Positions 1-64,000 of a stretch of 64,000 bases of DNA are shown here, piece by piece (the stretch's first letter is position 1; every line of letters begins with the position of its first letter). Under the pieces are notes generated by a model that had not been told where the DNA came from, ran no database searches, and was given only the letters and a program-made list of their open reading frames with translations. The stretch spans positions 2,356,001 to 2,420,000 of the forward strand of contig NZ_CP011834.1 in NCBI RefSeq assembly GCF_001412575.1. Reading direction: 5' to 3'. This stretch comes from Limnohabitans sp. 103DPR2. Lineage in GTDB: Bacteria > Pseudomonadota > Gammaproteobacteria > Burkholderiales > Burkholderiaceae_C. The translations under genes and the position numbers were made by a program.

Positions 1-2
1 TC

Positions 3-584
3 TTTGGTTCGACTGAAGAGATGCTGCAGGCTCAGCTTCAAGAACAACCTGAATTGCTGCTCATTCAGTGCCACTCACTTCACGCAGGCGTGCAAGTGGA
101 CATCCGTCGCTTGGTCGACAAAAGCCAAGCCTCACACGTCATCGTGCTTTACAGTTTTGGGCAAGCACCTGTGATTGAAAGCTTGAAGCAGTGGGGCATG
201 ATTGTTCGCAGAGAGCCGCTGCCAGAGTCAGAGCTGAGTGAGTTGATATTGGCCACACTCAGGGTTGACTTGCCAAGCCCCATCAACCGGGGTGCTGAAC
301 ATGCGGCGATTCCAGCTCGCAAATACGACGACATGGCCTTGATGCGCGTCACCGGCATCTCAACGCAAGTCTTGTGCGAATGCCCTAAGCACGTGGCCGA
401 GCTGATCATGCAACTGGCCAGGTTTGAACAATACAGCCTCGATTGCCTGAACAAATCCAGTGAAGACGCACGCATTCATGCCCATCTGAGCGCCATTTCG
501 GGTACGGCGCGCGCCATGTTTGAAGACGCCCTGGAAATGGTGGCACAGCACGAAGGCATTGACCTCCAGTCACTGGGAAATTAA
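3..584 (+). CDS. MerR/LitR-like transcriptional regulator, C-terminal part (cut by window edge)
   Basis: The reading frame is open to the left edge, so the N-terminal part, including any DNA-binding domain, lies outside the window. The first ATG inside is at position 21, but codons before it are also open. The visible part begins with an alpha/beta segment that resembles the B12-binding-like domain of LitR-type MerR regulators (LLLIQCHSL, SHVIVLYSFG). It ends with a helical region (DDMALMRVTGISTQVLCECP) that I associate with these regulators. The gene ends 6 bases before an atypical photolyase gene and is in the same direction. Light- or B12-responsive MerR regulators are often found beside photolyase genes, so control of the two downstream photolyase genes is a reasonable inference. 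The family assignment is from memory of the pattern only. Confidence 0.55.
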   Translation, partial: FGSTEEMLQAQLQEQPELLLIQCHSLHAGVQVDIRRLVDKSQASHVIVLYSFGQAPVIESLKQWGMIVRREPLPESELSELILATLRVDLPSPINRGAEHAAIPARKYDDMALMRVTGISTQVLCECPKHVAELIMQLARFEQYSLDCLNKSSEDARIHAHLSAISGTARAMFEDALEMVAQHEGIDLQSLGN

Positions 585-590
585 CGCCCC

Positions 591-2120
591 ATGACTTGCC
601 AAATCGTTTGGTTCAAGCGTGACTTGCGTTGGCAAGATCACGCTGCACTGGCACAAGCTGCCGCGCGTGGACCCGTTCGCTGCATTTACATTGTGGAACC
701 TGGCTACTGGCAGCTCAACGATACAGCACTGCAGCACTTCGAATTCATTCGTGAATCATTGCAGGCTTTGAATTCGCATTTGCAGACCTTGGGCGGTTGC
801 GTTGAAATTCACACAGGCGAAGCTGTTGACGTTTTTGATCGCCTACTGAAAGAGACGTCTTTCACAGAAATTCACTCGCACGAAGAAACGGGCAATGCAT
901 GGACTTATGCCAGAGACCTTCACGTTAAGGCTTGGTGCGAAACACATCGCATCCCGTGGCACGAGTATGCGCAATTTGGTGTGGTGAGACGCTTGAAAAA
1001 TCGGAACCAGTGGCAAGCCGCATGGGAACAACACATGCAAGCACCGCAGGAAAAGCCCAAGGACATTCACTTTGCAAGCAAAGTCAACAGCTTGCCGTTT
1101 TCAATGCATGCGCCTGCGCATTTAAAACACAATCCCCTCCACCGTCAACGCGGCGGACGACCCTTGGCACTGGCAGTTTTGCGTAGCTTCTTGAATGCCC
1201 GAAGCTTAGGTTACCGAGGCGGCATTTCATCGCCCTTGTCTGCACCGGATGCCTGCTCGCGACTTTCGGCTTATCTGGCGTATGGCTGCATCAGCATGCG
1301 CGAAGTGGTGCAAATGACGCGCGCCCACATTGAAGAATTACCCCCGCAAGCCTCACGGCACCGGGCTGGTCTGCAGGCCTTCATGAGTCGCCTTTACTGG
1401 CATTGTCATTTCATTCAAAAGCTAGAAAGCGAGCCCGAGATTGAATGGCAAAACATGCACCGCGGCTATGACGGCTTGCGTGAAGAATCGTTCAACGAGG
1501 CATTTTTTGAAGCCCTCAAAAACGCCCAAACGGGGTGGCCCATGGTGGATGCTTCGGTCGTCATGCTGCGCGAGACAGGTTGGCTCAATTTTCGAATGCG
1601 GGCCATGCTGGTGTCAGTAGCAGCCTACCCCCTCTGGCTCCACTGGCAGCCAGTCGGAGAGTGGCTGGCCACTCAATTTTTAGATTACGAACCAGGCATT
1701 CACTGGAGTCAATTGCAAATGCAATCGGGCACGACAGGCATCAACACCACGCGCGTCTACAACCCCATCAAGCAAGCACAAGACCACGACCCGCAAGGGC
1801 TGTTTGTTCGGAGATGGCTACCAGCCATGCGCAATGTCCCAGACAGCTGGCTTTTTGAGCCCTGGAAAATGCCGGACAACGTTCGTCAGCCTAAAGGCAC
1901 TGACGCCGCATCATCCATTCAAATCCACACACCCTTGGTGGACCTCAGTTCGGCGACCCGCAGTGCGAAAGAAAGATTGCACGCACTTCGCAAGAATGAC
2001 AAAGTTCGAGCCGGCAAAAAGGCTGTGATCGACAAACACGCTTCGCGCAAAACTTTTTCAACACGCCGCACCAGCACCAAATCCCAAGCCGCCAGTTCGC
2101 AAATGGGCTTTGATTTTTAA
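591..2120 (+). CDS. Atypical photolyase/cryptochrome-family flavoprotein
   Basis: A 509-residue protein with the full cryptochrome/photolyase architecture. It has an N-terminal alpha/beta antenna domain (starts MTCQIVWFKRDLRW) and a helical FAD domain with the RVYNPIKQAQDHDPQG and FVRRWLPAM signatures. Known members repair pyrimidine dimers with blue light or act as photoreceptors. Aligned by eye with E. coli PhrB, conserved FAD-site positions differ. The WMHNR segment reads WLNFR here. The stretch holding the flavin-contacting Asn and the last Trp of the electron-transfer triad (NNGGWQW) reads HWSQLQM. The C-terminus carries about 60 extra basic, Ser/Thr-rich residues ending GFDF. The gene lies between a MerR-like regulator and a DASH cryptochrome. 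It could belong to a divergent clade such as the NewPHL group, but I cannot place it without a tree. Confidence 0.85.
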   Translation: MTCQIVWFKRDLRWQDHAALAQAAARGPVRCIYIVEPGYWQLNDTALQHFEFIRESLQALNSHLQTLGGCVEIHTGEAVDVFDRLLKETSFTEIHSHEETGNAWTYARDLHVKAWCETHRIPWHEYAQFGVVRRLKNRNQWQAAWEQHMQAPQEKPKDIHFASKVNSLPFSMHAPAHLKHNPLHRQRGGRPLALAVLRSFLNARSLGYRGGISSPLSAPDACSRLSAYLAYGCISMREVVQMTRAHIEELPPQASRHRAGLQAFMSRLYWHCHFIQKLESEPEIEWQNMHRGYDGLREESFNEAFFEALKNAQTGWPMVDASVVMLRETGWLNFRMRAMLVSVAAYPLWLHWQPVGEWLATQFLDYEPGIHWSQLQMQSGTTGINTTRVYNPIKQAQDHDPQGLFVRRWLPAMRNVPDSWLFEPWKMPDNVRQPKGTDAASSIQIHTPLVDLSSATRSAKERLHALRKNDKVRAGKKAVIDKHASRKTFSTRRTSTKSQAASSQMGFDF

Positions 2121-2138
2121 AATAGAAATCGCCATCAC

Positions 2139-3482
2139 ATGTCATCCCATCATTCAAGCGCAGGCGTCATCTATTGGTTTCGAAACGATTTGCGCTTGCA
2201 TGATCAGCCTGCATTGCAAAGCGCGATAGAACTCGCCACAAAATTGCAAACTTGGCTTCTACCCGTCTACATTCACGACGATGCGCTAGAGGCACAGACG
2301 CCATGGGGCTTTGCCAGAACATCACCTCAAAGAATCGCATGGACACAGATGGCTGCGCAGGACTTGGCTCGACAGTTGAGCGCATTCAATAGCCAACTGT
2401 TTCAACTCAAGGGCAAGCCTGTTGAAATCTTGCAGGCTTTAAGCCATCACTTCCAAGAGTCATGGATCGTCTGTGAAGACATTGCAGCACCCTATGAACA
2501 GGCGCACATCCAACAATTGAAGGATGCCAAGCTGAAAGTTCAAACAGTTTGGCAGTCCACATTGATGTGCCCTGCTGATTTGCCATTTGACGTGCGCAAA
2601 GTACCCGATCAATTCACCACGTTCAGGCAACTGATTGAGCGCCCCACGATTCTTGTCCAAGATCCATTGCCCGTGATCGCTTCGATGCCAGCTTTGCCCG
2701 ATGTATCAGGATTGCAGACGAAGCTGAAAACTCAAATTGAAGCGACATGCTCCTCCCCTGCGCAAGCTATCTGCATCGACCCGCGCTCGGCATTTCCATG
2801 GGGCCCCTCCGGCTTCGAGGGTGGCGAAACATCGGCATTGGCGCACCTAGATCATTACTGCAAGAGCAGATTGCCTAGCACCTATAAACTCACGCGAAAT
2901 GGTTTGATGGGCGTTGACTACTCCACCAAATGGTCGCCTTGGTTGGCGAATGGCGCGCTCTCAGCGCGGCAAGCCTGGGCTGCAGTCAAAGCCTATGAAG
3001 CAATGCACGGCGCCAATGACAGCACCTACTGGATTGGATTCGAATTGCTTTGGCGTGATCACTTTCGCTGGCTGCATTTGAAACACGGACACAAGCTTTA
3101 TCGACGTCATGGCCTGACCACAGAAACACAGGTGCACAAAGCACACTCACCTGAAAATTTCGAAGCTTGGTGCGCCGCTAAAACCGGACACCCCTTCATC
3201 GACGCCGGCATGCGCGAGCTCACCACCACGTCCTACTTGTCCAACCGCATGCGCCAAAACTTGGCGAGCTATTTGATCCATGACTTGGGCTGCGATTGGC
3301 GCGCAGGTGCCGCTTGGTTTGAAACGCACTTGATTGACTTTGATGTTTACAGCAACCAGGGCAATTGGCTGTACCTCAGTGGCTGCGGCACTGACCCGCG
3401 AGGTGGCAGAAGGTTCAACCCGGACAAGCAAGCCAAGGACTATGACCCTGAAGGCAGCTACCGGGCGCTGTGGCGTCACTGA
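2139..3482 (+). CDS. DASH-family cryptochrome
   Basis: A 447-residue protein of the photolyase superfamily. The FAD domain keeps canonical residues missing from the upstream paralogue: SNRMRQNLASY, then SNQGNWLYLSG with the expected Asn and Trp. The block GCGTDPRGGRRFNPDKQAKD follows, and this pattern is typical of DASH cryptochromes. The N-terminal antenna domain starts YWFRNDLRLHDQPAL. DASH proteins bind FAD and often MTHF, and repair cyclobutane dimers mainly in single-stranded DNA. The start is 18 bases after the stop of the first photolyase gene, so the two are probably one operon. The next gene is convergent. Confidence 0.93.
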   Translation: MSSHHSSAGVIYWFRNDLRLHDQPALQSAIELATKLQTWLLPVYIHDDALEAQTPWGFARTSPQRIAWTQMAAQDLARQLSAFNSQLFQLKGKPVEILQALSHHFQESWIVCEDIAAPYEQAHIQQLKDAKLKVQTVWQSTLMCPADLPFDVRKVPDQFTTFRQLIERPTILVQDPLPVIASMPALPDVSGLQTKLKTQIEATCSSPAQAICIDPRSAFPWGPSGFEGGETSALAHLDHYCKSRLPSTYKLTRNGLMGVDYSTKWSPWLANGALSARQAWAAVKAYEAMHGANDSTYWIGFELLWRDHFRWLHLKHGHKLYRRHGLTTETQVHKAHSPENFEAWCAAKTGHPFIDAGMRELTTTSYLSNRMRQNLASYLIHDLGCDWRAGAAWFETHLIDFDVYSNQGNWLYLSGCGTDPRGGRRFNPDKQAKDYDPEGSYRALWRH

Positions 3483-3496
3483 GGTCCTAAGACCTC
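3481..3496. terminator. Possible weak hairpin between convergent genes
   Basis: GAGGTC-CTAA-GACCTC forms a perfect 6-bp stem with a four-base loop directly after the DASH cryptochrome stop codon and 22 bases before the end of the convergent phosphatase gene. There is no T-tract on either strand, so this is at best a weak terminator. Confidence 0.3.
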
Positions 3497-3518
3497 TGGT
3501 GTCAATTGCCCAAGGCGT

Positions 3519-4109
3519 TCAAGGACTGGGGTAAATTTTGTAGGACAAGAGTTTGCCTTGAGGACTAACCTTGGCCAACACCATGTCGCCAGAGCCCACG
3601 TTTTCGCCCATGAATTCTGCAATGTTCACATGGTGCGTCACCAAGATCAAAGCTTTGTCGGACTTCAATTTCAGTTGTTTGGCAATGAAGGTCTGAAGAC
3701 GCACATTGCTTTGAGGCCCCTGACGCATGTCGTCAAAAAACGAGTTCAGTGACGGCTCGTGTACGGGGGCGTCATAGCCAAGCTTCTCTGCCGTTTCTTT
3801 ACAACGACACCAAGCGCTGCTGAACACCATTGCTTCTTTAACACCTTGTGCTTTCAGCCATTGACCGATGCGCTGCGCTTGCTCACGCCCCTTGCCATCC
3901 AAGTTGCGTTGGGTTTTGCAATCTTGCAGTGTGTAACCCGCGGGATCACCCACACCCGGCGCCAAGGCATGTCGCATCAGCAACACGTGGTCCGACTTTT
4001 TGAGCAGATCGGACAGTTCGCTGGCATTGGCATTGACCTGCGTCAGGCCAATCCCTAACAACACCGCACACAGCCATTTCAAGAGCATCTTCAAGTTGCG
4101 GTCACTCAT
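3519..4109 (-). CDS. Exported histidine phosphatase superfamily protein
   Basis: A 196-residue protein. The N-terminus has a signal-peptide-like stretch (LLKWLCAVLLGIGL ending around ANA), so it is probably periplasmic. The phosphohistidine motif reads LLMRHALAPG (RHA instead of the usual RHG). The second catalytic His lies in LVTHHVNIAEF, and the intervening SSAWCRCKETAE matches the branch 1 histidine phosphatase pattern. The substrate is unknown; relatives are broad-specificity phosphomonoesterases. Its start overlaps the stop of the upstream small Cys-rich gene by four bases (ATGA), making it the last gene of a five-gene minus-strand operon. Confidence 0.8.
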   Translation of the reverse strand: MSDRNLKMLLKWLCAVLLGIGLTQVNANASELSDLLKKSDHVLLMRHALAPGVGDPAGYTLQDCKTQRNLDGKGREQAQRIGQWLKAQGVKEAMVFSSAWCRCKETAEKLGYDAPVHEPSLNSFFDDMRQGPQSNVRLQTFIAKQLKLKSDKALILVTHHVNIAEFMGENVGSGDMVLAKVSPQGKLLSYKIYPSP

Positions 4110-4279
4110 TTCGCGGTCTTGCCTTCGGCAACCGGGTTGTCTGTTGGGCGTTCAGCCGTGGAAGTGTCGAGTTTGGGCATTGCCATCTTTTCGCCATCCC
4201 ATTGCTGACCACACCAGCATCGGCCCTCAGGATCGATGATGCAGGTTCCTGTGCCACAGCACCTTGGATCTTCGTTCAT
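4106..4279 (-). CDS. Small Cys-rich conserved hypothetical protein
   Basis: A 57-residue protein starting MNEDPRCCGTGTCIIDPEGR, followed by CWCGQQWDGEKM. Five Cys fall in the first 25 residues (CC, C, CWC), suggesting metal binding or a disulfide-rich fold. The rest is hydrophilic. I chose the ATG at 4279 because it begins the conserved Cys block; an ATG at 4312 would add eleven residues without pattern. The gene is followed by the phosphatase with an ATGA overlap and preceded by an SDR gene. From memory, similar short proteins are widespread in Burkholderiales; the function is unknown. Confidence 0.7.
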   Translation of the reverse strand: MNEDPRCCGTGTCIIDPEGRCWCGQQWDGEKMAMPKLDTSTAERPTDNPVAEGKTAK

Positions 4280-4305
4280 GTCTACCCCCTTAGAAAAAAT
4301 GGTCA

Positions 4306-5010
4306 TCACCATGGAATGGTGTGCCCTGCGTAATCCACAAATTGTGCGCGACCCGTTGGCTTGAGGCTTTGTAAAGCACGCATCATCTGCGACACCGAAT
4401 CTTCAGGTGTCATGGCATCTTCTGCTGCTACAAACTTGGCCGACAAACCCGATTGAACGGTACCCGGCTGTAAGGCTGCAAAAATGGCCAAAGGCTTTTG
4501 TCGAAAGGCCTCAATGGCCGCTGTTTGCAGAAGCATGTTGCGAGCAGCTTTGGCTGCACGATAGCCATACCATCCACCCTTGTGGTTGTCTTCAATGCTG
4601 CCAACCCGAGCAGACAAGGTGGCGTAACAAGCAGCCTCGTGCGTCACCAGCAAAGGCGAGAAATGCTTGATGAGCAATGCAGGGCCAACGGCATTCACCT
4701 CGAACTGACGCAACAGCTGCTTGGCATTCAAAGCTTGCAAACGCTTTTCGGGACCTTGCCCATCCAGCGTTAAAGCACCTGTGGCATCCACAATGTATTT
4801 GAATTCACAAACTCCATACGGTCCTGATGTTTGGCGCAAAGCAGTTGCGCAATGCGCCATGCTATCTTCATCTTCCAATTCAAAGCGCAACACGCTTTGT
4901 CGCGACAAGCCCACAGCCAAGGCACACTGCGCATCGTTTTGAAAATGCGTTAAAAAAGCCTGCCCAATGGCACCACTCGCACCCAGAATCAAAGCTTGAT
5001 AACGACTCAT
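4306..5010 (-). CDS. Short-chain dehydrogenase/reductase family protein
   Basis: A 234-residue Rossmann protein. The nucleotide-binding motif reads LGASGAIGQAF near the N-terminus. The catalytic Tyr and Lys are in WYGYRAAKAARN, preceded by an ATLSARVGS segment that supplies the Ser. The start at 5010 overlaps the stop of the upstream DUF393 gene (ATGA). An ATG at 5028 would add six residues and a longer overlap. The substrate is unknown; the domain layout resembles C-factor-type SDRs. Its neighbours are redox-type genes in the same operon. Confidence 0.8.
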   Translation of the reverse strand: MSRYQALILGASGAIGQAFLTHFQNDAQCALAVGLSRQSVLRFELEDEDSMAHCATALRQTSGPYGVCEFKYIVDATGALTLDGQGPEKRLQALNAKQLLRQFEVNAVGPALLIKHFSPLLVTHEAACYATLSARVGSIEDNHKGGWYGYRAAKAARNMLLQTAAIEAFRQKPLAIFAALQPGTVQSGLSAKFVAAEDAMTPEDSVSQMMRALQSLKPTGRAQFVDYAGHTIPW

Positions 5011-5396
5011 GAATGTCGCGCGTCCCATTTAAGCAAATACTTTTGCACGGTGGGCCGAATGGGCAAAAACATTTTGTAACCCAGGCTGATGGCCCAACTA
5101 AAGGGTCGCACTGAAAACACGCGGCCAGCCAATCGCCAGCCTCGCAACTCCAACCAAAGGCGTGCAAAGGCTGCACCGCCCTCAAACAATTGCCCTGCTG
5201 AATCTCGCACATGAAAGTACGCCATGGCGCGTTGGCAATTCAGCCCATCGCCCAAGCTGGCATCGTCATTGGCTTGAAAATTCACACTGACGTCATGCCA
5301 CACCAACTGCGCAGCGTCAGGATTGCTTTTGTAAAAAGCAATCTCACGTCTGCACAAGGGGCAGCTGCCGTCGTAGTAAATGGTCAGGGGTGGCAT
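5007..5396 (-). CDS. DUF393 (DCC family) thiol-disulfide oxidoreductase-like protein
   Basis: A 129-residue protein that starts PPLTIYYDGSCPLCRREIAF, the defining Asp-x-x-Cys-x-x-Cys motif of the DCC family. Members have a thioredoxin-like fold and are predicted thiol-disulfide oxidoreductases of unknown substrate. The gene sits 3 bases downstream of a DsbA/FrnE-like gene and overlaps the SDR gene by four bases, so the operon combines two CxxC proteins. Confidence 0.88.
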   Translation of the reverse strand: MPPLTIYYDGSCPLCRREIAFYKSNPDAAQLVWHDVSVNFQANDDASLGDGLNCQRAMAYFHVRDSAGQLFEGGAAFARLWLELRGWRLAGRVFSVRPFSWAISLGYKMFLPIRPTVQKYLLKWDARHS

Positions 5397-5399
5397 GCG

Positions 5400-6059
5400 T
5401 CAAACTTCGCCGGCCGCAATGCGTCGCAGCGCTTGTTCAAACACCGCAGCAGGCTGGCCACCAGAGATCAGGTGCTTGTCATTGATGATGACGGCTGGTA
5501 CAGAATGAATCCCTGCTTGTTGGTAGAACTGTTCAATCTCACGAACTTCTTGGGCATAGGCGTCGGAGGCCAAAATGCCTTTCGCTTCAGACACATCCAA
5601 ACCCACTGAGGCCACCACTGCCAACAACACCTCATCCGATTCAACGGCTTCAGCGCGGCCTTGGTAAGACTCGAGCAACGCACGCTTCAAAGCGTGCTGA
5701 CTGCCCTCTGGCCCCTTCACGCCCGCCCAATGCAACAAACGATGCGCATTGAAGGTGTTGTAGACGCGGCCGCGCCCACCCGGATTGAACTTGAATCCCA
5801 CTTCTTCGCCCCGGGCCGCAATGGTGGCGCGAATTTGAGCTTGTTGCTCTGGGGTCGAACCGTATTTTTCGGTCAAGTGCTCGCCCAAGTCTTGGCCGCC
5901 AGGCCCCATGTGCGGGTTCAACTCAAAGGGCTGAAAGTGCAAATCAGCCGCAACCTCACCCTTCAATTGACCCAGGGCTTGCTCCAATGCGCCCAGACCC
6001 ACAGCACACCAAGGGCAGGCAATGTCAGAGACGAAATCAATTTTCAAGGTAGCGGCCAT
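5400..6059 (-). CDS. DsbA family oxidoreductase (FrnE/2-hydroxychromene-2-carboxylate isomerase-like)
   Basis: A 219-residue thioredoxin-fold protein with a helical insert. The redox motif CPWC is at the N-terminus (DFVSDIACPWCAVGLGAL), and GIHSVPAVIINDKHLISGG near the C-terminus holds the cis-Pro loop. There is no signal peptide with the start at 6059, consistent with cytoplasmic FrnE-type proteins. It is the first gene of the minus-strand operon running to the phosphatase. An ATG at 6098 would give 13 extra residues; I prefer 6059 because the conserved domain starts there. Confidence 0.88.
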   Translation of the reverse strand: MAATLKIDFVSDIACPWCAVGLGALEQALGQLKGEVAADLHFQPFELNPHMGPGGQDLGEHLTEKYGSTPEQQAQIRATIAARGEEVGFKFNPGGRGRVYNTFNAHRLLHWAGVKGPEGSQHALKRALLESYQGRAEAVESDEVLLAVVASVGLDVSEAKGILASDAYAQEVREIEQFYQQAGIHSVPAVIINDKHLISGGQPAAVFEQALRRIAAGEV

Positions 6060-6178
6060 GGCAAAAAGTTTTGAAATAAAAGCGTGATATTGCCTCAAAT
6101 ATTGGAAAATCGGGGCTCAGGGCGCAGATTCCATGGTTTCACAAGGGATCTTTGCCAGCCCGACCTTTGAGGACGATC

Positions 6179-6628
6179 ATGAAAATTTTGTGTTTGAACG
6201 GCATCAACTTGAACATGTTTGGCAAGCGTGATCCCGCCCAATACGGCACCATCACCTTGGCAGAAATTGATGCACAAGTGAAAAAGCTCGGCCAAGAATT
6301 GGGCGCCAGCGTGGAGTGCTTTCAAACCAACTTTGAAGGTGCCATGGCAGAAAAAATTCACCAGGCCCACACGGACGGCATTGATGCCGTCATGATCAAC
6401 GCGGGTGCATGGACCCACTACAGCTATGGCATACGAGATGCCTTGGCCATTTTGAAGTGCCCCATCATTGAAGTGCACATGTCCAACATTCATGCACGCG
6501 AAGCTTTTCGCCATCACTCTGTGATTGCTGAAATTGCCAAAGGTCAGATTGCAGGCTTTGGGGTGGACAGTTATTTGTTGGGACTCAGAGCGGCTGTTTC
6601 TGCGGTGCAAGCCAACAAAGCCAACTGA
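6179..6628 (+). CDS. aroQ: Type II 3-dehydroquinate dehydratase, divergent
   Basis: A 149-residue protein of normal length for type II dehydroquinase, which removes water from 3-dehydroquinate in the shikimate pathway. It starts MKILCLNGINLNMFGKRDP and keeps the catalytic Arg17 and Tyr22 (KRDPAQYG), the EVHMSNIHARE block and FRHHS. Family-typical prolines are changed: LNGPNLN reads LNGINLN, INPGAYTH reads INAGAWTH, and the following TSVAIRDA reads YSYGIRDA. It could be a paralogue with altered activity, since these positions surround the substrate. The tail overlaps the convergent hydrolase gene by 58 bases. Confidence 0.85.
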   Translation: MKILCLNGINLNMFGKRDPAQYGTITLAEIDAQVKKLGQELGASVECFQTNFEGAMAEKIHQAHTDGIDAVMINAGAWTHYSYGIRDALAILKCPIIEVHMSNIHAREAFRHHSVIAEIAKGQIAGFGVDSYLLGLRAAVSAVQANKAN

Positions 6629-7476
6629 AACGCATCCGTTCGTTCGTATTGAACCCAATGTCCTGAATCTGGCACCAAATGCCATGAGGTCAAATGAGGC
6701 GCTTGGGCTTTGAACAGAGCCTGCACTTCCAGCCAGCGCCCTTTGTACAGCGCATCCCCTTCGCCATAGATCACATGCAGTGGGCACTGAATCTGTGGCA
6801 AAGCGCCCGCCACGATGGGCGTTGATGACAAGCGTCGACGCGGCATGCGATCACGTTTGACGTTGGCAGCGTGCACAGCCATGGCCAGATCGTCTAAGCT
6901 GCGCTCGTGCTTCAACATCAAAGCCATCAGGTTGTGACGATGCGCTTCGGCCTGCAAAGCTTCGGTGGGCAAATGCCGCCACCCTTTGAGTGGCATGCGA
7001 TCTGGCACCGTCAGACCTAAACCTGGCGAGCCCACCATCACCAATTGTTTTGCGTCTTCAGGATATGCGGCCAACCACAAAGCGGCTGTCATTCCCCCAA
7101 ATGAAAATCCAACAAATGCAGCATCAAGGTTTGGGCCTTTGAGCATCTGCCAAGCCGCATGCAAAGGTTCAATCAAGGCGTCCACATCACCCCCCTGCGC
7201 TGGTGCTGCTGAATCACCAAAGCCGGGCAAGTCAACCGCTAGCACACGATGGCCTTGCGCCACCAACGGTGCAATGTTGCGAATCCAATGCATCCAACTG
7301 CCGCTGCCGCCATGCAAGAGCAAGATCACAGGCCCCTCAAGCGGGCCCCAAGCGTGCCACACCATAGGCCCTGGCAAAGTCAATTTTTGACCTGTGCGCA
7401 ACACCTCAACGGTACCCGCATCCAAGAGGGTCAGCACCGAGGGTTCTATGACGATGGGCTCGGTGGAATAGCTCAC
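6571..7476 (-). CDS. Alpha/beta hydrolase
   Basis: A protein of about 301 residues with the alpha/beta hydrolase fold. It has an oxyanion region LLLHGGSGSWMHW, nucleophile elbow FVGFSFGGMTA (G-F-S-F-G-G), Asp in VIYGEGDALYKG and His in VPDSGHWVQYE. I chose the GTG at 7476 because it overlaps the transporter stop codon (GTGA) and has GGAAAG just upstream. An ATG at 7518 would add 14 residues. The open frame continues further upstream but only as a shadow of the transporter gene. The substrate is unknown. It is the last gene of an aroC-transporter-hydrolase run. Confidence 0.85.
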   Translation of the reverse strand: MSYSTEPIVIEPSVLTLLDAGTVEVLRTGQKLTLPGPMVWHAWGPLEGPVILLLHGGSGSWMHWIRNIAPLVAQGHRVLAVDLPGFGDSAAPAQGGDVDALIEPLHAAWQMLKGPNLDAAFVGFSFGGMTAALWLAAYPEDAKQLVMVGSPGLGLTVPDRMPLKGWRHLPTEALQAEAHRHNLMALMLKHERSLDDLAMAVHAANVKRDRMPRRRLSSTPIVAGALPQIQCPLHVIYGEGDALYKGRWLEVQALFKAQAPHLTSWHLVPDSGHWVQYERTDAFQLALLACTAETAALSPNK

Positions 7477-8675
7477 GCCAGACTTTCCACCTTTTGCTTG
7501 GGGTGCTGCAATCGCCATACTTTGTAAGCGGCTGCAGTGGCGATGGCGGCTGTGCACATCGACACCCAATAGACACTTTGCAAGCCCCAACGATCGCTCA
7601 TCAACCCGCCTAACAAGCCACCCAGCACACCAGGAAAGCCATACGCAATGACGGTGTACAAAGCTTGGCCACGACCGCGCAAACGCCCAGGAAAATGATG
7701 TGACAACAAGGCAATGCAAACCGTGTGATTGGCCGCAAACGTCAAAGCATGTAGCGCTTGCGCCAGCAACAAAACCCACAGCACATCGGCCCATTGCGCC
7801 GTCATGCCCATGCGCAAGGTCATGGCAGCGGAACACACCACCAACCATCCCGTGAGGGGCAACTTAGGCATCCACTTGGCTTGCGTGAAAAACCAAAAAA
7901 TTTCAACAATGACCGACACTGCCCACAGCATGCCAATCCAAACTTTGCTGTACCCCAAGGCGTCGAGGTACAAGGAGAAAAACACGTAGACCCCAATGTG
8001 CGAGAGCACATGAAAAAAAGCGGTGATGAAAAACCACATCACGGGTTGTTGCCTGAGCACTGGCCAGACGGACACTTTGGCTTCGTGCTTTGGCACAGCT
8101 TCTTTCAAATCTGGCAACCACCAAACACTGGCCGTGACAGCCGCCAAGCTCAGCACGGTCCAGCCTGGAAAATGTTTCATGCCAAAGTGTTCAAACCAAG
8201 CACCGGCCATAAATACGGTGACCAAAAATCCCAAAGAGCCAAATAGGCGAACACGGCCATAACGTTTGGCATCAAACGCGCCACCTTGACTCACCAAATG
8301 GGCCATGGCTGCTTCGCTCATGGGCATCATGGAACTGGTGTGCGTGAACATCACCAAGAGCACCAAGCCCAAGCCCACAGGCCCGAGGTCAAAAAACAAA
8401 ATGCAGGCGCAAATCAAGGCCATACTGGCGCCGTAGCGCAGCAACTTGACGCGCTCGCCGGTGTGATCACTGAGCCAACCCCAGCCGTAGGGCGCAAACA
8501 AACGCGTCGCGGCTTGCACCGAGGTCAAGATGCTGATGGCCACCAAACCAAAGCCCAGCTCCTTCAACCACAAAGGCAAGTAAGGATTGAAAAATCCAAT
8601 GTGCGCAAAGTAGCTGGCAGAAACCGCGGCAAACGGAATCAATTGACGGCGTTGGGCCGCGGACGAATTGGGCAT
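7473..8675 (-). CDS. MFS transporter (phenylpropionate transporter-like)
   Basis: A 400-residue integral membrane protein with about twelve hydrophobic segments in two halves. The segment WLSDHTGERVKLLRYG is the loop 2-3 signature of the major facilitator superfamily, repeated in the second half as LMSDRWGLQSVY. The N-terminus (YFAHIGFFNPYLPLWLKELG) resembles the MFS_1-like/HcaT group of aromatic-acid or nucleoside transporters. The transported compound is not known. It lies 9 bases downstream of aroC and is coupled to the hydrolase gene. Confidence 0.85.
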   Translation of the reverse strand: MPNSSAAQRRQLIPFAAVSASYFAHIGFFNPYLPLWLKELGFGLVAISILTSVQAATRLFAPYGWGWLSDHTGERVKLLRYGASMALICACILFFDLGPVGLGLVLLVMFTHTSSMMPMSEAAMAHLVSQGGAFDAKRYGRVRLFGSLGFLVTVFMAGAWFEHFGMKHFPGWTVLSLAAVTASVWWLPDLKEAVPKHEAKVSVWPVLRQQPVMWFFITAFFHVLSHIGVYVFFSLYLDALGYSKVWIGMLWAVSVIVEIFWFFTQAKWMPKLPLTGWLVVCSAAMTLRMGMTAQWADVLWVLLLAQALHALTFAANHTVCIALLSHHFPGRLRGRGQALYTVIAYGFPGVLGGLLGGLMSDRWGLQSVYWVSMCTAAIATAAAYKVWRLQHPKQKVESLA

Positions 8676-8684
8676 GAAGGCCCC

Positions 8685-9764
8685 TTACAGGTGGGCCGGC
8701 GGCACCACGTCACCGCACTGTGCGCGGTGTTGCAGGGCATGCTCGATCACCACCAAAGCCAACATGGCTTCAGCAATGGGTGTGGCACGAATGCCAACAC
8801 ACGGATCGTGACGCCCTTTGGTGAGCACTTCCACGGCTTGACCCTGAGTGTCAATGGAAGGCCGTGGTATCAGGATAGAACTGGTGGGTTTGACAGCAAT
8901 CGAGACCTCCAAGTCTTGGCCTGTGCTGATACCGCCCAACACACCGCCGGCATTGTTGCCCACAAATCCATCACGTGTGATGGGATCACCATGCTCACTG
9001 CCCTTTTGTGTGACAGATGCAAAGCCAGCGCCAATCTCAACACCCTTGACGGCGTTGATGCCCATCATGGCGTAAGCAATGTCGGCATCGAGTTTGTCAA
9101 ACAGGGGTTGACCAAAACCGACAGGCATGCCCTGCGCCACCACGCGCAAACGCGCGCCACAGGAGTCACCAGATTTACGCATAGCGTTCATGTAGTCTTC
9201 GAGTGCAGAGACATCGGCCACAGGTGCAAAGAAGGGATTGGTGTGCACATGGTCCCAACTCTCAAAGCCAATGGGCACTTCGCCAATTTGGGTCATGCAA
9301 CCTTTGAAGGTGGTGCCGTATTGCAGCGCCAGCCATTTTTTGGCCACAGCGCCAGCCGCCACCATGGGGGCCGTTAAACGTGCCGAAGAGCGGCCACCAC
9401 CCCGAGGGTCACGCAAACCATATTTGCGCCAGTAGGTAAAGTCGGCATGGCCAGGGCGAAAGGTTTGAACAATGTCGCCGTAGTCTTTGCTGCGCTGGTC
9501 GGTGTTTTGAATCAGCAGTGCAATGGGCGTCCCCGTGGTCAAGCCTTGGTAAACACCGGACAGAATTTGCACGGTGTCGGGCTCGTTGCGCTGGGTGACG
9601 AATTTGGAAGTGCCAGGCCGCCTGCGGTCGAGGTCTGGCTGAATGTCAGCCTCTGACAGCGGCATGCCCGGTGGGCACCCGTCTATCACGCAGCCAATGG
9701 CTGGGCCGTGGGATTCACCAAAGTTGGTGACAGAAAATAGGGTGCCGAAGGTATTACCGCTCAT
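8685..9764 (-). CDS. aroC: Chorismate synthase
   Basis: A 359-residue enzyme that converts EPSP to chorismate, the last step of the shikimate pathway; it needs reduced FMN. Family signatures are clear: [20 protein letters not shown] at the start, [15 protein letters not shown], and [20 protein letters not shown] followed by GGRSSARLT. The start at 9764 gives the canonical N-terminus. The ATG six bases upstream is less likely. Confidence 0.97.
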
Positions 9765-9778
9765 AGGCACCCATTATC

Positions 9779-10249
9779 TCAGAGCGTGGGCGCTTCTTTG
9801 CCGGCTTTGTCATCGCCCTCTGGCCAATCGCGAATATAGGCTTTCAGCATTTTGTTTTCAAAATTCTGACTGTCGACCACCGCTTTGGCCACATCATAGA
9901 AGCTGATCACCCCCATCAACATGCGTTTGTCCATCACAGGCATGTAGCGGGCGTGGTTGTTGAGCATCATGCGCCGAACCTCGTCCATGTCGGTTTCGCT
10001 GGTGCAGGTGATGGGCGCATCGTCCATGGCTTTTCGCACGGAGACGCTGCCTATGGAGCCCCCGTTCTTAGCCAAACATTGCATCACCTCACGAAATGTC
10101 AGCATGCCCACCAAGTCGCCATGTTCCATCACGACCAATGAACCCAAGTCCTTTTCAGACATGATTTGGATGGCAACAGCCAAAGTTTCATCGGGTGTGA
10201 CGGTGATCAGGCTATGACCCTTGACGCGAAGGATGTCACTGACTTTCAT
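9779..10249 (-). CDS. CBS-domain pair protein
   Basis: A 156-residue protein made of two CBS motifs (MKVSDILRVKG and SVRKAMDDAPITC start the repeats). Stand-alone CBS pairs bind adenosyl ligands and act as energy or redox sensors; the partner is unknown. The start at 10249 matches the usual N-terminus and has GGAG a few bases upstream. It ends 14 bases before the aroC start, so transcription may read through. Confidence 0.88.
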   Translation of the reverse strand: MKVSDILRVKGHSLITVTPDETLAVAIQIMSEKDLGSLVVMEHGDLVGMLTFREVMQCLAKNGGSIGSVSVRKAMDDAPITCTSETDMDEVRRMMLNNHARYMPVMDKRMLMGVISFYDVAKAVVDSQNFENKMLKAYIRDWPEGDDKAGKEAPTL

Positions 10250-10362
10250 GAGAAGTTCTCCTAGTGGGTGTTTGAATATAGCCCACAATCTTGACTAAGA
10301 ATAGTAAAAGCTTACCCTTAGGCTCTTGCCTGAAACTTTCAGCTTCTCTTTGGAGACATTTC

Positions 10363-11691
10363 ATGCCCGGCTACTCCGATCCTGGTTTTGACACATTGGC
10401 CCTGCACGCCGGTGCGGCGCCCGACCCCACCACAGGCGCGCGCGCTGTGCCCATTCACCTGACCACCTCGTTTGTTTTCGAGTCGAGCGACCAAGCCGCC
10501 TCGCTTTTCAACTTGGAGCGTGCAGGCCATGTTTACAGTCGGATCAGCAATCCCACCAATGCGGTGCTAGAGCAACGCATTGCGGCCCTAGAGGGCGGCA
10601 TTGGCGCCATTGCCACAGCCAGCGGTCAAGCTGCCTTGCATCTGGCCATCACCACCCTCATGGGCGCGGGCTCTCACATCGTGGCGTCTTCTGCCTTGTA
10701 TGGTGGCTCGCACAATTTGTTGCACTACACACTGCGTCGATTTGGCATTGAGACCACCTTCGTTGCGCCGGGTGATTTGCAGGCTTGGCGCCAAGCCGTT
10801 CAACCCAACACCAAATTATTTTTTGGCGAGACCGTCGGTAACCCAGGCATGGATGTGCTGGACTTGCCAGCGGTCAGTCAAATTGCCCATGAAGCAGGCG
10901 TCCCCTTGCTGGTCGATGCCACCCTCACCTCCCCTTGGCTTATGAAGCCCTTGGCACATGGCGCAGACTTGGTGGTTCATTCCGCCACCAAATTCTTGTC
11001 GGGTCATGGCACCGTCATAGGCGGACTGGTGGTCGATGGCGGCAGTTTTGATTGGTCAGGACCGCATACGCAAGGCAAATTTGAAGAGCTGACCCAAGCC
11101 TATGCGGGCTTTCACAACATGGTGTTCAACGAAGAAAGCACCATTGGGGCTTTTTTACTTCGCGCACGCCGTGAAGGACTTCGCGACTTTGGCGCATGCA
11201 TGAGTCCGCACACCGCATGGCTCATTTTGCAGGGCATCGAAACCTTGCCTTTGCGCATGGCAAGGCATGTGAGCAACACCGAGAAGGTGGTGGCCTTTTT
11301 GGCATCGCATGCCATGGTAAGCCGCGTAGGTCACCCTATGCTTGAAAGTCACCCCAGCCATGCACTGGCCAAGCAGTTGCTACCCCGCGGCGCTGGCTCG
11401 GTTTTCAGTTTTGACATTCGGGGTACACGCCAACAAGGACAAGCCTTCATTGAAGCGCTGCAAGTTTTCAGTCACTTGGCCAACGTGGGCGATTGCAGGT
11501 CCTTGGTGATTCACCCTGCCAGCACCACGCATTTCCGAGTGGATGACGAAACCTTGAAAGCTTCTGGCATTGGGCCAGGCACGGTGCGCTTGTCGATTGG
11601 CCTTGAAGACCCTGAGGATCTGATCGACGATTTAAAACGTGCACTGCGGGCCGCTGAAAAAGCATCACCAACATCTGGAGGTGCCGCATGA
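10363..11691 (+). CDS. metY: O-acetylhomoserine sulfhydrylase (PLP enzyme)
   Basis: A 442-residue Cys/Met-metabolism PLP enzyme. The PLP lysine is in VHSATKFLSGHGTVIGG. HLTTSFVFESSDQAASLF and YSRISNPTNAVLEQRIAALE near the N-terminus, and the length, fit the O-acetylhomoserine aminocarboxypropyltransferase group, which makes homocysteine from O-acetylhomoserine and sulfide. The start at 10363 has a GGAGA ribosome-binding site. It is the first gene of a coupled operon and overlaps the following hydrolase by four bases. A second, different sulfhydrylase (metZ) is near the right edge of the window. Confidence 0.93.
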   Translation: MPGYSDPGFDTLALHAGAAPDPTTGARAVPIHLTTSFVFESSDQAASLFNLERAGHVYSRISNPTNAVLEQRIAALEGGIGAIATASGQAALHLAITTLMGAGSHIVASSALYGGSHNLLHYTLRRFGIETTFVAPGDLQAWRQAVQPNTKLFFGETVGNPGMDVLDLPAVSQIAHEAGVPLLVDATLTSPWLMKPLAHGADLVVHSATKFLSGHGTVIGGLVVDGGSFDWSGPHTQGKFEELTQAYAGFHNMVFNEESTIGAFLLRARREGLRDFGACMSPHTAWLILQGIETLPLRMARHVSNTEKVVAFLASHAMVSRVGHPMLESHPSHALAKQLLPRGAGSVFSFDIRGTRQQGQAFIEALQVFSHLANVGDCRSLVIHPASTTHFRVDDETLKASGIGPGTVRLSIGLEDPEDLIDDLKRALRAAEKASPTSGGAA

Positions 11692-12497
11692 TTTACACAG
11701 TTCAAGGCGCCCCTTTGTATGCCTACACCGGCGGCAAAGAATTTGACCCCAGCAAACCGACTGCGGTGTTCATTCACGGCGTGCTCAACGATCACAGTGT
11801 CTGGATTTTGCAAACCCGCTACTTTGCCAACCACGGCTGGAATGTTCTGGCCATTGACTTGCCAGGCCATGGTCGCAGTGGCGGCAAAGCGCCAACAACG
11901 GTGCAAGAAGCGGCTCAGAGCGTGATTGCCTTGTTGGACGCAGCGGGTGTCGACAAGGCCATCTTGATGGGCCACAGTTTGGGTTCCCTCATCGCCATGC
12001 AGGCTGCTGCTGAGCACCCTACACGCGTCTCCCAATTGGTGATGGTGGGCACGGCTTACCCCATGCGAGTCTCCCCCGCGTTGCTAGAAAATTCCATCAG
12101 CAATCCGAACAAAGCCATCGACATGGTGAATGTGTTTTCCCATTCCACCTTGGCCCCTCCACCCAGCGCTTTGGGGCCAGGCACATGGCTGTTGGGCGGC
12201 AGCAAAGCGCTCATGCGGCGCGTCTTGGCCAGTAACCTACACGAGAACATTTTCAACATCGGTTTCAAAGCTTGCGACCAATACGATCAGGGCGAAATAG
12301 CCATTGACAAGGTCATGTGCCCCACCTTGTTCCTGCTCGCCAAGAAAGATCAGATGACCCCTCCCAAGGCGGCGCAAAGTTTGATTCAAAAGGCACGCGA
12401 CGGCCATGTGGCATGGGTCAATGCCGGACATCAAATGATGGTGGAAGCACCTGAAGAATGCTTGGACGCCATGCTGGCCTTTTGCAAAAAATCATGA
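11688..12497 (+). CDS. Alpha/beta hydrolase coupled to metY
   Basis: A 269-residue alpha/beta hydrolase: VFIHGVLNDHSVW oxyanion region, GHSLGSL nucleophile elbow, Asp in LLAKKDQMTPP, His in VNAGHQMMVEAPE. Its ATG overlaps the metY stop (ATGA), and its own stop overlaps the P450 start (ATGA), so the three are probably translated together. The substrate is unknown. Confidence 0.88.
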   Translation: MIYTVQGAPLYAYTGGKEFDPSKPTAVFIHGVLNDHSVWILQTRYFANHGWNVLAIDLPGHGRSGGKAPTTVQEAAQSVIALLDAAGVDKAILMGHSLGSLIAMQAAAEHPTRVSQLVMVGTAYPMRVSPALLENSISNPNKAIDMVNVFSHSTLAPPPSALGPGTWLLGGSKALMRRVLASNLHENIFNIGFKACDQYDQGEIAIDKVMCPTLFLLAKKDQMTPPKAAQSLIQKARDGHVAWVNAGHQMMVEAPEECLDAMLAFCKKS

Positions 12498-13837
12498 GCA
12501 TCACTTGGCAAACACCTGCTCTTAGTGCACAGCGTGTGCAAGACATCTGCAGCCAATTTGATTTGCGAAATTTACCCGCAGATTTTTTGGCCAATCCTTA
12601 CCCCGTCTACGCAGCCTTGCGCGAAACCACGCCGATCAAGCAAATGCCGGATGGTTCGTTTTTTCTCACCCGTCACGCAGACTTGGTGACAGTTTACAAA
12701 GATGCCGCCAAGTTCAGTTCAGACAAGCGCATAGAGTTTGCGCCCAAGTACAACCACGAGCCTTTCAACCAAGCCCCCTTTGCCAAGCCTGGCCAAGATG
12801 CACCCCTGTTCGAGCACCACACCAACAGCTTGGTCTTCAACGATGCGCCGCGCCACACACGTGTGCGCAAGCTCATCATGGGCGCCCTGACGCGTCGTTC
12901 CATTGACGCCATGGAGACGGGTTTGATTCAGTTGGTGGACAGCTTGCTCGATCAACTCGAAGCACGCCAACACGGTGATTTGATTGAAGACTTTGCATCG
13001 GCCATCCCCGTCGAAGTGATCGGCAATTTGCTCAACGTTCCGCATGCCGATCGCGGACCCTTGCGAGGCTGGTCCTTGGCCATCTTGGGCGCTTTGGAAC
13101 CACGACTTACCGCTGAGCAAGAAACTTTGGGTCATCGCAGTGTGCAAGCATTTTCAAACTACCTGCGTGATCTGGTCGCCGACCGCCGACGGCATCCTGG
13201 CAACCCCGAGCAAGATGTCCTGACGCGCTTGATTCAAGGCGAATCTTCCGAACACAGTGCAGACGTTTTGAGTGAAACGGAGTTGCTTCAAAACTGTATC
13301 TTTTTATTGAACGCAGGTCATGAAACGACCACCAACTTGATTGGCAACGCACTTCTGAGTTTGCTTGAGCATCCTGCACAAAAGGCCTCCTTGATGGCAG
13401 ACCTTCAAACAACCCGAAGCGGATCACATGAAGATGCAGCAACCCCCATTCTGAACACGGCCGTCGATGAATTTTTGCGTTTTGAAGCCTCCAATCAACT
13501 GAGCAATCGCAGAGCCACTGTTGCCACCCGCATCGGCAACGTTGACCTGCCAGAAGGCGCACTCGTCACCTTGTGCATTGGCGCTGCCAATCGCGATCCC
13601 GCACAATTTCCAAACCCTGAAGTGCTTGATTTAAAACGCGCTGACAATCGCCATTTGTCATTTGGTTTTGGCGTGCATCAATGTGCCGGACTCAGTTTGG
13701 CACGCCTAGAAGGCCGCATTGCCTTGGGTCGTTTTCTGCAACGCTTTCCCAATTACCATTTAACGGCCACCCCCACCCGCGGTGGGCGCGCCAGGTTTCG
13801 TGGCTTTTTGCATGCGCCCTTTGCCACGGGCCTGTGA
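12494..13837 (+). CDS. Cytochrome P450
   Basis: A 447-residue soluble bacterial P450. The heme ligand loop is SFGFGVHQCAGLSLARLEGR, the I-helix oxygen-binding motif is LNAGHETTTNL, and the K-helix ExxR is in DEFLRFEASN (E-F-L-R). The N-terminus DFLANPYPVYAALRETTPI is typical of class I bacterial CYPs that take electrons from a ferredoxin. No ferredoxin or reductase gene is adjacent. The start at 12494 overlaps the hydrolase stop. The substrate is unknown. Confidence 0.93.
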   Translation: MSITWQTPALSAQRVQDICSQFDLRNLPADFLANPYPVYAALRETTPIKQMPDGSFFLTRHADLVTVYKDAAKFSSDKRIEFAPKYNHEPFNQAPFAKPGQDAPLFEHHTNSLVFNDAPRHTRVRKLIMGALTRRSIDAMETGLIQLVDSLLDQLEARQHGDLIEDFASAIPVEVIGNLLNVPHADRGPLRGWSLAILGALEPRLTAEQETLGHRSVQAFSNYLRDLVADRRRHPGNPEQDVLTRLIQGESSEHSADVLSETELLQNCIFLLNAGHETTTNLIGNALLSLLEHPAQKASLMADLQTTRSGSHEDAATPILNTAVDEFLRFEASNQLSNRRATVATRIGNVDLPEGALVTLCIGAANRDPAQFPNPEVLDLKRADNRHLSFGFGVHQCAGLSLARLEGRIALGRFLQRFPNYHLTATPTRGGRARFRGFLHAPFATGL

Positions 13838-13857
13838 ACTTCAAAACAGGAGACACC

Positions 13858-14187
13858 ATGAACAACACCAACGAGATCCAAGATGCAAGCGTCATTGACA
13901 GCTTTGCAGCGTTCTATCCTTTTTACCTGAACGAACACAGCAACCGCACTTGCCGTCGTTTGCACTTTGTCGGCTCTAGTTTGTCATTGGTGTGTTTGGC
14001 CATGCTGGCCATCACCGGCAAGCCGCAGTATTTTTTATACGGCTTGCTTTGTGGCTATGGGTGCGCTTGGGTGGGCCACTTCGTGTTTGAGAAAAACAAA
14101 CCCGCCAGTTTCAAACGCCCGCTTTACAGTTTCATGGGCGACTGGGTGATGTACAAAGACATGTGGACAGGCAAGATCAAGTTTTGA
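13858..14187 (+). CDS. Mpo1-like/DUF962 membrane protein
   Basis: A 109-residue protein with the DUF962 pattern: AAFYPFYLNEHSNRTCRRLH, two central hydrophobic segments, then WVGHFVFEKNKPASFKRPLY and SFMGDWVMYKDMW. Yeast Mpo1 in this family is an Fe(II) dioxygenase acting on 2-hydroxy fatty acids; bacterial roles are unclear. The start at 13858 has AGGAG just upstream. It is the last gene of the metY operon, and its tail overlaps the convergent yihY-like gene by 11 bases. Confidence 0.88.
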   Translation: MNNTNEIQDASVIDSFAAFYPFYLNEHSNRTCRRLHFVGSSLSLVCLAMLAITGKPQYFLYGLLCGYGCAWVGHFVFEKNKPASFKRPLYSFMGDWVMYKDMWTGKIKF

Positions 14188-15400
14188 TCACATCGGCCAC
14201 GGTCAATTGGTCCAAATGGGTTTTTTGCCAAATCACATCAGCCTCGCTTGGGTGCGCCAGCCAGAGTTTTTCTGCCAAAGGTGCCAAGGGCGTTGTTGAC
14301 AAATCGATCAGCAAAACCCAAGCGCTGTCGGTCTTGGCATCCGCTTGCTCAATGCGCCCTGCCCAGCCCAACTCGTGCAAGGCATCCATCACACGAATTG
14401 CATGGCGATGCTCAATTTTCAACTGACTGGCCATCTCAATGAGGCGAAGCCCTTGGGGTGAATTGACGCGCGCATCGCGCAAAAGTCCCAGGGTTTCCAG
14501 CGCCAATCGAAACGACCACCCCGGCCCATCGACGGGGCGTTTGGCTTGTCGACCGATCTCTGGCAAGCTGGCCGTTAACACCGCACCCAATAAAACCACC
14601 ACCCAAGCCACATAAATCCAGACCAACAAAATCGGCACGGCAGAGAAGGCACCGTAAATGGCCGAATATGTGGGCATTTGCGCCAAATAAATGGCCAGCA
14701 GATTTTTGGCCAATTCCAAGCCCAGTGCCACGGCCAACCCGCCCGTCAATGCATGGCGCCAATCCACTCGCGTATTGGGCAAATAGTAATAAAGGCCTGT
14801 GACCGTTGCGGCCAGCAAGCCAAACTCAACCAGGTCAAGCAAACTGCGAACCGTCACGGGTAACCAATCGGCATAGTCTGACAAATAACCTGTGAAGAGG
14901 TAGGACGATATGGCCAGGCTCCCCCCCAGCAACAAAGGCCCCAGCGTCAAGCCAGCCCAATAAATCAACACACGCTGCCCCCAGGGTCTGGGGCGGTTGA
15001 CACGCCAAATTTGGCCCAGGGTGCGATCAATGGTGACCAGCAATGCCAAAGATGTCATGACCACGGCAATCAAGCCCACCAAGCCCAATCGGTTGGCTTT
15101 CTTGGAAAACTGGGTCAATGACCCCAAAACTTGGCGGGAAATGCTTTCGGGAACCAAACTGTCAATCAACCAACGTTGCAATTGGTCCTGAACTTTGGCA
15201 AAGATGGGAAACGCCGTAAAAATGGCCAGACCCAAGGTAAACAGGGGCACCAGCGCCAAGACAGTCGTGAAAGTCAATGAACTGGCCGTCATGCCCAAGC
15301 GAACCTCGCGAAAACGGCTCCATAAAGTGCGTCCCATGGGCTGCCAAGGAAACTGCATCAATTCATTCAATGCGGCACGAAGAGATTCAATCGGGTTCAT
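14177..15400 (-). CDS. YihY/BrkB-type inner membrane protein
   Basis: A 407-residue protein with about six membrane segments in the first 290 residues and the family pattern MTASSLTFTTVLALVPL, YYYLPNTRVDWRHALTGG and AIYGAFSAVPILLVWIYVAW. A cytoplasmic C-terminal tail of about 110 residues follows. The old name ribonuclease BN for this family is known to be wrong; the function is not established. Its start is 21 bases from the divergent DUF2069 gene. Confidence 0.9.
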   Translation of the reverse strand: MNPIESLRAALNELMQFPWQPMGRTLWSRFREVRLGMTASSLTFTTVLALVPLFTLGLAIFTAFPIFAKVQDQLQRWLIDSLVPESISRQVLGSLTQFSKKANRLGLVGLIAVVMTSLALLVTIDRTLGQIWRVNRPRPWGQRVLIYWAGLTLGPLLLGGSLAISSYLFTGYLSDYADWLPVTVRSLLDLVEFGLLAATVTGLYYYLPNTRVDWRHALTGGLAVALGLELAKNLLAIYLAQMPTYSAIYGAFSAVPILLVWIYVAWVVVLLGAVLTASLPEIGRQAKRPVDGPGWSFRLALETLGLLRDARVNSPQGLRLIEMASQLKIEHRHAIRVMDALHELGWAGRIEQADAKTDSAWVLLIDLSTTPLAPLAEKLWLAHPSEADVIWQKTHLDQLTVADVIKT

Positions 15401-15421
15401 GACCGGTATGATGCCATCGCC

Positions 15422-15862
15422 ATGAACGACTCACACACAAAATCCTCTTTTCTAAGCCCTCAAACCATCGAATTGACCCGTTGGGTGGCCGTTGGCAGCC
15501 TGGTGGCCCTTATATTTGTCGGTTTGGCATGGGAACTTTGGCTGGCCCCACTGCGCCCAGGCGGCTCTTTGTGGGCCCTGAAAGTAGTGCCTTTGTGCTG
15601 GCCATTGGCGGGTTTGCTGAAAAACAGGATGTACACCTACCGCTGGGTCAGTTTGTTGGTTTGGCTTTATTTCATTGAGGGCGTGGTGCGCGCTTGGGGC
15701 GACAAGGGCTGGTCTGCTGGCCTGGCTGGCGCACAAACGTTTTTGTGCATCAGCTTGTTTGCAGCATGCGCCCTTCACGTGCGTTGGCGATTTCAAATGG
15801 CCAAGGCCAATGCCCTGCCAGAACCTTCTGAAACGCAAGCACCTCCAGAGCAGACCCCATGA
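15422..15862 (+). CDS. DUF2069 membrane protein
   Basis: A 146-residue protein with four hydrophobic segments and the DUF2069 signature KNRMYTYRWVSLLVWLYFIE. The function is unknown. The stop overlaps the start of the FAD-linked dehydrogenase gene (ATGA). It is divergent from the yihY-like gene with only 21 bases between start codons. Confidence 0.82.
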   Translation: MNDSHTKSSFLSPQTIELTRWVAVGSLVALIFVGLAWELWLAPLRPGGSLWALKVVPLCWPLAGLLKNRMYTYRWVSLLVWLYFIEGVVRAWGDKGWSAGLAGAQTFLCISLFAACALHVRWRFQMAKANALPEPSETQAPPEQTP

Positions 15863-17283
15863 GCGCTTTGATCGAAAATTTGCGTCGCATCTGTGGCGAT
15901 GCCAACGTCCTCACCCATGACGACCCCAGCACAGACTTAAGTGCATGGGAGCGCGACTGGCGCAAACGCGCGCAAGGTCGCGCCTTGGCGGTGGTTCGTC
16001 CTGCCAACGTGCAAGAAGTCGCAGCCGTTGTGAAGGCCTGCGCCAACACTTTCACCAGCATCGTGCCCCAAGGCGGCAACACAGGCTTGGTGGTGGGTTC
16101 TGTGCCCGACGCTTCTGGCCAACAAGTGGTGTTGAGTCTGCAGCGCATGAATCAAATTCGGTCTGTCGATGCAGCCAACCTGACCGTCATCGCAGAAGCG
16201 GGTTGCATTTTGCAAAATGTGCAAGCGCACGTTGACCGCGCCGGTTTTCTATTCCCCCTCAGCTTGGCGGCCGAGGGCAGCTGCACCTTAGGCGGCAATT
16301 TAGGCACCAATGCAGGCGGCACCCAAGTGGTTCGCTTTGGCAACACCCGTGAGCTTTGTTTAGGCCTTGAAGTGGTGACGGCGCGAGGAGAAATTTGGCA
16401 CGGCTTGTCGGGCCTTCGCAAAGACAACACCGGCTACGACTTGCGCAATCTGATGATCGGCAGTGAAGGCACCTTGGGCATCATCACCGCAGCCTGCATG
16501 AAGCTCTACCCCAAACCCGCAGCGCAATTGACCACGTGGGCGGCCGTGCCCAGCATGCAAGCGGCAGTGGACTTGTTGGGTTTGGCCCATGAACGACTTG
16601 GCGCAGGCCTGACCGGTTTTGAAGTGATGGGCCAATTTGCATTGAGCTTGGTGAACAAACACCACCCGCAATTGCGCGTGCCTTTGTACAAGGACACAGC
16701 TTACTGCGTGCTGCTGGAAAACTCCGACCACGAGTCTGAAGAACACGCCCGCCATGGCTTTGAAGGCTTGATGGAAACGGCCATGGACAAAGGCTGGGTC
16801 ACCGATGCGGTCGTGGCTGAAAGTTTGACCCAAGCCCAAGTGCTTTGGCAAATTCGCGAAACCATTCCGCTGGCACAAGCCGACGAAGGCTTGAACATCA
16901 AACACGACATCAGCGTGCCCGTGTCTCGCATTCCTCAGTTTGTGGCTGAAACCGACGCGTTACTGCAAGCCAAAATTCCGGGCATACGACTTGTCAACTT
17001 CGGCCATTTGGGCGACGGCAATTTGCACTACAACGTGCAAGCCCCCAATGGGACGGATGGCGCAGCGTTTTTGCGTGACTACGAGGACACTGTCAACACC
17101 TGGGTCTTCGATCAGGTCAAGGCCTTTGAAGGCTCCATCAGCGCAGAACATGGTGTGGGTAGCCTGAAAGCCGACAAACTGGCGCATTACAAGGATCCAA
17201 CAGCTTTGGCCATGATGAAAGCGATCAAACAAGCTTTGGACCCTCAAAACATCATGAACCCCGGCAGAGTGATTAAAATTTAG
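15859..17283 (+). CDS. FAD-binding oxidase/dehydrogenase (D-2-hydroxyglutarate/D-lactate dehydrogenase type)
   Basis: A 474-residue flavoprotein of the GlcD/D2HGDH family. The FAD-binding PCMH domain holds [15 protein letters not shown] and [17 protein letters not shown]. The C-terminal domain holds [25 protein letters not shown] and [14 protein letters not shown]. These enzymes oxidize D-2-hydroxyacids and pass electrons to quinone or an electron-transfer flavoprotein. The exact substrate cannot be told from sequence. It is translationally coupled to the DUF2069 gene. Confidence 0.92.
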
Positions 17284-17335
17284 GCCTCAGCCGAGATTGA
17301 ACTCAAAGCCCTCCTTCATTTCAAATGACCTGCCC

Positions 17336-18169
17336 ATGACCTCACGTCCTATCCGCTCGCAATACGAAGATTTCATGCGCCATGTGAACGAGCACGGCGT
17401 TTTCAAGGCTGATCGCACCGGCACAGGGACCACCAGTGTCTTCGGCCACCAAATGCGCTTTGATTTGAACGAAGGCTTTCCACTGGTCACCACCAAAAAA
17501 GTACACTTGCGCTCCATCATCCAAGAGCTCTTGTGGTTTCTCACGGGCTCTAGCAACAACAATTGGTTGCGCGAACGCGGTGTCACCATTTGGGATGAAT
17601 GGGCACGGGAAGACGGCGATCTAGGTCCCGTTTACGGCGTGCAATGGCGCAGTTGGCCCACCCCCGATGGCGGCCACATTGACCAAATCGAAGAGGTGAT
17701 TCGCACCCTCAAAACCAACCCCGATTCACGCCGCATCATTGTGAGCGCATGGAACGTGGCTGAGTTGTCCAAGATGGCGCTCATGCCTTGCCATGCCTTC
17801 TTTCAGTTTTATGTAGCCCCCGCGCAAACACCCGGTGGCAAAGGCAAACTGAGCTGTCAGTTGTATCAACGCAGCGCCGACATCTTCTTGGGTGTGCCCT
17901 TCAACATTGCCAGTTACGCGTTGCTCACGCACATGGTGGCGCAGCAATGTGATTTGGACGTTGGCGATTTCATTTGGACAGGTGGCGATTGCCACATTTA
18001 CAGCAATCACAAAGACCAAGTGGCTTTGCAACTGAGCCGCAAACCATTCCCTTACCCCTCCTTGAACATCAAGCGCAAACCGGCTTCGATTTTTGACTAC
18101 CAATACGAAGACTTTGAAGTGCTTGACTATCAATGTCACGAAGCCATCAAAGCACCCGTGGCGGTTTGA
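17336..18169 (+). CDS. thyA: Thymidylate synthase
   Basis: A 277-residue enzyme that methylates dUMP to dTMP using methylene-tetrahydrofolate. Signatures: [20 protein letters not shown], active-site Cys in [33 protein letters not shown] and [11 protein letters not shown] short insert ([11 protein letters not shown]) sits after the active-site segment. The start at 17336 gives the canonical N-terminus. Its TGA stop overlaps the folA ATG (TGATG), linking dTMP synthesis with dihydrofolate recycling. Confidence 0.97.
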
Positions 18170-18669
18170 TGAAACTCAAGCTGATTTATGCGCGCGCGGC
18201 CAACGGTGTCATTGGCCTCAACAACCAAATGCCTTGGCACTTGCCAGAAGATTTGGCACATTTCAAACGCACCACACTCGGCTGCCCCGTGTTGATGGGA
18301 CGCAAAACTTGGGAATCCATCCCTGCCAAATTCAGACCGCTGCCTGGTCGCGCCAACTTGGTCATCACACGCCAACTCAATTGGCACGCTGAAGGCGCTT
18401 TGGTGGTTCATTCTTTGGAAGAAGGTTTGAGCTTGGCTTTGGCGCACTGCCCAGAAGGCAAAGATTTGTGGGTGATGGGCGGCGCAGAAATTTATGCACA
18501 AGCTGCCAGCATCGCAGAAGAAGCGGTGGTCACTGAAATTGACGCTACCTTCGAAGGCGATGCCTTTGCACCCACACTCGGCGCCACTTGGCACGAAGTG
18601 TCACGCGAATCTCATGTTTCTACGACAGGCTTGAAATACAGCTTTGTCACTTATCGTCAAACCCTCTGA
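18169..18669 (+). CDS. folA: Dihydrofolate reductase
   Basis: A 166-residue enzyme that reduces dihydrofolate to tetrahydrofolate with NADPH. Signatures: IYARAANGVIGLNNQMPWHL, LPEDLAHFKRTTLG, VLMGRKTWESIP and WVMGGAEIYAQA. The start overlaps the thyA stop by one base. It regenerates the folate oxidized by ThyA. Confidence 0.97.
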   Translation: MKLKLIYARAANGVIGLNNQMPWHLPEDLAHFKRTTLGCPVLMGRKTWESIPAKFRPLPGRANLVITRQLNWHAEGALVVHSLEEGLSLALAHCPEGKDLWVMGGAEIYAQAASIAEEAVVTEIDATFEGDAFAPTLGATWHEVSRESHVSTTGLKYSFVTYRQTL

Positions 18670-18688
18670 ACTTTTGGAGCAAGCACCC

Positions 18689-19273
18689 ATGTCAGGTCAC
18701 GGCTTTCACGTCCACGGTCCTCACGATCACGAAATTGAACACGCTACGCAAGGTCATGCAGAGCAAGGCGGCAGTCACACCAACTCGATTGCCATGTTCA
18801 CCGCCATCATTGCCACCGTGGGCGCCATCTTCTCTTACATGGGCGGCGCCACCCAAGCCAATGCAGGCCTGTTCAAGAACAATGCAGCCATCAAAAAGAC
18901 AGAAGCTTCTAATCAATGGAACTACTACCAAGCCAAGAGCTCTAAACAAAACTTGAGCGAGCTGGCCATTGAACTGGCACCCGCTGCCAAAAAAGAGTTT
19001 TACCAAGACGAAATCAAACGCTACAAATCTGAAAAAGCTGAGATCAAACAAGGCGCAGAAAAATTAGAAGCCGAAGCCAAAGCTTGGGACGACAAGTCTG
19101 AAAACGAAATGCATTTGCACCATCGCTGGGCCCAAGCCACCACCGCGCTGCAAGTGGCCATTGCCATGGCCGCCATTGCTCTCATGACGCGAAAAAAATG
19201 GCTCGAAGTGGCGATGTATGGCATGGGCGCAGTGGGCGTTGCCATTGGCGCATTGGCCATGCTGCACATTTAA
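18689..19273 (+). CDS. DUF4337 membrane protein
   Basis: A 194-residue protein. The N-terminus is His-rich (SGHGFHVHGPHDHEIEHA). It has one hydrophobic segment near residues 35-55, a charged coiled-coil-like middle (EIKRYKSEKAEIKQGAEKLE), and two hydrophobic segments at the C-terminus. This layout matches DUF4337, of unknown function. The start at 18689 has GGAG upstream. Confidence 0.8.
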   Translation: MSGHGFHVHGPHDHEIEHATQGHAEQGGSHTNSIAMFTAIIATVGAIFSYMGGATQANAGLFKNNAAIKKTEASNQWNYYQAKSSKQNLSELAIELAPAAKKEFYQDEIKRYKSEKAEIKQGAEKLEAEAKAWDDKSENEMHLHHRWAQATTALQVAIAMAAIALMTRKKWLEVAMYGMGAVGVAIGALAMLHI

Positions 19274-19277
19274 AAAT

Positions 19278-20060
19278 ATGAAAATTGCCACCTGGAATGT
19301 CAACTCTCTCACCGTGCGCTTGCCGCAGGTGATTGATTGGCTCAAAGCACAAGAAGCCTTGGGCGCAGACCAAGCCATTGATGTGTTGGCTTTGCAAGAG
19401 TTGAAGATGACGGACGACAAGTTTCCGCATCAAGCCTTTACCGATGCCGGCTATCACGCACAGTGGTTTGGTCAAAAAACCTACAACGGCGTGGCACTCA
19501 TTTCTCGCACACCTGCGGTGGATGTGGTCAAAAACATTCCAGGCTTTGAAGATGACATGTCGCGCATCATTGCAGGCACCTTTGGCGATGTGCGCGTGAT
19601 TGGGGGTTATTTTCCAAATGGCCAAGCACCTGACAGCGACAAATTTGTTTACAAAATGCGTTGGCTAGAGGCCCTCAAAACATGGGTCAAGCAAGAGATG
19701 GCCCGGCACCCCAAGCTGGCACTCATGGGCGACTACAACATCACCTTTGACGATTTAGATGTATGGGATCCTGTGGCCTTGGCAGGCACCATTCATTGCA
19801 CACCCGAAGAGCGTGCGCACTTGAATGGCCTGATTGGCTTGGGCTTGCACGACAGCTTCAGGTTGTTTGAACAACCCGAGAAAAGCTACAGCTGGTGGGA
19901 CTACCGCGACTTTGGTTTCCGCAGAAACAGAGGCCTGCGAATCGATCACATTTTGGTGACCGATGCTTTGAAAGCACAAGCCACTGCGTGTGTGATCGAC
20001 AAAGTGCCGCGCAAAAATGAGCGACCCAGTGACCACACGCCCGTGGTGCTAACGATTTAG
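19278..20060 (+). CDS. xthA: Exodeoxyribonuclease III
   Basis: A 260-residue EEP-fold nuclease acting at abasic sites and 3' blocks in base-excision repair. Signatures: MKIATWNVNSLTVRLPQV, LALQELKMTD, LMGDYNITFDDLDVWDP, YSWWDYRDFGFRRNRGLRID and PSDHTPVVL. The start at 19278 is 4 bases after the DUF4337 stop. The tail overlaps the convergent SDR gene by four bases. Confidence 0.95.
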   Translation: MKIATWNVNSLTVRLPQVIDWLKAQEALGADQAIDVLALQELKMTDDKFPHQAFTDAGYHAQWFGQKTYNGVALISRTPAVDVVKNIPGFEDDMSRIIAGTFGDVRVIGGYFPNGQAPDSDKFVYKMRWLEALKTWVKQEMARHPKLALMGDYNITFDDLDVWDPVALAGTIHCTPEERAHLNGLIGLGLHDSFRLFEQPEKSYSWWDYRDFGFRRNRGLRIDHILVTDALKAQATACVIDKVPRKNERPSDHTPVVLTI

Positions 20061-20968
20061 CTTTTGTGGGCGGCCATGGCCTTGCCCACTTCCAATGATC
20101 CCTGCCCCGAACCCGAACCAGGCACCAATTCACCCGTACGGTCAGTCACCTGAGACATGGCCGCCAACAATTGTTCTGGTGTGTCGTCTGACACACCCAA
20201 ATGCACGCCTTGCGTGAGCGTGATGTTGGCCACTTCAAAGCTGCCAGCACCGGCACACATGATGGTGCGATTGGGCGCATCTTCGCATGCCATCACCAGC
20301 ATGGCAGGCACAACGGCTTGTGGCTCCAAGGCTTTGAGCACGGCTTCTGGCATCAGACCTTCTGTCATGCGCGTGGCCGCAGTGGGCGCTAAGGAGTTGA
20401 CACGAATGTTGTACTTCTCACCCTCGATGGACAAGGTTTGCATCATGCCGGCCAAGGCCATCTTGGCAGCACCATAATTGGACTGGCCAAAGTTGCCATA
20501 CAAACCGCTGGAAGACGTGGTCATGATGACACGGCCATAGTTTTGCGCTTGCATGATGGGCCAAACTGCTTTGGTGCAATGCACGGCGCCCATTACGTGC
20601 ACTTCCATCACCAACCGAAAATCGGCGATGTCCATTTTGGAAAAGCTTTTGTCCCGCAAGATGCCAGCGTTGTTGACCAAAATGTCCACACGCCCCCACT
20701 TGTCCATGGCCTGCTTGACCATGCCCTGCACGGCTTCGTAGTCGGTCACAGAAGCACCATTGGCAATGGCCTCGCCTCCCGCTTTGATAATTTCGTCCAC
20801 CACGGCCTGCGCCGCACTGACCGAGCCACCCTCGCCATGAACGTTGCCACCCAGGTCGTTCACCAGCACCTTGGCACCTCGTTTGGCCAAAGCCAGAGCG
20901 TGTTGTTTGCCCAATCCACCGCCAGCACCTGTGACAATGGCGACACGTCCGTGAAAATCAATGCTCAT
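20057..20968 (-). CDS. SDR family 3-hydroxyacyl-CoA dehydrogenase-like protein
   Basis: A 303-residue short-chain dehydrogenase. Cofactor motif VTGAGGGLGKQHAL, NNAGILRDKSF, catalytic block TTSSSGLYGNFGQSNYGAAK. The NDLGG and GEGGS segments are typical of the peroxisomal multifunctional enzyme type 2/hydroxyacyl dehydrogenase subgroup of beta-oxidation. The exact substrate is unknown. It is divergent from the Nudix gene. Confidence 0.9.
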   Translation of the reverse strand: MSIDFHGRVAIVTGAGGGLGKQHALALAKRGAKVLVNDLGGNVHGEGGSVSAAQAVVDEIIKAGGEAIANGASVTDYEAVQGMVKQAMDKWGRVDILVNNAGILRDKSFSKMDIADFRLVMEVHVMGAVHCTKAVWPIMQAQNYGRVIMTTSSSGLYGNFGQSNYGAAKMALAGMMQTLSIEGEKYNIRVNSLAPTAATRMTEGLMPEAVLKALEPQAVVPAMLVMACEDAPNRTIMCAGAGSFEVANITLTQGVHLGVSDDTPEQLLAAMSQVTDRTGELVPGSGSGQGSLEVGKAMAAHKS

Positions 20969-21089
20969 TTGGATTCCTCAATCTGATAGCCTTGTGATGA
21001 TGTCACTTTAAACCATGGCCTCCATGGCAAGTGTTACCAGATTGACAGTTGTCCGCATGGAGACAATGGACCGCAAAGTATGGACCCCT

Positions 21090-21875
21090 ATGGAAATCAC
21101 CTCGCACATCGTTGACACCCCACCCCGCGACGCAGCCACTGTGCTCATGCTGCGCGAAGGCGAGAAGGGCATGGAGGTTTTGCTACTGAAAAGGCACACA
21201 GACTCCAAAGACTTGGGTGGTGCCTTTGTGTTTCCAGGTGGAAAACGTGACGAAGCAGATGGCTCGCCAACGGCTTTGGCCGCATTGCAAAAAGATGCAG
21301 CCAGCTTGCATGCGCAATTGGGAGAATCCGATATCAGCATGGATCATGCAGCCAGTTTGTTTGTCGCTGCGCTGCGTGAAGCCCGCGAGGAATGCGGACT
21401 GCAAATTCAAGCAACCGACCTGCAAGCCTGGTCACGTTGGATTACACCGCGCATGCCTTCCTTGATGTCCAAGCGCTTTGATACGCGCTTCTTTTTAGCG
21501 CGGGCACCGCTTGCGCAAACAGCTGTTCACGACAACCATGAAACCACTGAAATTTTGTGGACCACACCGCGCAATGCCCTTGTTCAATATTGGCAAGGAG
21601 AGATTGTGTTGGCGCCCCCGCAAATCATGAGCCTCTCGCATTTGTGCTTGTTCAACTCCGTAGAGCATGTCATGACAGAGGCCGCCCAACGCAAACCGCC
21701 CGTCATCATGCCCGAGCCATTTGACCAAGACGGTATGCGCGTGATCTGCTATCCAGGCGACCCACGGCACCCTGTTGCCCACAAAGCCCTGCCGGGTCCA
21801 ACCCGACTGCAATATCGAAACAAACGTTTTGAACCCGATGGTGGTTTGGAAGCTTTGTTGCACGGCCCCCTATGA
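21090..21875 (+). CDS. Nudix hydrolase, NUDT19-like with long insert
   Basis: A protein of about 261 residues. The Nudix box is split: GGAFVFPGGKRDEADG comes about 45 residues before VAALREAREECGLQI. A split Nudix box of this kind is seen in NUDT19-type CoA/acyl-CoA diphosphatases. The start is uncertain: 21090 begins the conserved region, but ATGs at 21066 and 21015 are in frame and none has a strong ribosome-binding site. The stop overlaps the Hpt gene start (ATGA). Confidence 0.8.
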   Translation: MEITSHIVDTPPRDAATVLMLREGEKGMEVLLLKRHTDSKDLGGAFVFPGGKRDEADGSPTALAALQKDAASLHAQLGESDISMDHAASLFVAALREAREECGLQIQATDLQAWSRWITPRMPSLMSKRFDTRFFLARAPLAQTAVHDNHETTEILWTTPRNALVQYWQGEIVLAPPQIMSLSHLCLFNSVEHVMTEAAQRKPPVIMPEPFDQDGMRVICYPGDPRHPVAHKALPGPTRLQYRNKRFEPDGGLEALLHGPL

Positions 21876-22228
21876 GCCAAGCTGTTTTTTTGTCCATGGC
21901 CAAGGCCATTGACTATCTGGGGGACCCCAGCAATGCCCAGCAACTGCTAGGCACGCTAGAAAGCACGCTGGAAACAGAAGTGCCAAGCATCGCCGCCGCC
22001 ATTGAAAGCCAGGATTTTTCACATCTTCAAAAAATTTGGCACCAACTCAAAGGCTTTGCACCTGTGTTTTGCCATGATCAGTTGGTGGCTGAAATTGTCC
22101 AAACCGAAACACTTTGTAAACGCATTCAACTTCAGGAAGAACAATCGGCCGCGCTGAACGCCAGCGCGCAGTTGTTGATCCATTTACAAGAATTGTTGAC
22201 TGAAGTTAAAGCGCAACGAGCGTCTTGA
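21872..22228 (+). CDS. Stand-alone Hpt (histidine phosphotransfer) domain protein
   Basis: A 118-residue helical protein. The segment KIWHQLKGFAPVF fits the HxLKG motif of Hpt domains, with the His as phospho-acceptor. Hpt proteins relay phosphate between hybrid kinases and response regulators; no partner is adjacent. It is translationally coupled to the Nudix gene, and its tail overlaps the convergent dus gene by 23 bases. Moderately sure of the family. Confidence 0.68.
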   Translation: MSQAVFLSMAKAIDYLGDPSNAQQLLGTLESTLETEVPSIAAAIESQDFSHLQKIWHQLKGFAPVFCHDQLVAEIVQTETLCKRIQLQEEQSAALNASAQLLIHLQELLTEVKAQRAS

Positions 22229-23261
22229 GCGCTTCAGCAGATTCATACGAGATGGCGGCTTCACTTGCAGCCGCACTGACTGAAGCGTGGGTCGCAGGCG
22301 ACTGCTGCAACCAAGCCTGCATCACTTTGGGATCATGAACCAATCGAAGTGTGTCAAACGCTTGTTGTGCTTCTGGATAGTGCCTGCGCAAATAATTGAG
22401 CCACTGCTTTAAACGGCCCGCGCGATGGCGCGGCGCCACATGCAAACTCATTCGATGCCAGAAAACACTGAGCAAAGGCCACAGCTGTTCCCAAGAAAAC
22501 GACTGCGGCATGTTGGCCAATGTCAGTCCCTTCGTTTGCGCATCGTGGTACTTGATCTCTAACGCCAAGCCAGGGTTGTTGATCATGCCGCGACCAATCA
22601 TTAAATCTTGGCAACCGGTCACTTCTCGGCAACGCACGGCATCAGCCACGGTCCAAATTTCACCATTGGCCACCATGGGCAATTTGACGCACTGACGCAC
22701 ATCCGCAATGCGATCCCAATACGCAGGGGGCCTGTAACCATGGGCCTTGGTCCGCGCATGCACCACCAACTCATCCGCACCTGCGCCTTCAATGGCTTGT
22801 GCACAATCTTCGGCGCGGGAATCGTCGTTGAAACCCAAACGCATCTTGGCAGACACCGGCACATTGGCGGGCACAGCGCGGCGCACTGCAGCCACAATTT
22901 GGCCAATCAGTTCGGGCTCGTCCAACAACACCGCCCCACCCCGATGCCGATTGACTGTTTTGGCAGGACAACCAAAATTCAAATCGATGCCCGCAGGATG
23001 AAGTTTGGCCAAACGCGCTGCGTTCTCAGCCAACACCTGTGGATCTGAGCCCAGCAGTTGCGCTTTAACGGGGACACCCGCCACTGTTTTTCCGTTGTTG
23101 AGCAGTTCAGGCACAACTCGGTAAAACGCACGCTTGGGGAGAACGGCATCCGTGACACGGATGAATTCAGACACGCACAAGTCAATGCCGCCCACACGCG
23201 TCAGCGTATCGCGAAGGCTGTGGTCCAACAGCCCTTCCATCGGCGCCAACAGGATTCTCAT
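22206..23261 (-). CDS. dusC: tRNA-dihydrouridine synthase, DusC-like
   Basis: A 351-residue FMN enzyme that reduces uridines in tRNA. Signatures: MRILLAPMEGLLDHSLRDTL, catalytic Cys in DLNFGCPAKTVNRHRGG, ELVVHARTKAHGYRPP and MIGRGMINNP. The N-terminal CVSEFIRVTD and C-terminal KQWLNYLRRHYPEA fit DusC, which modifies U16, better than DusA or DusB. The tail of about 40 residues is Ala/Ser-rich. Confidence 0.92.
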   Translation of the reverse strand: MRILLAPMEGLLDHSLRDTLTRVGGIDLCVSEFIRVTDAVLPKRAFYRVVPELLNNGKTVAGVPVKAQLLGSDPQVLAENAARLAKLHPAGIDLNFGCPAKTVNRHRGGAVLLDEPELIGQIVAAVRRAVPANVPVSAKMRLGFNDDSRAEDCAQAIEGAGADELVVHARTKAHGYRPPAYWDRIADVRQCVKLPMVANGEIWTVADAVRCREVTGCQDLMIGRGMINNPGLALEIKYHDAQTKGLTLANMPQSFSWEQLWPLLSVFWHRMSLHVAPRHRAGRLKQWLNYLRRHYPEAQQAFDTLRLVHDPKVMQAWLQQSPATHASVSAAASEAAISYESAEALKTLVAL

Positions 23262-23308
23262 GCTGCTTGCTGCTTTTGACGTGACTTAACTCAAGCGCGA
23301 TGGCTGGT

Positions 23309-23827
23309 TTAAGCCAAAGAACGCTTCATGCGCACTTCTTCCACCTTCACGCCGCCAATCGGAACGGTACGTGCAGTGTTCATCTCGCGCTTGAAGCCGG
23401 CCAATTCATGGAAGCGCACCGTACGCTCGTTCAGCAAAGGCACCCAGATGCTGACATCGGTACAATCTTCGTCCAGCAGCCCTTCGCGGGCGGCATCCCA
23501 AAGCGCCAAGCCGACGCCCTCACCCAAACGATCAGGATCTGCGTAAATAGCCCAAATCTCACCCATGGTGTTTTTGGATTTGGGATCGCGCGAGCGGTCA
23601 AAACCGACAAAGCCCACAATGCTGCCGCCTTCCAGCGCCACCATCACTTGAGGTTCGCCGTACTCGATCGCCTCCTTCCAATAGGACACACGCTTGGCCA
23701 TGGGTGTGGCGTCCCAATGTGCCTCGGGCACCTGCCCAGCGTAAGCTGCACGGCTGGCAATCCAATGCAATTGCGCCACGGCGGCGGCTTCATTCTTGGT
23801 GGCAAATCGAACTTCAAAATCAGACAT
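23309..23827 (-). CDS. GNAT family N-acetyltransferase
   Basis: A 172-residue acetyltransferase. The acetyl-CoA-binding motif A is in YADPDRLGEGVGLALWDAA, followed by NERTVRFHELAGFKRE. The substrate is unknown. The start at 23827 is chosen because MSDFEVRFAT begins the domain; an ATG at 23836 adds three residues. Confidence 0.88.
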   Translation of the reverse strand: MSDFEVRFATKNEAAAVAQLHWIASRAAYAGQVPEAHWDATPMAKRVSYWKEAIEYGEPQVMVALEGGSIVGFVGFDRSRDPKSKNTMGEIWAIYADPDRLGEGVGLALWDAAREGLLDEDCTDVSIWVPLLNERTVRFHELAGFKREMNTARTVPIGGVKVEEVRMKRSLA

Positions 23828-23940
23828 AGCGGTCAATGGGTGAGTCAGAAAACCCTAGATTGTCGCCTGATCTGACCCGCCTTCAAAATTCAAAGGCTTT
23901 CGCGGCTGCAAATGGCACTTTTTGGCGTTATCTTTGAGGC

Positions 23941-24597
23941 ATGAACCTCGATGTGGTCTATTCCGATGCGCATTTGGCGGTGCTCAACAAACCCTCGGGT
24001 CTTCTGAGCGTGCCGGGACGCGGTGACGACAAGCAAGACTGCCTGATCGCCCGTGCTCAAAGTGTGTGGCCCGATGCCCTTACAGTTCACCGGCTGGACA
24101 TGGCCACCTCAGGACTGGTGGTGGTGGCGCGCGGGCCCGAGGTGCAGCGCATGCTTAGCCATGCCTTTGCAGAGCGCAAGGTGCACAAAATGTACGAAGC
24201 CGTGGTCGATGGCAGCCCACCCGAGGATCTGTCCAATGCAACTTCACCAGAAGGCTGGCAGGACATTCAATTGCCCCTCTTGATCGATTGGCCCAACCGC
24301 CCTAAAAGCAAAGTCGATTGGACGCACGGCAAACCCAGTCAGACCCATTGGCGTCGCAAAGCCGGCCCGGTGATCGAAGGTGCAACACGTCTCGAACTTC
24401 ATCCCATCACCGGTCGAACACATCAATTGCGTTTGCACATGATGGCCTTGGGTCATGCCATTTTGGGGGATACGCTTTACGCCAGCCCCGAAGTTTGTGC
24501 ACGCGCCCCAAGGCTGCTGCTGCATGCACGCCAATTGCAGTTCCATCACCCACTCACACAAGAATGGCTATCATTTGAAATGGCCGTTCCGTTCTAA
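23941..24597 (+). CDS. rluA: RluA-family pseudouridine synthase
   Basis: A 218-residue enzyme. The catalytic motif is TVHRLDMATSGLVVVARG, preceded by VLNKPSGLLSVPGRG and followed by HPITGRTHQLRLHM and LGDTLYA. The short length without an S4 domain fits RluA, which isomerizes a uridine in both 23S rRNA and tRNA. It is divergent from the GNAT gene. Confidence 0.9.
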   Translation: MNLDVVYSDAHLAVLNKPSGLLSVPGRGDDKQDCLIARAQSVWPDALTVHRLDMATSGLVVVARGPEVQRMLSHAFAERKVHKMYEAVVDGSPPEDLSNATSPEGWQDIQLPLLIDWPNRPKSKVDWTHGKPSQTHWRRKAGPVIEGATRLELHPITGRTHQLRLHMMALGHAILGDTLYASPEVCARAPRLLLHARQLQFHHPLTQEWLSFEMAVPF

Positions 24598-24612
24598 CAA
24601 GGCTTTTTCAAC

Positions 24613-25371
24613 ATGAAACAACATCTCTACATCCTCACGGGTGGCTCTCGCGGCATGGGCTTGGCCATTGCAGAACAATTGCTGCAAGCTGGCAACACCC
24701 TCATTTGCATCTCTCGCAATCAACAAGCCAGCTTGACAGCCAAGGCCCAACAGACGGGCGCGCACCTAGCGCAATGGACCCATGACTTGGCCGATGGCGC
24801 CACGGCCAGTTTGGCGCTGAAAGCTTGGCTTGAGAAACAAACCGTTCAAGCTTTTCAAAGTGCCACACTGATCAACAATGCGGGAGTCATTCCGCATATT
24901 GGGCCCCTCAGTCAAGCCGATCCTCACAATTTGGCCATGGCATTGCGCGTGGGTTTAGAAGCACCGATGCAATTGTGTGCAGCGTTTTTAGGCGCCACTG
25001 AAAATTGGCCTGTCCCCCGCAAGGTGGTCAACATTTCCTCCGGTCTTGGCCGCCGCGCCATGGCCTCGCAAGCCGGCTACTGCGCTGCCAAGGCCGGCAT
25101 GGACCATTTCACCCGTTGCTTGGCGCTGGACGAAGCCCTCAAGCCCAATGGCGCCAAAGTCACCTCTTTGGCCCCGGGCGTGATTGACACGGATATGCAA
25201 GTGCAATTGCGGGGCGCTGCCCCTGAAAACTTCCCAGATCAAAACGGTTTCCAGCAGCTCAAAGCGACGGGCATGCTCACATCGCCAGCCGATGCCGCCA
25301 AGCGAATCCTCGATTACATGGCGCGACCCGACTTTGGCAGCCAGCCTGTTAGCGACGTGCGCGACGCTTGA
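24613..25371 (+). CDS. SDR family oxidoreductase (sepiapterin reductase-like)
   Basis: A 252-residue short-chain dehydrogenase. Cofactor motif ILTGGSRGMGLAIAEQLL, INNAGVIPHIGPL, catalytic SSGLGRRAMASQAGYCAAKA, and a PGVIDTDMQ segment after it. The pattern resembles the sepiapterin/benzil reductase subgroup. It starts 15 bases after rluA and may be in the same transcript. Confidence 0.86.
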   Translation: MKQHLYILTGGSRGMGLAIAEQLLQAGNTLICISRNQQASLTAKAQQTGAHLAQWTHDLADGATASLALKAWLEKQTVQAFQSATLINNAGVIPHIGPLSQADPHNLAMALRVGLEAPMQLCAAFLGATENWPVPRKVVNISSGLGRRAMASQAGYCAAKAGMDHFTRCLALDEALKPNGAKVTSLAPGVIDTDMQVQLRGAAPENFPDQNGFQQLKATGMLTSPADAAKRILDYMARPDFGSQPVSDVRDA

Positions 25372-25455
25372 ACACGTACCCCCCGTGTCAGCCCCCTGTA
25401 GCCTTGAATGGGCAAACTTTGAGGCTGATCCCCATTCAATTCAAAGGAGACTGAG

Positions 25456-26640
25456 ATGAGTCGTGAAGTTGTTGTTGTCAGCGGTGTTCGCACCGCCATT
25501 GGTACTTTTGGTGGCAGCCTGAAAGACATTGCCCCCACAGAATTGGGCGCACAAGTGGTGCGCGAAGCGCTGAAGCGCGCCAACACCGATGGCAAAGATG
25601 TGGGTCATGTGGTGTTCGGCCATGTGGTCAACACCGAGCCCAAAGACATGTACTTGTCGCGCGTTGCGGCCATCAACGGTGGCTGCGCAGAAGGCACCCC
25701 CGCATTCAATGTGAACCGCCTGTGCGGTTCTGGCTTGCAAGCCATCATTTCAGCCAGCCAGTCCATTTTGTTGGGCGACGCCGATGTGGCCATTGGTGGT
25801 GGCGCCGAAAACATGAGCCGTGCGCCTTATGCCAGTCTGGCCACACGCTTTGGTGCGCGCATGGGCGATACCAAAATGATCGACATGATGGTTGGCGCCT
25901 TGCACGACCCTTTCCACACCATTCACATGGGCGTGACGGCCGAGAACATTGCCGCCAAGTGGGGCATCACCCGCGAAGACCAAGACAAGTTGGCCGTTGA
26001 AAGTCACAACCGCGCAGAGCGCGCCACGCAAGCGGGCTACTTCAAAGACCAAATCATGCCGGTCATGCTCAAAACACGCAAAGGGGAAGTGGCCTATGAC
26101 ACCGACGAACACTTCCGACCTGGCTGCACCGTGGAAGAGTTGGCCAAACTCAAGCCCGTGTTCGTCAAAGAAAACGGTACCGTGACTGCAGGCAACGCAT
26201 CGGGCATCAACGACGCTGCAGCGGCAGTGGTGTTGATGGAGGCAGGTGCTGCCAAAGCACGCGGCGCCAAGCCGTTGGCACGTTTGGTGGCCTACGCACA
26301 CGCCGGCGTTGACCCCAAGTACATGGGCATTGGCCCTGTACCCGCAACACAGTTGGCTTTGAAAAAAGCGGGCCTCACAGTCAATGATTTGGACGTGATT
26401 GAAGCCAACGAAGCCTTTGCTGCGCAAGCCTGCGCCGTCACACGCGACTTGGGCTTGGACCCTGCCAAGGTCAACCCCAATGGCTCTGGCATTTCTTTGG
26501 GTCACCCCATTGGTGCCACAGGCGCGCTGATTACCGTCAAAGCTTTACACGAGTTGCAGCGCGTCAACGGTCGCTACGCCTTGGTGACCATGTGCATTGG
26601 CGGCGGTCAAGGCATTGCCGCTATTTTTGAACGCATGTAA
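25456..26640 (+). CDS. Acetyl-CoA C-acyltransferase (thiolase)
   Basis: A 394-residue thiolase that condenses or cleaves acyl-CoA. The acyl-accepting Cys is in FNVNRLCGSGLQA, the His is in GISLGHPIGATGA, and the second Cys is in TMCIGGGQG. It starts REVVVVSGVRTAIGTFGGSL. This could be the biosynthetic type (PhaA/BktB) or a degradative one. AAAGGAG upstream is a good ribosome-binding site. A clear terminator follows. Confidence 0.94.
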   Translation: MSREVVVVSGVRTAIGTFGGSLKDIAPTELGAQVVREALKRANTDGKDVGHVVFGHVVNTEPKDMYLSRVAAINGGCAEGTPAFNVNRLCGSGLQAIISASQSILLGDADVAIGGGAENMSRAPYASLATRFGARMGDTKMIDMMVGALHDPFHTIHMGVTAENIAAKWGITREDQDKLAVESHNRAERATQAGYFKDQIMPVMLKTRKGEVAYDTDEHFRPGCTVEELAKLKPVFVKENGTVTAGNASGINDAAAAVVLMEAGAAKARGAKPLARLVAYAHAGVDPKYMGIGPVPATQLALKKAGLTVNDLDVIEANEAFAAQACAVTRDLGLDPAKVNPNGSGISLGHPIGATGALITVKALHELQRVNGRYALVTMCIGGGQGIAAIFERM

Positions 26641-26660
26641 TTTCAAAGCGTTCACGCAAG

Positions 26661-26689
26661 AAAAAGGCCATCGAAAGATGGCCTTTTTT
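26661..26689. terminator. Bidirectional rho-independent terminator
   Basis: AAAAAGGCCATC-GAAA-GATGGCCTTTTTT: a 7-bp stem with a GAAA tetraloop, an A-tract on the left and a T-tract on the right. It sits between the convergent thiolase and core-MetE genes, so it can serve both. Confidence 0.92.
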
Positions 26690-26711
26690 GTTGCAGCATG
26701 CTGATTGAATT

Positions 26712-27731
26712 TCAGCGATAACGCTCACGCGCAATGCGTGCCCCTTCGGCCAGGGCTTGCAATTTTTTCTCAGCCACTTCACGGCTCATGGGTGCCAAGC
26801 CACAATTGGTGCAAGGAATAATGCGCGCTTTGGGCACAAACTGAAGTGCGCGGCCAATGGTGTCTGCCACTTCTTCCGGCGTCTCCACCACATCGCTGGC
26901 CACATCAATCACACCCACCATGACGTCTTTGCCTTCCAGCAAAGCCATCAAATCCATAGGCACATGCGAGTGGAAGCACTCCAAGCTCACTTGATCAATG
27001 CTGCTCTTGGCCAAGGCGGGGAAAACTTTTTCGTACTGACGCCACTCGTGGCCCAATGAGTTTTTCCAATCGATGTTGGCCTGGATGCCATAGCCGTAGC
27101 AAATGTGAACAGCCGTGGTGCAAGTCAGGCCCTGCGCCGCGCGCTCCAAAGCTTTCACACCCCAATCGGCGGCTTCTTCCATGTACACATTGAAAGCAGG
27201 TTCGTCAAACTGAACGATGTCCACGCCATCAGCTTGCAGGGCTAATGCTTCTTGGTTCAACAGTTCTGCAAAGGCCATGGCCATCTTCACTTTGTCACCG
27301 TAAAAACGATCGGCCACGGTGTCCACAATGGTCATGGGGCCAGGCAAGGTGAACTTCAATTTTTTCTGGGTGTGGGCACGTGCCAGTTGCGCTTCAAATG
27401 CGTGCACACGGCCTTTCAATCTCAGCGGGGCAATCACTTGCGGCACTTGCGCGTCATAGCGATTGTTGCGAATGCCCATGGTCACTTTGTTTTCAAAGTC
27501 AATGCCTTCGACCTGCTCCAAGAAGCCATGCACAAAGTGTTGTCGCGATTGCTCGCCATCGCCCACAACGTCCAGACCTGCGTCTTCTTGCGCTTTGATC
27601 CACAGCAGCGTGGCATCGGCCTTGGCTTGCTTCAGGCTGTCGCCTTCGGCCATCCATTTAGGCCAAAGTTTGTTGGTTTCGGCCAACCATTCGGGTTTCG
27701 GCAAACTGCCTGCAATTGCGGTTTCAAACAT
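26712..27731 (-). CDS. Core-MetE (cobalamin-independent methionine synthase C-terminal-like) methyltransferase
   Basis: A 339-residue protein corresponding only to the catalytic C-terminal half of MetE. Zn-site elements can be seen: AVHICYGYG (His and Cys), VSLECFHS (Glu) and IPCTNCGLAPMSREVA (Cys). Short MetE homologues transfer a methyl group to homocysteine from donors other than methyl-folate polyglutamate. One group (MesD) needs a DUF1852 partner, which is not in this window. The donor is therefore unknown. Confidence 0.85.
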   Translation of the reverse strand: MFETAIAGSLPKPEWLAETNKLWPKWMAEGDSLKQAKADATLLWIKAQEDAGLDVVGDGEQSRQHFVHGFLEQVEGIDFENKVTMGIRNNRYDAQVPQVIAPLRLKGRVHAFEAQLARAHTQKKLKFTLPGPMTIVDTVADRFYGDKVKMAMAFAELLNQEALALQADGVDIVQFDEPAFNVYMEEAADWGVKALERAAQGLTCTTAVHICYGYGIQANIDWKNSLGHEWRQYEKVFPALAKSSIDQVSLECFHSHVPMDLMALLEGKDVMVGVIDVASDVVETPEEVADTIGRALQFVPKARIIPCTNCGLAPMSREVAEKKLQALAEGARIARERYR

Positions 27732-27749
27732 TCATGTGCTCCTGAAAAT

Positions 27750-28757
27750 TCACGGTTTTAAATTAAATTCTTGCGCCAACAACGCGTAAGAGTGCAGCTG
27801 TGCTTGAGGGTCGTGGGTCCACGTGATCACCACCAATTCGTCCAATGCCAGTCTGTCGGCCAATGCACGCAGCTTGTTGCTGACTGTAGCGGCACTGCCT
27901 ACCAAGGCATTGGCCTTCAACGCGTCCAAGGCCATCTGCTCAGCGGGCGAATAGTCACGCTCGGCTTGATCTGGGGGCAACATAGGACCAATGCGACCCA
28001 AGTTGCGGTCCATGCGCCAGCGCGCACGGCTTTTGAACAAATGCCAAGCTTGTTCATCGGTATCCGCCGCCAAAGCCCAAACACACAAAGTGGCCTTGGG
28101 CTTGTCCAAACTGGCGCTGGGCCGGAAGGTCTCACGGTACATGTGCAAAGCTTGCTCGGCACCTTGCCCGTCAGTGATGAACCAAGCAAATGCGTATGGC
28201 AAACCCAAATGAGCTGCCAACTGCGCGCCGTAATCCGAACTGCCCAACATCCAAATGTCTGGCGAGGTGGCCGATTGCGGATAGGCAAAGACACCATGCC
28301 CCGGATGACCCACAGGCAAGGGCTGCCCCTTCACCCAGGCTTGGAGTTCCATTACTTGCTGCGGAAAATTTTCGCTGGCGTAGCGATCGGGATTGAGCAA
28401 CTGTGCGGTTTTGCCATCACTGCCTGGCGCACGGCCAACGCCCAAATCGATGCGGCCGGGTGCCAACGCATCGAGCACCCTGAACTGTTCTGCAACTTTG
28501 AGCGATGCGTAGTGCGGCAGCATGACGCCGGCACTGCCGATGCGAATACGCTGCGTTTGGGTGGCGATGGCCGCCATCAAAATCTCAGGCGCAGTGCCCA
28601 CAATGCTGGGGTGCGCGTGGTGCTCACTGACCCAAAAGCGAGCGTACCCCAAACGCTCGGCAGCCTGAGCCAACGCCAGTGTTTGCCGAATGGACGCATC
28701 TTGACCACGACCCGCCATGGCCACCGATTGATCCAAAACAGAAAGCTTCAAACTCAT
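27750..28757 (-). CDS. Luciferase-like (LLM class) flavin-dependent monooxygenase
   Basis: A 335-residue TIM-barrel flavoprotein. Signatures: LSVLDQSVAMAGRG, YARFWVSEHHAHPSIVG, RIRIGSAGVMLPHYA, and GRIDLGVGRAPGSD. These are typical of the MsnO8/YhbW-like group of FMNH2-dependent monooxygenases. The start at 28757 gives the usual MSLKLSVLD N-terminus. The substrate is unknown. It lies 18 bases upstream of the core-MetE gene on the same strand. Confidence 0.88.
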   Translation of the reverse strand: MSLKLSVLDQSVAMAGRGQDASIRQTLALAQAAERLGYARFWVSEHHAHPSIVGTAPEILMAAIATQTQRIRIGSAGVMLPHYASLKVAEQFRVLDALAPGRIDLGVGRAPGSDGKTAQLLNPDRYASENFPQQVMELQAWVKGQPLPVGHPGHGVFAYPQSATSPDIWMLGSSDYGAQLAAHLGLPYAFAWFITDGQGAEQALHMYRETFRPSASLDKPKATLCVWALAADTDEQAWHLFKSRARWRMDRNLGRIGPMLPPDQAERDYSPAEQMALDALKANALVGSAATVSNKLRALADRLALDELVVITWTHDPQAQLHSYALLAQEFNLKP

Positions 28758-28791
28758 TGAAAAATGACTCGCAACATGGGCAAAATAAAAT

Positions 28792-30486
28792 TCAGGCCTT
28801 GGCCATTTCAGCCTCTTGCAAGGCACGCCACATCACTTTGCCACTGCCACTCTTGGGCAGCGCATCGATGAACTCGACCACGCGCGGAACTTTGTAGACC
28901 GCCATCGTCTCACGGCACCAATCGATGATGTCTTGCTCACTCACCTGCCCTTTGTGCGTGCTGCGCAGCACCACCACGGCCTTGACGGACTCACCGCGGT
29001 AGGCATCCTTGGTCGAAATGATGCAAGCCTCTTGGATGGCAGGATGCTTGAACATCAGCGCTTCAACTTCTGCAGGCCACACCTTGAAACCACTGGCATT
29101 GATCATGCGCTTCAACCGGTCGGTCATGAAGAAATAACCTTCTTCATCAATTCGGCCCATGTCGCCCGATCGGAAAAACGATTTGCCATCACGTTCAAAG
29201 AATGCACTGGCTGTGGCCTCGGGGCGTTTCCAATAACCTTTAAAAACCTGCGGGCCCGAAATCACAATCTCGCCCGACTCACCTTGCGGCAATTCCCTCA
29301 GTGTTTCGGGGTCCACCACGCGCGCATCAACACTCATGAAAGGAATGCCCAAACATTGTTTCTTGGGCGCATCGGGAGGGTTGGTGTGCGAAGGTGCAGC
29401 GGTCTCGGTCAAACCGTAGCCTTCAATGTATTTCAAGCCAAACTGATCCAACAATCTTTGCGCCACCGCTTCGGGCATGGCGGCGCCGCCGCCGCCAATG
29501 TTGACCAAACTGCTGAGATCAAACTGCGCCATGTTGGGGCTGCCCAACAAATCAATCACCATGGTGGGAATGTTGGTCCAATGCGTGATCTTCCATTTGG
29601 AAATGAGACGTCCGGCCAAATCACGGTCCCATCTAGGCATCAAGACCAAGGTGGCGCCAATGTAAATCGATGAATGCATCACACTGACCATGCCCGTGAT
29701 GTGAAACATCGGCACCACGCAAAGCGTTTTGTTCTCGGGCGTACCAGCCGCCCAAATGCCGCTGGCCATGGCGTTGTGCATGATGGTGCCGTGGGTATGC
29801 ATGCAACCCTTAGGCAAACCCGTGGTGCCACTGGTGTAGGGCAACACAGCCAAATCTTCTGGCTTGGCGGTCACAGGCCCCAAGTCGATGGCGGTTTGCA
29901 ACGCCTCGGTCCATGCATGGACTTGTCCGCCGTCTAATACTGGTAAAGCATGCACAGTGCATAGCCAATCTTTCCAAGCGTTGGGCAAGTCGTCCGGCCC
30001 CATTCCCTTAGGGTCAAAAACATCGGTGAATTGTGTCACCAACAAATGATGAAGTCGTTGATCCTTCTCCAAGGCATTGCTGGCGGCCGCCAATTCTGAA
30101 GCCAGGTCGGCCGTGGTCACAGCCACTTTGGTATCAGGGTCCAGAATGTAATGCTTCAACTCTTCCATGCGGTTCATGGGGTTGACGGGCACGACAACAG
30201 CGTCGAGTCGCAAAATTGCAAAGTGCGTGATGACCAATTGAGGACAGTTTTGCATGTCCAACACCACGCGGTCGCCCTTTTGGACGCCTATCTTGCGCAG
30301 AGCGGACGCAATGCTTTCGGCTTGGTGCATGAATTGCGCATAGGTCCATGTTTGGCCCATGAACACCAAGGCCTCTTTGCTTGGAAAACGCAAAGCACTG
30401 ATTTGCAAATTCATCCACAAAGATGTTTGCGGTGCCGTCAATTGATGGGGCAAACGTTTGGGCCAAAAAGCATGATGGGCGGGCAT
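28792..30486 (-). CDS. AMP-dependent long-chain acyl-CoA ligase
   Basis: A 564-residue ANL-superfamily enzyme that activates a carboxylic acid to its CoA ester through an acyl-AMP. Motifs: LPYTSGTTGLPKGCMHTHG, YIEGYGLTETAAPSHTN, FRSGDMGRIDEEGYFFMTDR with LKRMINASGFKVWP, and the C-terminal Lys in PKSGSGKVMWRAL. Substrate chain length is not predictable here. It ends 34 bases before the monooxygenase start on the same strand. Confidence 0.92.
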   Translation of the reverse strand: MPAHHAFWPKRLPHQLTAPQTSLWMNLQISALRFPSKEALVFMGQTWTYAQFMHQAESIASALRKIGVQKGDRVVLDMQNCPQLVITHFAILRLDAVVVPVNPMNRMEELKHYILDPDTKVAVTTADLASELAAASNALEKDQRLHHLLVTQFTDVFDPKGMGPDDLPNAWKDWLCTVHALPVLDGGQVHAWTEALQTAIDLGPVTAKPEDLAVLPYTSGTTGLPKGCMHTHGTIMHNAMASGIWAAGTPENKTLCVVPMFHITGMVSVMHSSIYIGATLVLMPRWDRDLAGRLISKWKITHWTNIPTMVIDLLGSPNMAQFDLSSLVNIGGGGAAMPEAVAQRLLDQFGLKYIEGYGLTETAAPSHTNPPDAPKKQCLGIPFMSVDARVVDPETLRELPQGESGEIVISGPQVFKGYWKRPEATASAFFERDGKSFFRSGDMGRIDEEGYFFMTDRLKRMINASGFKVWPAEVEALMFKHPAIQEACIISTKDAYRGESVKAVVVLRSTHKGQVSEQDIIDWCRETMAVYKVPRVVEFIDALPKSGSGKVMWRALQEAEMAKA

Positions 30487-30719
30487 TCAGTGCGTCTCCA
30501 ACAGAATACGAAACAGGGCAATTCATTGTTCTTGCAATGGCTTACGCCATTTTGCACAAGACATCCTAATGCCGTATGAGTGAATGGAACATCCCCAGAG
30601 TCCCTAAGGAGACGAAAGCTTCATCACGTAGAAGAGCGCAAATGAAAGTCAATGTATGCATCTGCAAGAGACAAGGAACTCCATTCGCGATAAATTGAGG
30701 CTTTCCAAAGAAGACATGC

Positions 30720-31316
30720 ATGGACTCTCACCCCACACCCGCTTGCTGCGGCACCAGCAAAGCCGCTGAACTGCTTCAGCTTTCGGTCGGCACGGTCCAA
30801 AGCTTGGTCGACAAAAACATCCTCAACGCCTGGGTCACTGAAGGGGGCCATCGGCGTATCTCACTTGAATCCATTCACAACTATCAGGTTCAGCAGCAAA
30901 AGTTGCCCGCCCTCGAGCGGCTCATCAACGACCGCCTCAGGGTCATGGTGGTCGACGACGACGACGTTACCCGGCACATGTTGCAAGACACTTGCCTAGC
31001 GGTCCACACCCAAATCGACTGCAGTGCGTGGGCCTCTGCCATTGAGGCCCTGCTTCAATTGCCCTTGTTCAAACCCCACATCCTTTTTTTGGACTTGCTG
31101 ATGCCCCAGGTTGATGGTTGGGAAATGGTTCGACAAGTCAAACTCAAGGAAGATTACTCGAATGTTCAAATATTCACCTACTCGGCACTCAGTCCGGATG
31201 AACTCCAAGAGCGAGGTGGGCCTCCGAAAGACGCAAGTTTCTTGCCTAAGCCACTCGACCTGGGATGGTTAAAGGGGTATTTGCTGGGCATGATGTCGCC
31301 CCAAACGCGGGTGTGA
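30720..31316 (+). CDS. Response regulator with N-terminal excisionase-type HTH
   Basis: A 198-residue protein. Residues 10-55 form a MerR/excisionase-like winged helix (CGTSKAAELLQLSVGTVQSL, then VTEGGHRRISLESI). Residues 75-190 form a receiver domain with the acidic pair in VMVVDDDDVTR, phospho-acceptor Asp in ILFLDLLMPQVDGW, Ser in TYSAL and Lys in FLPKPLD. The DNA-binding domain precedes the receiver, the reverse of the usual order. No sensor kinase is adjacent. It is the last chromosomal gene before the island and originally faced the tRNA-Asp operon. Confidence 0.82.
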   Translation: MDSHPTPACCGTSKAAELLQLSVGTVQSLVDKNILNAWVTEGGHRRISLESIHNYQVQQQKLPALERLINDRLRVMVVDDDDVTRHMLQDTCLAVHTQIDCSAWASAIEALLQLPLFKPHILFLDLLMPQVDGWEMVRQVKLKEDYSNVQIFTYSALSPDELQERGGPPKDASFLPKPLDLGWLKGYLLGMMSPQTRV

Positions 31317-31386
31317 AGCCTAGAGCAACCAAACTTCAAAGGCGTTGCAAAGGTGTCGCAAACACAGTGCAAATGAAACGCCCATG

Positions 31387-31412
31387 AAAAACGCACCCGA
31401 AGGTGCGTTTTT
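31387..31412. terminator. Bidirectional rho-independent terminator at left island edge
   Basis: AAAAACGCACC-CGAA-GGTGCGTTTTT: an 11-base perfect inverted repeat with a CGAA loop, A-tract on one side and T-tract on the other. It lies 70 bases after the response-regulator stop. A sister hairpin with a paired base change lies at 60019-60040 next to the tRNA-Asp gene, suggesting this is the original tRNA-operon terminator. Confidence 0.9.
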
Positions 31413-31418
31413 GCTTTT

Positions 31419-31432
31419 TGGCGGAGTGGACG
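31419..31432 (+). repeat. Left att core: copy of the tRNA-Asp 3' end
   Basis: TGGCGGAGTGGACG is identical to 60055-60068, the last 14 bases (read on the minus strand) of the tRNA-Asp gene including its encoded CCA. The copies are in direct orientation and the match ends immediately after. It is too short to be a tRNA. It fits the duplicated 3' end left by tRNA-targeting integration. Confidence 0.85.
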
Positions 31433-31551
31433 TCTTACGCATCCATACTCACCAAACTCCATTAAGCTCTATTTTTCCTCTGAAACAGGCCATTTCATTG
31501 GTAATTAACTCTTGCAGGATCCAGCAAGCTCCAATAAAATCTCGATCATAG

Positions 31552-31573
31552 TGGAGGGTAAATAGGTGGGTAG
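31552..31573 (+). repeat. Left copy of 22-bp imperfect direct repeat (candidate integrase arm site)
   Basis: This segment contains GGGTAAATAGGTGGGTAG and matches 59992-60013 at 19 of 22 positions in the same orientation. It covers the ribosome-binding site and GTG start of the integrase gene. In the excised circle the two copies would flank the tRNA-like core, the layout of arm-type sites in other tyrosine-recombinase att sites. Confidence 0.55.
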
Positions 31574-32834
31574 GATTGCCGCAAAACCATTGACTGCCAA
31601 GCAAGTCGAGAGCGAAAAGCATGACGGCTATTACGCCGATGGCGCATGTCCGGGCTTGAACCTTCAAGTGGCTAAAGGTCAAAGCCGAATCACACGAAGC
31701 TGGGTGTTTCGGTATACATCTCCCACCACCAGAAAACGTCGGGAACTTGGGCTGGGCTCAACCCGAGTGCGCTCACTAGCAGACGCCAGAAAGCTGGCAA
31801 ATGACTACCGTCTTCAGGTGCTCAATGGTCAAGACCCCAAAGATGAGCGAGACAAGCAACGAGCTGTGGCGGTGGCTGCGCGCGCTCACCGTATCACTTT
31901 TGATGAAGCCGTGAGCAAATGTCTAGAGACCAAGTCGCTGGAGTGGAAAAACGTCAAGCACGGGCAACAGTGGATCAATACCCTTACAACCTACGCAAGC
32001 CCGTTACTGGGTAAGCAGCCGGTTGAACTGATTACCACTGACTTGGTATACAAGGTTTTGGAGCCTATTTGGGTCACCAAGACGGAAACAGCAACGCGTG
32101 TGCGTCAGCGTATTGAAGTTGTGTTGGACTGGTGCAAAGCCCGAGGCTACTTCAATGGCGAGAATCCAGCGCGCCTGAAGGGTGCCCTAGGCGAGTTGCT
32201 CCCGAAGGCGCAGAAAATCAAGAAGGTAGAACACCATGCTGCTATCCATTACACACAAGTGCACGAGTTTGTTACGGCATTGCATGCCATGTCTGGCACT
32301 GCCCCGCTGGCACTGGAATTCATGTTGCTGACGGCAGCCAGAACTGGCGAAGCGGTCGGTGCCCGCTGGGATGAAATTGACATGGCAGCCAAGGTCTGGA
32401 CGGTGCCTGCTGAACGCATGAAGGCGGGCAGAGAACACCGGGTGCCGCTTTGTAGTCGTGCGGTAGAGATTCTGAAAACCATGCAGGCCGCGCAGCAGAA
32501 CGACTTCGTGTTCCCGGGACACTCGATCCAGAAGAACCCTCACCTTTCAACGGGTGCGTTCTTGGCGGTCTTCAACCGGCTTCCGAAGTTCAAGGGCTAC
32601 ACGCCACATGGCCTGCGAAGCTGCTTCCGTGACTGGGCCTCTGAGCGCACTCAGTTTCATAACGAAACGTTGGAATTAGCCCTTGCACACACCATCAAAA
32701 ACAAGGCCGAGGCGGCTTACAGGCGACAGGACCAACTTGAAAAGCGGGCGAAATTAATGCAGCAGTGGCAGCAGCACATTGAAACCGCCAACCAACCGCC
32801 ATCGATCATTTCCCTGCAAACTAAAAAAAGATGA
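31566..32834 (+). CDS. int: P4-type tyrosine integrase (DUF4102 family)
   Basis: A 422-residue recombinase. The N-terminal DUF4102-type arm-binding domain runs from ITRSWVFRY through LGLGSTRVRSLADARK. The catalytic domain has Arg259 (TAARTGEAVGARW), Lys286 or nearby (AERMKAGREHR), HGLR at 348-351 (TPHGLRSCFRDWASE), His375 (ALAHTIKN) and nucleophile Tyr385 (AEAAYRR). The GTG start has GGAGGG 7 bases upstream. These integrases usually insert elements at tRNA 3' ends, which matches the tRNA-Asp repeat here. The stop overlaps the next gene (ATGA). Confidence 0.94.
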   Translation: MGRIAAKPLTAKQVESEKHDGYYADGACPGLNLQVAKGQSRITRSWVFRYTSPTTRKRRELGLGSTRVRSLADARKLANDYRLQVLNGQDPKDERDKQRAVAVAARAHRITFDEAVSKCLETKSLEWKNVKHGQQWINTLTTYASPLLGKQPVELITTDLVYKVLEPIWVTKTETATRVRQRIEVVLDWCKARGYFNGENPARLKGALGELLPKAQKIKKVEHHAAIHYTQVHEFVTALHAMSGTAPLALEFMLLTAARTGEAVGARWDEIDMAAKVWTVPAERMKAGREHRVPLCSRAVEILKTMQAAQQNDFVFPGHSIQKNPHLSTGAFLAVFNRLPKFKGYTPHGLRSCFRDWASERTQFHNETLELALAHTIKNKAEAAYRRQDQLEKRAKLMQQWQQHIETANQPPSIISLQTKKR

Positions 32835-33418
32835 CGACTAACTTCAGATGGCCAAACCAACTCGGGCACGGCACTAGTAAGCAAGTGCCAATAGTTGCCG
32901 AAAACGATCGCTATGTTCTGGTGAATAAAAAAATAAACGCCAAAACCGGCAGACAAAAAACGGCCAGCTCATCCGATGGGCTCATTGACATTGCAGTAGC
33001 TGTCGAAATGCGTTTGATACCAAACGCAGGACTGCCCGGGATTCTGCATCACATGAATCGAAAACGTGTCCAGCGACTGCTTAAGCACAATACAGTAGTG
33101 AAGGTAAAGCCAAAGAATGCGACTCTTCAGGGCACGCACCGCACACAAGCATTGCTTAAGCTTGCTGACAAAGCGTTATCAACAGTAATCGGCCAAGAAT
33201 ATTGGTCAGCAAATCAACATCTTGGCCCTAGGGCCGCGCTCAGTACTACGCGCGTAATCGACTGGATAAAAACCAACCTCGAAAACCAAAGCAGCCCTCT
33301 CTGTAACGAACTCGTCGGCACTCCCTATGAAGACCTGATTGGTCTTCGCCGAACAAAAAGGTGGTGGCTTGATTTATTTGATCTTCGTAAAAATATGCAG
33401 AGTAATCTGACGCCGTAG
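32831..33418 (+). CDS. Unknown basic protein coupled to the integrase
   Basis: A 195-residue protein that I do not recognise. It is basic and soluble with no signal peptide or membrane segment. Visible blocks are GILHHMNRKRVQRLLKHNTV in the middle and LIGLRRTKRWWLDLFDLR near the C-terminus. Its ATG overlaps the integrase stop, so it is probably co-translated and may have a role in recombination or its control; that is inference from position only. Confidence 0.65.
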   Translation: MTTNFRWPNQLGHGTSKQVPIVAENDRYVLVNKKINAKTGRQKTASSSDGLIDIAVAVEMRLIPNAGLPGILHHMNRKRVQRLLKHNTVVKVKPKNATLQGTHRTQALLKLADKALSTVIGQEYWSANQHLGPRAALSTTRVIDWIKTNLENQSSPLCNELVGTPYEDLIGLRRTKRWWLDLFDLRKNMQSNLTP

Positions 33419-33476
33419 AAATGGACACCTAAAGTCCCACCCATGTTTAGCTAAGCCTTAAAGGAGGGCAAGAAAC

Positions 33477-33692
33477 ATGGATGCGAAACCTAATTCACTG
33501 CGCGTAGTTCGTATGCAAGAGGTAACTGAACGGGTATCTCTTGCCCCCAGCACCATTTACGGTCTGGTTCAAACCGGAAAATTTCCGGCTCCCTTCAAAA
33601 TCACCCCTGGAGGGCGAGCTGCTGGCTGGCTTCTTGGGGACATTGAGGGCTGGTTGATTTCTCGCACAGAAAAGGGAGGTCAGCATGAGTGA
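33477..33692 (+). CDS. AlpA-family excisionase/transcriptional regulator
   Basis: A 71-residue winged-helix protein: LRVVRMQEVTERVSLAPSTI, GKFPAPFKITPGGRAAGWL, DIEGWLISR. This is the AlpA pattern of phage and island regulators, which activate integrase genes or act as excision factors. A strong ribosome-binding site (AAAGGAGGG) precedes the ATG. It overlaps the next gene by eight bases. Confidence 0.9.
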   Translation: MDAKPNSLRVVRMQEVTERVSLAPSTIYGLVQTGKFPAPFKITPGGRAAGWLLGDIEGWLISRTEKGGQHE

Positions 33693-34254
33693 CCTGCAAC
33701 CCACCCCAAAATTTGACGTAAGCACTTTACGGTTGCCCCAGAATTTTGGGGAAACACTGGGCGTAAAGAAATTGATTACCCACATTCCTGTGAGTAAGCC
33801 CGGAGCAGAACGATTTTTTCGGGCACACCCTTCCGTGTCAATGCAGTTTGAAAGCTTGATCTACGAAGATAAAAGTTCACGGGACGTTTATGTTGTTCTA
33901 CCAGCATTGGGCGATGCACTCGGCCGACTGGCTAAGCCGGTCGTTCTATATCTTGCCGTGGACAGAAGGGGTAACCCATTTTTGATTCCCGTCCCGCTAC
34001 CCGGTCCTAACGGGTCAAGGTACCCGTGGCACGAATCTTTAGCCATGGCCGTTGAAAAGTCGAAAACGGATTGGGTACGGATTGCGGCCAACATGACTGC
34101 TGGCGTATATGACCTGTTTGTAGCTTCGGCAGATTTGCCCCCTCCCGAGTGGCCAGATATGGAAATGGATGCAATCGTGCAGATCGCTTTCGGTGGAAAA
34201 ATCATCGATACCATCCAACACCCCGTGATCCAAGCGTTGCAGGGTAAGGTATGA
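33685..34254 (+). CDS. Conserved island protein upstream of family A polymerase, function unknown
   Basis: A 189-residue soluble protein. Visible blocks: GAERFFRAHPSVSMQFESLI, DVYVVLPALGDAL, VPLPGPNGSRYPWHESLAMA, WVRIAANMTAGVYDLF, LPPPEWPDMEMD and HPVIQAL. I recall similar proteins with an FFR-x-HP block directly before polA-like genes in other proteobacterial islands, but this was not checked. Its stop overlaps the polymerase start (ATGA), suggesting a stoichiometric or functional partner of the polymerase. Confidence 0.75.
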   Translation: MSDLQPTPKFDVSTLRLPQNFGETLGVKKLITHIPVSKPGAERFFRAHPSVSMQFESLIYEDKSSRDVYVVLPALGDALGRLAKPVVLYLAVDRRGNPFLIPVPLPGPNGSRYPWHESLAMAVEKSKTDWVRIAANMTAGVYDLFVASADLPPPEWPDMEMDAIVQIAFGGKIIDTIQHPVIQALQGKV

Positions 34255-36011
34255 AAGCGATTGACCGATTCCCCAAAGGCATCTACCTTATCGACTTCGA
34301 GTTTCACCCCGTGGATCATCGCGAAGGCAATCCACCTAGACCAGTGTGTCTTGCTGTCAGGGAGTACATCACCGGGAGAGTTTGGCGGTATTGGGGCGAC
34401 GAATTACAAGTCATGAAAGAGGCCCCCTTCCCTTGTAGGGAAGGGGCGTTGACAGTTGCCTACTTTGCTAGTGCCGAGATGGATTGCTTCATAGCACTAA
34501 GTTGGGAATTGCCGCTCAACCTACTTGACCTGTATGTAGAGTTTCGCTCGCGAACCAATGGGCAACCGACCCCATATGGTGCCGGCTTGGTGGGGGCGCT
34601 GACGTTCTATGGTTTCCCCACAATGGAGTCTGCACAAAAAGATGAAATGCGCTTGCTTGTACTGAGTGGGGGGCCTTGGGAAGCTGAAGATAAAAAAGCG
34701 ATCCAAGACTACTGCCAAAGCGATGTCGATGCGATGCGCCCACTTTTAAGATTTCTTTATTCGCAAATCGATTGGCCCCGCGCGCTACACCGAGGTCGTT
34801 ACATGAAAGCTGTAGCAAGAATGCAGTCAGTCGGCGTACCTATTGATACAGAGGCCTTGCGGGCATGCATAGAAAACTGGGATGTCATAAAAGAGAAGCT
34901 GATTGCGAGCATTGATTCTGACTACGGTGTGTTTGATGGGCAAACTTTCAAAGCTTCACTTTGGGCCGCATATCTCGAACGTAACAATATCCAGTGGCCC
35001 CGATTGGATTCGGGCTCTCTCGCCCTAGATGATGAAACTTTTCGTCAGCAATCAAAGGCGTTTCCACAGGTTGCACCCATTCGAGAGTTACGGTCGGCAT
35101 TGTCAGAAATGCGACTTGCAAGCCTTACCGTTGGGTGCGATGGCCGAAATCGCTGCTTGCTCTCACCCTTCGCCTCGCGTACCGGCAGAAATCAACCATC
35201 AAACTCAAAGTTTATTTTTGGCCCATCTGTCTGGATGCGGTCACTCATCAAACCAAGACCTGGATTTGGGGTAGCGTACATTGACTACGCCCAGCAAGAG
35301 TTTGGGATAGCTGCGGCACTTTCCGACGACTTTGCAATGCAAGAAGCATATAGAAGTGGTGACCCTTATCTTGCATTTGCAAAGCAAGCTGGTGCAGTTC
35401 CGTTGCACGCAACAAAGAAAACACATGCTTCTGAGCGAGAGCAGTTCAAAGCTTGTGTTCTTGCCGTTCAATATGGCATGGGGGCGGAGGCACTGGCGCA
35501 GCGAATTGGTCAACCTGTCGCCCGCGCTAGACAATTACTTGAACTACACCGCCGCACCTATCCAAAGTTTTGGAGGTGGTCAGATGCAACAGTAGATGAG
35601 GCACAGCTCAACGGTCGCCTCTGGACTGTGTTTGGCTGGGAAATACGCCCATCACACCCGTTCAACCCAAGAAGCTTGCGCAACTTTCCCATGCAAGCAA
35701 ACGGCGCAGAGATGCTTCGGCTTGCTTGCATCTTCCTCACTGAAGCCGGCATCCGAGTATGCGCCCCGGTGCACGATGCATTAATGATCGAATCCACCTT
35801 AGATGTACTCGACGCAACCGTTGCCGAGGCTCAAAAACTTATGGCCGAAGCAAGCGCTGCCGTCCTCGGAGGCTTCGAATTAAACAGCGATGTGAAGATC
35901 ATTCGGTACCCAGCCCGATTCATGGATGAGCGAGGCGAATTAATGTGGAATAAGGTGATGGGCTTAATCGAACACGCCAATACGAAACCACTGGCTGAGT
36001 GCCAAGGGTAG
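34251..36011 (+). CDS. Family A DNA polymerase with proofreading exonuclease domain, island-encoded
   Basis: A 586-residue protein. The N-terminal part (1-170) is a DEDDy 3'-5' exonuclease: Asp15/Glu17 (YLIDFEF), Asp93 (LLDLYVEF), Tyr154/Asp158 (DYCQSDVDAM). The rest is a Pol I-type polymerase: motif A AYIDYAQQEFGIAAALSDD (Asp345, Glu350), motif B REQFKACVLAVQYGMG (Arg396, Lys400, Tyr408), and motif C PVHDALMIE (Asp509). Motif C has Ala where Pol I has Glu, and the motif B Phe is Leu. There is no 5' nuclease domain, and the protein is much shorter than the 928-residue E. coli Pol I. It probably copies or repairs element DNA. Confidence 0.93.
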   Translation: MKAIDRFPKGIYLIDFEFHPVDHREGNPPRPVCLAVREYITGRVWRYWGDELQVMKEAPFPCREGALTVAYFASAEMDCFIALSWELPLNLLDLYVEFRSRTNGQPTPYGAGLVGALTFYGFPTMESAQKDEMRLLVLSGGPWEAEDKKAIQDYCQSDVDAMRPLLRFLYSQIDWPRALHRGRYMKAVARMQSVGVPIDTEALRACIENWDVIKEKLIASIDSDYGVFDGQTFKASLWAAYLERNNIQWPRLDSGSLALDDETFRQQSKAFPQVAPIRELRSALSEMRLASLTVGCDGRNRCLLSPFASRTGRNQPSNSKFIFGPSVWMRSLIKPRPGFGVAYIDYAQQEFGIAAALSDDFAMQEAYRSGDPYLAFAKQAGAVPLHATKKTHASEREQFKACVLAVQYGMGAEALAQRIGQPVARARQLLELHRRTYPKFWRWSDATVDEAQLNGRLWTVFGWEIRPSHPFNPRSLRNFPMQANGAEMLRLACIFLTEAGIRVCAPVHDALMIESTLDVLDATVAEAQKLMAEASAAVLGGFELNSDVKIIRYPARFMDERGELMWNKVMGLIEHANTKPLAECQG

Positions 36012-36062
36012 CACTGGCTTACTCCCCTCCCCGTCCAATCTATTTATTTGTCTTAGATATAT

Positions 36063-36440
36063 ATGTACCCCAATGACCGATTAGTGCCGACTGTAAAGTT
36101 GAATTACTCAGCGGCTAACGGGTTCCAAGCTACTAAACGCGAGGGACTGTTTATCAAAGGGCCAATTCCGATGTCATGGCTTTCTTCAGCAGCAAAGCTG
36201 CCGGGTAAGGGGTTCCATGTGGCATTAGCGCTCTTCTGGCTTGCTGGCATGAAGCCACAGGGCAAAGTCAAGATGACGCGTCAGGCCCAGAACCTTTTCA
36301 ACGTCTCGGATGACGCCTACAGAGACGCACTGCCAAGATTGGAAGAGGCGGGGTTAATCAAGGTTTGGCGTGCTCCGGGACAGCGTGCGCAAGTCGAGAT
36401 TGCTCACCACATTACCCAAGCAACTGAACCCGGTCCTTGA
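36063..36440 (+). CDS. Small winged-helix-like hypothetical protein
   Basis: A 125-residue protein. Residues 50-115 look like a winged helix: GFHVALALFWLAGMKPQ, LFNVSDDAYRDALPRLEEAG, LIKVWRAPGQRAQVEI. I do not recognise a named family. It lies 51 bases after the polymerase gene in the same direction and may regulate the module. Confidence 0.6.
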   Translation: MYPNDRLVPTVKLNYSAANGFQATKREGLFIKGPIPMSWLSSAAKLPGKGFHVALALFWLAGMKPQGKVKMTRQAQNLFNVSDDAYRDALPRLEEAGLIKVWRAPGQRAQVEIAHHITQATEPGP

Positions 36441-36518
36441 GGTCCTTGGTTAATTAATTTTTCGTCGCCTCGTTTGACCCCCCTATTACTATGCAAATCG
36501 ATGTCTAGGAACTTGACA

Positions 36519-36908
36519 ATGACAACTGCTGGAGGGCGCATCCGCTGCACTCAATGTCAAGCGCTGGCCAAGAGTACCCAGCAACAGTGCCGACGACCTG
36601 CAACTAGTGGCAAGCGTGTTTGCAAACTACATGGCGGTAATTCCACGGGTCCCAAGACTCTGGAAGGCCGACAGCGTTGCGCTGAGGCACGACTGGTACA
36701 CGGGCAAGAAACTGCCAGAAATCGAAAAAATCGCAGCCTCGCCAGCGCCCGATTGGCGGTACTAGAGTGGGCCGGTCACTCGCTGCAGATCATGCATGGC
36801 CCCCGTACTCGAGGACCGAAACCCGTCCGTATGGATGAGGTTGAGTTAGAGCTTCAGCAAGCAGTGTGCCAAATCTTGCTTCGAACATACGCGAAAAATT
36901 ACCCATAG
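36519..36908 (+). CDS. HGGxSTGPKT-motif small Cys protein
   Basis: A protein of about 129 residues with a Cys-rich N-terminus (IRCTQCQALAKS, QQCRRPATSGKRVCKLHGG) and the motif HGGNSTGPKTLEGRQR followed by VHGQETARNR. This motif family is common in mobile elements; I recall no confirmed function, although some members are labelled terminase-like. I chose the ATG at 36519 because AGGA lies 8 bases upstream; ATG 36501 and an earlier start at 36474 are possible. Confidence 0.7.
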   Translation: MTTAGGRIRCTQCQALAKSTQQQCRRPATSGKRVCKLHGGNSTGPKTLEGRQRCAEARLVHGQETARNRKNRSLASARLAVLEWAGHSLQIMHGPRTRGPKPVRMDEVELELQQAVCQILLRTYAKNYP

Positions 36909-36985
36909 AAAGTTTTGGACGACCTGTTGTAGCGGCCTGAACGCGCAAGTTTGAGGCCATACGCTGGCCACCAAGGAGAACCCCA

Positions 36986-37432
36986 GTGACTGAACCCGTC
37001 GTGGCCCGCGTGGCCGCCCTCAAAACCGCTAGTACCGCCGAGCTCAAGCAGATGTGGCGGGACCTCTTCCACCAGGACGCGCCCCCGTTCAACCGCCGCT
37101 TCCTTGAAACACGCCTGGCGTACCGCATCCAGGAGTTGGCCTACGGAGGCCTGAAGCGCGAGACTGCAAAGCGCCTTGAACTGCTGGGCGAACAACTCGA
37201 TGGCGGCAAGCAGGAGGTCCGGCGCCGTCGGCTGGACAACCGCCCGATCGCCGGGACTCGACTGATCCGCGAATGGCAAGGCACACCTTGCGAGGTCGTG
37301 GTGGGTGTCGACCACTTCGACTACCAGGGCCGGCGGTACAAATCTCTGTCGAGCATCGCGCGCGCCATTACTGGCACCAACCGCAACGGGTGGGCCTTCT
37401 TCGGGCTAAGCTCGGCAAGGAGCACCGCATGA
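36986..37432 (+). CDS. DUF2924 protein
   Basis: A 148-residue protein with the DUF2924 pattern: ELKQMWRDLFHQDAPPFNRR, FLETRLAYRIQELAYGGL, GTRLIREWQGTPCEVVV, YQGRRYKSLSSIARAITGT and NRNGWAFFGL. It is known as the constant partner of a serine recombinase in many alpha- and betaproteobacterial elements. The ATG of the recombinase overlaps its stop. DNA here is visibly richer in GC than the preceding module. Confidence 0.88.
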   Translation: MTEPVVARVAALKTASTAELKQMWRDLFHQDAPPFNRRFLETRLAYRIQELAYGGLKRETAKRLELLGEQLDGGKQEVRRRRLDNRPIAGTRLIREWQGTPCEVVVGVDHFDYQGRRYKSLSSIARAITGTNRNGWAFFGLSSARSTA

Positions 37433-38775
37433 CGGCAGAGCGACGCCTGATCTGCGCCATCTACACGCGCAAGTCCACAGAAGAGGGACTCGACCAGAAC
37501 TTCAACTCGCTGGACGCGCAGCGTGATGCCTGTGAGAACTACATCGCCAGCCAAAAATCAGAGGGCTGGCTCATGGCGCGGGAGCGCTACGACGACGGGG
37601 GCTACTCCGGCGGCAACATGGAGCGCCCGGGCCTCAAAAAACTGCTGGACGACGTCCGCAGCGGCATGGTCGACATCATCGTCGTCTACAAAATCGACCG
37701 GCTGTCGCGATCACTCGCCGACTTTGCCAAGCTGGTCGAGATCTTTGATGAGCACAAGGTCACCTTCGTATCGGTGACGCAAGCCTTCAACACCACCACT
37801 TCCATGGGCCGGCTGACGTTGAACATCCTGCTGTCCTTTGCCCAGTTCGAGCGCGAGTTGGCTGGCGAGCGGGTGCGCGACAAGATTGCTGCCTCACGCC
37901 AGCGCGGTATCTGGATGGGTGGAATGCCACCCCTGGGCTATGACGTTTCAGACCGCAAGCTGATTCCCAACCCGCAAGAAGCGAAGATCGTCCGGGAAAT
38001 GTTCACGAGGTTTGCCGCGATGTCATCGATGGCCACGCTCGTGAGAGATATGCGCGCCAAGGGCGTCACATCCAAGTCGTGGACTACCGCCAAGGGGATC
38101 GAACGCCAAGGCAAGCTGATCACCAAGGGCTACGTCTACAAGGTGTTCAAGAACCCTGTCTACATCGGTATGGCCGCCTACAAGGGGCAGCAGTACCCGG
38201 GCGAACACAGCGCCATCATCGATCAAGAGGTCTGGGATACGGTGCAAGAACTGCTCAAAGCGGGCGACAAGCATGTCAAGGGCGGGGCCGGGATGCGCGA
38301 GACCAAGGCGCCGTCCATGTTGCGCGGGTTGATCTTTTCCCCGGAAGGCCGCGCCTTCACGCCGGGCTGGACCAGCAAGGGGCCCAAGCAGTACCGCTAC
38401 TACATAAACACCGACGCCACCAAGCTTGGTAAAGAAGCCTGCGAAGTCCGACGTGTGCCGGCTGGCGAAATCGAAGGGGTTGTGGTCGAGCAGTTGCGCG
38501 GCGTTTTGAGAGCGCCAGAAATCCTGGCCGAAGCGGTCCGGGAAGTCACCTTGTCTCGGCCAGACATCAGTGAGGCCGATGCCATCCAGACACTCCAGTC
38601 CATTGACCAGGTTTGGGATAACTTGTTTCCGGCTGAGCAGGCATGCATCGCTAAAGCGCTGATCGAGCGGATCACGGTTCGCACGGACGGTATCGACATC
38701 AAGTGGAAGTCCACCGGCATGACCAAACTGCTTCGCGACACGGTCATGCAACAGGCCTACAAGGAGGCTGCATGA
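37429..38775 (+). CDS. Serine recombinase (resolvase/invertase family, large type)
   Basis: A 448-residue recombinase. The N-terminal catalytic domain has the nucleophile Ser16 in AIYTRKSTEEG, SLDAQRDACENYI, YDDGGYSGGNMERPGL and YKIDRLSRSLADF. A Recombinase domain follows (GIWMGGMPPLGYDV, VYKVFKNPVYIGMAAYKG) and then a C-terminal DNA-binding part. The start at 37429 overlaps the DUF2924 stop; the longer open frame upstream is a shadow of that gene. Its stop overlaps the next gene (ATGA). It may mobilise its own cassette within the island. Confidence 0.92.
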   Translation: MTAERRLICAIYTRKSTEEGLDQNFNSLDAQRDACENYIASQKSEGWLMARERYDDGGYSGGNMERPGLKKLLDDVRSGMVDIIVVYKIDRLSRSLADFAKLVEIFDEHKVTFVSVTQAFNTTTSMGRLTLNILLSFAQFERELAGERVRDKIAASRQRGIWMGGMPPLGYDVSDRKLIPNPQEAKIVREMFTRFAAMSSMATLVRDMRAKGVTSKSWTTAKGIERQGKLITKGYVYKVFKNPVYIGMAAYKGQQYPGEHSAIIDQEVWDTVQELLKAGDKHVKGGAGMRETKAPSMLRGLIFSPEGRAFTPGWTSKGPKQYRYYINTDATKLGKEACEVRRVPAGEIEGVVVEQLRGVLRAPEILAEAVREVTLSRPDISEADAIQTLQSIDQVWDNLFPAEQACIAKALIERITVRTDGIDIKWKSTGMTKLLRDTVMQQAYKEAA

Positions 38776-39197
38776 CTCAAGCTGCGCAAATGCCGGAGAC
38801 GACCCACATCCCAATGACCTTTCGACCGCGGGGCGGCAAAACGGTCATCGTCTTGCCCGATGGATCGCGTGGTTTGGTGCGCCGCGAGGCAACGATCGAC
38901 AACACCATGATCAAGGTGATTGCACGCGGGTTCAGGTGGCAGCGCCTGCTTTATGACGGGACCTACGCCACCATCGAAGACCTGGCTGCCGCGGAGAAGA
39001 TCAACCCATCCTACGTCAGCCGTATCCTGCGGCTGGCCTACTTGTCGCCCAAAGTGGTTCAGGCAATCCTTGACGGATCACACCCAGCTTGGTTGACCAT
39101 GAGGGATCTGCTGGAGCCGTTCCCCATGGACTGGCAACTACAGGAAAAAAAGTTTCTTGCTCGGTTCGAAGAAAGCAATCTAACCTCCGAATACTAA
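38772..39197 (+). CDS. KorB/ParB-like helix-turn-helix protein
   Basis: A 141-residue protein. The block YATIEDLAAAEKINPSYVSR with ILRLAYLSPKVVQAILDG matches the helix-turn-helix of ParB/KorB-type proteins. The N-terminal half (PRGGKTVIVLPDGSRGLVRR) is basic. It is coupled to the serine recombinase (ATGA). DUF2924, recombinase and a protein like this form a recurrent three-gene cassette, so a role in recombinase targeting or control is likely but unproven. Confidence 0.72.
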   Translation: MTQAAQMPETTHIPMTFRPRGGKTVIVLPDGSRGLVRREATIDNTMIKVIARGFRWQRLLYDGTYATIEDLAAAEKINPSYVSRILRLAYLSPKVVQAILDGSHPAWLTMRDLLEPFPMDWQLQEKKFLARFEESNLTSEY

Positions 39198-39228
39198 GAC
39201 GTCAATCAAACGACTCCGGCGGGTTCAT

Positions 39229-40605
39229 TCAATGAGGAAACGTCAAGGTAAATCGAGTGATGCCGCGGGCAGAGCTGGCGTAGACGCTGCCGCCATGTGC
39301 TTCCACTATCGCCTTGGTGATGGCAAGTCCCAACCCCACCCCATCTGAGCCGAGATGCGAGCGCGCTTGGTCCACGCGATAGAAGCGGTCAAATAATCGT
39401 GGCATCAAGAGCGGATCAATGTCTTCGCCGCTGTTCTCAACTGAGATGTCGGTGCAGTTCGTCCGACTGGCAACAGTGATTTTTACGCAACTGCCTGAAG
39501 GCGCGTAACGTAGCGCATTCGACATGAGATTGCTCAATGCACGCCGGAACATAAGGCGGTCGCCCTGCACCGGGCCGTTCCCCTCCAGGGTTAGAGCAAT
39601 ACTCTTGTCGTCTGCCACAGCCTCGTAGAAGTCGATCAACGCTTGGACTTCATCTGCGGCCATGAAGTCTTCTTTGTGCGGTAGGTCCACCCTGCGTTCG
39701 GTTTTAGCCAACAGCAACATGTCAGACACCATGCGAGCCAGTCGCTGCAACTCCTCGGCGTTTGAAGCAAGAACATCCTTGTAAACCTCGTTCTCACGCT
39801 TGGAAGTCAAAGTAACCTGAGTCTGAGTGAGCAGGTTACTGATTGGCGTCCGAAGTTCATGAGCCAAGTCGGAAGAGAACTCAGACAATCGCTGAAAGTC
39901 ATCCTGGAGCCGCTCTAGCATCTGGTTGAGCGTCTTCGCCAAATCAGCCATCTCGATTGGCACAGACTGAACCGGCATGCAAGGCTGCAAACGCTGGGCG
40001 GTTACGGCAGCAGCATGCGCCTTAATGGCTCTTAGTGGAGCGAGGCCGTAATAGACCGCTGCCCATCCAAGCAAACCGCTGACGACGATTGCTGCTAGCG
40101 CATACAAGCCTAGTGCGTTCAAAAGCTCATTTAGAAAATGCTGATGGTGGGCCGTATCCATGGCAAGGCTGACCGTGAGTTGAATTCCTGGCGCGTACTG
40201 CGCCTCTGCCTGAAATTGCTGATGTCGGAATTCCTGCTGTCCGCGACGCCACCACATCAAAGCCATTAAAGGATTCACATCCGGAGGCAACTGCAGACGA
40301 TCAGCCGCAGGATAACCCTCGGTCTGAAAGAGGATTCGCCCATCACCACTGCTGACGCGCACGAAAAGTCCGTGGTGATGATTGAGCGATTCGTCGAGCC
40401 GGCGATCCAAATCTTTGGAGGATCTGCTACTTGCGATGATTTCGCCAATGAGATGTTGCTTGTCTTGCAGTGCACCGCGATCAAGGTCAACAAAGTGTTG
40501 ATCCGCCGCAGCCATGAATAGCCCGCCCAAACCCAGCACCACGCTGGAGGCCACCAGGGTAAAAAAAAGCGTAAGCCGGTGGGTCAACGATAGACGAGGC
40601 AACAC
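39229..40605 (-). CDS. copS: Heavy-metal (copper) sensor histidine kinase
   Basis: A 458-residue membrane kinase. Transmembrane segment near residues 10-30, periplasmic domain to about residue 160, second segment (LYALAAIVVSGLLGWAAVYY), HAMP domain. The H-box is SSDLAHELRTPISNLLTQTQ, then the ATPase domain with NLMSNALRYAPSG, DRFYRV and GVGLGLAITKAIV. The periplasmic region has a His-rich stretch (LNHHHGLF) and DTAHHQHF, consistent with CusS/CopS-type copper sensing. It is adjacent to copR in the same orientation with no gap, divergent from the copper operon. Confidence 0.9.
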   Translation of the reverse strand: MLPRLSLTHRLTLFFTLVASSVVLGLGGLFMAAADQHFVDLDRGALQDKQHLIGEIIASSRSSKDLDRRLDESLNHHHGLFVRVSSGDGRILFQTEGYPAADRLQLPPDVNPLMALMWWRRGQQEFRHQQFQAEAQYAPGIQLTVSLAMDTAHHQHFLNELLNALGLYALAAIVVSGLLGWAAVYYGLAPLRAIKAHAAAVTAQRLQPCMPVQSVPIEMADLAKTLNQMLERLQDDFQRLSEFSSDLAHELRTPISNLLTQTQVTLTSKRENEVYKDVLASNAEELQRLARMVSDMLLLAKTERRVDLPHKEDFMAADEVQALIDFYEAVADDKSIALTLEGNGPVQGDRLMFRRALSNLMSNALRYAPSGSCVKITVASRTNCTDISVENSGEDIDPLLMPRLFDRFYRVDQARSHLGSDGVGLGLAITKAIVEAHGGSVYASSARGITRFTLTFPH

Positions 40606-41292
40606 TCAGGGCTCCTGCGGCACTTCAAGCACGTATCCCATGCCCCGTACTGTCTGGATCAATTTGACCGCTTGCCCATCGTCGATTTTGATTCGCAAGC
40701 GTCGCATTGCCACTTCGATGACATTCGTGTCGGAATCGAAGTTCATATCCCACACTTGAGACGCAATCAAGGAGCGTGGTAATACCTCACCTTGTCGGCG
40801 CATCAGCAATTCGAGGAGACCGAATTCCTTTGCGGTCAGATCTATCCGGCGCCCACCTCGCGTAACGCGACGTCGCAGCAAATCCAGTTCTAAATCCGCC
40901 GTGCGCAGGGTGTTGCTATCCACTCCACCTCCGCGCCCACGGCGAAGAATTGTTCTCACCCGTGCCAAAAGCTCCGCAAAAGAAAATGGCTTGACCAGAT
41001 AGTCGTCAGCCCCCAGTTCAAGACCCTTGACGCGATCCTCGACCTGGTCGCGTGCGGTCAAAAATAGCACCGGCATGTCCAACCCGCGCCGACGCAATGA
41101 GGCCAACACTTGCCAGCCATCGAGTTCGGGAAGCATCACGTCAAGAACTACTAAGTTGTATTCACTATGCAGGGCCAGATGCAGCCCATCGGTGCCGTTG
41201 ACAGCCAAATCCGCGACGAATCCAGCCTCATTCAGTCCCTGGCGCAAATATTCGCCGGTCTTCGGCTCGTCTTCAACGATGAGTATTTTCAA
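40606..41292 (-). CDS. copR: Copper response regulator, OmpR family
   Basis: A 228-residue response regulator. Receiver domain [20 protein letters not shown] with phospho-acceptor Asp51 ([14 protein letters not shown]) and Lys in [14 protein letters not shown]. The C-terminal winged helix has [38 protein letters not shown] and [10 protein letters not shown]. It closely follows the CusR/CopR/PcoR pattern. It should bind the palindrome at 41352-41371 in the divergent promoter region and activate the copper operon. Confidence 0.93.
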
Positions 41293-41351
41293 GAGTTAGC
41301 TCCATGTCCCGCGTAAGGGAAGTCTGCCAGAAAACCAGGGAAGTGACGCGC

Positions 41352-41371
41352 AGATGACAAATTTGTCATCT
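41352..41371. promoter_or_regulatory. CopR/CusR-type operator (cop box)
   Basis: AGATGACAAATTTGTCATCT is a perfect 20-bp palindrome in the 149-base region between copR and the copper operon. It contains TGACAAA-TTTGTCA, which matches the TGACA-N-TGTCA-type core known for E. coli CusR/PcoR boxes. It lies 60 bases from the copR start and 71 bases from the first operon gene. Confidence 0.88.
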
Positions 41372-41441
41372 TCAGATCATCTTCTCGACAGATGAGATAG
41401 CCAACACTACGCAGTCTTAACCACCCTCGGAAAAACCCTTG

Positions 41442-41756
41442 ATGCTCACCAAATTCAACATCTCCGGAGCCCTGGTGTCATGGTCGTGCTTGATCGTTTC
41501 CGGCGTAGCAGTTGCTGCCCCTGAGGAAAAAACCCAGCTCCAGCCACTGCCCAGCGAACTTCGCTACACGTCCAGCCTGACTAACTACAAAGGCTACACC
41601 GACCAGGCTGTGCAGTCTTGGCGTGGTGCAAATGACCGGGTGGGTCAAGTCGGAGGCTGGCGAGCTTATGCCAAAGAAATAGCCGAGCAACCCGCCTCGA
41701 ACGCTCAGCCTGCCGCCGACCCGCACGCCGGCCACCACAAAGGGACCCAGCGATGA
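41442..41756 (+). CDS. Small exported protein of the copper operon
   Basis: A 104-residue protein with a signal peptide (SGALVSWSCLIVSGVAVAA). The mature part has LPSELRYTSSLTNYKGYTDQ and VGQVGGWRAYAKEIAEQ. The C-terminus ends DPHAGHHKGTQR, a short His cluster that could bind copper. Proteins like this are seen at the head of TolC/multicopper oxidase operons, without a known function. It overlaps the next gene by four bases (ATGA). Confidence 0.78.
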   Translation: MLTKFNISGALVSWSCLIVSGVAVAAPEEKTQLQPLPSELRYTSSLTNYKGYTDQAVQSWRGANDRVGQVGGWRAYAKEIAEQPASNAQPAADPHAGHHKGTQR

Positions 41757-43186
41757 AGCGGCTGACCTCTCCTCGTGGCTTGAAACTCACAGCGGCGCTC
41801 GTTGGCATCGGAGTTCTGTCCGGTTGTGCCAGCGTCAGCCTCGAGCAGAACTTGCATCGAGTTAACCAGGAAACTGCCGCCTTTTCTGGCGGACAGGTTC
41901 AGCTTGCGCGGGATGCATCTGAACGCAAAGAACGGGACCTGGCTGCCTCACAACTGCTTCGGTCTCCCTTGGGGCAGAAGGAAGCCGTACAGCTGGCCTT
42001 ATTGAATAGTGCATCACTACAAGCATTGCTGGCTCAGGGATGGGCTGACGCCGCTGCTGGCGCACAAAGCGGGCGCATTTCTAACCCTGCATTCAGCTTT
42101 GAGCGAATGGTCAAAGGCGATGAGCTCGAGTTGGGGCGCGCTTTATCGTTTGGCCTTCTTGATGTGCTGACCCTGCCAGTGCGTCAAAACCTGGCACGAC
42201 AGCGAATTGAACAGGCGCAATTGCAACTGTCTGGTCAGGTCATTGATCACGTTACGCGCGTACGCCAGGCATGGGTTCGCGCAGTCGCAGCGCAGCAGAC
42301 TCTCAATTACGCGCAGCAAATTGTTGAGGCAGCAGAAGCAAGTTCCGAGTTGGCTCGGCGCATGCAGGCGGCTGGAAATTTCAATCGACTAAACCGCGCT
42401 CGCGAACAGGCTTTTTACGCAGACGCTGCCACCCGTTTAGCGACTGCCCAGCATCAGGTGACCTCAACCAGAGAAGAACTAGTCCGACTCCTCGGCCTGG
42501 ATGAAGCTCAAGCAAACATACTGCAACTCCCGCAGCGCTTGCCTGATTTGCCTAGAGAAGCTCTCGATGCCACTGCGATCGGAAGTATGGCCACAAGAAC
42601 TCGCTTGGACATTCAGCTGGCGCTCAACGGCATCAACTCGGCTGCGAAAGCACAAGGGATCACAAAGATCACAAGCTTCACTGATATTGAACTGATTGCA
42701 CGACGCAACACCACCTTTGACAACGCGTCCGGTAGCAGAAGCACTGCCCGAGGTTTTGAAGTCGATATCCGATTGCCGATTTTCGATTGGGGGGACATGC
42801 AACGAAGTGCGTGGAATGCACGCACGATTGCTGCAGCCCATAACCTTGAGGCCGCTGTACGCTCAGCAGGGTCCAACCTCAGGGAGAGCTATTCGGCATA
42901 TAGGACTGCCTATGACATCGCTCGACACCACCGCGATGAGGTGGTGCCAATCCGGAAGGTCATATCAGAAGAAAACCAGCTCCGATACAACGGAATGATC
43001 ATCGGCGTATTTGAGTTGTTGGCTGATGCAAAAGATCAAGTCAGCACAGTCATAGCAGCCATCAATGCTGAGCAGCAATTTTGGCTGGCAGACGCTGCTT
43101 TGAAGGCCTCGGTCATCGGCAGGCCTACAACTATGGCTATAGCACCTGCGGCTGCAGCAGCACCTACTGCCGCGGCCCCCCATTGA
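41753..43186 (+). CDS. TolC-family outer membrane lipoprotein
   Basis: A 477-residue protein. The lipobox is VGIGVLSGCASVS, so the mature protein is probably acylated at Cys25. Long helical repeats (RQNLARQRIEQAQLQLSGQV and RTAYDIARHHRDEVVPIRKV) give the outer membrane factor pattern. The C-terminus is Ala/Pro-rich. It is coupled to the preceding small gene. No inner-membrane pump or adaptor is in this operon, so it may work with a pump elsewhere or have another role in copper handling. Confidence 0.85.
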   Translation: MKRLTSPRGLKLTAALVGIGVLSGCASVSLEQNLHRVNQETAAFSGGQVQLARDASERKERDLAASQLLRSPLGQKEAVQLALLNSASLQALLAQGWADAAAGAQSGRISNPAFSFERMVKGDELELGRALSFGLLDVLTLPVRQNLARQRIEQAQLQLSGQVIDHVTRVRQAWVRAVAAQQTLNYAQQIVEAAEASSELARRMQAAGNFNRLNRAREQAFYADAATRLATAQHQVTSTREELVRLLGLDEAQANILQLPQRLPDLPREALDATAIGSMATRTRLDIQLALNGINSAAKAQGITKITSFTDIELIARRNTTFDNASGSRSTARGFEVDIRLPIFDWGDMQRSAWNARTIAAAHNLEAAVRSAGSNLRESYSAYRTAYDIARHHRDEVVPIRKVISEENQLRYNGMIIGVFELLADAKDQVSTVIAAINAEQQFWLADAALKASVIGRPTTMAIAPAAAAAPTAAAPH

Positions 43187-43203
43187 TTGAAGGACGGTCT
43201 CAA

Positions 43204-44616
43204 ATGACATCCAGACGAGAGTTTTTTAAGTTTGCAGGTATCGCTGGCGGTGCCGTTGCGGCGAGTTCGGTCAGCCGCGCCGCTATGGCGGCATTGCCAG
43301 AGCCGATGATTCAAACTTCGGCTCAGACCATGGCGCCTTTGATCCCAAATACCGGACGCCCCTACAACCCCGTCGTGACTTTGAACGGATGGACGCTGCC
43401 ATGGCGAATGAACCAGGGAGTGAAAGAGTTCCATCTAGTTGCTGAGCCAGTGGTTCGCGAAATGGCGCCGGGCTTTAAAGCTCATCTCTGGGGTTACAAC
43501 GGACAAAGCCCCGGTCCGACGATCGAGGTCGTTGAAGGAGATCGAGTTCGTATCTTTGTGACCAACAGGTTGCCTGAACACACCAGCATTCATTGGCATG
43601 GCCAGCGATTGCCCAACGGAATGGACGGGGTGGCCGGGTTGAATCAGCCCGCAATCTCACCGGGAAAGACCTTTGTCTATGAGTTTGTTGCAAGACGCCC
43701 GGGAACCTTCATGTACCACCCGCATGCCGATGAAATGACACAGATGGCCATGGGCATGATGGGTTTTTGGGTCACGCATCCCAAAGCCAAGAACCCATTG
43801 ATTGATGAAGTCAACCGCGATTTTTGTTTCTTGCTCAGTGCCTACGACATCGATCCTGGCAGCTACACGCCAAAGATCATGACGATGCTCGATTTCAACT
43901 TGTGGAGTTGGAACAGTCGCATCTTCCCCGGCATTGACTCGCTCAATGTGCGACTCAATGACAAGGTGCGTATCCGGATCGGTAATTTAACGATGACCAA
44001 TCATCCGATTCACTTGCACGGACATGAATTCCTTGTTACCGGTACCGATGGGGGGCCAACGCCCAAAAGCACTCGGTGGTACGAAGTAACAACAGATGTG
44101 GCTGTCGGCCAAATGCGCCAGATTGAGTTCCTGGCAGATGAGGAGGGAGATTGGGCCTTCCATTGCCACAAGAGCCATCACACCATGAACGCTATGGGTC
44201 ACAACGTGCCCACATTGATAGGTGTCGACCACTCCGGGGTCGCCAAAAAAATCAATAAGTTAATTCCAGACTACATGGTGATGGGTGAGCGCGGTATGGC
44301 TGATATGGCTGAAATGGAGATGCCTCTGCCTGAGAACACCGCAGCGATGATGACTGGCGACGGCCCCTTTGGATCAGTCGAAATGGGCGGCATGTTCAGT
44401 GTCCTGAAGGTACGCAAAGACCAAAAGCCCGGTGACTATAAGGATCCAGGCTGGTTCAAGCATCCAGACGGCACTGTCGCGCATGAGTACACAGGCCCAC
44501 TCGCCGAACCAGCCAGATTTAAGGCTGAGGGGGGGCAATCGATGCCTCGTACTCAAAAGCCTGAAGCCGCAACTGAGGTTCGAGTGCGAAAGCCTGCATC
44601 GCACGGATCTCATTGA
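43204..44616 (+). CDS. Tat-exported multicopper oxidase
   Basis: A 470-residue multicopper oxidase. Twin-arginine signal TSRREFFKFAGIAGGAV. Copper-binding motifs: HWHG at 130-133, YHPH at 171-174, HPIHLHGHEF at 267-276 and HCHKSHH at 320-326 with Met331. The last 130 residues are Met-rich in part (GMADMAEMEMPLP) and end in SHGSH. It probably oxidizes Cu(I) in the periplasm, as CueO and CopA do. It is shorter than CueO-type three-domain enzymes with an unusual tail. The start at 43204 follows the lipoprotein stop by 17 bases. Confidence 0.93.
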   Translation: MTSRREFFKFAGIAGGAVAASSVSRAAMAALPEPMIQTSAQTMAPLIPNTGRPYNPVVTLNGWTLPWRMNQGVKEFHLVAEPVVREMAPGFKAHLWGYNGQSPGPTIEVVEGDRVRIFVTNRLPEHTSIHWHGQRLPNGMDGVAGLNQPAISPGKTFVYEFVARRPGTFMYHPHADEMTQMAMGMMGFWVTHPKAKNPLIDEVNRDFCFLLSAYDIDPGSYTPKIMTMLDFNLWSWNSRIFPGIDSLNVRLNDKVRIRIGNLTMTNHPIHLHGHEFLVTGTDGGPTPKSTRWYEVTTDVAVGQMRQIEFLADEEGDWAFHCHKSHHTMNAMGHNVPTLIGVDHSGVAKKINKLIPDYMVMGERGMADMAEMEMPLPENTAAMMTGDGPFGSVEMGGMFSVLKVRKDQKPGDYKDPGWFKHPDGTVAHEYTGPLAEPARFKAEGGQSMPRTQKPEAATEVRVRKPASHGSH

Positions 44617-44639
44617 AATTCATTGAACGGAGAACTTTA

Positions 44640-45140
44640 ATGATCAAAGCAAAACTTTTTCCGGGTGTTGTACTGGCTCTTGCATCTGTCGTTGCCGTTC
44701 CCACCTGGGCTCACGGGAATCAAAATCACGGCAAACCTGCGGGGGAAATCAAGTTAGAGCAGAAAGACTGGGGAATCGGCGCCCCCTCGTCAAAAGCGAC
44801 CCGCACCATTGAAGTGCGAATGACTGACAACATGCGCTTTGCGCCCAATCGAATTGATGTCAAGTTGGGCGAAACGGTTCGGTTCGTGGTGGTCAACGCC
44901 GGAAAGGTGATGCATGAGTTCGTTCTCGGCACCAAGAGGGAGTTGGATGAACACGCAGCCTTGATGAAGAAATTTCCCAATATGGAGCATGACGAGCCAT
45001 ATATGGCTCACGTCGAACCTGGAAAAAAGGGGGAGATTGTCTGGACGTTCAACAGAGTGGGCGAATTTGATTTCGCCTGCCTATTGCCTGGTCATTACGA
45101 GGCAGGCATGCGGGGGACGATAAATGTCGCAAAGAAGTAA
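44640..45140 (+). CDS. Cupredoxin-domain copper protein
   Basis: A 166-residue exported protein. Signal peptide MIKAKLFPGVVLALASVVAV ending near WAHG. The cupredoxin fold carries His in GKVMHEFVLG and the Cys-His pair in FDFACLLPGHYEAGM. A His-containing mature N-terminus (HGNQNHGKPAG) precedes it. Similar proteins sit next to multicopper oxidases as periplasmic copper carriers. Start at 44640 with GGAG upstream; an ATG at 44613 is less likely. Confidence 0.88.
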   Translation: MIKAKLFPGVVLALASVVAVPTWAHGNQNHGKPAGEIKLEQKDWGIGAPSSKATRTIEVRMTDNMRFAPNRIDVKLGETVRFVVVNAGKVMHEFVLGTKRELDEHAALMKKFPNMEHDEPYMAHVEPGKKGEIVWTFNRVGEFDFACLLPGHYEAGMRGTINVAKK

Positions 45141-45186
45141 GTTGGGTACGAACGTTCATCCGACGAAAAGTGACTGGCTCAAGGCT

Positions 45187-45669
45187 ATGAACTTTTCAAG
45201 ACGAAAGCTAGTTATCGGTCTGGCAGCAGCAGGCTTTACGCCGATTATTTTTGCGCAAAAGAATCCGTCACTTGCGATTCAGATTTGGAAGGATCCAAAT
45301 TGCGGATGCTGTAAGGACTGGGTCGATCACCTTGAAAAATCTGGGTTCACCGCAACGATTCTCGAACAGGGAAACAACGGCATACGTAGCAAGCTAGGCA
45401 TGCCGCAGAAGTTTGGGTCTTGTCACACTGCTTTGATTCAAGGTTATGTGATTGAAGGGCATGTTCCAGCATCAGAAATTCTGTATTTGCTCAAAGTCAG
45501 ACCGAGCGCCCTAGGGCTAGCTGTCCCAGGAATGCCAGTCGGATCACCAGGAATGGATGGATCGGTTTACGGCAATCGGCGGGATGCTTTTGATGTTCTA
45601 TTGGTGCAGAAAGACGGAACATCAAAGGTCTTTAAATCTTATCCAGGAGAAAAACGTGCAAGTTCTTAA
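45187..45669 (+). CDS. DUF411 metal-binding protein, Tat-exported
   Basis: A 160-residue protein. It starts with a likely Tat signal (NFSRRKLVIGLAAAG). The DUF411 motif is IWKDPNCGCCKDWVDHLEKS, followed by SCHTALIQGYVIEGHVPA and LAVPGMPVGSPGMD. Members (CopG-like) bind copper through the Cys cluster. The start at 45187 gives a normal signal peptide; an in-frame ATG at 45124 overlaps the cupredoxin gene and has a G-rich upstream element. Confidence 0.88.
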   Translation: MNFSRRKLVIGLAAAGFTPIIFAQKNPSLAIQIWKDPNCGCCKDWVDHLEKSGFTATILEQGNNGIRSKLGMPQKFGSCHTALIQGYVIEGHVPASEILYLLKVRPSALGLAVPGMPVGSPGMDGSVYGNRRDAFDVLLVQKDGTSKVFKSYPGEKRASS

Positions 45670-46015
45670 ACAGGCTTTTGCAGTGTGCACCGCCTCTGCC
45701 CTCTTGAGCATTCCTTTCGCGGGCAATGCACAGTCCAGCATGGACCACAGCAAGATGGATCACGTTAAGCCCGAGACCTCACAAACAATTCCTTCAATGT
45801 CGGATGGCGAAGTCAGAAGGGTCGATTTAGAGACAGGCAAGATCACCATCCGGCACGGCTACATCAAGCATTTGGACATGCCGAGCATGACAATGGTTTT
45901 CACTGCCAAGGAAAAAGGCTTGCTCACCGATGTGAAGCCAGGGGATAAGATTAAGTTCATGGTGGTTGATGAGGCCGGGAAGATGGTCGTAACGGCCATT
46001 ACGCCCGCACAATGA
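45656..46015 (+). CDS. CusF-like periplasmic copper-binding protein
   Basis: A 119-residue exported protein. Signal peptide QAFAVCTASALLSIPFAGNA, a Met/His-rich stretch SSMDHSKMDH, then the CusF fold: GEVRRVDLETGKITIRHGYI, IKHLDMPSMTMVFTAKE, and KIKFMVVDE. His, Met and Met of the CusF site are visible in the HLDMPSMTM segment. I use the GTG start at 45656 with AGGAGA just upstream; it overlaps the DUF411 tail by 14 bases. It is the last intact gene of the copper operon. Confidence 0.88.
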   Translation: MQVLKQAFAVCTASALLSIPFAGNAQSSMDHSKMDHVKPETSQTIPSMSDGEVRRVDLETGKITIRHGYIKHLDMPSMTMVFTAKEKGLLTDVKPGDKIKFMVVDEAGKMVVTAITPAQ

Positions 46016-46070
46016 ACTGCTTCACGAGCGCATTCCTCTGCATCACCATTAACTGAGGGGTCTTAGCACA

Positions 46071-46169
46071 ATGGAAAAACCTTATCACCGATTTTCGGAG
46101 TTGTTTGCACAGCTTGGCTTAGCCTCAGATGCTTCATCCATCAGGGCTTTCATTGAACGCCACTCGCAG
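46071..46169 (+). pseudogene. Truncated DUF2789 gene
   Basis: The first 33 codons (MEKPYHRFSELFAQLGLASD, then ASSIRAFIERHSQ) match the N-terminus of DUF2789 proteins as I remember them (about 75 residues). The match ends where an ISL3-type transposase fragment begins on the other strand. A ribosome-binding site (GAGGGG) is upstream. It was probably the last gene of the copper operon before disruption. Confidence 0.68.
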
Positions 46170-46279
46170 GCGATGGGATCGGGCACGTCCACCTGGAAGT
46201 GCATTTCGTCGTCGGTTGATTTGCAGCCCAGTACTTGGTATTGCGGCAGGTGAAGGATGTTGTCGGGAAGTTCGGTCAT
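46163..46279 (-). pseudogene. ISL3-family transposase remnant (N-terminus only)
   Basis: About 39 codons on the minus strand: MTELPDNILHLPQYQVLGCK followed by STDDEMHFQVDVPDPIACE. This is the start of ISL3-type transposases, just before their zinc-ribbon Cys. The rest is missing: the 3' side is joined to the DUF2789 fragment and the upstream side ends 20 bases before the IS21 element. Confidence 0.68.
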
Positions 46280-46415
46280 GGTGTTGTATAGGCGTAGGTT
46301 GTTGAATGGCATCCAAAACTGAGCCATTTTGAAGAGAATTTGCATCCAAATTTGAGCCACCCCAATCGCCTATCCTGCTTAATTTTTGAGCAAGGATGGG
46401 CAAGGAGTGATCAAC

Positions 46416-47918
46416 GTGGGAACTTTGAGCAAATTACGCAGACTTGTCCTTCGCGACAAGGTCTCCATCCGGCAAGCTAGCCGTCAACTTGGCATCTCTC
46501 GCAACACCGCAACCCGGTGGCTTCAGGCGGCAGAGGTCACGGTGCCCAGATACCCGAAGCGGCAACCTACCTTCGGTGTTCTGGATCCCTTCAAGGATCA
46601 ATTGAGCAATTGGCTCAAAGCCGACAGCTATCGAAACAAGCGAGAGCGCCGCGGCGTCAAAGCTTTGTATGAAGCGCTGCAGGCCATGGGGTATTCAGGC
46701 AGCAGCACAATGGTTTACCGATTTGCAAAGGATTGGCGCGAGGAGCAAAGCAAGCCCCGGGGCGCTGGCTTTGTGCCCATGCACTTTGAGCTGGGCGAAG
46801 CGTTCCAGTTTGACTGGAGCTGTGAGTACCTGGTCATTGACGGCTTAAGAAGGCGCCTTGATGTGGCCCACATCAAACTGGCGGCAAGCCGCGCATTCTT
46901 GTTGGTGGCCTACTTCATCCAAACCCACGAGATGCTGTTTGATGCACACGCCAGAGGCTTTGCCGTCTTTGGCGGTGTGGCCAAGCGCGGCATCTACGAC
47001 AACATGAGAACGGCTGTCGACAAAGTGGGCCAAGGCAAAGATCGTATCGTTAACGCCCGCTTTGAGGCGATGACGGGCCACTACTTGTTCGAGCACGAGT
47101 TCTGCAACAGAGCCGCCGGTTGGGAGAAAGGCATTGTTGAGAAGAACGTGCAAGACCGGCGCCGGGGCGTTCTGCGAGAAGCGGCCGAGAGGCACTGGAC
47201 CAGCTTGGCAGAGCTCAATGATTGGCTTCAAATCGCATGCAAAACCGCTTGGAGCGAGCTGGCCCATCCTCAGTGGCCAGAGCTCACCATTGCCGATGTG
47301 TGGCAAGACGAAGCTGCTCGGTTAATGCCATGCCCGAGACCCTTTGACGGCTATGTGGAGCAACCGGTGCGGGTGAGCTCCACGTCTTTGATCACATTCC
47401 AGCGCAATCGCTACAGCGTGCCGTGTGAGTGGGTCCACCAGATGGTGAGCTTGCGTGTGTATCCAGACACTTTGTTGGTGGTGGCCCAAGACGGCAGCCT
47501 CGTGAGGCTGACCCGCAGCTTTGAGCGTGATCAAACCATCTACGACTGGCAGCACTATATTGAGCTGATTCAGCGTAAGCCCGGAGCTCTTCGCAATGGG
47601 GCGCCATTCAAAGAGATGCCTGCTGCCTTGCAGGAGCTCCAGCGCCAATTGCTCAAACACCCCGGTGGTGATCGCGTGATGGCACAGGTGTTGGGGGCTG
47701 TTAACTTACACGGACTTGAGGCGGTGTTGGTGGCAACCGAGTTGGCACTGCAAGCTGGGCGCGTCAGCGCCGAGCACATTCTGAATGTGCTGGGCAGACT
47801 CAAGGAGCCAACCCTCGAGCGGCTGCAAATTGAAACACCGCTACATCTGAACACTCCCGCACAGGCAAACCTTGAGCGCTACGACGCGCTCAGGAACGAG
47901 CAGGAGGTTGGATCATGA
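46416..47918 (+). CDS. istA: IS21-family transposase IstA
   Basis: A 500-residue transposase. N-terminal HTH ([20 protein letters not shown]) and a DDE domain with Asp133 ([10 protein letters not shown]), Asp195 ([10 protein letters not shown]) and Glu242 ([11 protein letters not shown]). The GTG at 46416 is chosen because AAGGAG lies 8 bases upstream; TTG 46386 and GTG 46407 are in frame. Its stop overlaps istB (ATGA). Confidence 0.93.
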
Positions 47919-48718
47919 GCGATGTCATTGATGGACTCAAGTCTTTGAGTTTGCATGGGATGGCCAGTGCTTGGCCAGAGATTCTGGGCACTGCCAGAAT
48001 GAAGACGCTAGATCACGAGGTGGTGCTGCACCAGCTCATTAAGTCTGAGACGGCGCAGCGGGAAGATCGCTCGATGGCGTATCAAATGAAAGCGGCCAGG
48101 TTCCCCGCGCACCGGGACCTGGTGGGCTTTGAGTTTGAGCAAGCGCATGTGGACGAAGCACTTGTGAAGCAGCTGCATGATTTACAGTTTATGGACACGG
48201 CGCAAAACGTGGTGTTTGTGGGCGGCCCTGGCACTGGCAAAACGCACCTTGCAACAAGCCTTGGCATTCAAGCGGTGCGGGCCAAAGGTAAACGGGTTCG
48301 CTTCTTCTCAACAGTGGAGCTTGTTAATGCGCTGGAGCTAGAGAAGTCTCAAAGCAAACACGGCCAACTGGCTCACCGCTTGATGTACGTGGATCTTGTT
48401 ATTCTGGATGAGATGGGGTACTTGCCGTTTACGCAGTCTGGAGGCGCACTGCTGTTTCATTTGCTGTCCAAGCTTTATGAGAGAACCAGCGTGGTCATCA
48501 CAACCAACCTGAACTTCTCTGAATGGGCCAATGTGTTTGGAGATGCCAAGATGACCACGGCACTTCTAGACCGACTGACACATCGCTGCCACATTGTTGA
48601 AACTGGCAATGAGAGTTGGCGCTTCAAGCAGTCCCAAGCGAGCACTCAACAGTCAAAGAAATCAAAAGGGAAAGGAGCAAAAAATGCAGAACAGTTAAAC
48701 TTATCCACAACCGACTAG
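47915..48718 (+). CDS. istB: IS21-family helper ATPase IstB
   Basis: A 267-residue AAA+ ATPase related to DnaC. Walker [10 protein letters not shown] at 103-111, Walker [13 protein letters not shown], then [15 protein letters not shown] and [14 protein letters not shown]. It directs the IstA transposase to its target. The Lys/Ser-rich C-terminus ([10 protein letters not shown]) is usual for the group. Confidence 0.94.
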
Positions 48719-48790
48719 GCCAAATTATTTAAAAACTGGTGGCTCAATATTGGTTGCAAATAGTGGCTCACTTTGCGTTGCAATTCAACA

Positions 48791-49159
48791 ATGAGTCCTG
48801 AGATTGCAGAAATTCTTAATGTATCTGCCCCTCCATTCCTTCAGGAGAATCCTGACCCTGAGCGGTTCCGAAAATTTGACGAGGAAGCGGCCTATCGTCT
48901 GGCTGAAATTGGGACATTTGAAGCGTTGACCGCACTCATCTTGCTGGTCAAGAAATCGGAGTTGATTTCATCGCACGAGTTGAGATCAATGGTTCTCAAC
49001 GCCTATCACCATTGCCAGCAATGGCTACGAGAAGTGCCGGAAATTGCACCGATAGCAGAAGAGCTGTTTCATGCAATTGATTTGAATTGCAAGCACTGGA
49101 TCTATCCTTCACCAGAGTGGCGAATGGAGGTGGTCATCTTTACGAGAGAGTTTCCTTAA
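48791..49159 (+). CDS. Unknown protein abutting the IS21 right end
   Basis: A 122-residue soluble helical protein that I do not recognise (PPFLQENPDPERFRKFDEEA, AYRLAEIGTFEALTALILLV, HCQQWLREVPEIAPIAEELF). Its ATG is the first base after the IS21 end, and the frame runs back into the IS, so the true start may have been cut off by the insertion. Expression, if any, may depend on the IS. Confidence 0.5.
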   Translation: MSPEIAEILNVSAPPFLQENPDPERFRKFDEEAAYRLAEIGTFEALTALILLVKKSELISSHELRSMVLNAYHHCQQWLREVPEIAPIAEELFHAIDLNCKHWIYPSPEWRMEVVIFTREFP

Positions 49160-49235
49160 CTTCAAAAAAATGACCTCCACGAATAAACATCAATTCGCAT
49201 TGAACAGATGCCAATGCAAATGGTTTGTTAACGAA

Positions 49236-49619
49236 TTATTTGAGTGTAAATCGCACTGTCGCCACTTTGGCGTTGTTGCTGACTTGCGCGACTACTTTCG
49301 CTCCTGCAAGCGCTTTGAATTTTCCAGTGGCTTCAAGCTTCTCACCTACCGGTTTTAATTCAACCTCTTGTTTTTCAGAGCCTGAAAGCATCGTGACTTT
49401 GGCCGTAGCCGTGCTGACATTGACAGGCTTTCCGTGATCTCGCAAATAAAGTTGTAGAACATCGGTCTTAGCTACAAATTCATATTCAATGTCCTTCACC
49501 TCTGCCACCACACCTCCGTGCATTGGCTTGGCATTACCATGACTATGGCCTTCCCCAGCTGCAAATCCGGCTGTGCTGACAAGCAGACTCAATGCAATAG
49601 CGATTTTTTGAATTTTCAT
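49236..49619 (-). CDS. Small His-motif periplasmic protein, last gene of the efflux operon
   Basis: A 127-residue exported protein: signal MKIQKIAIALSLLVSTAGFA, then mature N-terminus AGEGHSHGNAKPMHGGVVAE, followed by a beta-rich domain (YEFVAKTDVLQLYLRDHGKP and VNVSTATAKVTML). Function unknown; similar proteins occur in czc-type operons. The GEGHxHG motif is shared with the adaptor and with the 195-residue protein upstream. It follows the RND pump gene by 22 bases. Confidence 0.8.
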   Translation of the reverse strand: MKIQKIAIALSLLVSTAGFAAGEGHSHGNAKPMHGGVVAEVKDIEYEFVAKTDVLQLYLRDHGKPVNVSTATAKVTMLSGSEKQEVELKPVGEKLEATGKFKALAGAKVVAQVSNNAKVATVRFTLK

Positions 49620-49641
49620 TTCCAATCCTTTCAGTATCAAA

Positions 49642-52600
49642 TTAAAGTGCTTCGGCGTCTTTGTCTTCTAACAAGCGTTCGGCATCTCGACGACCAAAGA
49701 GCCAAAACATGACAGGGGTCAGGAACGTATCAAGCAACGTGGAGCTGATCAGCCCTGAAAAAATGACCACCGCAACTGGGTGTAGAACCTCAGTCCCCGG
49801 GCGCTCTGCTTCAAAAAGCAAAGGAGCCAATGCAAATGCGGTGACCAACGCGGTCATCAACACAGGGCTTAATCGTTCGAGTGAACCGCGAAGAATCATC
49901 TTGTGATCAAAGTTCTCGCCTTCAAATCGCATCAAGTTGATGTAATGACTGACTTTCAAGATGCCGTTTCTGACTGAAATTCCAGCTAGCGTGATGAATC
50001 CCACCAAAGCAGCCACAGACAACGGCTGTCCTGACAACCACAGTCCGAGAACTGCACCAACCAAGGCCAGCGGTATGTTCACCATGATCAACGCGGAAAG
50101 ACGCGTTGACTTGTAGCGGCTGTACAGAACGACAAACATCAAGACCAGTGACACGATTGAGAGCAGCCCCACAAGTCGTGAAGCTTCCTCTTGAGCTTGA
50201 AACTGACCGCCTAGCGTGATGAAGTACCCCTCGGGGAGTTTTGTGTCGGCCACCACAGCGCGAATATCCGCAACAATCTCTGACAAAGCTCGACCGGACG
50301 CGTTTGCGGACAAAACGATGCGGCGTTTGCCATCATCGCGGCTGATTTGGTTCGGACCATCTCCATCTTCAATCGTCGCCAACTTTGACAATGGCACTCG
50401 ACCGTTGGGAGTTTCAATCAAGATTTGATTCAAGCCCTCAACCGAACGAGCAGATTCAGGCAAGCGCACGACCAATGCAAAACGACGACCGCCCTCCACA
50501 ATCTGGGTGATTTTTTCGCCTTCGACCAAGCTTTGCAAAGTCGAGAGCACTTGTGGCGCAGCAATTCCGTATTGAGCTGCTGCGGCATAGTCAATACGAA
50601 CCTTGATTTGCGGTGCCAGCACTTGCTTTTCGATTTGCAGATCAGCAACGCCGGGAATAGTCGCTAATCGTGCCCTCAACGAGTCAGCTTGCCCACGCAA
50701 TCCATCCAAATCGTCACCAAAGATTTTGATGGCGATTTGCGAGCGCACACCAGACAACATGTGATCGATGCGGTGGGAAATGGGTTGACCAATTTCTAGG
50801 GCAGCAGGCAAATTGACAAGACGAGCACGGATGTCCGCTTTGATTTCATCCATACTGCGCGTCAGCTCACCCGTTGGTTTGAGGCCCACGTCCAGCTCAC
50901 TCACGTGAACCCCTTCTGCGTGCTCATCAAGCTCAGCTCGTCCGCTTCGACGACCGACATGTGTGACCTCTGGCACTTGCTTGACCAAGACCTCGGCTTG
51001 TCTGGCCAATGTAGTGGTTTCGGACAAAGTCACGCCGGGGTTCAAGCGCAATCCGATCAACAATGTTCCTTCGCTGAATGGCGGCAAGAAAGTCGTCGGG
51101 AAAAATGGTACTGCTGCAATTGCCGTCAGCACGGCGAATCCAGAGGCAATCAATGCTATCTTCGGTTTTTGTAAAACGCTTTGAAGACTGTTTGCATAGC
51201 GTGTTTTGAGCCAAATCAAGACCTTGGTATCCCCATGATCCAAGTTTTTCATGGATGGCAGAAGGTAGTAACTCAGCACGGGGGTGATGGTGACCGAAAC
51301 AAGCAATGAAGCCAGAGTTGAAACGATGAATGAAATGCCCAACGGAACAAAGAGCTTTCCCTCCAAGCCGGGCAATGCAAACAACGGAATGAAAACGAGG
51401 ACGATGATCACCGTGGCATACAAAATGGCAGATCTAACCTCCATTGAGGCTTTCGCTACAACTTCCAACGGATGAAGCCGATGCTGCGGATGTTTTATGC
51501 GATCTTCCTTCAACCGTCGCAGAATGTTCTCTACGTCGACCACCGCATCGTCGACCAGACCGCCAATGGCAATGGCCAATCCTCCAAGAGTCATGGTGTT
51601 GATAGACAAGCCAAAGTACTTGAATACCAAAGAGGTGATGAAGATGGATACGGGAATCGCTGTCAAGGCGATGATGGTGGGTCGAACCGTACCTAAGAAA
51701 AAGAACAAAATCACAGCGACAAAGACGGATGCACCAATCAATTTGCCTTGTAGCGTATTGATGGATGCTTCGATGAAGCTGGCCTGTCTGAATGTGACGC
51801 GAGGGGCATCCATGCCAGCTGGCAAGGATGATTTCAAACCTACCAACGCATCCTCAATTGCACGGGTAAGAGCAATCGTGTCTGCTGTGGGTTGTTTCTG
51901 AATACCCAAAATAACTGCCGGTTTCCCCTCAAACCCTGCATCACCACGCTTCAACGCTGCAGCAAAAGTAACATCGGCAATTTGACGCAACAAGATTGGC
52001 TGCCCATTTTTTGTGGTCAGTGCCAGATTTTTCAGATCATCTAAACGGGAAGTTCGTCCGAGGTTGCGGATCAGGTATTCCCGTCCATTGAGTTCCAAAA
52101 AGCCACCGGAGGTATTGGCAGAAAAACCTTTCAGCGCAGCTTCCATTTGATCGTGTAAGATGCCCAACTCAGCCATACGAGCCGTGTTGGGTTGCACCTG
52201 AAACTGACGCACCTCGCCACCAATTGGAATAACTTGGGCAACCCCAGAAACCGACAGAAGGCGTGGACGCAAAACCCAGTCTGCGTACTCTCGGACAGCC
52301 ATAGCCGAAATCTTCTGCGAATCGACTGGAATAGCGATTTGCATGATCTCGCCCATGATCGAGCTGATTGGTCCCATGCGCGGCATTACGCCAGCAGGCA
52401 TACCGTCTTCCATGGCTGACAGTCGCTCAGATACCAACTGTCTTGCACGGAAAATGTCTGTATCCCATTTGAAAGTCACATATAAAAATGACAACCCGGC
52501 TGAAGATATAGACCGGACGGATTCAACGCTAGGCAAACCGTTCATGGCGGTCTCTAGGGGGAAGGTGATGAGTTGCTCAACTTCCTCTGGCGCCATGCCA

Positions 52601-52761
52601 CCTGATTCGGTCATGATGGTGACCGTGGGTTTATTCAAATCAGGAAAAACATCCACTGGTGTTTTTGTCAATGTGAATGCGCCGTAGGTCATCAATACGA
52701 CACTGGCGATGATCACCAGCAATCGATTGGCTAAACTGTTTTCAAGTAACCACTTAAACAT
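49642..52761 (-). CDS. Heavy-metal efflux RND pump (CzcA/CusA family)
   Basis: A 1039-residue inner-membrane proton antiporter with twelve predicted membrane helices and two large periplasmic loops. The HME signature in the fourth helix reads AIGGLVDDAVVDVEN (398-412). Compared with CzcA (DFG-x3-DGA-x3-VEN) the first Asp is Ala; CusA has AIG-x3-DAA. The segment where CusA has a copper-binding Met (LMYMPTT) reads LLIGLRLN here. The metal is therefore uncertain; neighbours point to Zn, Cd or Co. It starts one base after the adaptor stop. Confidence 0.93.
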   Translation of the reverse strand: MFKWLLENSLANRLLVIIASVVLMTYGAFTLTKTPVDVFPDLNKPTVTIMTESGGMAPEEVEQLITFPLETAMNGLPSVESVRSISSAGLSFLYVTFKWDTDIFRARQLVSERLSAMEDGMPAGVMPRMGPISSIMGEIMQIAIPVDSQKISAMAVREYADWVLRPRLLSVSGVAQVIPIGGEVRQFQVQPNTARMAELGILHDQMEAALKGFSANTSGGFLELNGREYLIRNLGRTSRLDDLKNLALTTKNGQPILLRQIADVTFAAALKRGDAGFEGKPAVILGIQKQPTADTIALTRAIEDALVGLKSSLPAGMDAPRVTFRQASFIEASINTLQGKLIGASVFVAVILFFFLGTVRPTIIALTAIPVSIFITSLVFKYFGLSINTMTLGGLAIAIGGLVDDAVVDVENILRRLKEDRIKHPQHRLHPLEVVAKASMEVRSAILYATVIIVLVFIPLFALPGLEGKLFVPLGISFIVSTLASLLVSVTITPVLSYYLLPSMKNLDHGDTKVLIWLKTRYANSLQSVLQKPKIALIASGFAVLTAIAAVPFFPTTFLPPFSEGTLLIGLRLNPGVTLSETTTLARQAEVLVKQVPEVTHVGRRSGRAELDEHAEGVHVSELDVGLKPTGELTRSMDEIKADIRARLVNLPAALEIGQPISHRIDHMLSGVRSQIAIKIFGDDLDGLRGQADSLRARLATIPGVADLQIEKQVLAPQIKVRIDYAAAAQYGIAAPQVLSTLQSLVEGEKITQIVEGGRRFALVVRLPESARSVEGLNQILIETPNGRVPLSKLATIEDGDGPNQISRDDGKRRIVLSANASGRALSEIVADIRAVVADTKLPEGYFITLGGQFQAQEEASRLVGLLSIVSLVLMFVVLYSRYKSTRLSALIMVNIPLALVGAVLGLWLSGQPLSVAALVGFITLAGISVRNGILKVSHYINLMRFEGENFDHKMILRGSLERLSPVLMTALVTAFALAPLLFEAERPGTEVLHPVAVVIFSGLISSTLLDTFLTPVMFWLFGRRDAERLLEDKDAEAL

Positions 52762-52762
52762 A

Positions 52763-53887
52763 TCAACGCACTTGGTTAATCAATGTTGCGCCTTGCGTAG
52801 CGATCAAATCGCTCACCTCAAGACCCGATGTAATAGCAACCCGTGTACCGTCCAAGGGTTCAAAAGTGATGGTGCGCGGTGTGAATCGCTCAGCAGCTGT
52901 TTTGACCCAAACAATGGATTGATTGGCTGGGTTCTTCATCAGCGCAGAAACTGGAACAGCCATGCCTTTCACCTTGTCTTTGGTCTGAATCACCACCCTG
53001 ACTGGCTCGCCGAGAGCCAATGCGCTCAGTTCTTCGCCCTGAGCCTTGAAATTCATGGGCAGTGCTTGCTCCCGTAGGTTGCGTGCTGCCCCTAAAAACT
53101 GCAGCGAAATTTGTTGGCCATTCACTGCCATGAACGCCTTGTCCACGCTGGCGATGAGAGAGGTGTCAAAGGCCAAGGCTTCAATTCGCAGGCGTGCTGG
53201 GTCCACAACTTCAAACACCAACTCTCGCGCATCGATCACTTGTCCTGCCACCACATTTGCTGAGGCAATCACACCAGAAACGGGTGCCACCAAAGGTTCT
53301 CGGTGGTTCAGTCCTGTGCTAATTGCCGAGACGCGGCCAGTCAAGCTTTGTAGCTCGCTCTCAGCTGCTTCGATGTCTTTGCGTGGCACGGTATCGGAAA
53401 GTTCCTTAAATCGTGCCAGTCGTTTTTCTGCAAGAGATTTAGCTGCTTTGAGTTCTGCCAACTGTGCAAACTGATTGGATTGCTCAATAGGCGCAAGTGA
53501 AGACACAAGATAAGCAAGAACATCCCCTTTGCGCACTGCAGTACCGAGATTTGGCAGACCTTTAGGACCGGCTTCGATTCGACCAGCATTGATGGCTTGA
53601 ACTTTGCCACCAGCATTGGGGTCCATGCTGACCTTGCCGTTGAGTTCTATTGACCTCGGCAAGTCTGTAACTTCCACTTTGATAGTTCGAATAGCCAATT
53701 GACGTTGGGCTGGCTTTGGTAAGAAGACGCTGCCATCGGGTAAGCGCTGAGGCCCGTTCATGTTGGGAGTAGCAGATATACCGCCATGGTCATGGCCTTC
53801 ACCAGCCCAAGTGCTGGTCACCGGAGATAGGGCAGTCACTGCGGCCATCACGACAGTCAGTGTTGAAAGAGTGGTTTTGAAAGTCAT
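52763..53887 (-). CDS. Efflux periplasmic adaptor (membrane fusion protein)
   Basis: A 374-residue exported protein linking the RND pump to TolC. Signal peptide ending near TSTWA, mature N-terminus GEGHDHGGISATPN, barrel-sandwich halves (GKVQAINAGRIEAGP and REPLVAPVSGVIASANVV) around a coiled coil (LKAAKSLAEKRLARFKELSD). It overlaps the preceding 195-residue gene by four bases (ATGA). Confidence 0.92.
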   Translation of the reverse strand: MTFKTTLSTLTVVMAAVTALSPVTSTWAGEGHDHGGISATPNMNGPQRLPDGSVFLPKPAQRQLAIRTIKVEVTDLPRSIELNGKVSMDPNAGGKVQAINAGRIEAGPKGLPNLGTAVRKGDVLAYLVSSLAPIEQSNQFAQLAELKAAKSLAEKRLARFKELSDTVPRKDIEAAESELQSLTGRVSAISTGLNHREPLVAPVSGVIASANVVAGQVIDARELVFEVVDPARLRIEALAFDTSLIASVDKAFMAVNGQQISLQFLGAARNLREQALPMNFKAQGEELSALALGEPVRVVIQTKDKVKGMAVPVSALMKNPANQSIVWVKTAAERFTPRTITFEPLDGTRVAITSGLEVSDLIATQGATLINQVR

Positions 53888-54471
53888 GCGGCACCTCCGG
53901 TGCGATTAGCTTGATGAGTCTGTAGGCGCTTGCGAATAAAAATCAGCGCCATGAGAGCAGCGGCAGAAAACAAAGCCCAGCTGAGCCACTTTTTCCATTC
54001 ATTTTTTGAAGCGCTACCTTGTCCATTCAAATCTGAGTGAATGTCCAGCTCCCCAGCCAACAAATCAACTTCTTTGTCGATCGTGACAGTCGCAGTCACG
54101 CTGATAACGCCGGGTTTCGGCTCAGAGGGGAGCACAATTTCAAACTCACCTTCACCGTGCTTTTGCGCTACAAATTTAACGCCAGATAAATCCAGCTCAA
54201 TTTGTGCATCTTTGACAGGCGCATTGGTTTCAAGGCGATCTAAATAGAGAGTGATTTGCTTTCCGTTCAGCACACCGACCAATTCGAGTGCATCTGAAAC
54301 TGCTGTAAAACGGGGGGTGGAGGGGGCTGATGTGGCTGCCTTGGCATCGCCATGATCGTGCCCTTCCCCTGCCCAACTCAGACTGGAAAGAGCCAAGCCG
54401 ATGGCCAGTCCAATGGTTCTGATTCCTGATGAAATAGTCATTGAAATTTTCTGTAATGTTGATTGATTCAT
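53884..54471 (-). CDS. His-motif membrane-anchored protein of the efflux operon
   Basis: A 195-residue protein. Signal peptide around LAIGLALSSLSWA, mature N-terminus GEGHDHGDAKAATS, a beta-rich periplasmic domain (LVGVLNGKQITLYLDRLETN, VKDAQIELDLSGVKF), then one transmembrane helix (WLSWALFSAAALMALIFI) and a short basic tail. Function unknown. Its position between the outer membrane factor and the adaptor genes suggests a periplasmic metal-delivery or assembly role. Confidence 0.78.
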   Translation of the reverse strand: MNQSTLQKISMTISSGIRTIGLAIGLALSSLSWAGEGHDHGDAKAATSAPSTPRFTAVSDALELVGVLNGKQITLYLDRLETNAPVKDAQIELDLSGVKFVAQKHGEGEFEIVLPSEPKPGVISVTATVTIDKEVDLLAGELDIHSDLNGQGSASKNEWKKWLSWALFSAAALMALIFIRKRLQTHQANRTGGAA

Positions 54472-54479
54472 AGCACACC

Positions 54480-55742
54480 TTATTGCGGCAATAGTCCAGC
54501 GGCTTGACGTAGCGCTGAGATAGACGCAAAGAACTCGATACGACTTAAAGCAGCTTGACGTTGTGCCTCAACGGCTTCTACCTCGATGCGCAGTCGGGTT
54601 GGCAAATCGGATTCACCAAGCTGAAACGATTTCTCAAAGAAGGTGCGGGACTCCAAAGCCAATTTGGCTCTGCGCTCCGCCGCTTTGAGTTGAGCCTGTG
54701 CAGCATTGACTTTTGCTTGAGCAAAGTGCCACAGGGACTGTGTCCGATCGCGCTCCAAGGTCAATTGCGCTTGGGCTTGTGTTGCTTCAGCTTGGGCGTG
54801 AGCTACAACCGCCTCATACCTAGGGCCACCGCCAAACGGAAGTCGAATGCCTATCGTTATTTTTGAGCTGTAGGGATCTGCAAGATTGCCACGATCTCTG
54901 GATTTGGCAATCGTGAATTCTGGGTTCGCCCTTGTTCTGGTTGCGGCCAGTGCCATCGCGCGCTCGGCAACATCTGAGCGCGCTTGCAGCTCCATCAATG
55001 CAGCATGGTTGCGTGGGTATTCAGCTGAAGGGAGTAACTCTGGGCTATCTGACAAAGTCAGCGTTGAAAAACTTGTCGCACCAATCGATGCTTTGATCAT
55101 CTGAATGGCAAGTTCCAAATTTGCTTGCGCCATGGCATACGCAGACTCAGCCACCGCAACGGCACCTTCAGCTTGGTGTTGATCCGATTGAGCTAAATCA
55201 CCCGCCTTCACCCGTTTAGAAACATCTTCAGCTAAGCGTTTCGCATTGTTCAATTGATCCGTGGTGACATCTTTTTCGATGCGAGCACGGTGCAAATTCC
55301 ACCAATCCTCTCGGATTTGTCCGGCAACACGCAGTTGATTTGCTTTAATTTGATGATCTAAAGCGTTGACCTCAGCTTCTGCGAGAGCAGAACTTTTGCT
55401 TCGTTGACCGGGGAGCCACATCGGAACTGCGATTGCAATTTGCTGCTCTCGTTCACCCAAATTTCTGCCCCACTGATCAGATTTTGAGTTCAGCTCTACG
55501 GCTGCTGGCTCTGGTGTCCATGCTGCAGCTGCACGCTTTTGGGCTTGCAATGCTTGCTGACGAGTCTCTAACGCTTGTGCTTCTGGTTGACGCGCCCAGG
55601 TGGCATCAAAAATATCTTTGACGCTCTGAACTGGCCGTGGCTGGTTGGTATTTTGCGCAAATACATGAAAGACACTGCACACTGAAATGGCAGCTACTGC
55701 ACTCAGGCGCCATTTGAAATTCCATTTTTTGGTTCGGTACAT
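54480..55742 (-). CDS. Outer membrane efflux protein (CzcC-like, TolC family)
   Basis: A 420-residue outer membrane factor. Signal peptide WRLSAVAAISVCSVFHVFA, then helical TolC repeats (ATWARQPEAQALETRQQALQ, GEREQQIAIAVPMWLPGQR, SKITIGIRLPFGGGPRYEA). The MWLPGQR and LPFGG segments resemble CzcC. It forms the outer part of the tripartite pump with the downstream adaptor and RND protein. Confidence 0.9.
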   Translation of the reverse strand: MYRTKKWNFKWRLSAVAAISVCSVFHVFAQNTNQPRPVQSVKDIFDATWARQPEAQALETRQQALQAQKRAAAAWTPEPAAVELNSKSDQWGRNLGEREQQIAIAVPMWLPGQRSKSSALAEAEVNALDHQIKANQLRVAGQIREDWWNLHRARIEKDVTTDQLNNAKRLAEDVSKRVKAGDLAQSDQHQAEGAVAVAESAYAMAQANLELAIQMIKASIGATSFSTLTLSDSPELLPSAEYPRNHAALMELQARSDVAERAMALAATRTRANPEFTIAKSRDRGNLADPYSSKITIGIRLPFGGGPRYEAVVAHAQAEATQAQAQLTLERDRTQSLWHFAQAKVNAAQAQLKAAERRAKLALESRTFFEKSFQLGESDLPTRLRIEVEAVEAQRQAALSRIEFFASISALRQAAGLLPQ

Positions 55743-55881
55743 CCGACTCTCCTAGGTTGTGAATAACCATGACATGGAGATCGGTAAGGAAGCTGGATCG
55801 ACACGCACAGCCGCTTCAGAACTGAAGCTCAGTTCTCAAGAAGTCGGCTGAAGCGGGGATGGATTGAACTAACCTCACCGA

Positions 55882-56253
55882 TCAGGCGAGGTGGTTCCAC
55901 TGAGGTCGTTCTGGTCGTTCTATTGCAGAACGGAAAAGGAATTCGGCTTGAGTAGCCGTCACGTGCTCGGGGCCTTGTGATGAAGGCATTTGCGTCTGAG
56001 TAACCAACGCAGCGCAGCAACCGGCATGGCAACTGGCGCAATCTGTATCACTACCGTCCAGATTACTTACCTTTGAGGTAGGCGCTTTGGTGTCGGACAT
56101 GGAGTCGCTAGACTTGTGCTCGTGCTCATGATGACCGGGGTGTTGCGCTTGCGAGCTGACATCGCTTTCATGCTGGCAATAACCGCTCACTGCAGCCCAA
56201 GAGAGCTGCAATGGCATAAAGACCAGCAAGAAAATGGCAATCAAGCGACGCAT
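55882..56253 (-). CDS. czcI: CzcI-like metal-responsive exported protein
   Basis: A 123-residue protein starting MRRLIAIFLLVFMPLQLSWA, a signal peptide typical of CzcI, then the mature SGYCQHESD, His-rich HPGHHEHEHKSSD, and DCASCHAGCCAAL. CzcI is a periplasmic regulator at the head of czc operons in Cupriavidus. The ATG at 56253 is chosen over 56286 because it begins the signal peptide. Confidence 0.85.
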   Translation of the reverse strand: MRRLIAIFLLVFMPLQLSWAAVSGYCQHESDVSSQAQHPGHHEHEHKSSDSMSDTKAPTSKVSNLDGSDTDCASCHAGCCAALVTQTQMPSSQGPEHVTATQAEFLFRSAIERPERPQWNHLA

Positions 56254-56314
56254 GGGCGGAAGTATATCAGCAAAGTTGGAAGACAAAGTTGGTGTTTCGT
56301 TGAATGCCCCATCT

Positions 56315-58549
56315 TCAATGCTGGGCTTTCAAAAGCCTCAAGCCATTGAAAACGACCATCAGACTGGCACCCATGTCGGCAAACACTGCCATCCACATGG
56401 TTGCATCGCCAAAAATCGCCAGCGCTAAAAATACGGCCTTGATACCGAGCGCCAAGCTGATGTTTTGCCAAAGCACAGCATGGGTTCGTTTGGATAATCG
56501 AATGGTTTCTGGCAGACGGCGCAGGTCATCATTCATCACCACCACATCAGCCGCCTCCATTGCGGTGTGCGTGCCAGCGCCTCCCATGGCAAAACCAATA
56601 TTAGCTTTTGCCAAGGCAGGTGCATCATTGATGCCGTCACCTGTCATGGCCGTGACGCCAAACCGCTGTTGAAGCTCAGCAATCGCATCTAGTTTGTCTT
56701 CTGGCAGCAGGTTGCCTCTAACTTCATCAATCCCTGCTTTCGCTGCTACGGTATGCGCTGTGGCAATGTTGTCACCCGTCAACATCACGGGTGTCACGCC
56801 CATGGACTTCAACTCAGCCACCGCTTGTGTGGACGAGGGTTTGATGGTGTCGGCCACAGCACACAAAGCCATCACACGATTGGCATTGGTCAAAATGGTG
56901 ACGGTTCTTCCCGCTTCTTCATGAACTTTGAGGCGATTCTCAAGTTCGGCAGAGCATTGTTGGCGCTCTTCGATCCAACGATGATTGGCCAACGCATAGG
57001 GATGCGCCTCAATGACACCTTGTACGCCACGACCTGCAACTGCTTGAAATTCAGTGACATCTCTTAGGTCTGCGGTGAGACCTTCGGCAATGGCTTTGGA
57101 CACGGGATGGTCTGAACGAGCAGCAAGACTTTTGGCAATGCTTTGAGTGTTTGCAAAATCTAAGCTTGTATCGATGGGTTCAAACGCCACTAATTTCGGT
57201 TTACCTTGTGTGATGGTTCCTGTTTTGTCTAGGGCTACCACCTTGATGCTTCTGGCTTCTTCAAGATAAACACCCCCCTTGATCAAAATGCCTCGACGTG
57301 CCCCTGCAGCTAAACCACTGACGACCGTGACTGGGGTGGAAATGACCAAGGCACAAGGGCAAGCAATGACCAAAAGCACCAAGGCTTTGTAGAGCGCTTG
57401 AATCCAAGTCCAGTCTGCAAGCCAAGGCATCAGTACAGCCACAGCAACAGCTAAAACAAAGACGGCTGGTGTGTAAATAGTTGCGAATTTATCCACAAAC
57501 CGTTGGGTTGGGGCACGTGATGCTTGCGCTTGTTCGACGGCGTGGATGATGCGAGTTAAGGTACTGTCCGAGGCCAGTGCCGTGACCTGAATTTCCAATG
57601 ATCCTGATTGATTGATGGTGCCTGCATAGACTTCATCACCAGCAGTTTTATCGACTGGCAAGCTTTCACCAGTGACAGGGGCTTGATTGACAGCACTGCT
57701 ACCTGATTTGACGACGCCGTCTAGGGCGACGCGTTCGCCCGGACGCACACGCACAGTTGCGCCTATTTCAACGGTCTTCACAGGGCACGGCACCCACTGC
57801 CCATCAGTTTGCAGAACTTCGGCGTGTTCTGGTGCAAGTGCCAGCAGGCTTTTGATGGCGTTGCGAGCACGGTCGACTGCTCGGGCCTCAATCGCTTCAG
57901 CAATGGCATACAGTGCCATCACCATAGCGGCCTCTGGCCATTGTCCGATCAGGAATGCACCTGTGACAGCGACGGTCATGAGTGCGTTCATATTCAAGCG
58001 CCCTCGAACCAAAGCAGAAAGACCTTTGCCGTAGACCGAAAAGCCCGCTAAGGCGATCGCACAGGCGGCAAGTGCCATGCCTAATCCTTTTGAAGCCAAG
58101 TCATCGGGCAATGCAAAAGCCAAGCCCTCGGCGGCTAAAGACAATATCAAAGCACAAATCAACTTGCCCCATGAGTCCCAAAATCTATGCGAGGCAACGC
58201 CTTTTGCATTTGCTTTGTCACGCTCGTCGATCAACGGCTCTGGTTTAAAACCCACTCTGCGAATGGCATCGATAGATTCGGCCACAACTTGTGGATCAGC
58301 GGCAATCGTCAATTCGCGAGCAGTCAGATCGAAGCGCAAACTTCGAATGCCTTGAATCGCTACCAACGCTTGACGAATTTCCGACTCCTCAGAAGCGCAG
58401 TCCATATTGGCAATGCGAAAACGCTGATCATCGTTGCTTAAACCAACTGCACTGGGGTGCTCAACAGTGACGGGCGTTGAAGCGCAGGTCGTCCCGCATC
58501 CGCAGGACAATTGAGTTTTAATTTGTTGTACTTGCTCAGTGACTGACAT
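56315..58549 (-). CDS. Zn/Cd/Pb-type P1B ATPase (ZntA/CadA family)
   Basis: A 744-residue metal-exporting ATPase. The N-terminus has a Cys cluster (SCGCGTTCAS) and one HMA domain with a single-Cys motif (IANMDCASEESEIR). Membrane metal site CPC in VIACPCALVISTP, phosphorylation DKTGTITQG, ATP site GDGINDAPALAKA. The last helix has ADMGASLMVVFNGLRLL with the conserved Asp of Zn/Cd pumps. AGGAG lies 9 bases before the ATG. It is divergent from the CadR-like regulator and controlled from the operator between them. Confidence 0.94.
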   Translation of the reverse strand: MSVTEQVQQIKTQLSCGCGTTCASTPVTVEHPSAVGLSNDDQRFRIANMDCASEESEIRQALVAIQGIRSLRFDLTARELTIAADPQVVAESIDAIRRVGFKPEPLIDERDKANAKGVASHRFWDSWGKLICALILSLAAEGLAFALPDDLASKGLGMALAACAIALAGFSVYGKGLSALVRGRLNMNALMTVAVTGAFLIGQWPEAAMVMALYAIAEAIEARAVDRARNAIKSLLALAPEHAEVLQTDGQWVPCPVKTVEIGATVRVRPGERVALDGVVKSGSSAVNQAPVTGESLPVDKTAGDEVYAGTINQSGSLEIQVTALASDSTLTRIIHAVEQAQASRAPTQRFVDKFATIYTPAVFVLAVAVAVLMPWLADWTWIQALYKALVLLVIACPCALVISTPVTVVSGLAAGARRGILIKGGVYLEEARSIKVVALDKTGTITQGKPKLVAFEPIDTSLDFANTQSIAKSLAARSDHPVSKAIAEGLTADLRDVTEFQAVAGRGVQGVIEAHPYALANHRWIEERQQCSAELENRLKVHEEAGRTVTILTNANRVMALCAVADTIKPSSTQAVAELKSMGVTPVMLTGDNIATAHTVAAKAGIDEVRGNLLPEDKLDAIAELQQRFGVTAMTGDGINDAPALAKANIGFAMGGAGTHTAMEAADVVVMNDDLRRLPETIRLSKRTHAVLWQNISLALGIKAVFLALAIFGDATMWMAVFADMGASLMVVFNGLRLLKAQH

Positions 58550-58572
58550 AACTGTTACTCCTAGTTGGGTAG

Positions 58573-58603
58573 ATTAGAAACCCTATAGTCACTACAGTGT
58601 CAA
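58573..58603 (-). promoter_or_regulatory. MerR-type promoter/operator of the P-type ATPase
   Basis: On the minus strand: -35 TTGACA (58598-58603), 19-bp spacer, -10 TCTAAT (58573-58578). The spacer holds the dyad ACTGTAG-TGA-CTATAGGGT (58580-58600), close to known CadR/PbrR operators. A 19-20 bp spacer is the rule for promoters that MerR-family activators twist into shape. The -10 is about 25 bases before the ATPase ATG. Confidence 0.85.
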
Positions 58604-58646
58604 GCGCATAAAATTTGACCTTCAAATCAGTTCGAAAAGATGCCAC

Positions 58647-59108
58647 ATGAAGATCGGTGAACTAGCTAAATCTACCCAAACACAGGTGGAGACGATTCGG
58701 TATTACGAGCGAGAAGGGTTGCTACCTTCACCGCTGCGCTCGGAAGGAAACTATCGAATTTATGGCCCCGAACATGCGGCTCGGCTGTCTTTTATCCGTA
58801 ACTGCAGAAGTCTGGATATGACACTGAACGAAATTCGAACCTTACTGGCTTTCAAGGACGCACAGCAAGGTGACTGCGATGGTGTGAATGAACTGATCGA
58901 TACACACATGGCGGACGTTGCGTCAAGGATAAAAGAGTTGCGAACACTTGAGCGCCAACTCAAAGAATTACGCGAAACTTGTATGGAAGCGCGGGCAACA
59001 AACCAATGCGGCATTCTTGCTGAGTTATCTGCACATCCACGCCAAGCAACTTTGAAATCAAAAAGCGTTTCAGGGCACATTGGTGGATTGCACTCAAAAA
59101 GCTTGTAA
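58647..59108 (+). CDS. cadR: MerR-family Cd/Pb/Zn-responsive regulator (CadR-like)
   Basis: A 153-residue activator. N-terminal HTH MKIGELAKSTQTQVETIRYY and EREGLLPSPLRSEGNYRIY. Metal-site Cys in QQGDCDGVNELID (near residue 77), CMEARATNQCGIL (near 112 and 119), the three-Cys pattern of CadR/PbrR. It should bind the dyad at 58580-58600 and switch on the divergent ATPase gene in the presence of Cd, Pb or Zn. Confidence 0.92.
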   Translation: MKIGELAKSTQTQVETIRYYEREGLLPSPLRSEGNYRIYGPEHAARLSFIRNCRSLDMTLNEIRTLLAFKDAQQGDCDGVNELIDTHMADVASRIKELRTLERQLKELRETCMEARATNQCGILAELSAHPRQATLKSKSVSGHIGGLHSKSL

Positions 59109-59278
59109 TGTCTGAGATGGACATTAATTGGTCAATACAACTGGACGCGCTGGTCACGTTGCTGGACTGATTGGTCAACATCACTGGAATACGCAGGGGG
59201 CAAGCATGGCTGAATTTTTCATAGCCGGCACTATGCTGAAGCTGCGCCGCAAAACCTACTTTGCCGCGCGCAAACAAA

Positions 59279-59303
59279 AACGCCCCATTGTTATTGGGGC
59301 GTT
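59279..59303 (-). terminator. Rho-independent terminator of the 64-residue gene
   Basis: On the minus strand: AACGCCCCA, a short loop, TGGGGCGTT followed by TTTGTTTG. It begins 4 bases after the stop codon of the small gene at 59308-59502, which supports that gene as real. Confidence 0.88.
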
Positions 59304-59307
59304 AAGG

Positions 59308-59502
59308 TCAAGTCAGTCCAAGCTCCTTGGCCAACTGGTTTAAGTCAACGTTACGTTCTCGCAGCAATTTGCTTGAGTCAGTAATGTAATAACGTCCCAA
59401 GTTCAGAAAATCCCTTGAATCGTGTCTACACACTCTAACTCTTAGACCATCTAAGCGACGGTTGATTCGCTGCATCAACGCTTGATTGTTTTTGGCATTC
59501 AT
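59308..59502 (-). CDS. Small basic hypothetical protein near right island end
   Basis: A 64-residue protein (MNAKNNQALMQRINRRLDGL, RHDSRDFLNLGRYYITD, LNQLAKELGLT). I do not recognise a family. Support for it being real: AAAGGA 8 bases before the ATG and a strong terminator directly after the stop. It is rich in Arg and Leu, possibly nucleic-acid binding; that is a guess. Confidence 0.68.
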   Translation of the reverse strand: MNAKNNQALMQRINRRLDGLRVRVCRHDSRDFLNLGRYYITDSSKLLRERNVDLNQLAKELGLT

Positions 59503-60018
59503 AGCTCAATCCTTTTAAAAATTAAGCCGTCATGAACATTTGGTCTGGTGCCTATTCATGAACGACAGGTTCTACCTGCCAAGCCTTACCGCGAGTCACA
59601 ACTCAATATAGAGCCGAACCAGACCATGAATTCAATGTATCAGGCAATTCAAATTTTTTCAATCGACTGGATGAAAGGTCAGTCTCTTTCCGACTTTGCC
59701 GGATTACATGCTCATACTGCCCTGTTGTCCAACGTTTGACAAAGGTTCTTGGATTTTTATATTGCGTTTACTGAACAGTGATTAACCTGTCTGGAGGGGC
59801 CTCACCGATAAACTGGGGGTGGGGGTACGGTATGGTGTCAGGATTACCAAAAATTATCTTGAGCATCAAAGTGGGTAAAGTCGTAATCACAGCTGCTAAC
59901 GAGAGATCGGCAAAATACATATTTTCAAGATGTTTGTTTTTGCTGAAACGCATAGGAGCTGATTGTCCAGCCTGTACCAGCATAGTTTTAATGGTGGGTG
60001 AATAGGCGGGTAGAAACG
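59503..60018. other. Right island end, no supported gene
   Basis: About 500 bases without a gene that I can support. Short open frames at 59548-59739, 59768-59983 and 59778-60005 lack good ribosome-binding sites and recognisable products. Visible structure: an inverted pair TTGGTCTGGT/ACCAGACCA flanking about 70 bases near 59540-59630, a G-rich stretch with runs of four and five G (59796-59825), and the 22-bp repeat at 59992-60013. It may hold the right attachment arm of the island. Confidence 0.5.
59992..60013 (+). repeat. Right copy of 22-bp imperfect direct repeat (candidate integrase arm site)
   Basis: Contains GGGTGAATAGGCGGGTAG. It matches 31552-31573 at 19 of 22 positions in the same orientation and lies 41 bases inside the right att core. 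See the left copy for the interpretation. Confidence 0.55.
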
Positions 60019-60040
60019 AAAAACGCGCCCGAAGGCGCGT
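60019..60040 (-). terminator. Terminator-like hairpin downstream of tRNA-Asp
   Basis: ACGCGCC-CGAA-GGCGCGT with five A on the left, that is a T-tract for minus-strand transcripts leaving the tRNA genes. Its stem differs from that at 31387-31412 by one base pair (G-C instead of A-T), a paired change. Confidence 0.8.
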
Positions 60041-60054
60041 GTTTACTAGCTTAA

Positions 60055-60068
60055 TGGCGGAGTGGACG
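60055..60068 (+). repeat. Right att core within tRNA-Asp 3' end
   Basis: TGGCGGAGTGGACG, the 3' end of the tRNA-Asp gene including the CCA, identical to 31419-31432. The intact tRNA remains on this side, as expected for integration at a tRNA 3' end. Confidence 0.85.
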
Positions 60069-60131
60069 GGACTCGAACCCGCGACCCCCGGCGTGACAGG
60101 CCGGTATTCTAACCAACTGAACTACCACTCC
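60055..60131 (-). tRNA. tRNA-Asp (GTC)
   Basis: A 77-base tRNA with encoded CCA. It starts GGAGTGGTAGTTCAGTTGG, anticodon loop CTGTCAC with anticodon GTC, T-loop GGTTCGAGTCC, and acceptor arms GGAGTGG and CCACTCC that pair fully. It is the target of the island integration and is kept intact. Confidence 0.96.
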
Positions 60132-60199
60132 TGGTAGCTTGAAGCTTCTGCTCTACTGTCTTAGCTTTCGCTAGCAACAGAGCCAAGTGCAACAAAACT

Positions 60200-60275
60200 T
60201 GGCGACCCTACGGGGATTCGAACCCCGGTACTCACCGTGAAAGGGTGATGTCCTAGGCCTCTAGACGATAGGGTC
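60200..60275 (-). tRNA. tRNA-Glu (TTC)
   Basis: A 76-base tRNA with encoded CCA. It starts GACCCTATCGTCTAGAGG, anticodon loop CTTTCAC with anticodon TTC, T-loop GGTTCGAATCC, paired acceptor GACCCTA/TAGGGTC. It is between tRNA-Ala and tRNA-Asp in one transcription direction, downstream of the gene for the synthetase that charges it. Confidence 0.96.
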
Positions 60276-60315
60276 ATAACCTGGACTGAGTTTTAACAAC
60301 TCATTCTCGACACTT

Positions 60316-60391
<76 letters not shown>

Positions 60392-60449
60392 TTTGTGATG
60401 CTTTTAAACATCCCTCGTTGGTGTCGAGAAATGGATTATAGACAGATTT

Positions 60450-61847
60450 TCAGGCCTTTTTCAAGCGGTCTAAAACTTTTTGCTTTTCGCACAAAGACAA
60501 GACAGCATCCAGGGAGGGGGTCTGCGCTGTTCCCATCACCAAGACGCGCACAGGCATGGCCAATTGAGGCATTTTCAGGCCGTGCGCCGCCAAGACCTCT
60601 TTGATCACAGCCGCAATACTGGCCTTGTCCCAGTCAGCACCAGACAACTTGTCCACCAAGGTAGCCAGCGCGGGCTTCACAGCGTCTGTCACGTGTTGCG
60701 TCTTCTCTTCTTCCTTCGGCACCACATCGCCATAGAAAGCTGTGACCCAATCGGCCAATACACACAAGGTGTCACAGCGGTCTTTGAACAAGCCGCAAAT
60801 GGCCGCCAAGCGGTCGTCTGACGCAATACCGCGCTGACGCAAGATGTCACTCACCCACGCTGCCAATTTGGCATCGTCAGTGGCTTTCAGATGTTGGGCA
60901 TTGACCCATCGCAATTTGGCATCGTCAAACTGCGCGGCGCTGCGACCCAAGTGGTCAAGATCGAACCAGTCCAAGAATTGCTGGCGACTGAAAATTTCAT
61001 CATCACCGTGACTCCAACCCAAACGCGCCAAGTAGTTCACCATGGCATCGGGCAAGTAACCTTCATCGCGGTACTGCGTGACGGGCTTGGCACCATTGCG
61101 TTTGCTCATCTTCTCGCCCTGCTCATTCAGCACGGTGGGCAAGTGTGCGTACACCGGCACTTCTTTGCCCAGTGCTTTGAAGATGTTGATTTGTCGTGGG
61201 GTGTTGTTGACATGGTCATCGCCCCGAATCACGTGCGTGATCTGCATGTCAATGTCATCCACCACCACGCAAAAGTTGTAAGTGGGCGTGCCATCGGGAC
61301 GTGCGATCACCAAGTCGTCCAACTCTTGATTGCTGATTTCAATGCGGCCCTTGACCTTGTCATCCCAAGCCACAACACCCTCGATGGGATTCTTGAAACG
61401 CAACACAGGCTTCACACCTTCAGGCACAGGTGGCAAGGTCTTACCTGGCTCAGGACGCCATGTACCGTCGTAACGGGGTTTCTCCTTGGCCGCCATTTGC
61501 TTTTCACGCAAGGCATCCAACTCTTCAATGCTCATGTAGCAAGGGTAGACCTGCCCTGTGGCTTGCAATTCAGCCAACACTTGCTTGTATCGGTCCATGC
61601 GCTGCATCTGATAGAAGGGACCTTCGTCAGGGTTCATGCCCAACCAAGCCATGCCTTCCAAGATCACATCCACAGAAGCCTGGTTAGACCGCTCTAAGTC
61701 AGTGTCTTCAATGCGCAAAATGAACGTACCACCTTGCGATTTGGCAAATGCCCAAGGGTACAAGGCAGAGCGAATGTTGCCCAAGTGAATGAAGCCCGTA
61801 GGCGATGGCGCAAAGCGTGTGCGAACCGGTTGATTTGATGACGACAT
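60450..61847 (-). CDS. gltX: Glutamyl-tRNA synthetase
   Basis: A 465-residue class I synthetase that charges tRNA-Glu. Motifs: [20 protein letters not shown] (HIGH-type), [23 protein letters not shown] and EKMSKRNGA (KMSKS-type). The C-terminal anticodon-binding domain is complete. The tRNA cluster including tRNA-Glu lies directly downstream in the same direction. Confidence 0.97.
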
Positions 61848-61864
61848 TGTTGTTGTTTTCGAAA

Positions 61865-63076
61865 TTAAAGGGCTTGAAAGCCGCGGATGAAATCAGCTTT
61901 CAAATCATCCAAATGTTCCAGGCCCACTGCCACACGGATCAAGCTTTGCTGAATACCTGCCACTTGCCGTTGTGCTTCGGACAAACGGCCATGCGAGGTA
62001 CTGGCTGGATGGGCCACCAAGGTTTTCACATCCCCCAAATTGGTACTGAGAGAAACTGTGCGTGTGGCATTCATGACTTTGAAGGCGTTCTCGCGGCCTT
62101 GCTCAGGCGAGTTGGCCTTAACCTCAAAGGACAACACCGCGCCACCCAAGCCCGACTGCTGCTTCATGGCCAACGTGTGTTGCGCATGGCTTTTCAAACC
62201 AGGATAGTAAACACGGGCCACTTGCGGCTGTGCTTCTAGCCATTGCGCCAGTGCAATTGCCTGTTGAGATTGCGCATGCATGCGAATGCCAAGCGTCTCC
62301 AAGCCTTTCAAAACCACCCAGGCATTGAAAGGCGACAAGGTCATACCCGCACTGCGCATCACAGGTCCAAAGACATCGTCGATCAATGCTTTTGAGCCGC
62401 ACAAAGCACCCGCCATGACGCGACCTTGACCATCCAAGTACTTGGTCCCCGAATGCACGATTAAATCGGCACCCATCTCTAAAGGACGTTGCAAGATGGG
62501 GGTTGCAAAACAGTTGTCGACCACCAACAAAGCATTGCCAGCATGCGCAATGTCTGCCAAGGCCTGAATGTCACACACATCGGTCAAGGGGTTGGTGGGT
62601 GTCTCAGCAAACAACAGGCGAGTATTGGGCTGCATGGCCGCTTTCCACTCAGCCACATTGGTTTGTGACACATAGCTGGTTTGCACGCCAAATTTGGCAA
62701 ACTCGCTGCCAATCAATTTGATGGTGGAGCCAAACAAGGAATGCGAGCAGATGACATGGTCACCACTTTTGAGCAAGCCCAAACACATCAACAAAATAGC
62801 GGACATGCCTGTCGAGGTCGCAATGCAAGCCTCTGCGCCTTCCAAGGCCGCCAAGCGCATTTCAAAACTGCTGACAGTGGGGTTGCCCAATCGAGCGTAG
62901 GTGTAGCCCTCCTCCTCGCCTGCAAAACGGCGCGCTGCAGTTTCGGCATCGGGCTGCACATAGCCACTGGTCAGATACATCGCCTCTGAATTTTCACCAT
63001 ATTGGCTGCGGTCTACAGCAGCGCGTACGGCCAAAGTGTCGATGTGCAAATTGTCGGGCAAAGGATGTTGACTCAT
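61865..63076 (-). CDS. metZ: O-succinylhomoserine sulfhydrylase
   Basis: A 403-residue PLP enzyme. Signatures: [43 protein letters not shown] Lys in [20 protein letters not shown], and [16 protein letters not shown]. It makes homocysteine from O-succinylhomoserine and sulfide. It follows purF, the usual order in this group of bacteria. It is distinct from metY at 10363-11691. Confidence 0.93.
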
Positions 63077-63118
63077 GTCGGTCTTAGCTGCTTTTCAGGT
63101 AGTAGGGAGGCAATGAAA

Positions 63119-64000
63119 TTAGGTGGCATTGGGCAAGGCCAAGCGTGAGCGATCTGCGTCGGCTTCCAATTCATCTTGTTGCGAAGGTCGGTTTTCATTG
63201 AGTCGCACAATGTCTTCTGCAGAGACATCGCCCGTGACATAAATACCGTCAAAGCAAGAGGCGTCAAAACCTTTGACTTTGGGGAATCCCGGCAAGACAG
63301 CATTGGCCACTGCCAATTTCATCGCGTCGACATCTTGGTATATCAAAGCATCGCAATCGATGATTTGACGAATTTCGTCAACCGTGCGGTTGTGCGCAAC
63401 CAACTCGTCTGAGGTGGGCATGTCAATGCCGTAAACATTGGGATACCGCACAGGGGGTGCAGCACTGGCCATGTACACCTTGCGCGCACCAGCTTCTCTT
63501 GCCATCTGAACAATTTCGCGGCTGGTGGTGCCGCGCACAATGGAATCGTCGACCAACAAAACATTGCGGCCTTTGAATTCGCTGGCAATCACATTGAGTT
63601 TTTGACGCACTGATTTTTTGCGAACTGCCTGGCCCGGCATGATGAACGTGCGGCCCACATAGCGATTTTTCACAAAGCCTTCACGGTAAGGCAAGCCCAA
63701 CAACTGCGCCAATTGTGCGGCGCTGGGTCGACTCGATTCTGGAATGGGAATGACCACATCAATGTCGCTAGGTGGAACAGTTGAGATGACCCGCTTGGCC
63801 AAAGTTTCACCCAGGTTCAAACGTGCTTGGTAAACAGAAATACCGTCCAGGGTGGAGTCTGGACGGGCCAAATAAACGTATTCAAAAATGCACGGACTTA
63901 GTTGGGGCGTATCTGCACATTGCTGACTGTGCAGTTGGGTTTGCATGTCAATGAACACTGCTTCACCCGGATCAATGTTGCGCTCAAATTGATGCAGTGT
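63119..64000 (-). CDS. purF: Amidophosphoribosyltransferase, C-terminal part (cut by window edge)
   Basis: The frame is open to the right edge, so the N-terminal glutaminase domain is missing. The visible 290 or so residues are the PRTase domain: [56 protein letters not shown], the PRPP-binding loop [19 protein letters not shown] and [20 protein letters not shown]. It catalyses the first committed step of purine synthesis. Confidence 0.96.

Follow-up and report, generated by a model that had tools for sequence, protein, structure and literature searches.

The window, i.e. the stretch of 64,000 nucleotides from Limnohabitans sp. 103DPR2 analyzed here, contains a module of seven open reading frames (ORFs), all of which were recovered on one strand and at unchanged coordinates in the ORF listing of the window (Table 1). 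The order is a tyrosine recombinase (int), a 195-aa protein, an AlpA-type regulator, a 189-aa protein, a family A DNA polymerase, a winged-helix protein and a protein with an HGGxSTG motif. The initial annotation had described seven genes of one direction, the first five tightly spaced or overlapping, and the ORF coordinates agree: int and the 195-aa gene overlap by 4 bp, AlpA and the 189-aa gene by 8 bp and the 189-aa gene and the polymerase by 4 bp, with a gap of 58 bp between the 195-aa gene and AlpA. Pfam yielded no match for the 195-, 189- or 125-aa proteins, and the 195-aa protein had no family match in NCBIfam, PHROGs or PADLOC either. The module is more than a chance arrangement, because an intact 586-aa ORF of a large family adjoins a conserved partner gene. 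The gene with the HGGxST(G)P/A/R motif, earlier counted as a module member, was rejected as part of the core, since the motif was present in only one of 28 other loci scanned (L066).

Table 1. Features of the island and its module in the window
Feature	Positions	Strand	Basis or remark
attL, 14-bp repeat of tRNA-Asp 3' end	31419..31432		exact repeat; uninterrupted in L043 and L050
Tyrosine recombinase (integrase, int), 422 aa	31566..32834	+	Pfam: Arm-DNA-bind_3, Phage_int_M, Phage_integrase
195-aa protein	32831..33418	+	no family assigned
AlpA-type regulator/excisionase, 71 aa	33477..33692	+	Pfam Phage_AlpA; PHROGs excisionase, transcriptional regulator
189-aa protein, probable OB-fold ssDNA-binding partner of polymerase	33685..34254	+	
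Family A DNA polymerase with 3'-5' exonuclease, 586 aa, Ala at motif C	34251..36011	+	Pfam DNA_pol_A, model, tree
Winged-helix protein, 125 aa	36063..36440	+	PDB profile matches
HGGxSTG-motif protein, 144 aa, outside conserved core	36474..36908	+	NCBIfam HGG_STG
High-GC block: DUF2924, large serine recombinase, 164-aa gene (phrog_14161 recombinase)	36986..39197	+	Pfam, PHROGs
Cargo: multicopper-oxidase-like gene, CusA/CzcA-like pump, Zn/Cd-type P-type ATPase, IS21-type element	39229..59108		PDB sequence matches; further genes named by eye only
Multicopper-oxidase-like gene	43081..44616		PDB sequence match
IS21-type ATP-binding protein	47915..48718		PDB sequence match
CusA-type pump (CusA/CzcA-like)	49642..52761		PDB sequence match
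Zn/Cd-type P-type ATPase	56315..58549		PDB sequence match
attR, inside tRNA-Asp (60055-60131, minus strand)	60055..60068		exact 14-bp repeat

The second copy of the exact 14-bp repeat is the 3' end of tRNA-Asp; a terminator-like sequence of 23 bp beside attL (31386-31408) is repeated at 60018-60040 (91%). Some 14-bp match in the 36-61 kb region was obtained with 6 of 500 shuffles of the 249 bp before int, and the observed match is more telling than this count because it coincides with the end of a tRNA. Comparison of the left flank with 60 genomes of the genus (own genome included) gave some match in 42. One match reached the last query base in G746 (query 1-713, 81%) and in G708 (query 13-713, 69%), and in both the final 14 bp of the uninterrupted site were the 3' end of tRNA-Asp. 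From the att repeat and these two same-genus uninterrupted sites the island was delimited at 31419-60068 (approximately 28.6 kb); an integrase, flanking direct repeats and an empty site in relatives, by which an integrated genomic island is recognized, were all found. The module is the integrase end of this genomic island inserted at tRNA-Asp, and the earlier confinement of the element to 31566-36908 is superseded: an end at the HGG gene (36908) is ruled out, as repeats and empty sites place the far end at tRNA-Asp, at 60 kb. The tRNA-Asp site looks like an insertion hot spot (L042-L053, same-genus genomes), and in genomes of the genus the left-flank gene lies anywhere from directly beside the tRNA-Asp end to about 8.6 kb away from it. 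The block between module and cargo has a G+C content of about 60% (60-62%) and appears to be an integrative unit of its own that sits inside the island.

The polymerase comprises an exonuclease and a DNA_pol_A domain and, as initially annotated, has no 5' nuclease match in Pfam. Motifs A, B and C and the Pol I fold of family A are present, except that the Glu of motif C is Ala. Residues were assigned against Klenow numbering, where we take A510 to correspond to Glu883, in an alignment of 121 rows (the window polymerase and the 120 listed homologues). D345 and E350 of motif A, R396, K400, L404 and Y408 of the O helix, and R474, N478, Q482, H508, D509 and A510 were invariant in all 121 rows, and exo I D15 and E17 were found in 120 (one row gapped), so that the reported retention of the exonuclease and polymerase residues, with Ala for Glu, holds across the alignment. 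The exonuclease carboxylates are D15, E17 and D158, with Y154; the third carboxylate, previously given as D78, is probably E76, which is invariant in a divergent alignment of 14 rows, where D78 is often Gly and D15 or Y154 varies in a few distant rows. Motif C reads HDA in 20 and HDG in three of the more distant loci (L034 is broken before motif C and L072 is ambiguous) and HDE in four cellular, two mycobacteriophage and one Listeria phage row; no such pattern was located in the two rows linked to reverse transcriptases (RTs). Klenow Glu883 matters less than Asp705 and Asp882, so an Ala variant could remain active. In Foldseek the predicted structure (pLDDT 86.1) hit Pol I structures, with a best E of 3.9e-20 and a TM of about 0.6-0.7. 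An extra stretch of more than 100 aa occurs at the same place (between profile positions 229 and 232) in the polymerases of L001 (6138-8321) and L016/L040.

In a tree of 38 rows, the Pol A tree that the initial annotation had proposed, the 30 element polymerases fell on one side of a branch with 99/99 support, opposite four cellular PolA, two mycobacteriophage and two RT-linked polymerases; L083 and L034 were left out, and four element rows had long branches, the inner order being largely open. Judged by this tree, the element polymerases are one clade apart from the cellular, mycobacteriophage and RT-linked polymerases tested, and descent from cellular or RT-linked PolA was rejected on this basis. 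L088 (3227-4831) and L089 (3227-4777) are plasmid loci in which a reverse-transcriptase gene is immediately followed by a family A polymerase gene; these polymerases lie outside the element clade.

In the protein search, which scored only the 7998 candidates sharing most words, all 7998 passed E 0.001, and identity to the window polymerase was 64-98% among the 120 matches listed. Among genomes the polymerase is rare: at E ≤ 1e-60 it turned up in one of 397 further genomes sampled from the phylum, in one of 398 further genomes sampled from the family and, in the phylum to which the Planctomycetaceae MAG L001 belongs, in five of 293 further genomes. The plasmid (55) and phage (1111) records with polymerase matches were all below 60% identity, none with a match covering more than 80% of the query, and for the 189-aa protein a search of 50,697 phage and 72,556 plasmid records gave no match at all. 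A literature search at the level of titles and abstracts, in which subscription titles are thinly covered and absence from print is not implied, found no element with a family A polymerase.

The 189-aa gene lies directly upstream of the polymerase in 24 of the 26 loci able to show it (30 loci examined, four cut at the polymerase start), and was not found beside the polymerase in L072 and L074. The first 189-aa alignment contained many of the tested loci; a model from 33 rows, the window being the sole locus row among them, recovered these 24 loci again (the window and 23 others), each at E 1.3e-4 or better. The gene is also present in G1094, a locus added later, and the co-occurrence that had been suggested as a check is thereby observed, with integrases in delimited tRNA-integrated elements. 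For five of the best 17 matches to the 189-aa protein, the longest contig had the same size as that of a listed polymerase match, which is an indirect sign of linkage. The predicted structure weakly resembles OB-fold, gp32-like ssDNA-binding proteins, and the protein is probably an OB-fold ssDNA-binding partner of the polymerase. Foldseek gave no match of the model at E ≤ 0.001 in PDB, which does not show that the fold is new, and four at this threshold among predicted viral structures, none of proven function. Against PDB sequences the family yielded just four DnaJ rows (E 0.32-0.86, taken as chance), and against PHROGs three families, each hit by a single member of the 46 (best E 0.0072). 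A protein of Listeria phage P70 is structurally similar to the 189-aa protein, but this phage was rejected as a named relative, since its record did not reveal which gene beside the polymerase encodes that protein. A gene of the winged-helix family comes after the polymerase in 19 of the 30 loci according to a model that leaves out four doubtful rows; nine of the 19 are independent, the other ten being training rows or their duplicates. In PDB, the profile of the 125-aa protein hits winged helices of the GntR/MarR type (best E 8.8e-5), and a relative in the same gene position weakly matches Phage_rep_O, below the cut-off. The conserved core consists of the probable ssDNA-binding protein, the proofreading family A polymerase and the winged-helix protein.

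Both ends were established for six elements (the window island included), which measure 9.6-28.6 kb and are located at tRNA-Asp, Ser, Arg, Sec, Pro and Cys. The element of G1094 (same family; 15.5 kb, 17-bp repeat at tRNA-Ser) carries a type ISP restriction enzyme, and that of G359 (a different family of the same phylum; 9.9 kb, with a 42-bp repeat at tRNA-Arg), which runs across the contig ends if the contig is taken as circular, a glycosyltransferase; in G595 (10.2 kb, 73-bp repeat at tRNA-Sec) the polymerase has one in-frame TGA. L062 (12.0 kb, 47-bp repeat at tRNA-Pro) encodes the 189-aa protein, polymerase, winged-helix protein, terminase, portal, protease-capsid and integrase, and L063 (9.6 kb, 46-bp repeat at tRNA-Cys) the integrase, 189-aa protein, polymerase, winged-helix protein, terminase subunits and an HK97-type capsid. 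The remaining ORFs of both are short or overlap named genes on the opposite strand and thus leave no room for a tail module, as judged from ORF layout. L062 and L063 probably resemble phage satellites. No packaging genes were found in the other four delimited elements. Att repeats were sought and not found in L001, L033, L035, L036, the G575 stretch, L010, L012-L015, L038, L040, L041, L061, L066, L067, L069, L073 and L080, where many contigs are cut.

At least one of terminase, portal, protease and capsid was found in 17 of 22 IMG/VR loci (local searches, stretch read), a share that reflects the make-up of the collection, as a virus set favors such contigs; with the same queries none was found in the nine loci from bacterial genomes (window and G1094 included). 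These genes were identified by Pfam/PHROGs in nine loci and by similarity to those in the rest; L007 and L009 are near-duplicates, and terminase and portal genes are located elsewhere on the L072 contig. Because 17 of 22 IMG/VR loci carry a packaging gene, kinship of the polymerase-bearing elements with phages or phage satellites is likely. The initial annotation had envisaged a class of elements with their own polymerase and no structural genes. Such a class, with its own family A polymerase, is real as far as sequence comparison goes, since the pair co-occurs with integrases in delimited tRNA-integrated elements and the polymerases form a separate clade; freedom from phage structural genes had to be abandoned. 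The window has no terminase, portal or capsid gene with the queries used, and its whole genome has no match to the GpA terminase or Phage_capsid families.

The recurrence of the 189-aa/polymerase pair in small mobile elements of other bacteria therefore points to an overlooked family of mobile DNA. We consider, with a probability of roughly 0.6, that the module serves to copy the excised circle of tRNA-integrated, satellite-like elements, which would form a widespread family not described before and a family A parallel to pipolins. This is supported by the att repeat and two empty sites, the linkage of the pair, the six tRNA genes, the 99/99 clade, the residue conservation over 121 rows, the packaging genes of the IMG/VR loci, the lack of 189-aa matches in phage and plasmid records and the weak OB-fold, gp32-like resemblance of the 189-aa model; confidence is slightly reduced by the absence of packaging genes of the two families tested from the own genome. 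Some family members carry terminase and capsid genes and resemble phage satellites. In the proposed mechanism, Int and AlpA would excise the island as a circle, the winged-helix protein would mark or open the origin, the 189-aa protein would coat single strands and the polymerase would copy the circle, with priming and unwinding supplied by the host or a helper phage; copies would re-integrate or be packaged by the helper. The earlier suggestion of replication or repair after excision would fit these steps. The window island, with metal-resistance cargo and no packaging gene found, would depend on a helper for transfer. More tentatively, and at odds well short of even, the elements may constitute a class of self-replicating integrative elements in which a family A polymerase without the motif C glutamate and an own ssDNA-binding protein copy the circle with no element-coded helicase or primase, and which moves across phyla between cargo-island and capsid-coding satellite forms, in parallel to pipolins.

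Alternatively, the module could be a prophage remnant: the serine-recombinase and metal-resistance insertions would have cost a temperate phage its late genes and left its early region, with a polymerase that once replicated the phage and now lies idle. In relatives on virus contigs, terminase, portal and capsid genes come after these early genes, the high-GC block comes directly after the module, and virus contigs with the polymerase include some of 35-60 kb. However, complete att-bounded relatives are small (9.6-15.5 kb), the two with packaging genes having no room for tails; six module ORFs are intact in the window, the polymerase catalytic residues are kept, and the phage records hold no relative of the 189-aa protein, which makes a degraded prophage rather unlikely. 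It is considerably less probable that the polymerase is accessory cargo helping the host, e.g. in DNA repair, and does not copy the element: a Pol I-type proofreading enzyme with no adjoining helicase or primase would suit such a role, but it stays with the 189-aa gene and near integrases while the true cargo varies (restriction enzyme, glycosyltransferase, metal genes). Least probable of all is anti-phage defence, in which the polymerase would have a role comparable to that of RT-linked PolA in DRT-type systems. The PADLOC model RTasPolA does match the polymerase (E 1.2e-25), a match that may reflect just the shared polymerase domain; no reverse transcriptase was detected by Pfam, NCBIfam and PHROGs among the neighboring proteins scanned, and the RT-linked polymerases lie outside the element clade.

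On the preferred reading of a family copying its excised circle, one shared replication module ties together a metal-resistance island, a restriction-carrying island and probable phage satellites. The module is common in environmental protein sets, yet not found in phage or plasmid records, and the 189-aa/polymerase pair is a ready marker for finding such elements. The pair also makes testable how islands without transfer genes copy themselves, and a polymerase family with fixed loss of the motif C glutamate is a mechanistic question in itself.

Among known systems, capsid-forming phage-inducible chromosomal islands (cfPICI) use primase/helicase-type modules, whereas in the element family replication would rely on the polymerase and a probable ssDNA-binding protein. 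L062 and L063 are like phage satellites of this kind (small, tRNA-integrated, with integrase, terminase and capsid and no room for tails), and the window island differs in that no terminase, portal or capsid gene was found; capsid-forming satellites are named in the available part of PMC11389934. Pipolins, according to the part of PMC7385651 available, commonly share tRNA integration, recombinases, their own DNA polymerase and att sites, their other content being variable. The window element likewise is integrated at a tRNA gene with att repeats and has a recombinase and its own DNA polymerase, but the pipolin enzyme is the primer-independent family B piPolB and the window polymerase is of family A with a 3'-5' exonuclease (Pfam, fold), and the element family has recurrent 189-aa and winged-helix partners. 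Genomic islands at tmRNA sites transduced by jumbo phage share with the window island a tyrosine integrase with alpA, direct repeats, cargo and no autonomous-transfer genes, as far as described in the available part of PMC12595487; they differ in their own recurrent genes (RadC, YqaJ, inovirus Gp2-like), and the word "polymerase" is absent from the main text as available. Tycheposons (PMC10872708, available in part) are tRNA-bordered, with a tyrosine recombinase and variable cargo, as is the window island, a likeness drawn from a secondary description. Pipolins and, for the relatives that encode capsids, capsid-forming satellites come closest in logic, but the window element falls in full under neither definition; we class it among integrative elements with their own replication module. 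In L035 a large serine recombinase (4234-6018) abuts tRNA-Asn (6004-6076) beside the 189-aa/polymerase module, and serine-recombinase-like genes near the pair were also seen in L034, L038, L012, L066 and L073; some relatives may use serine recombinases for integration.
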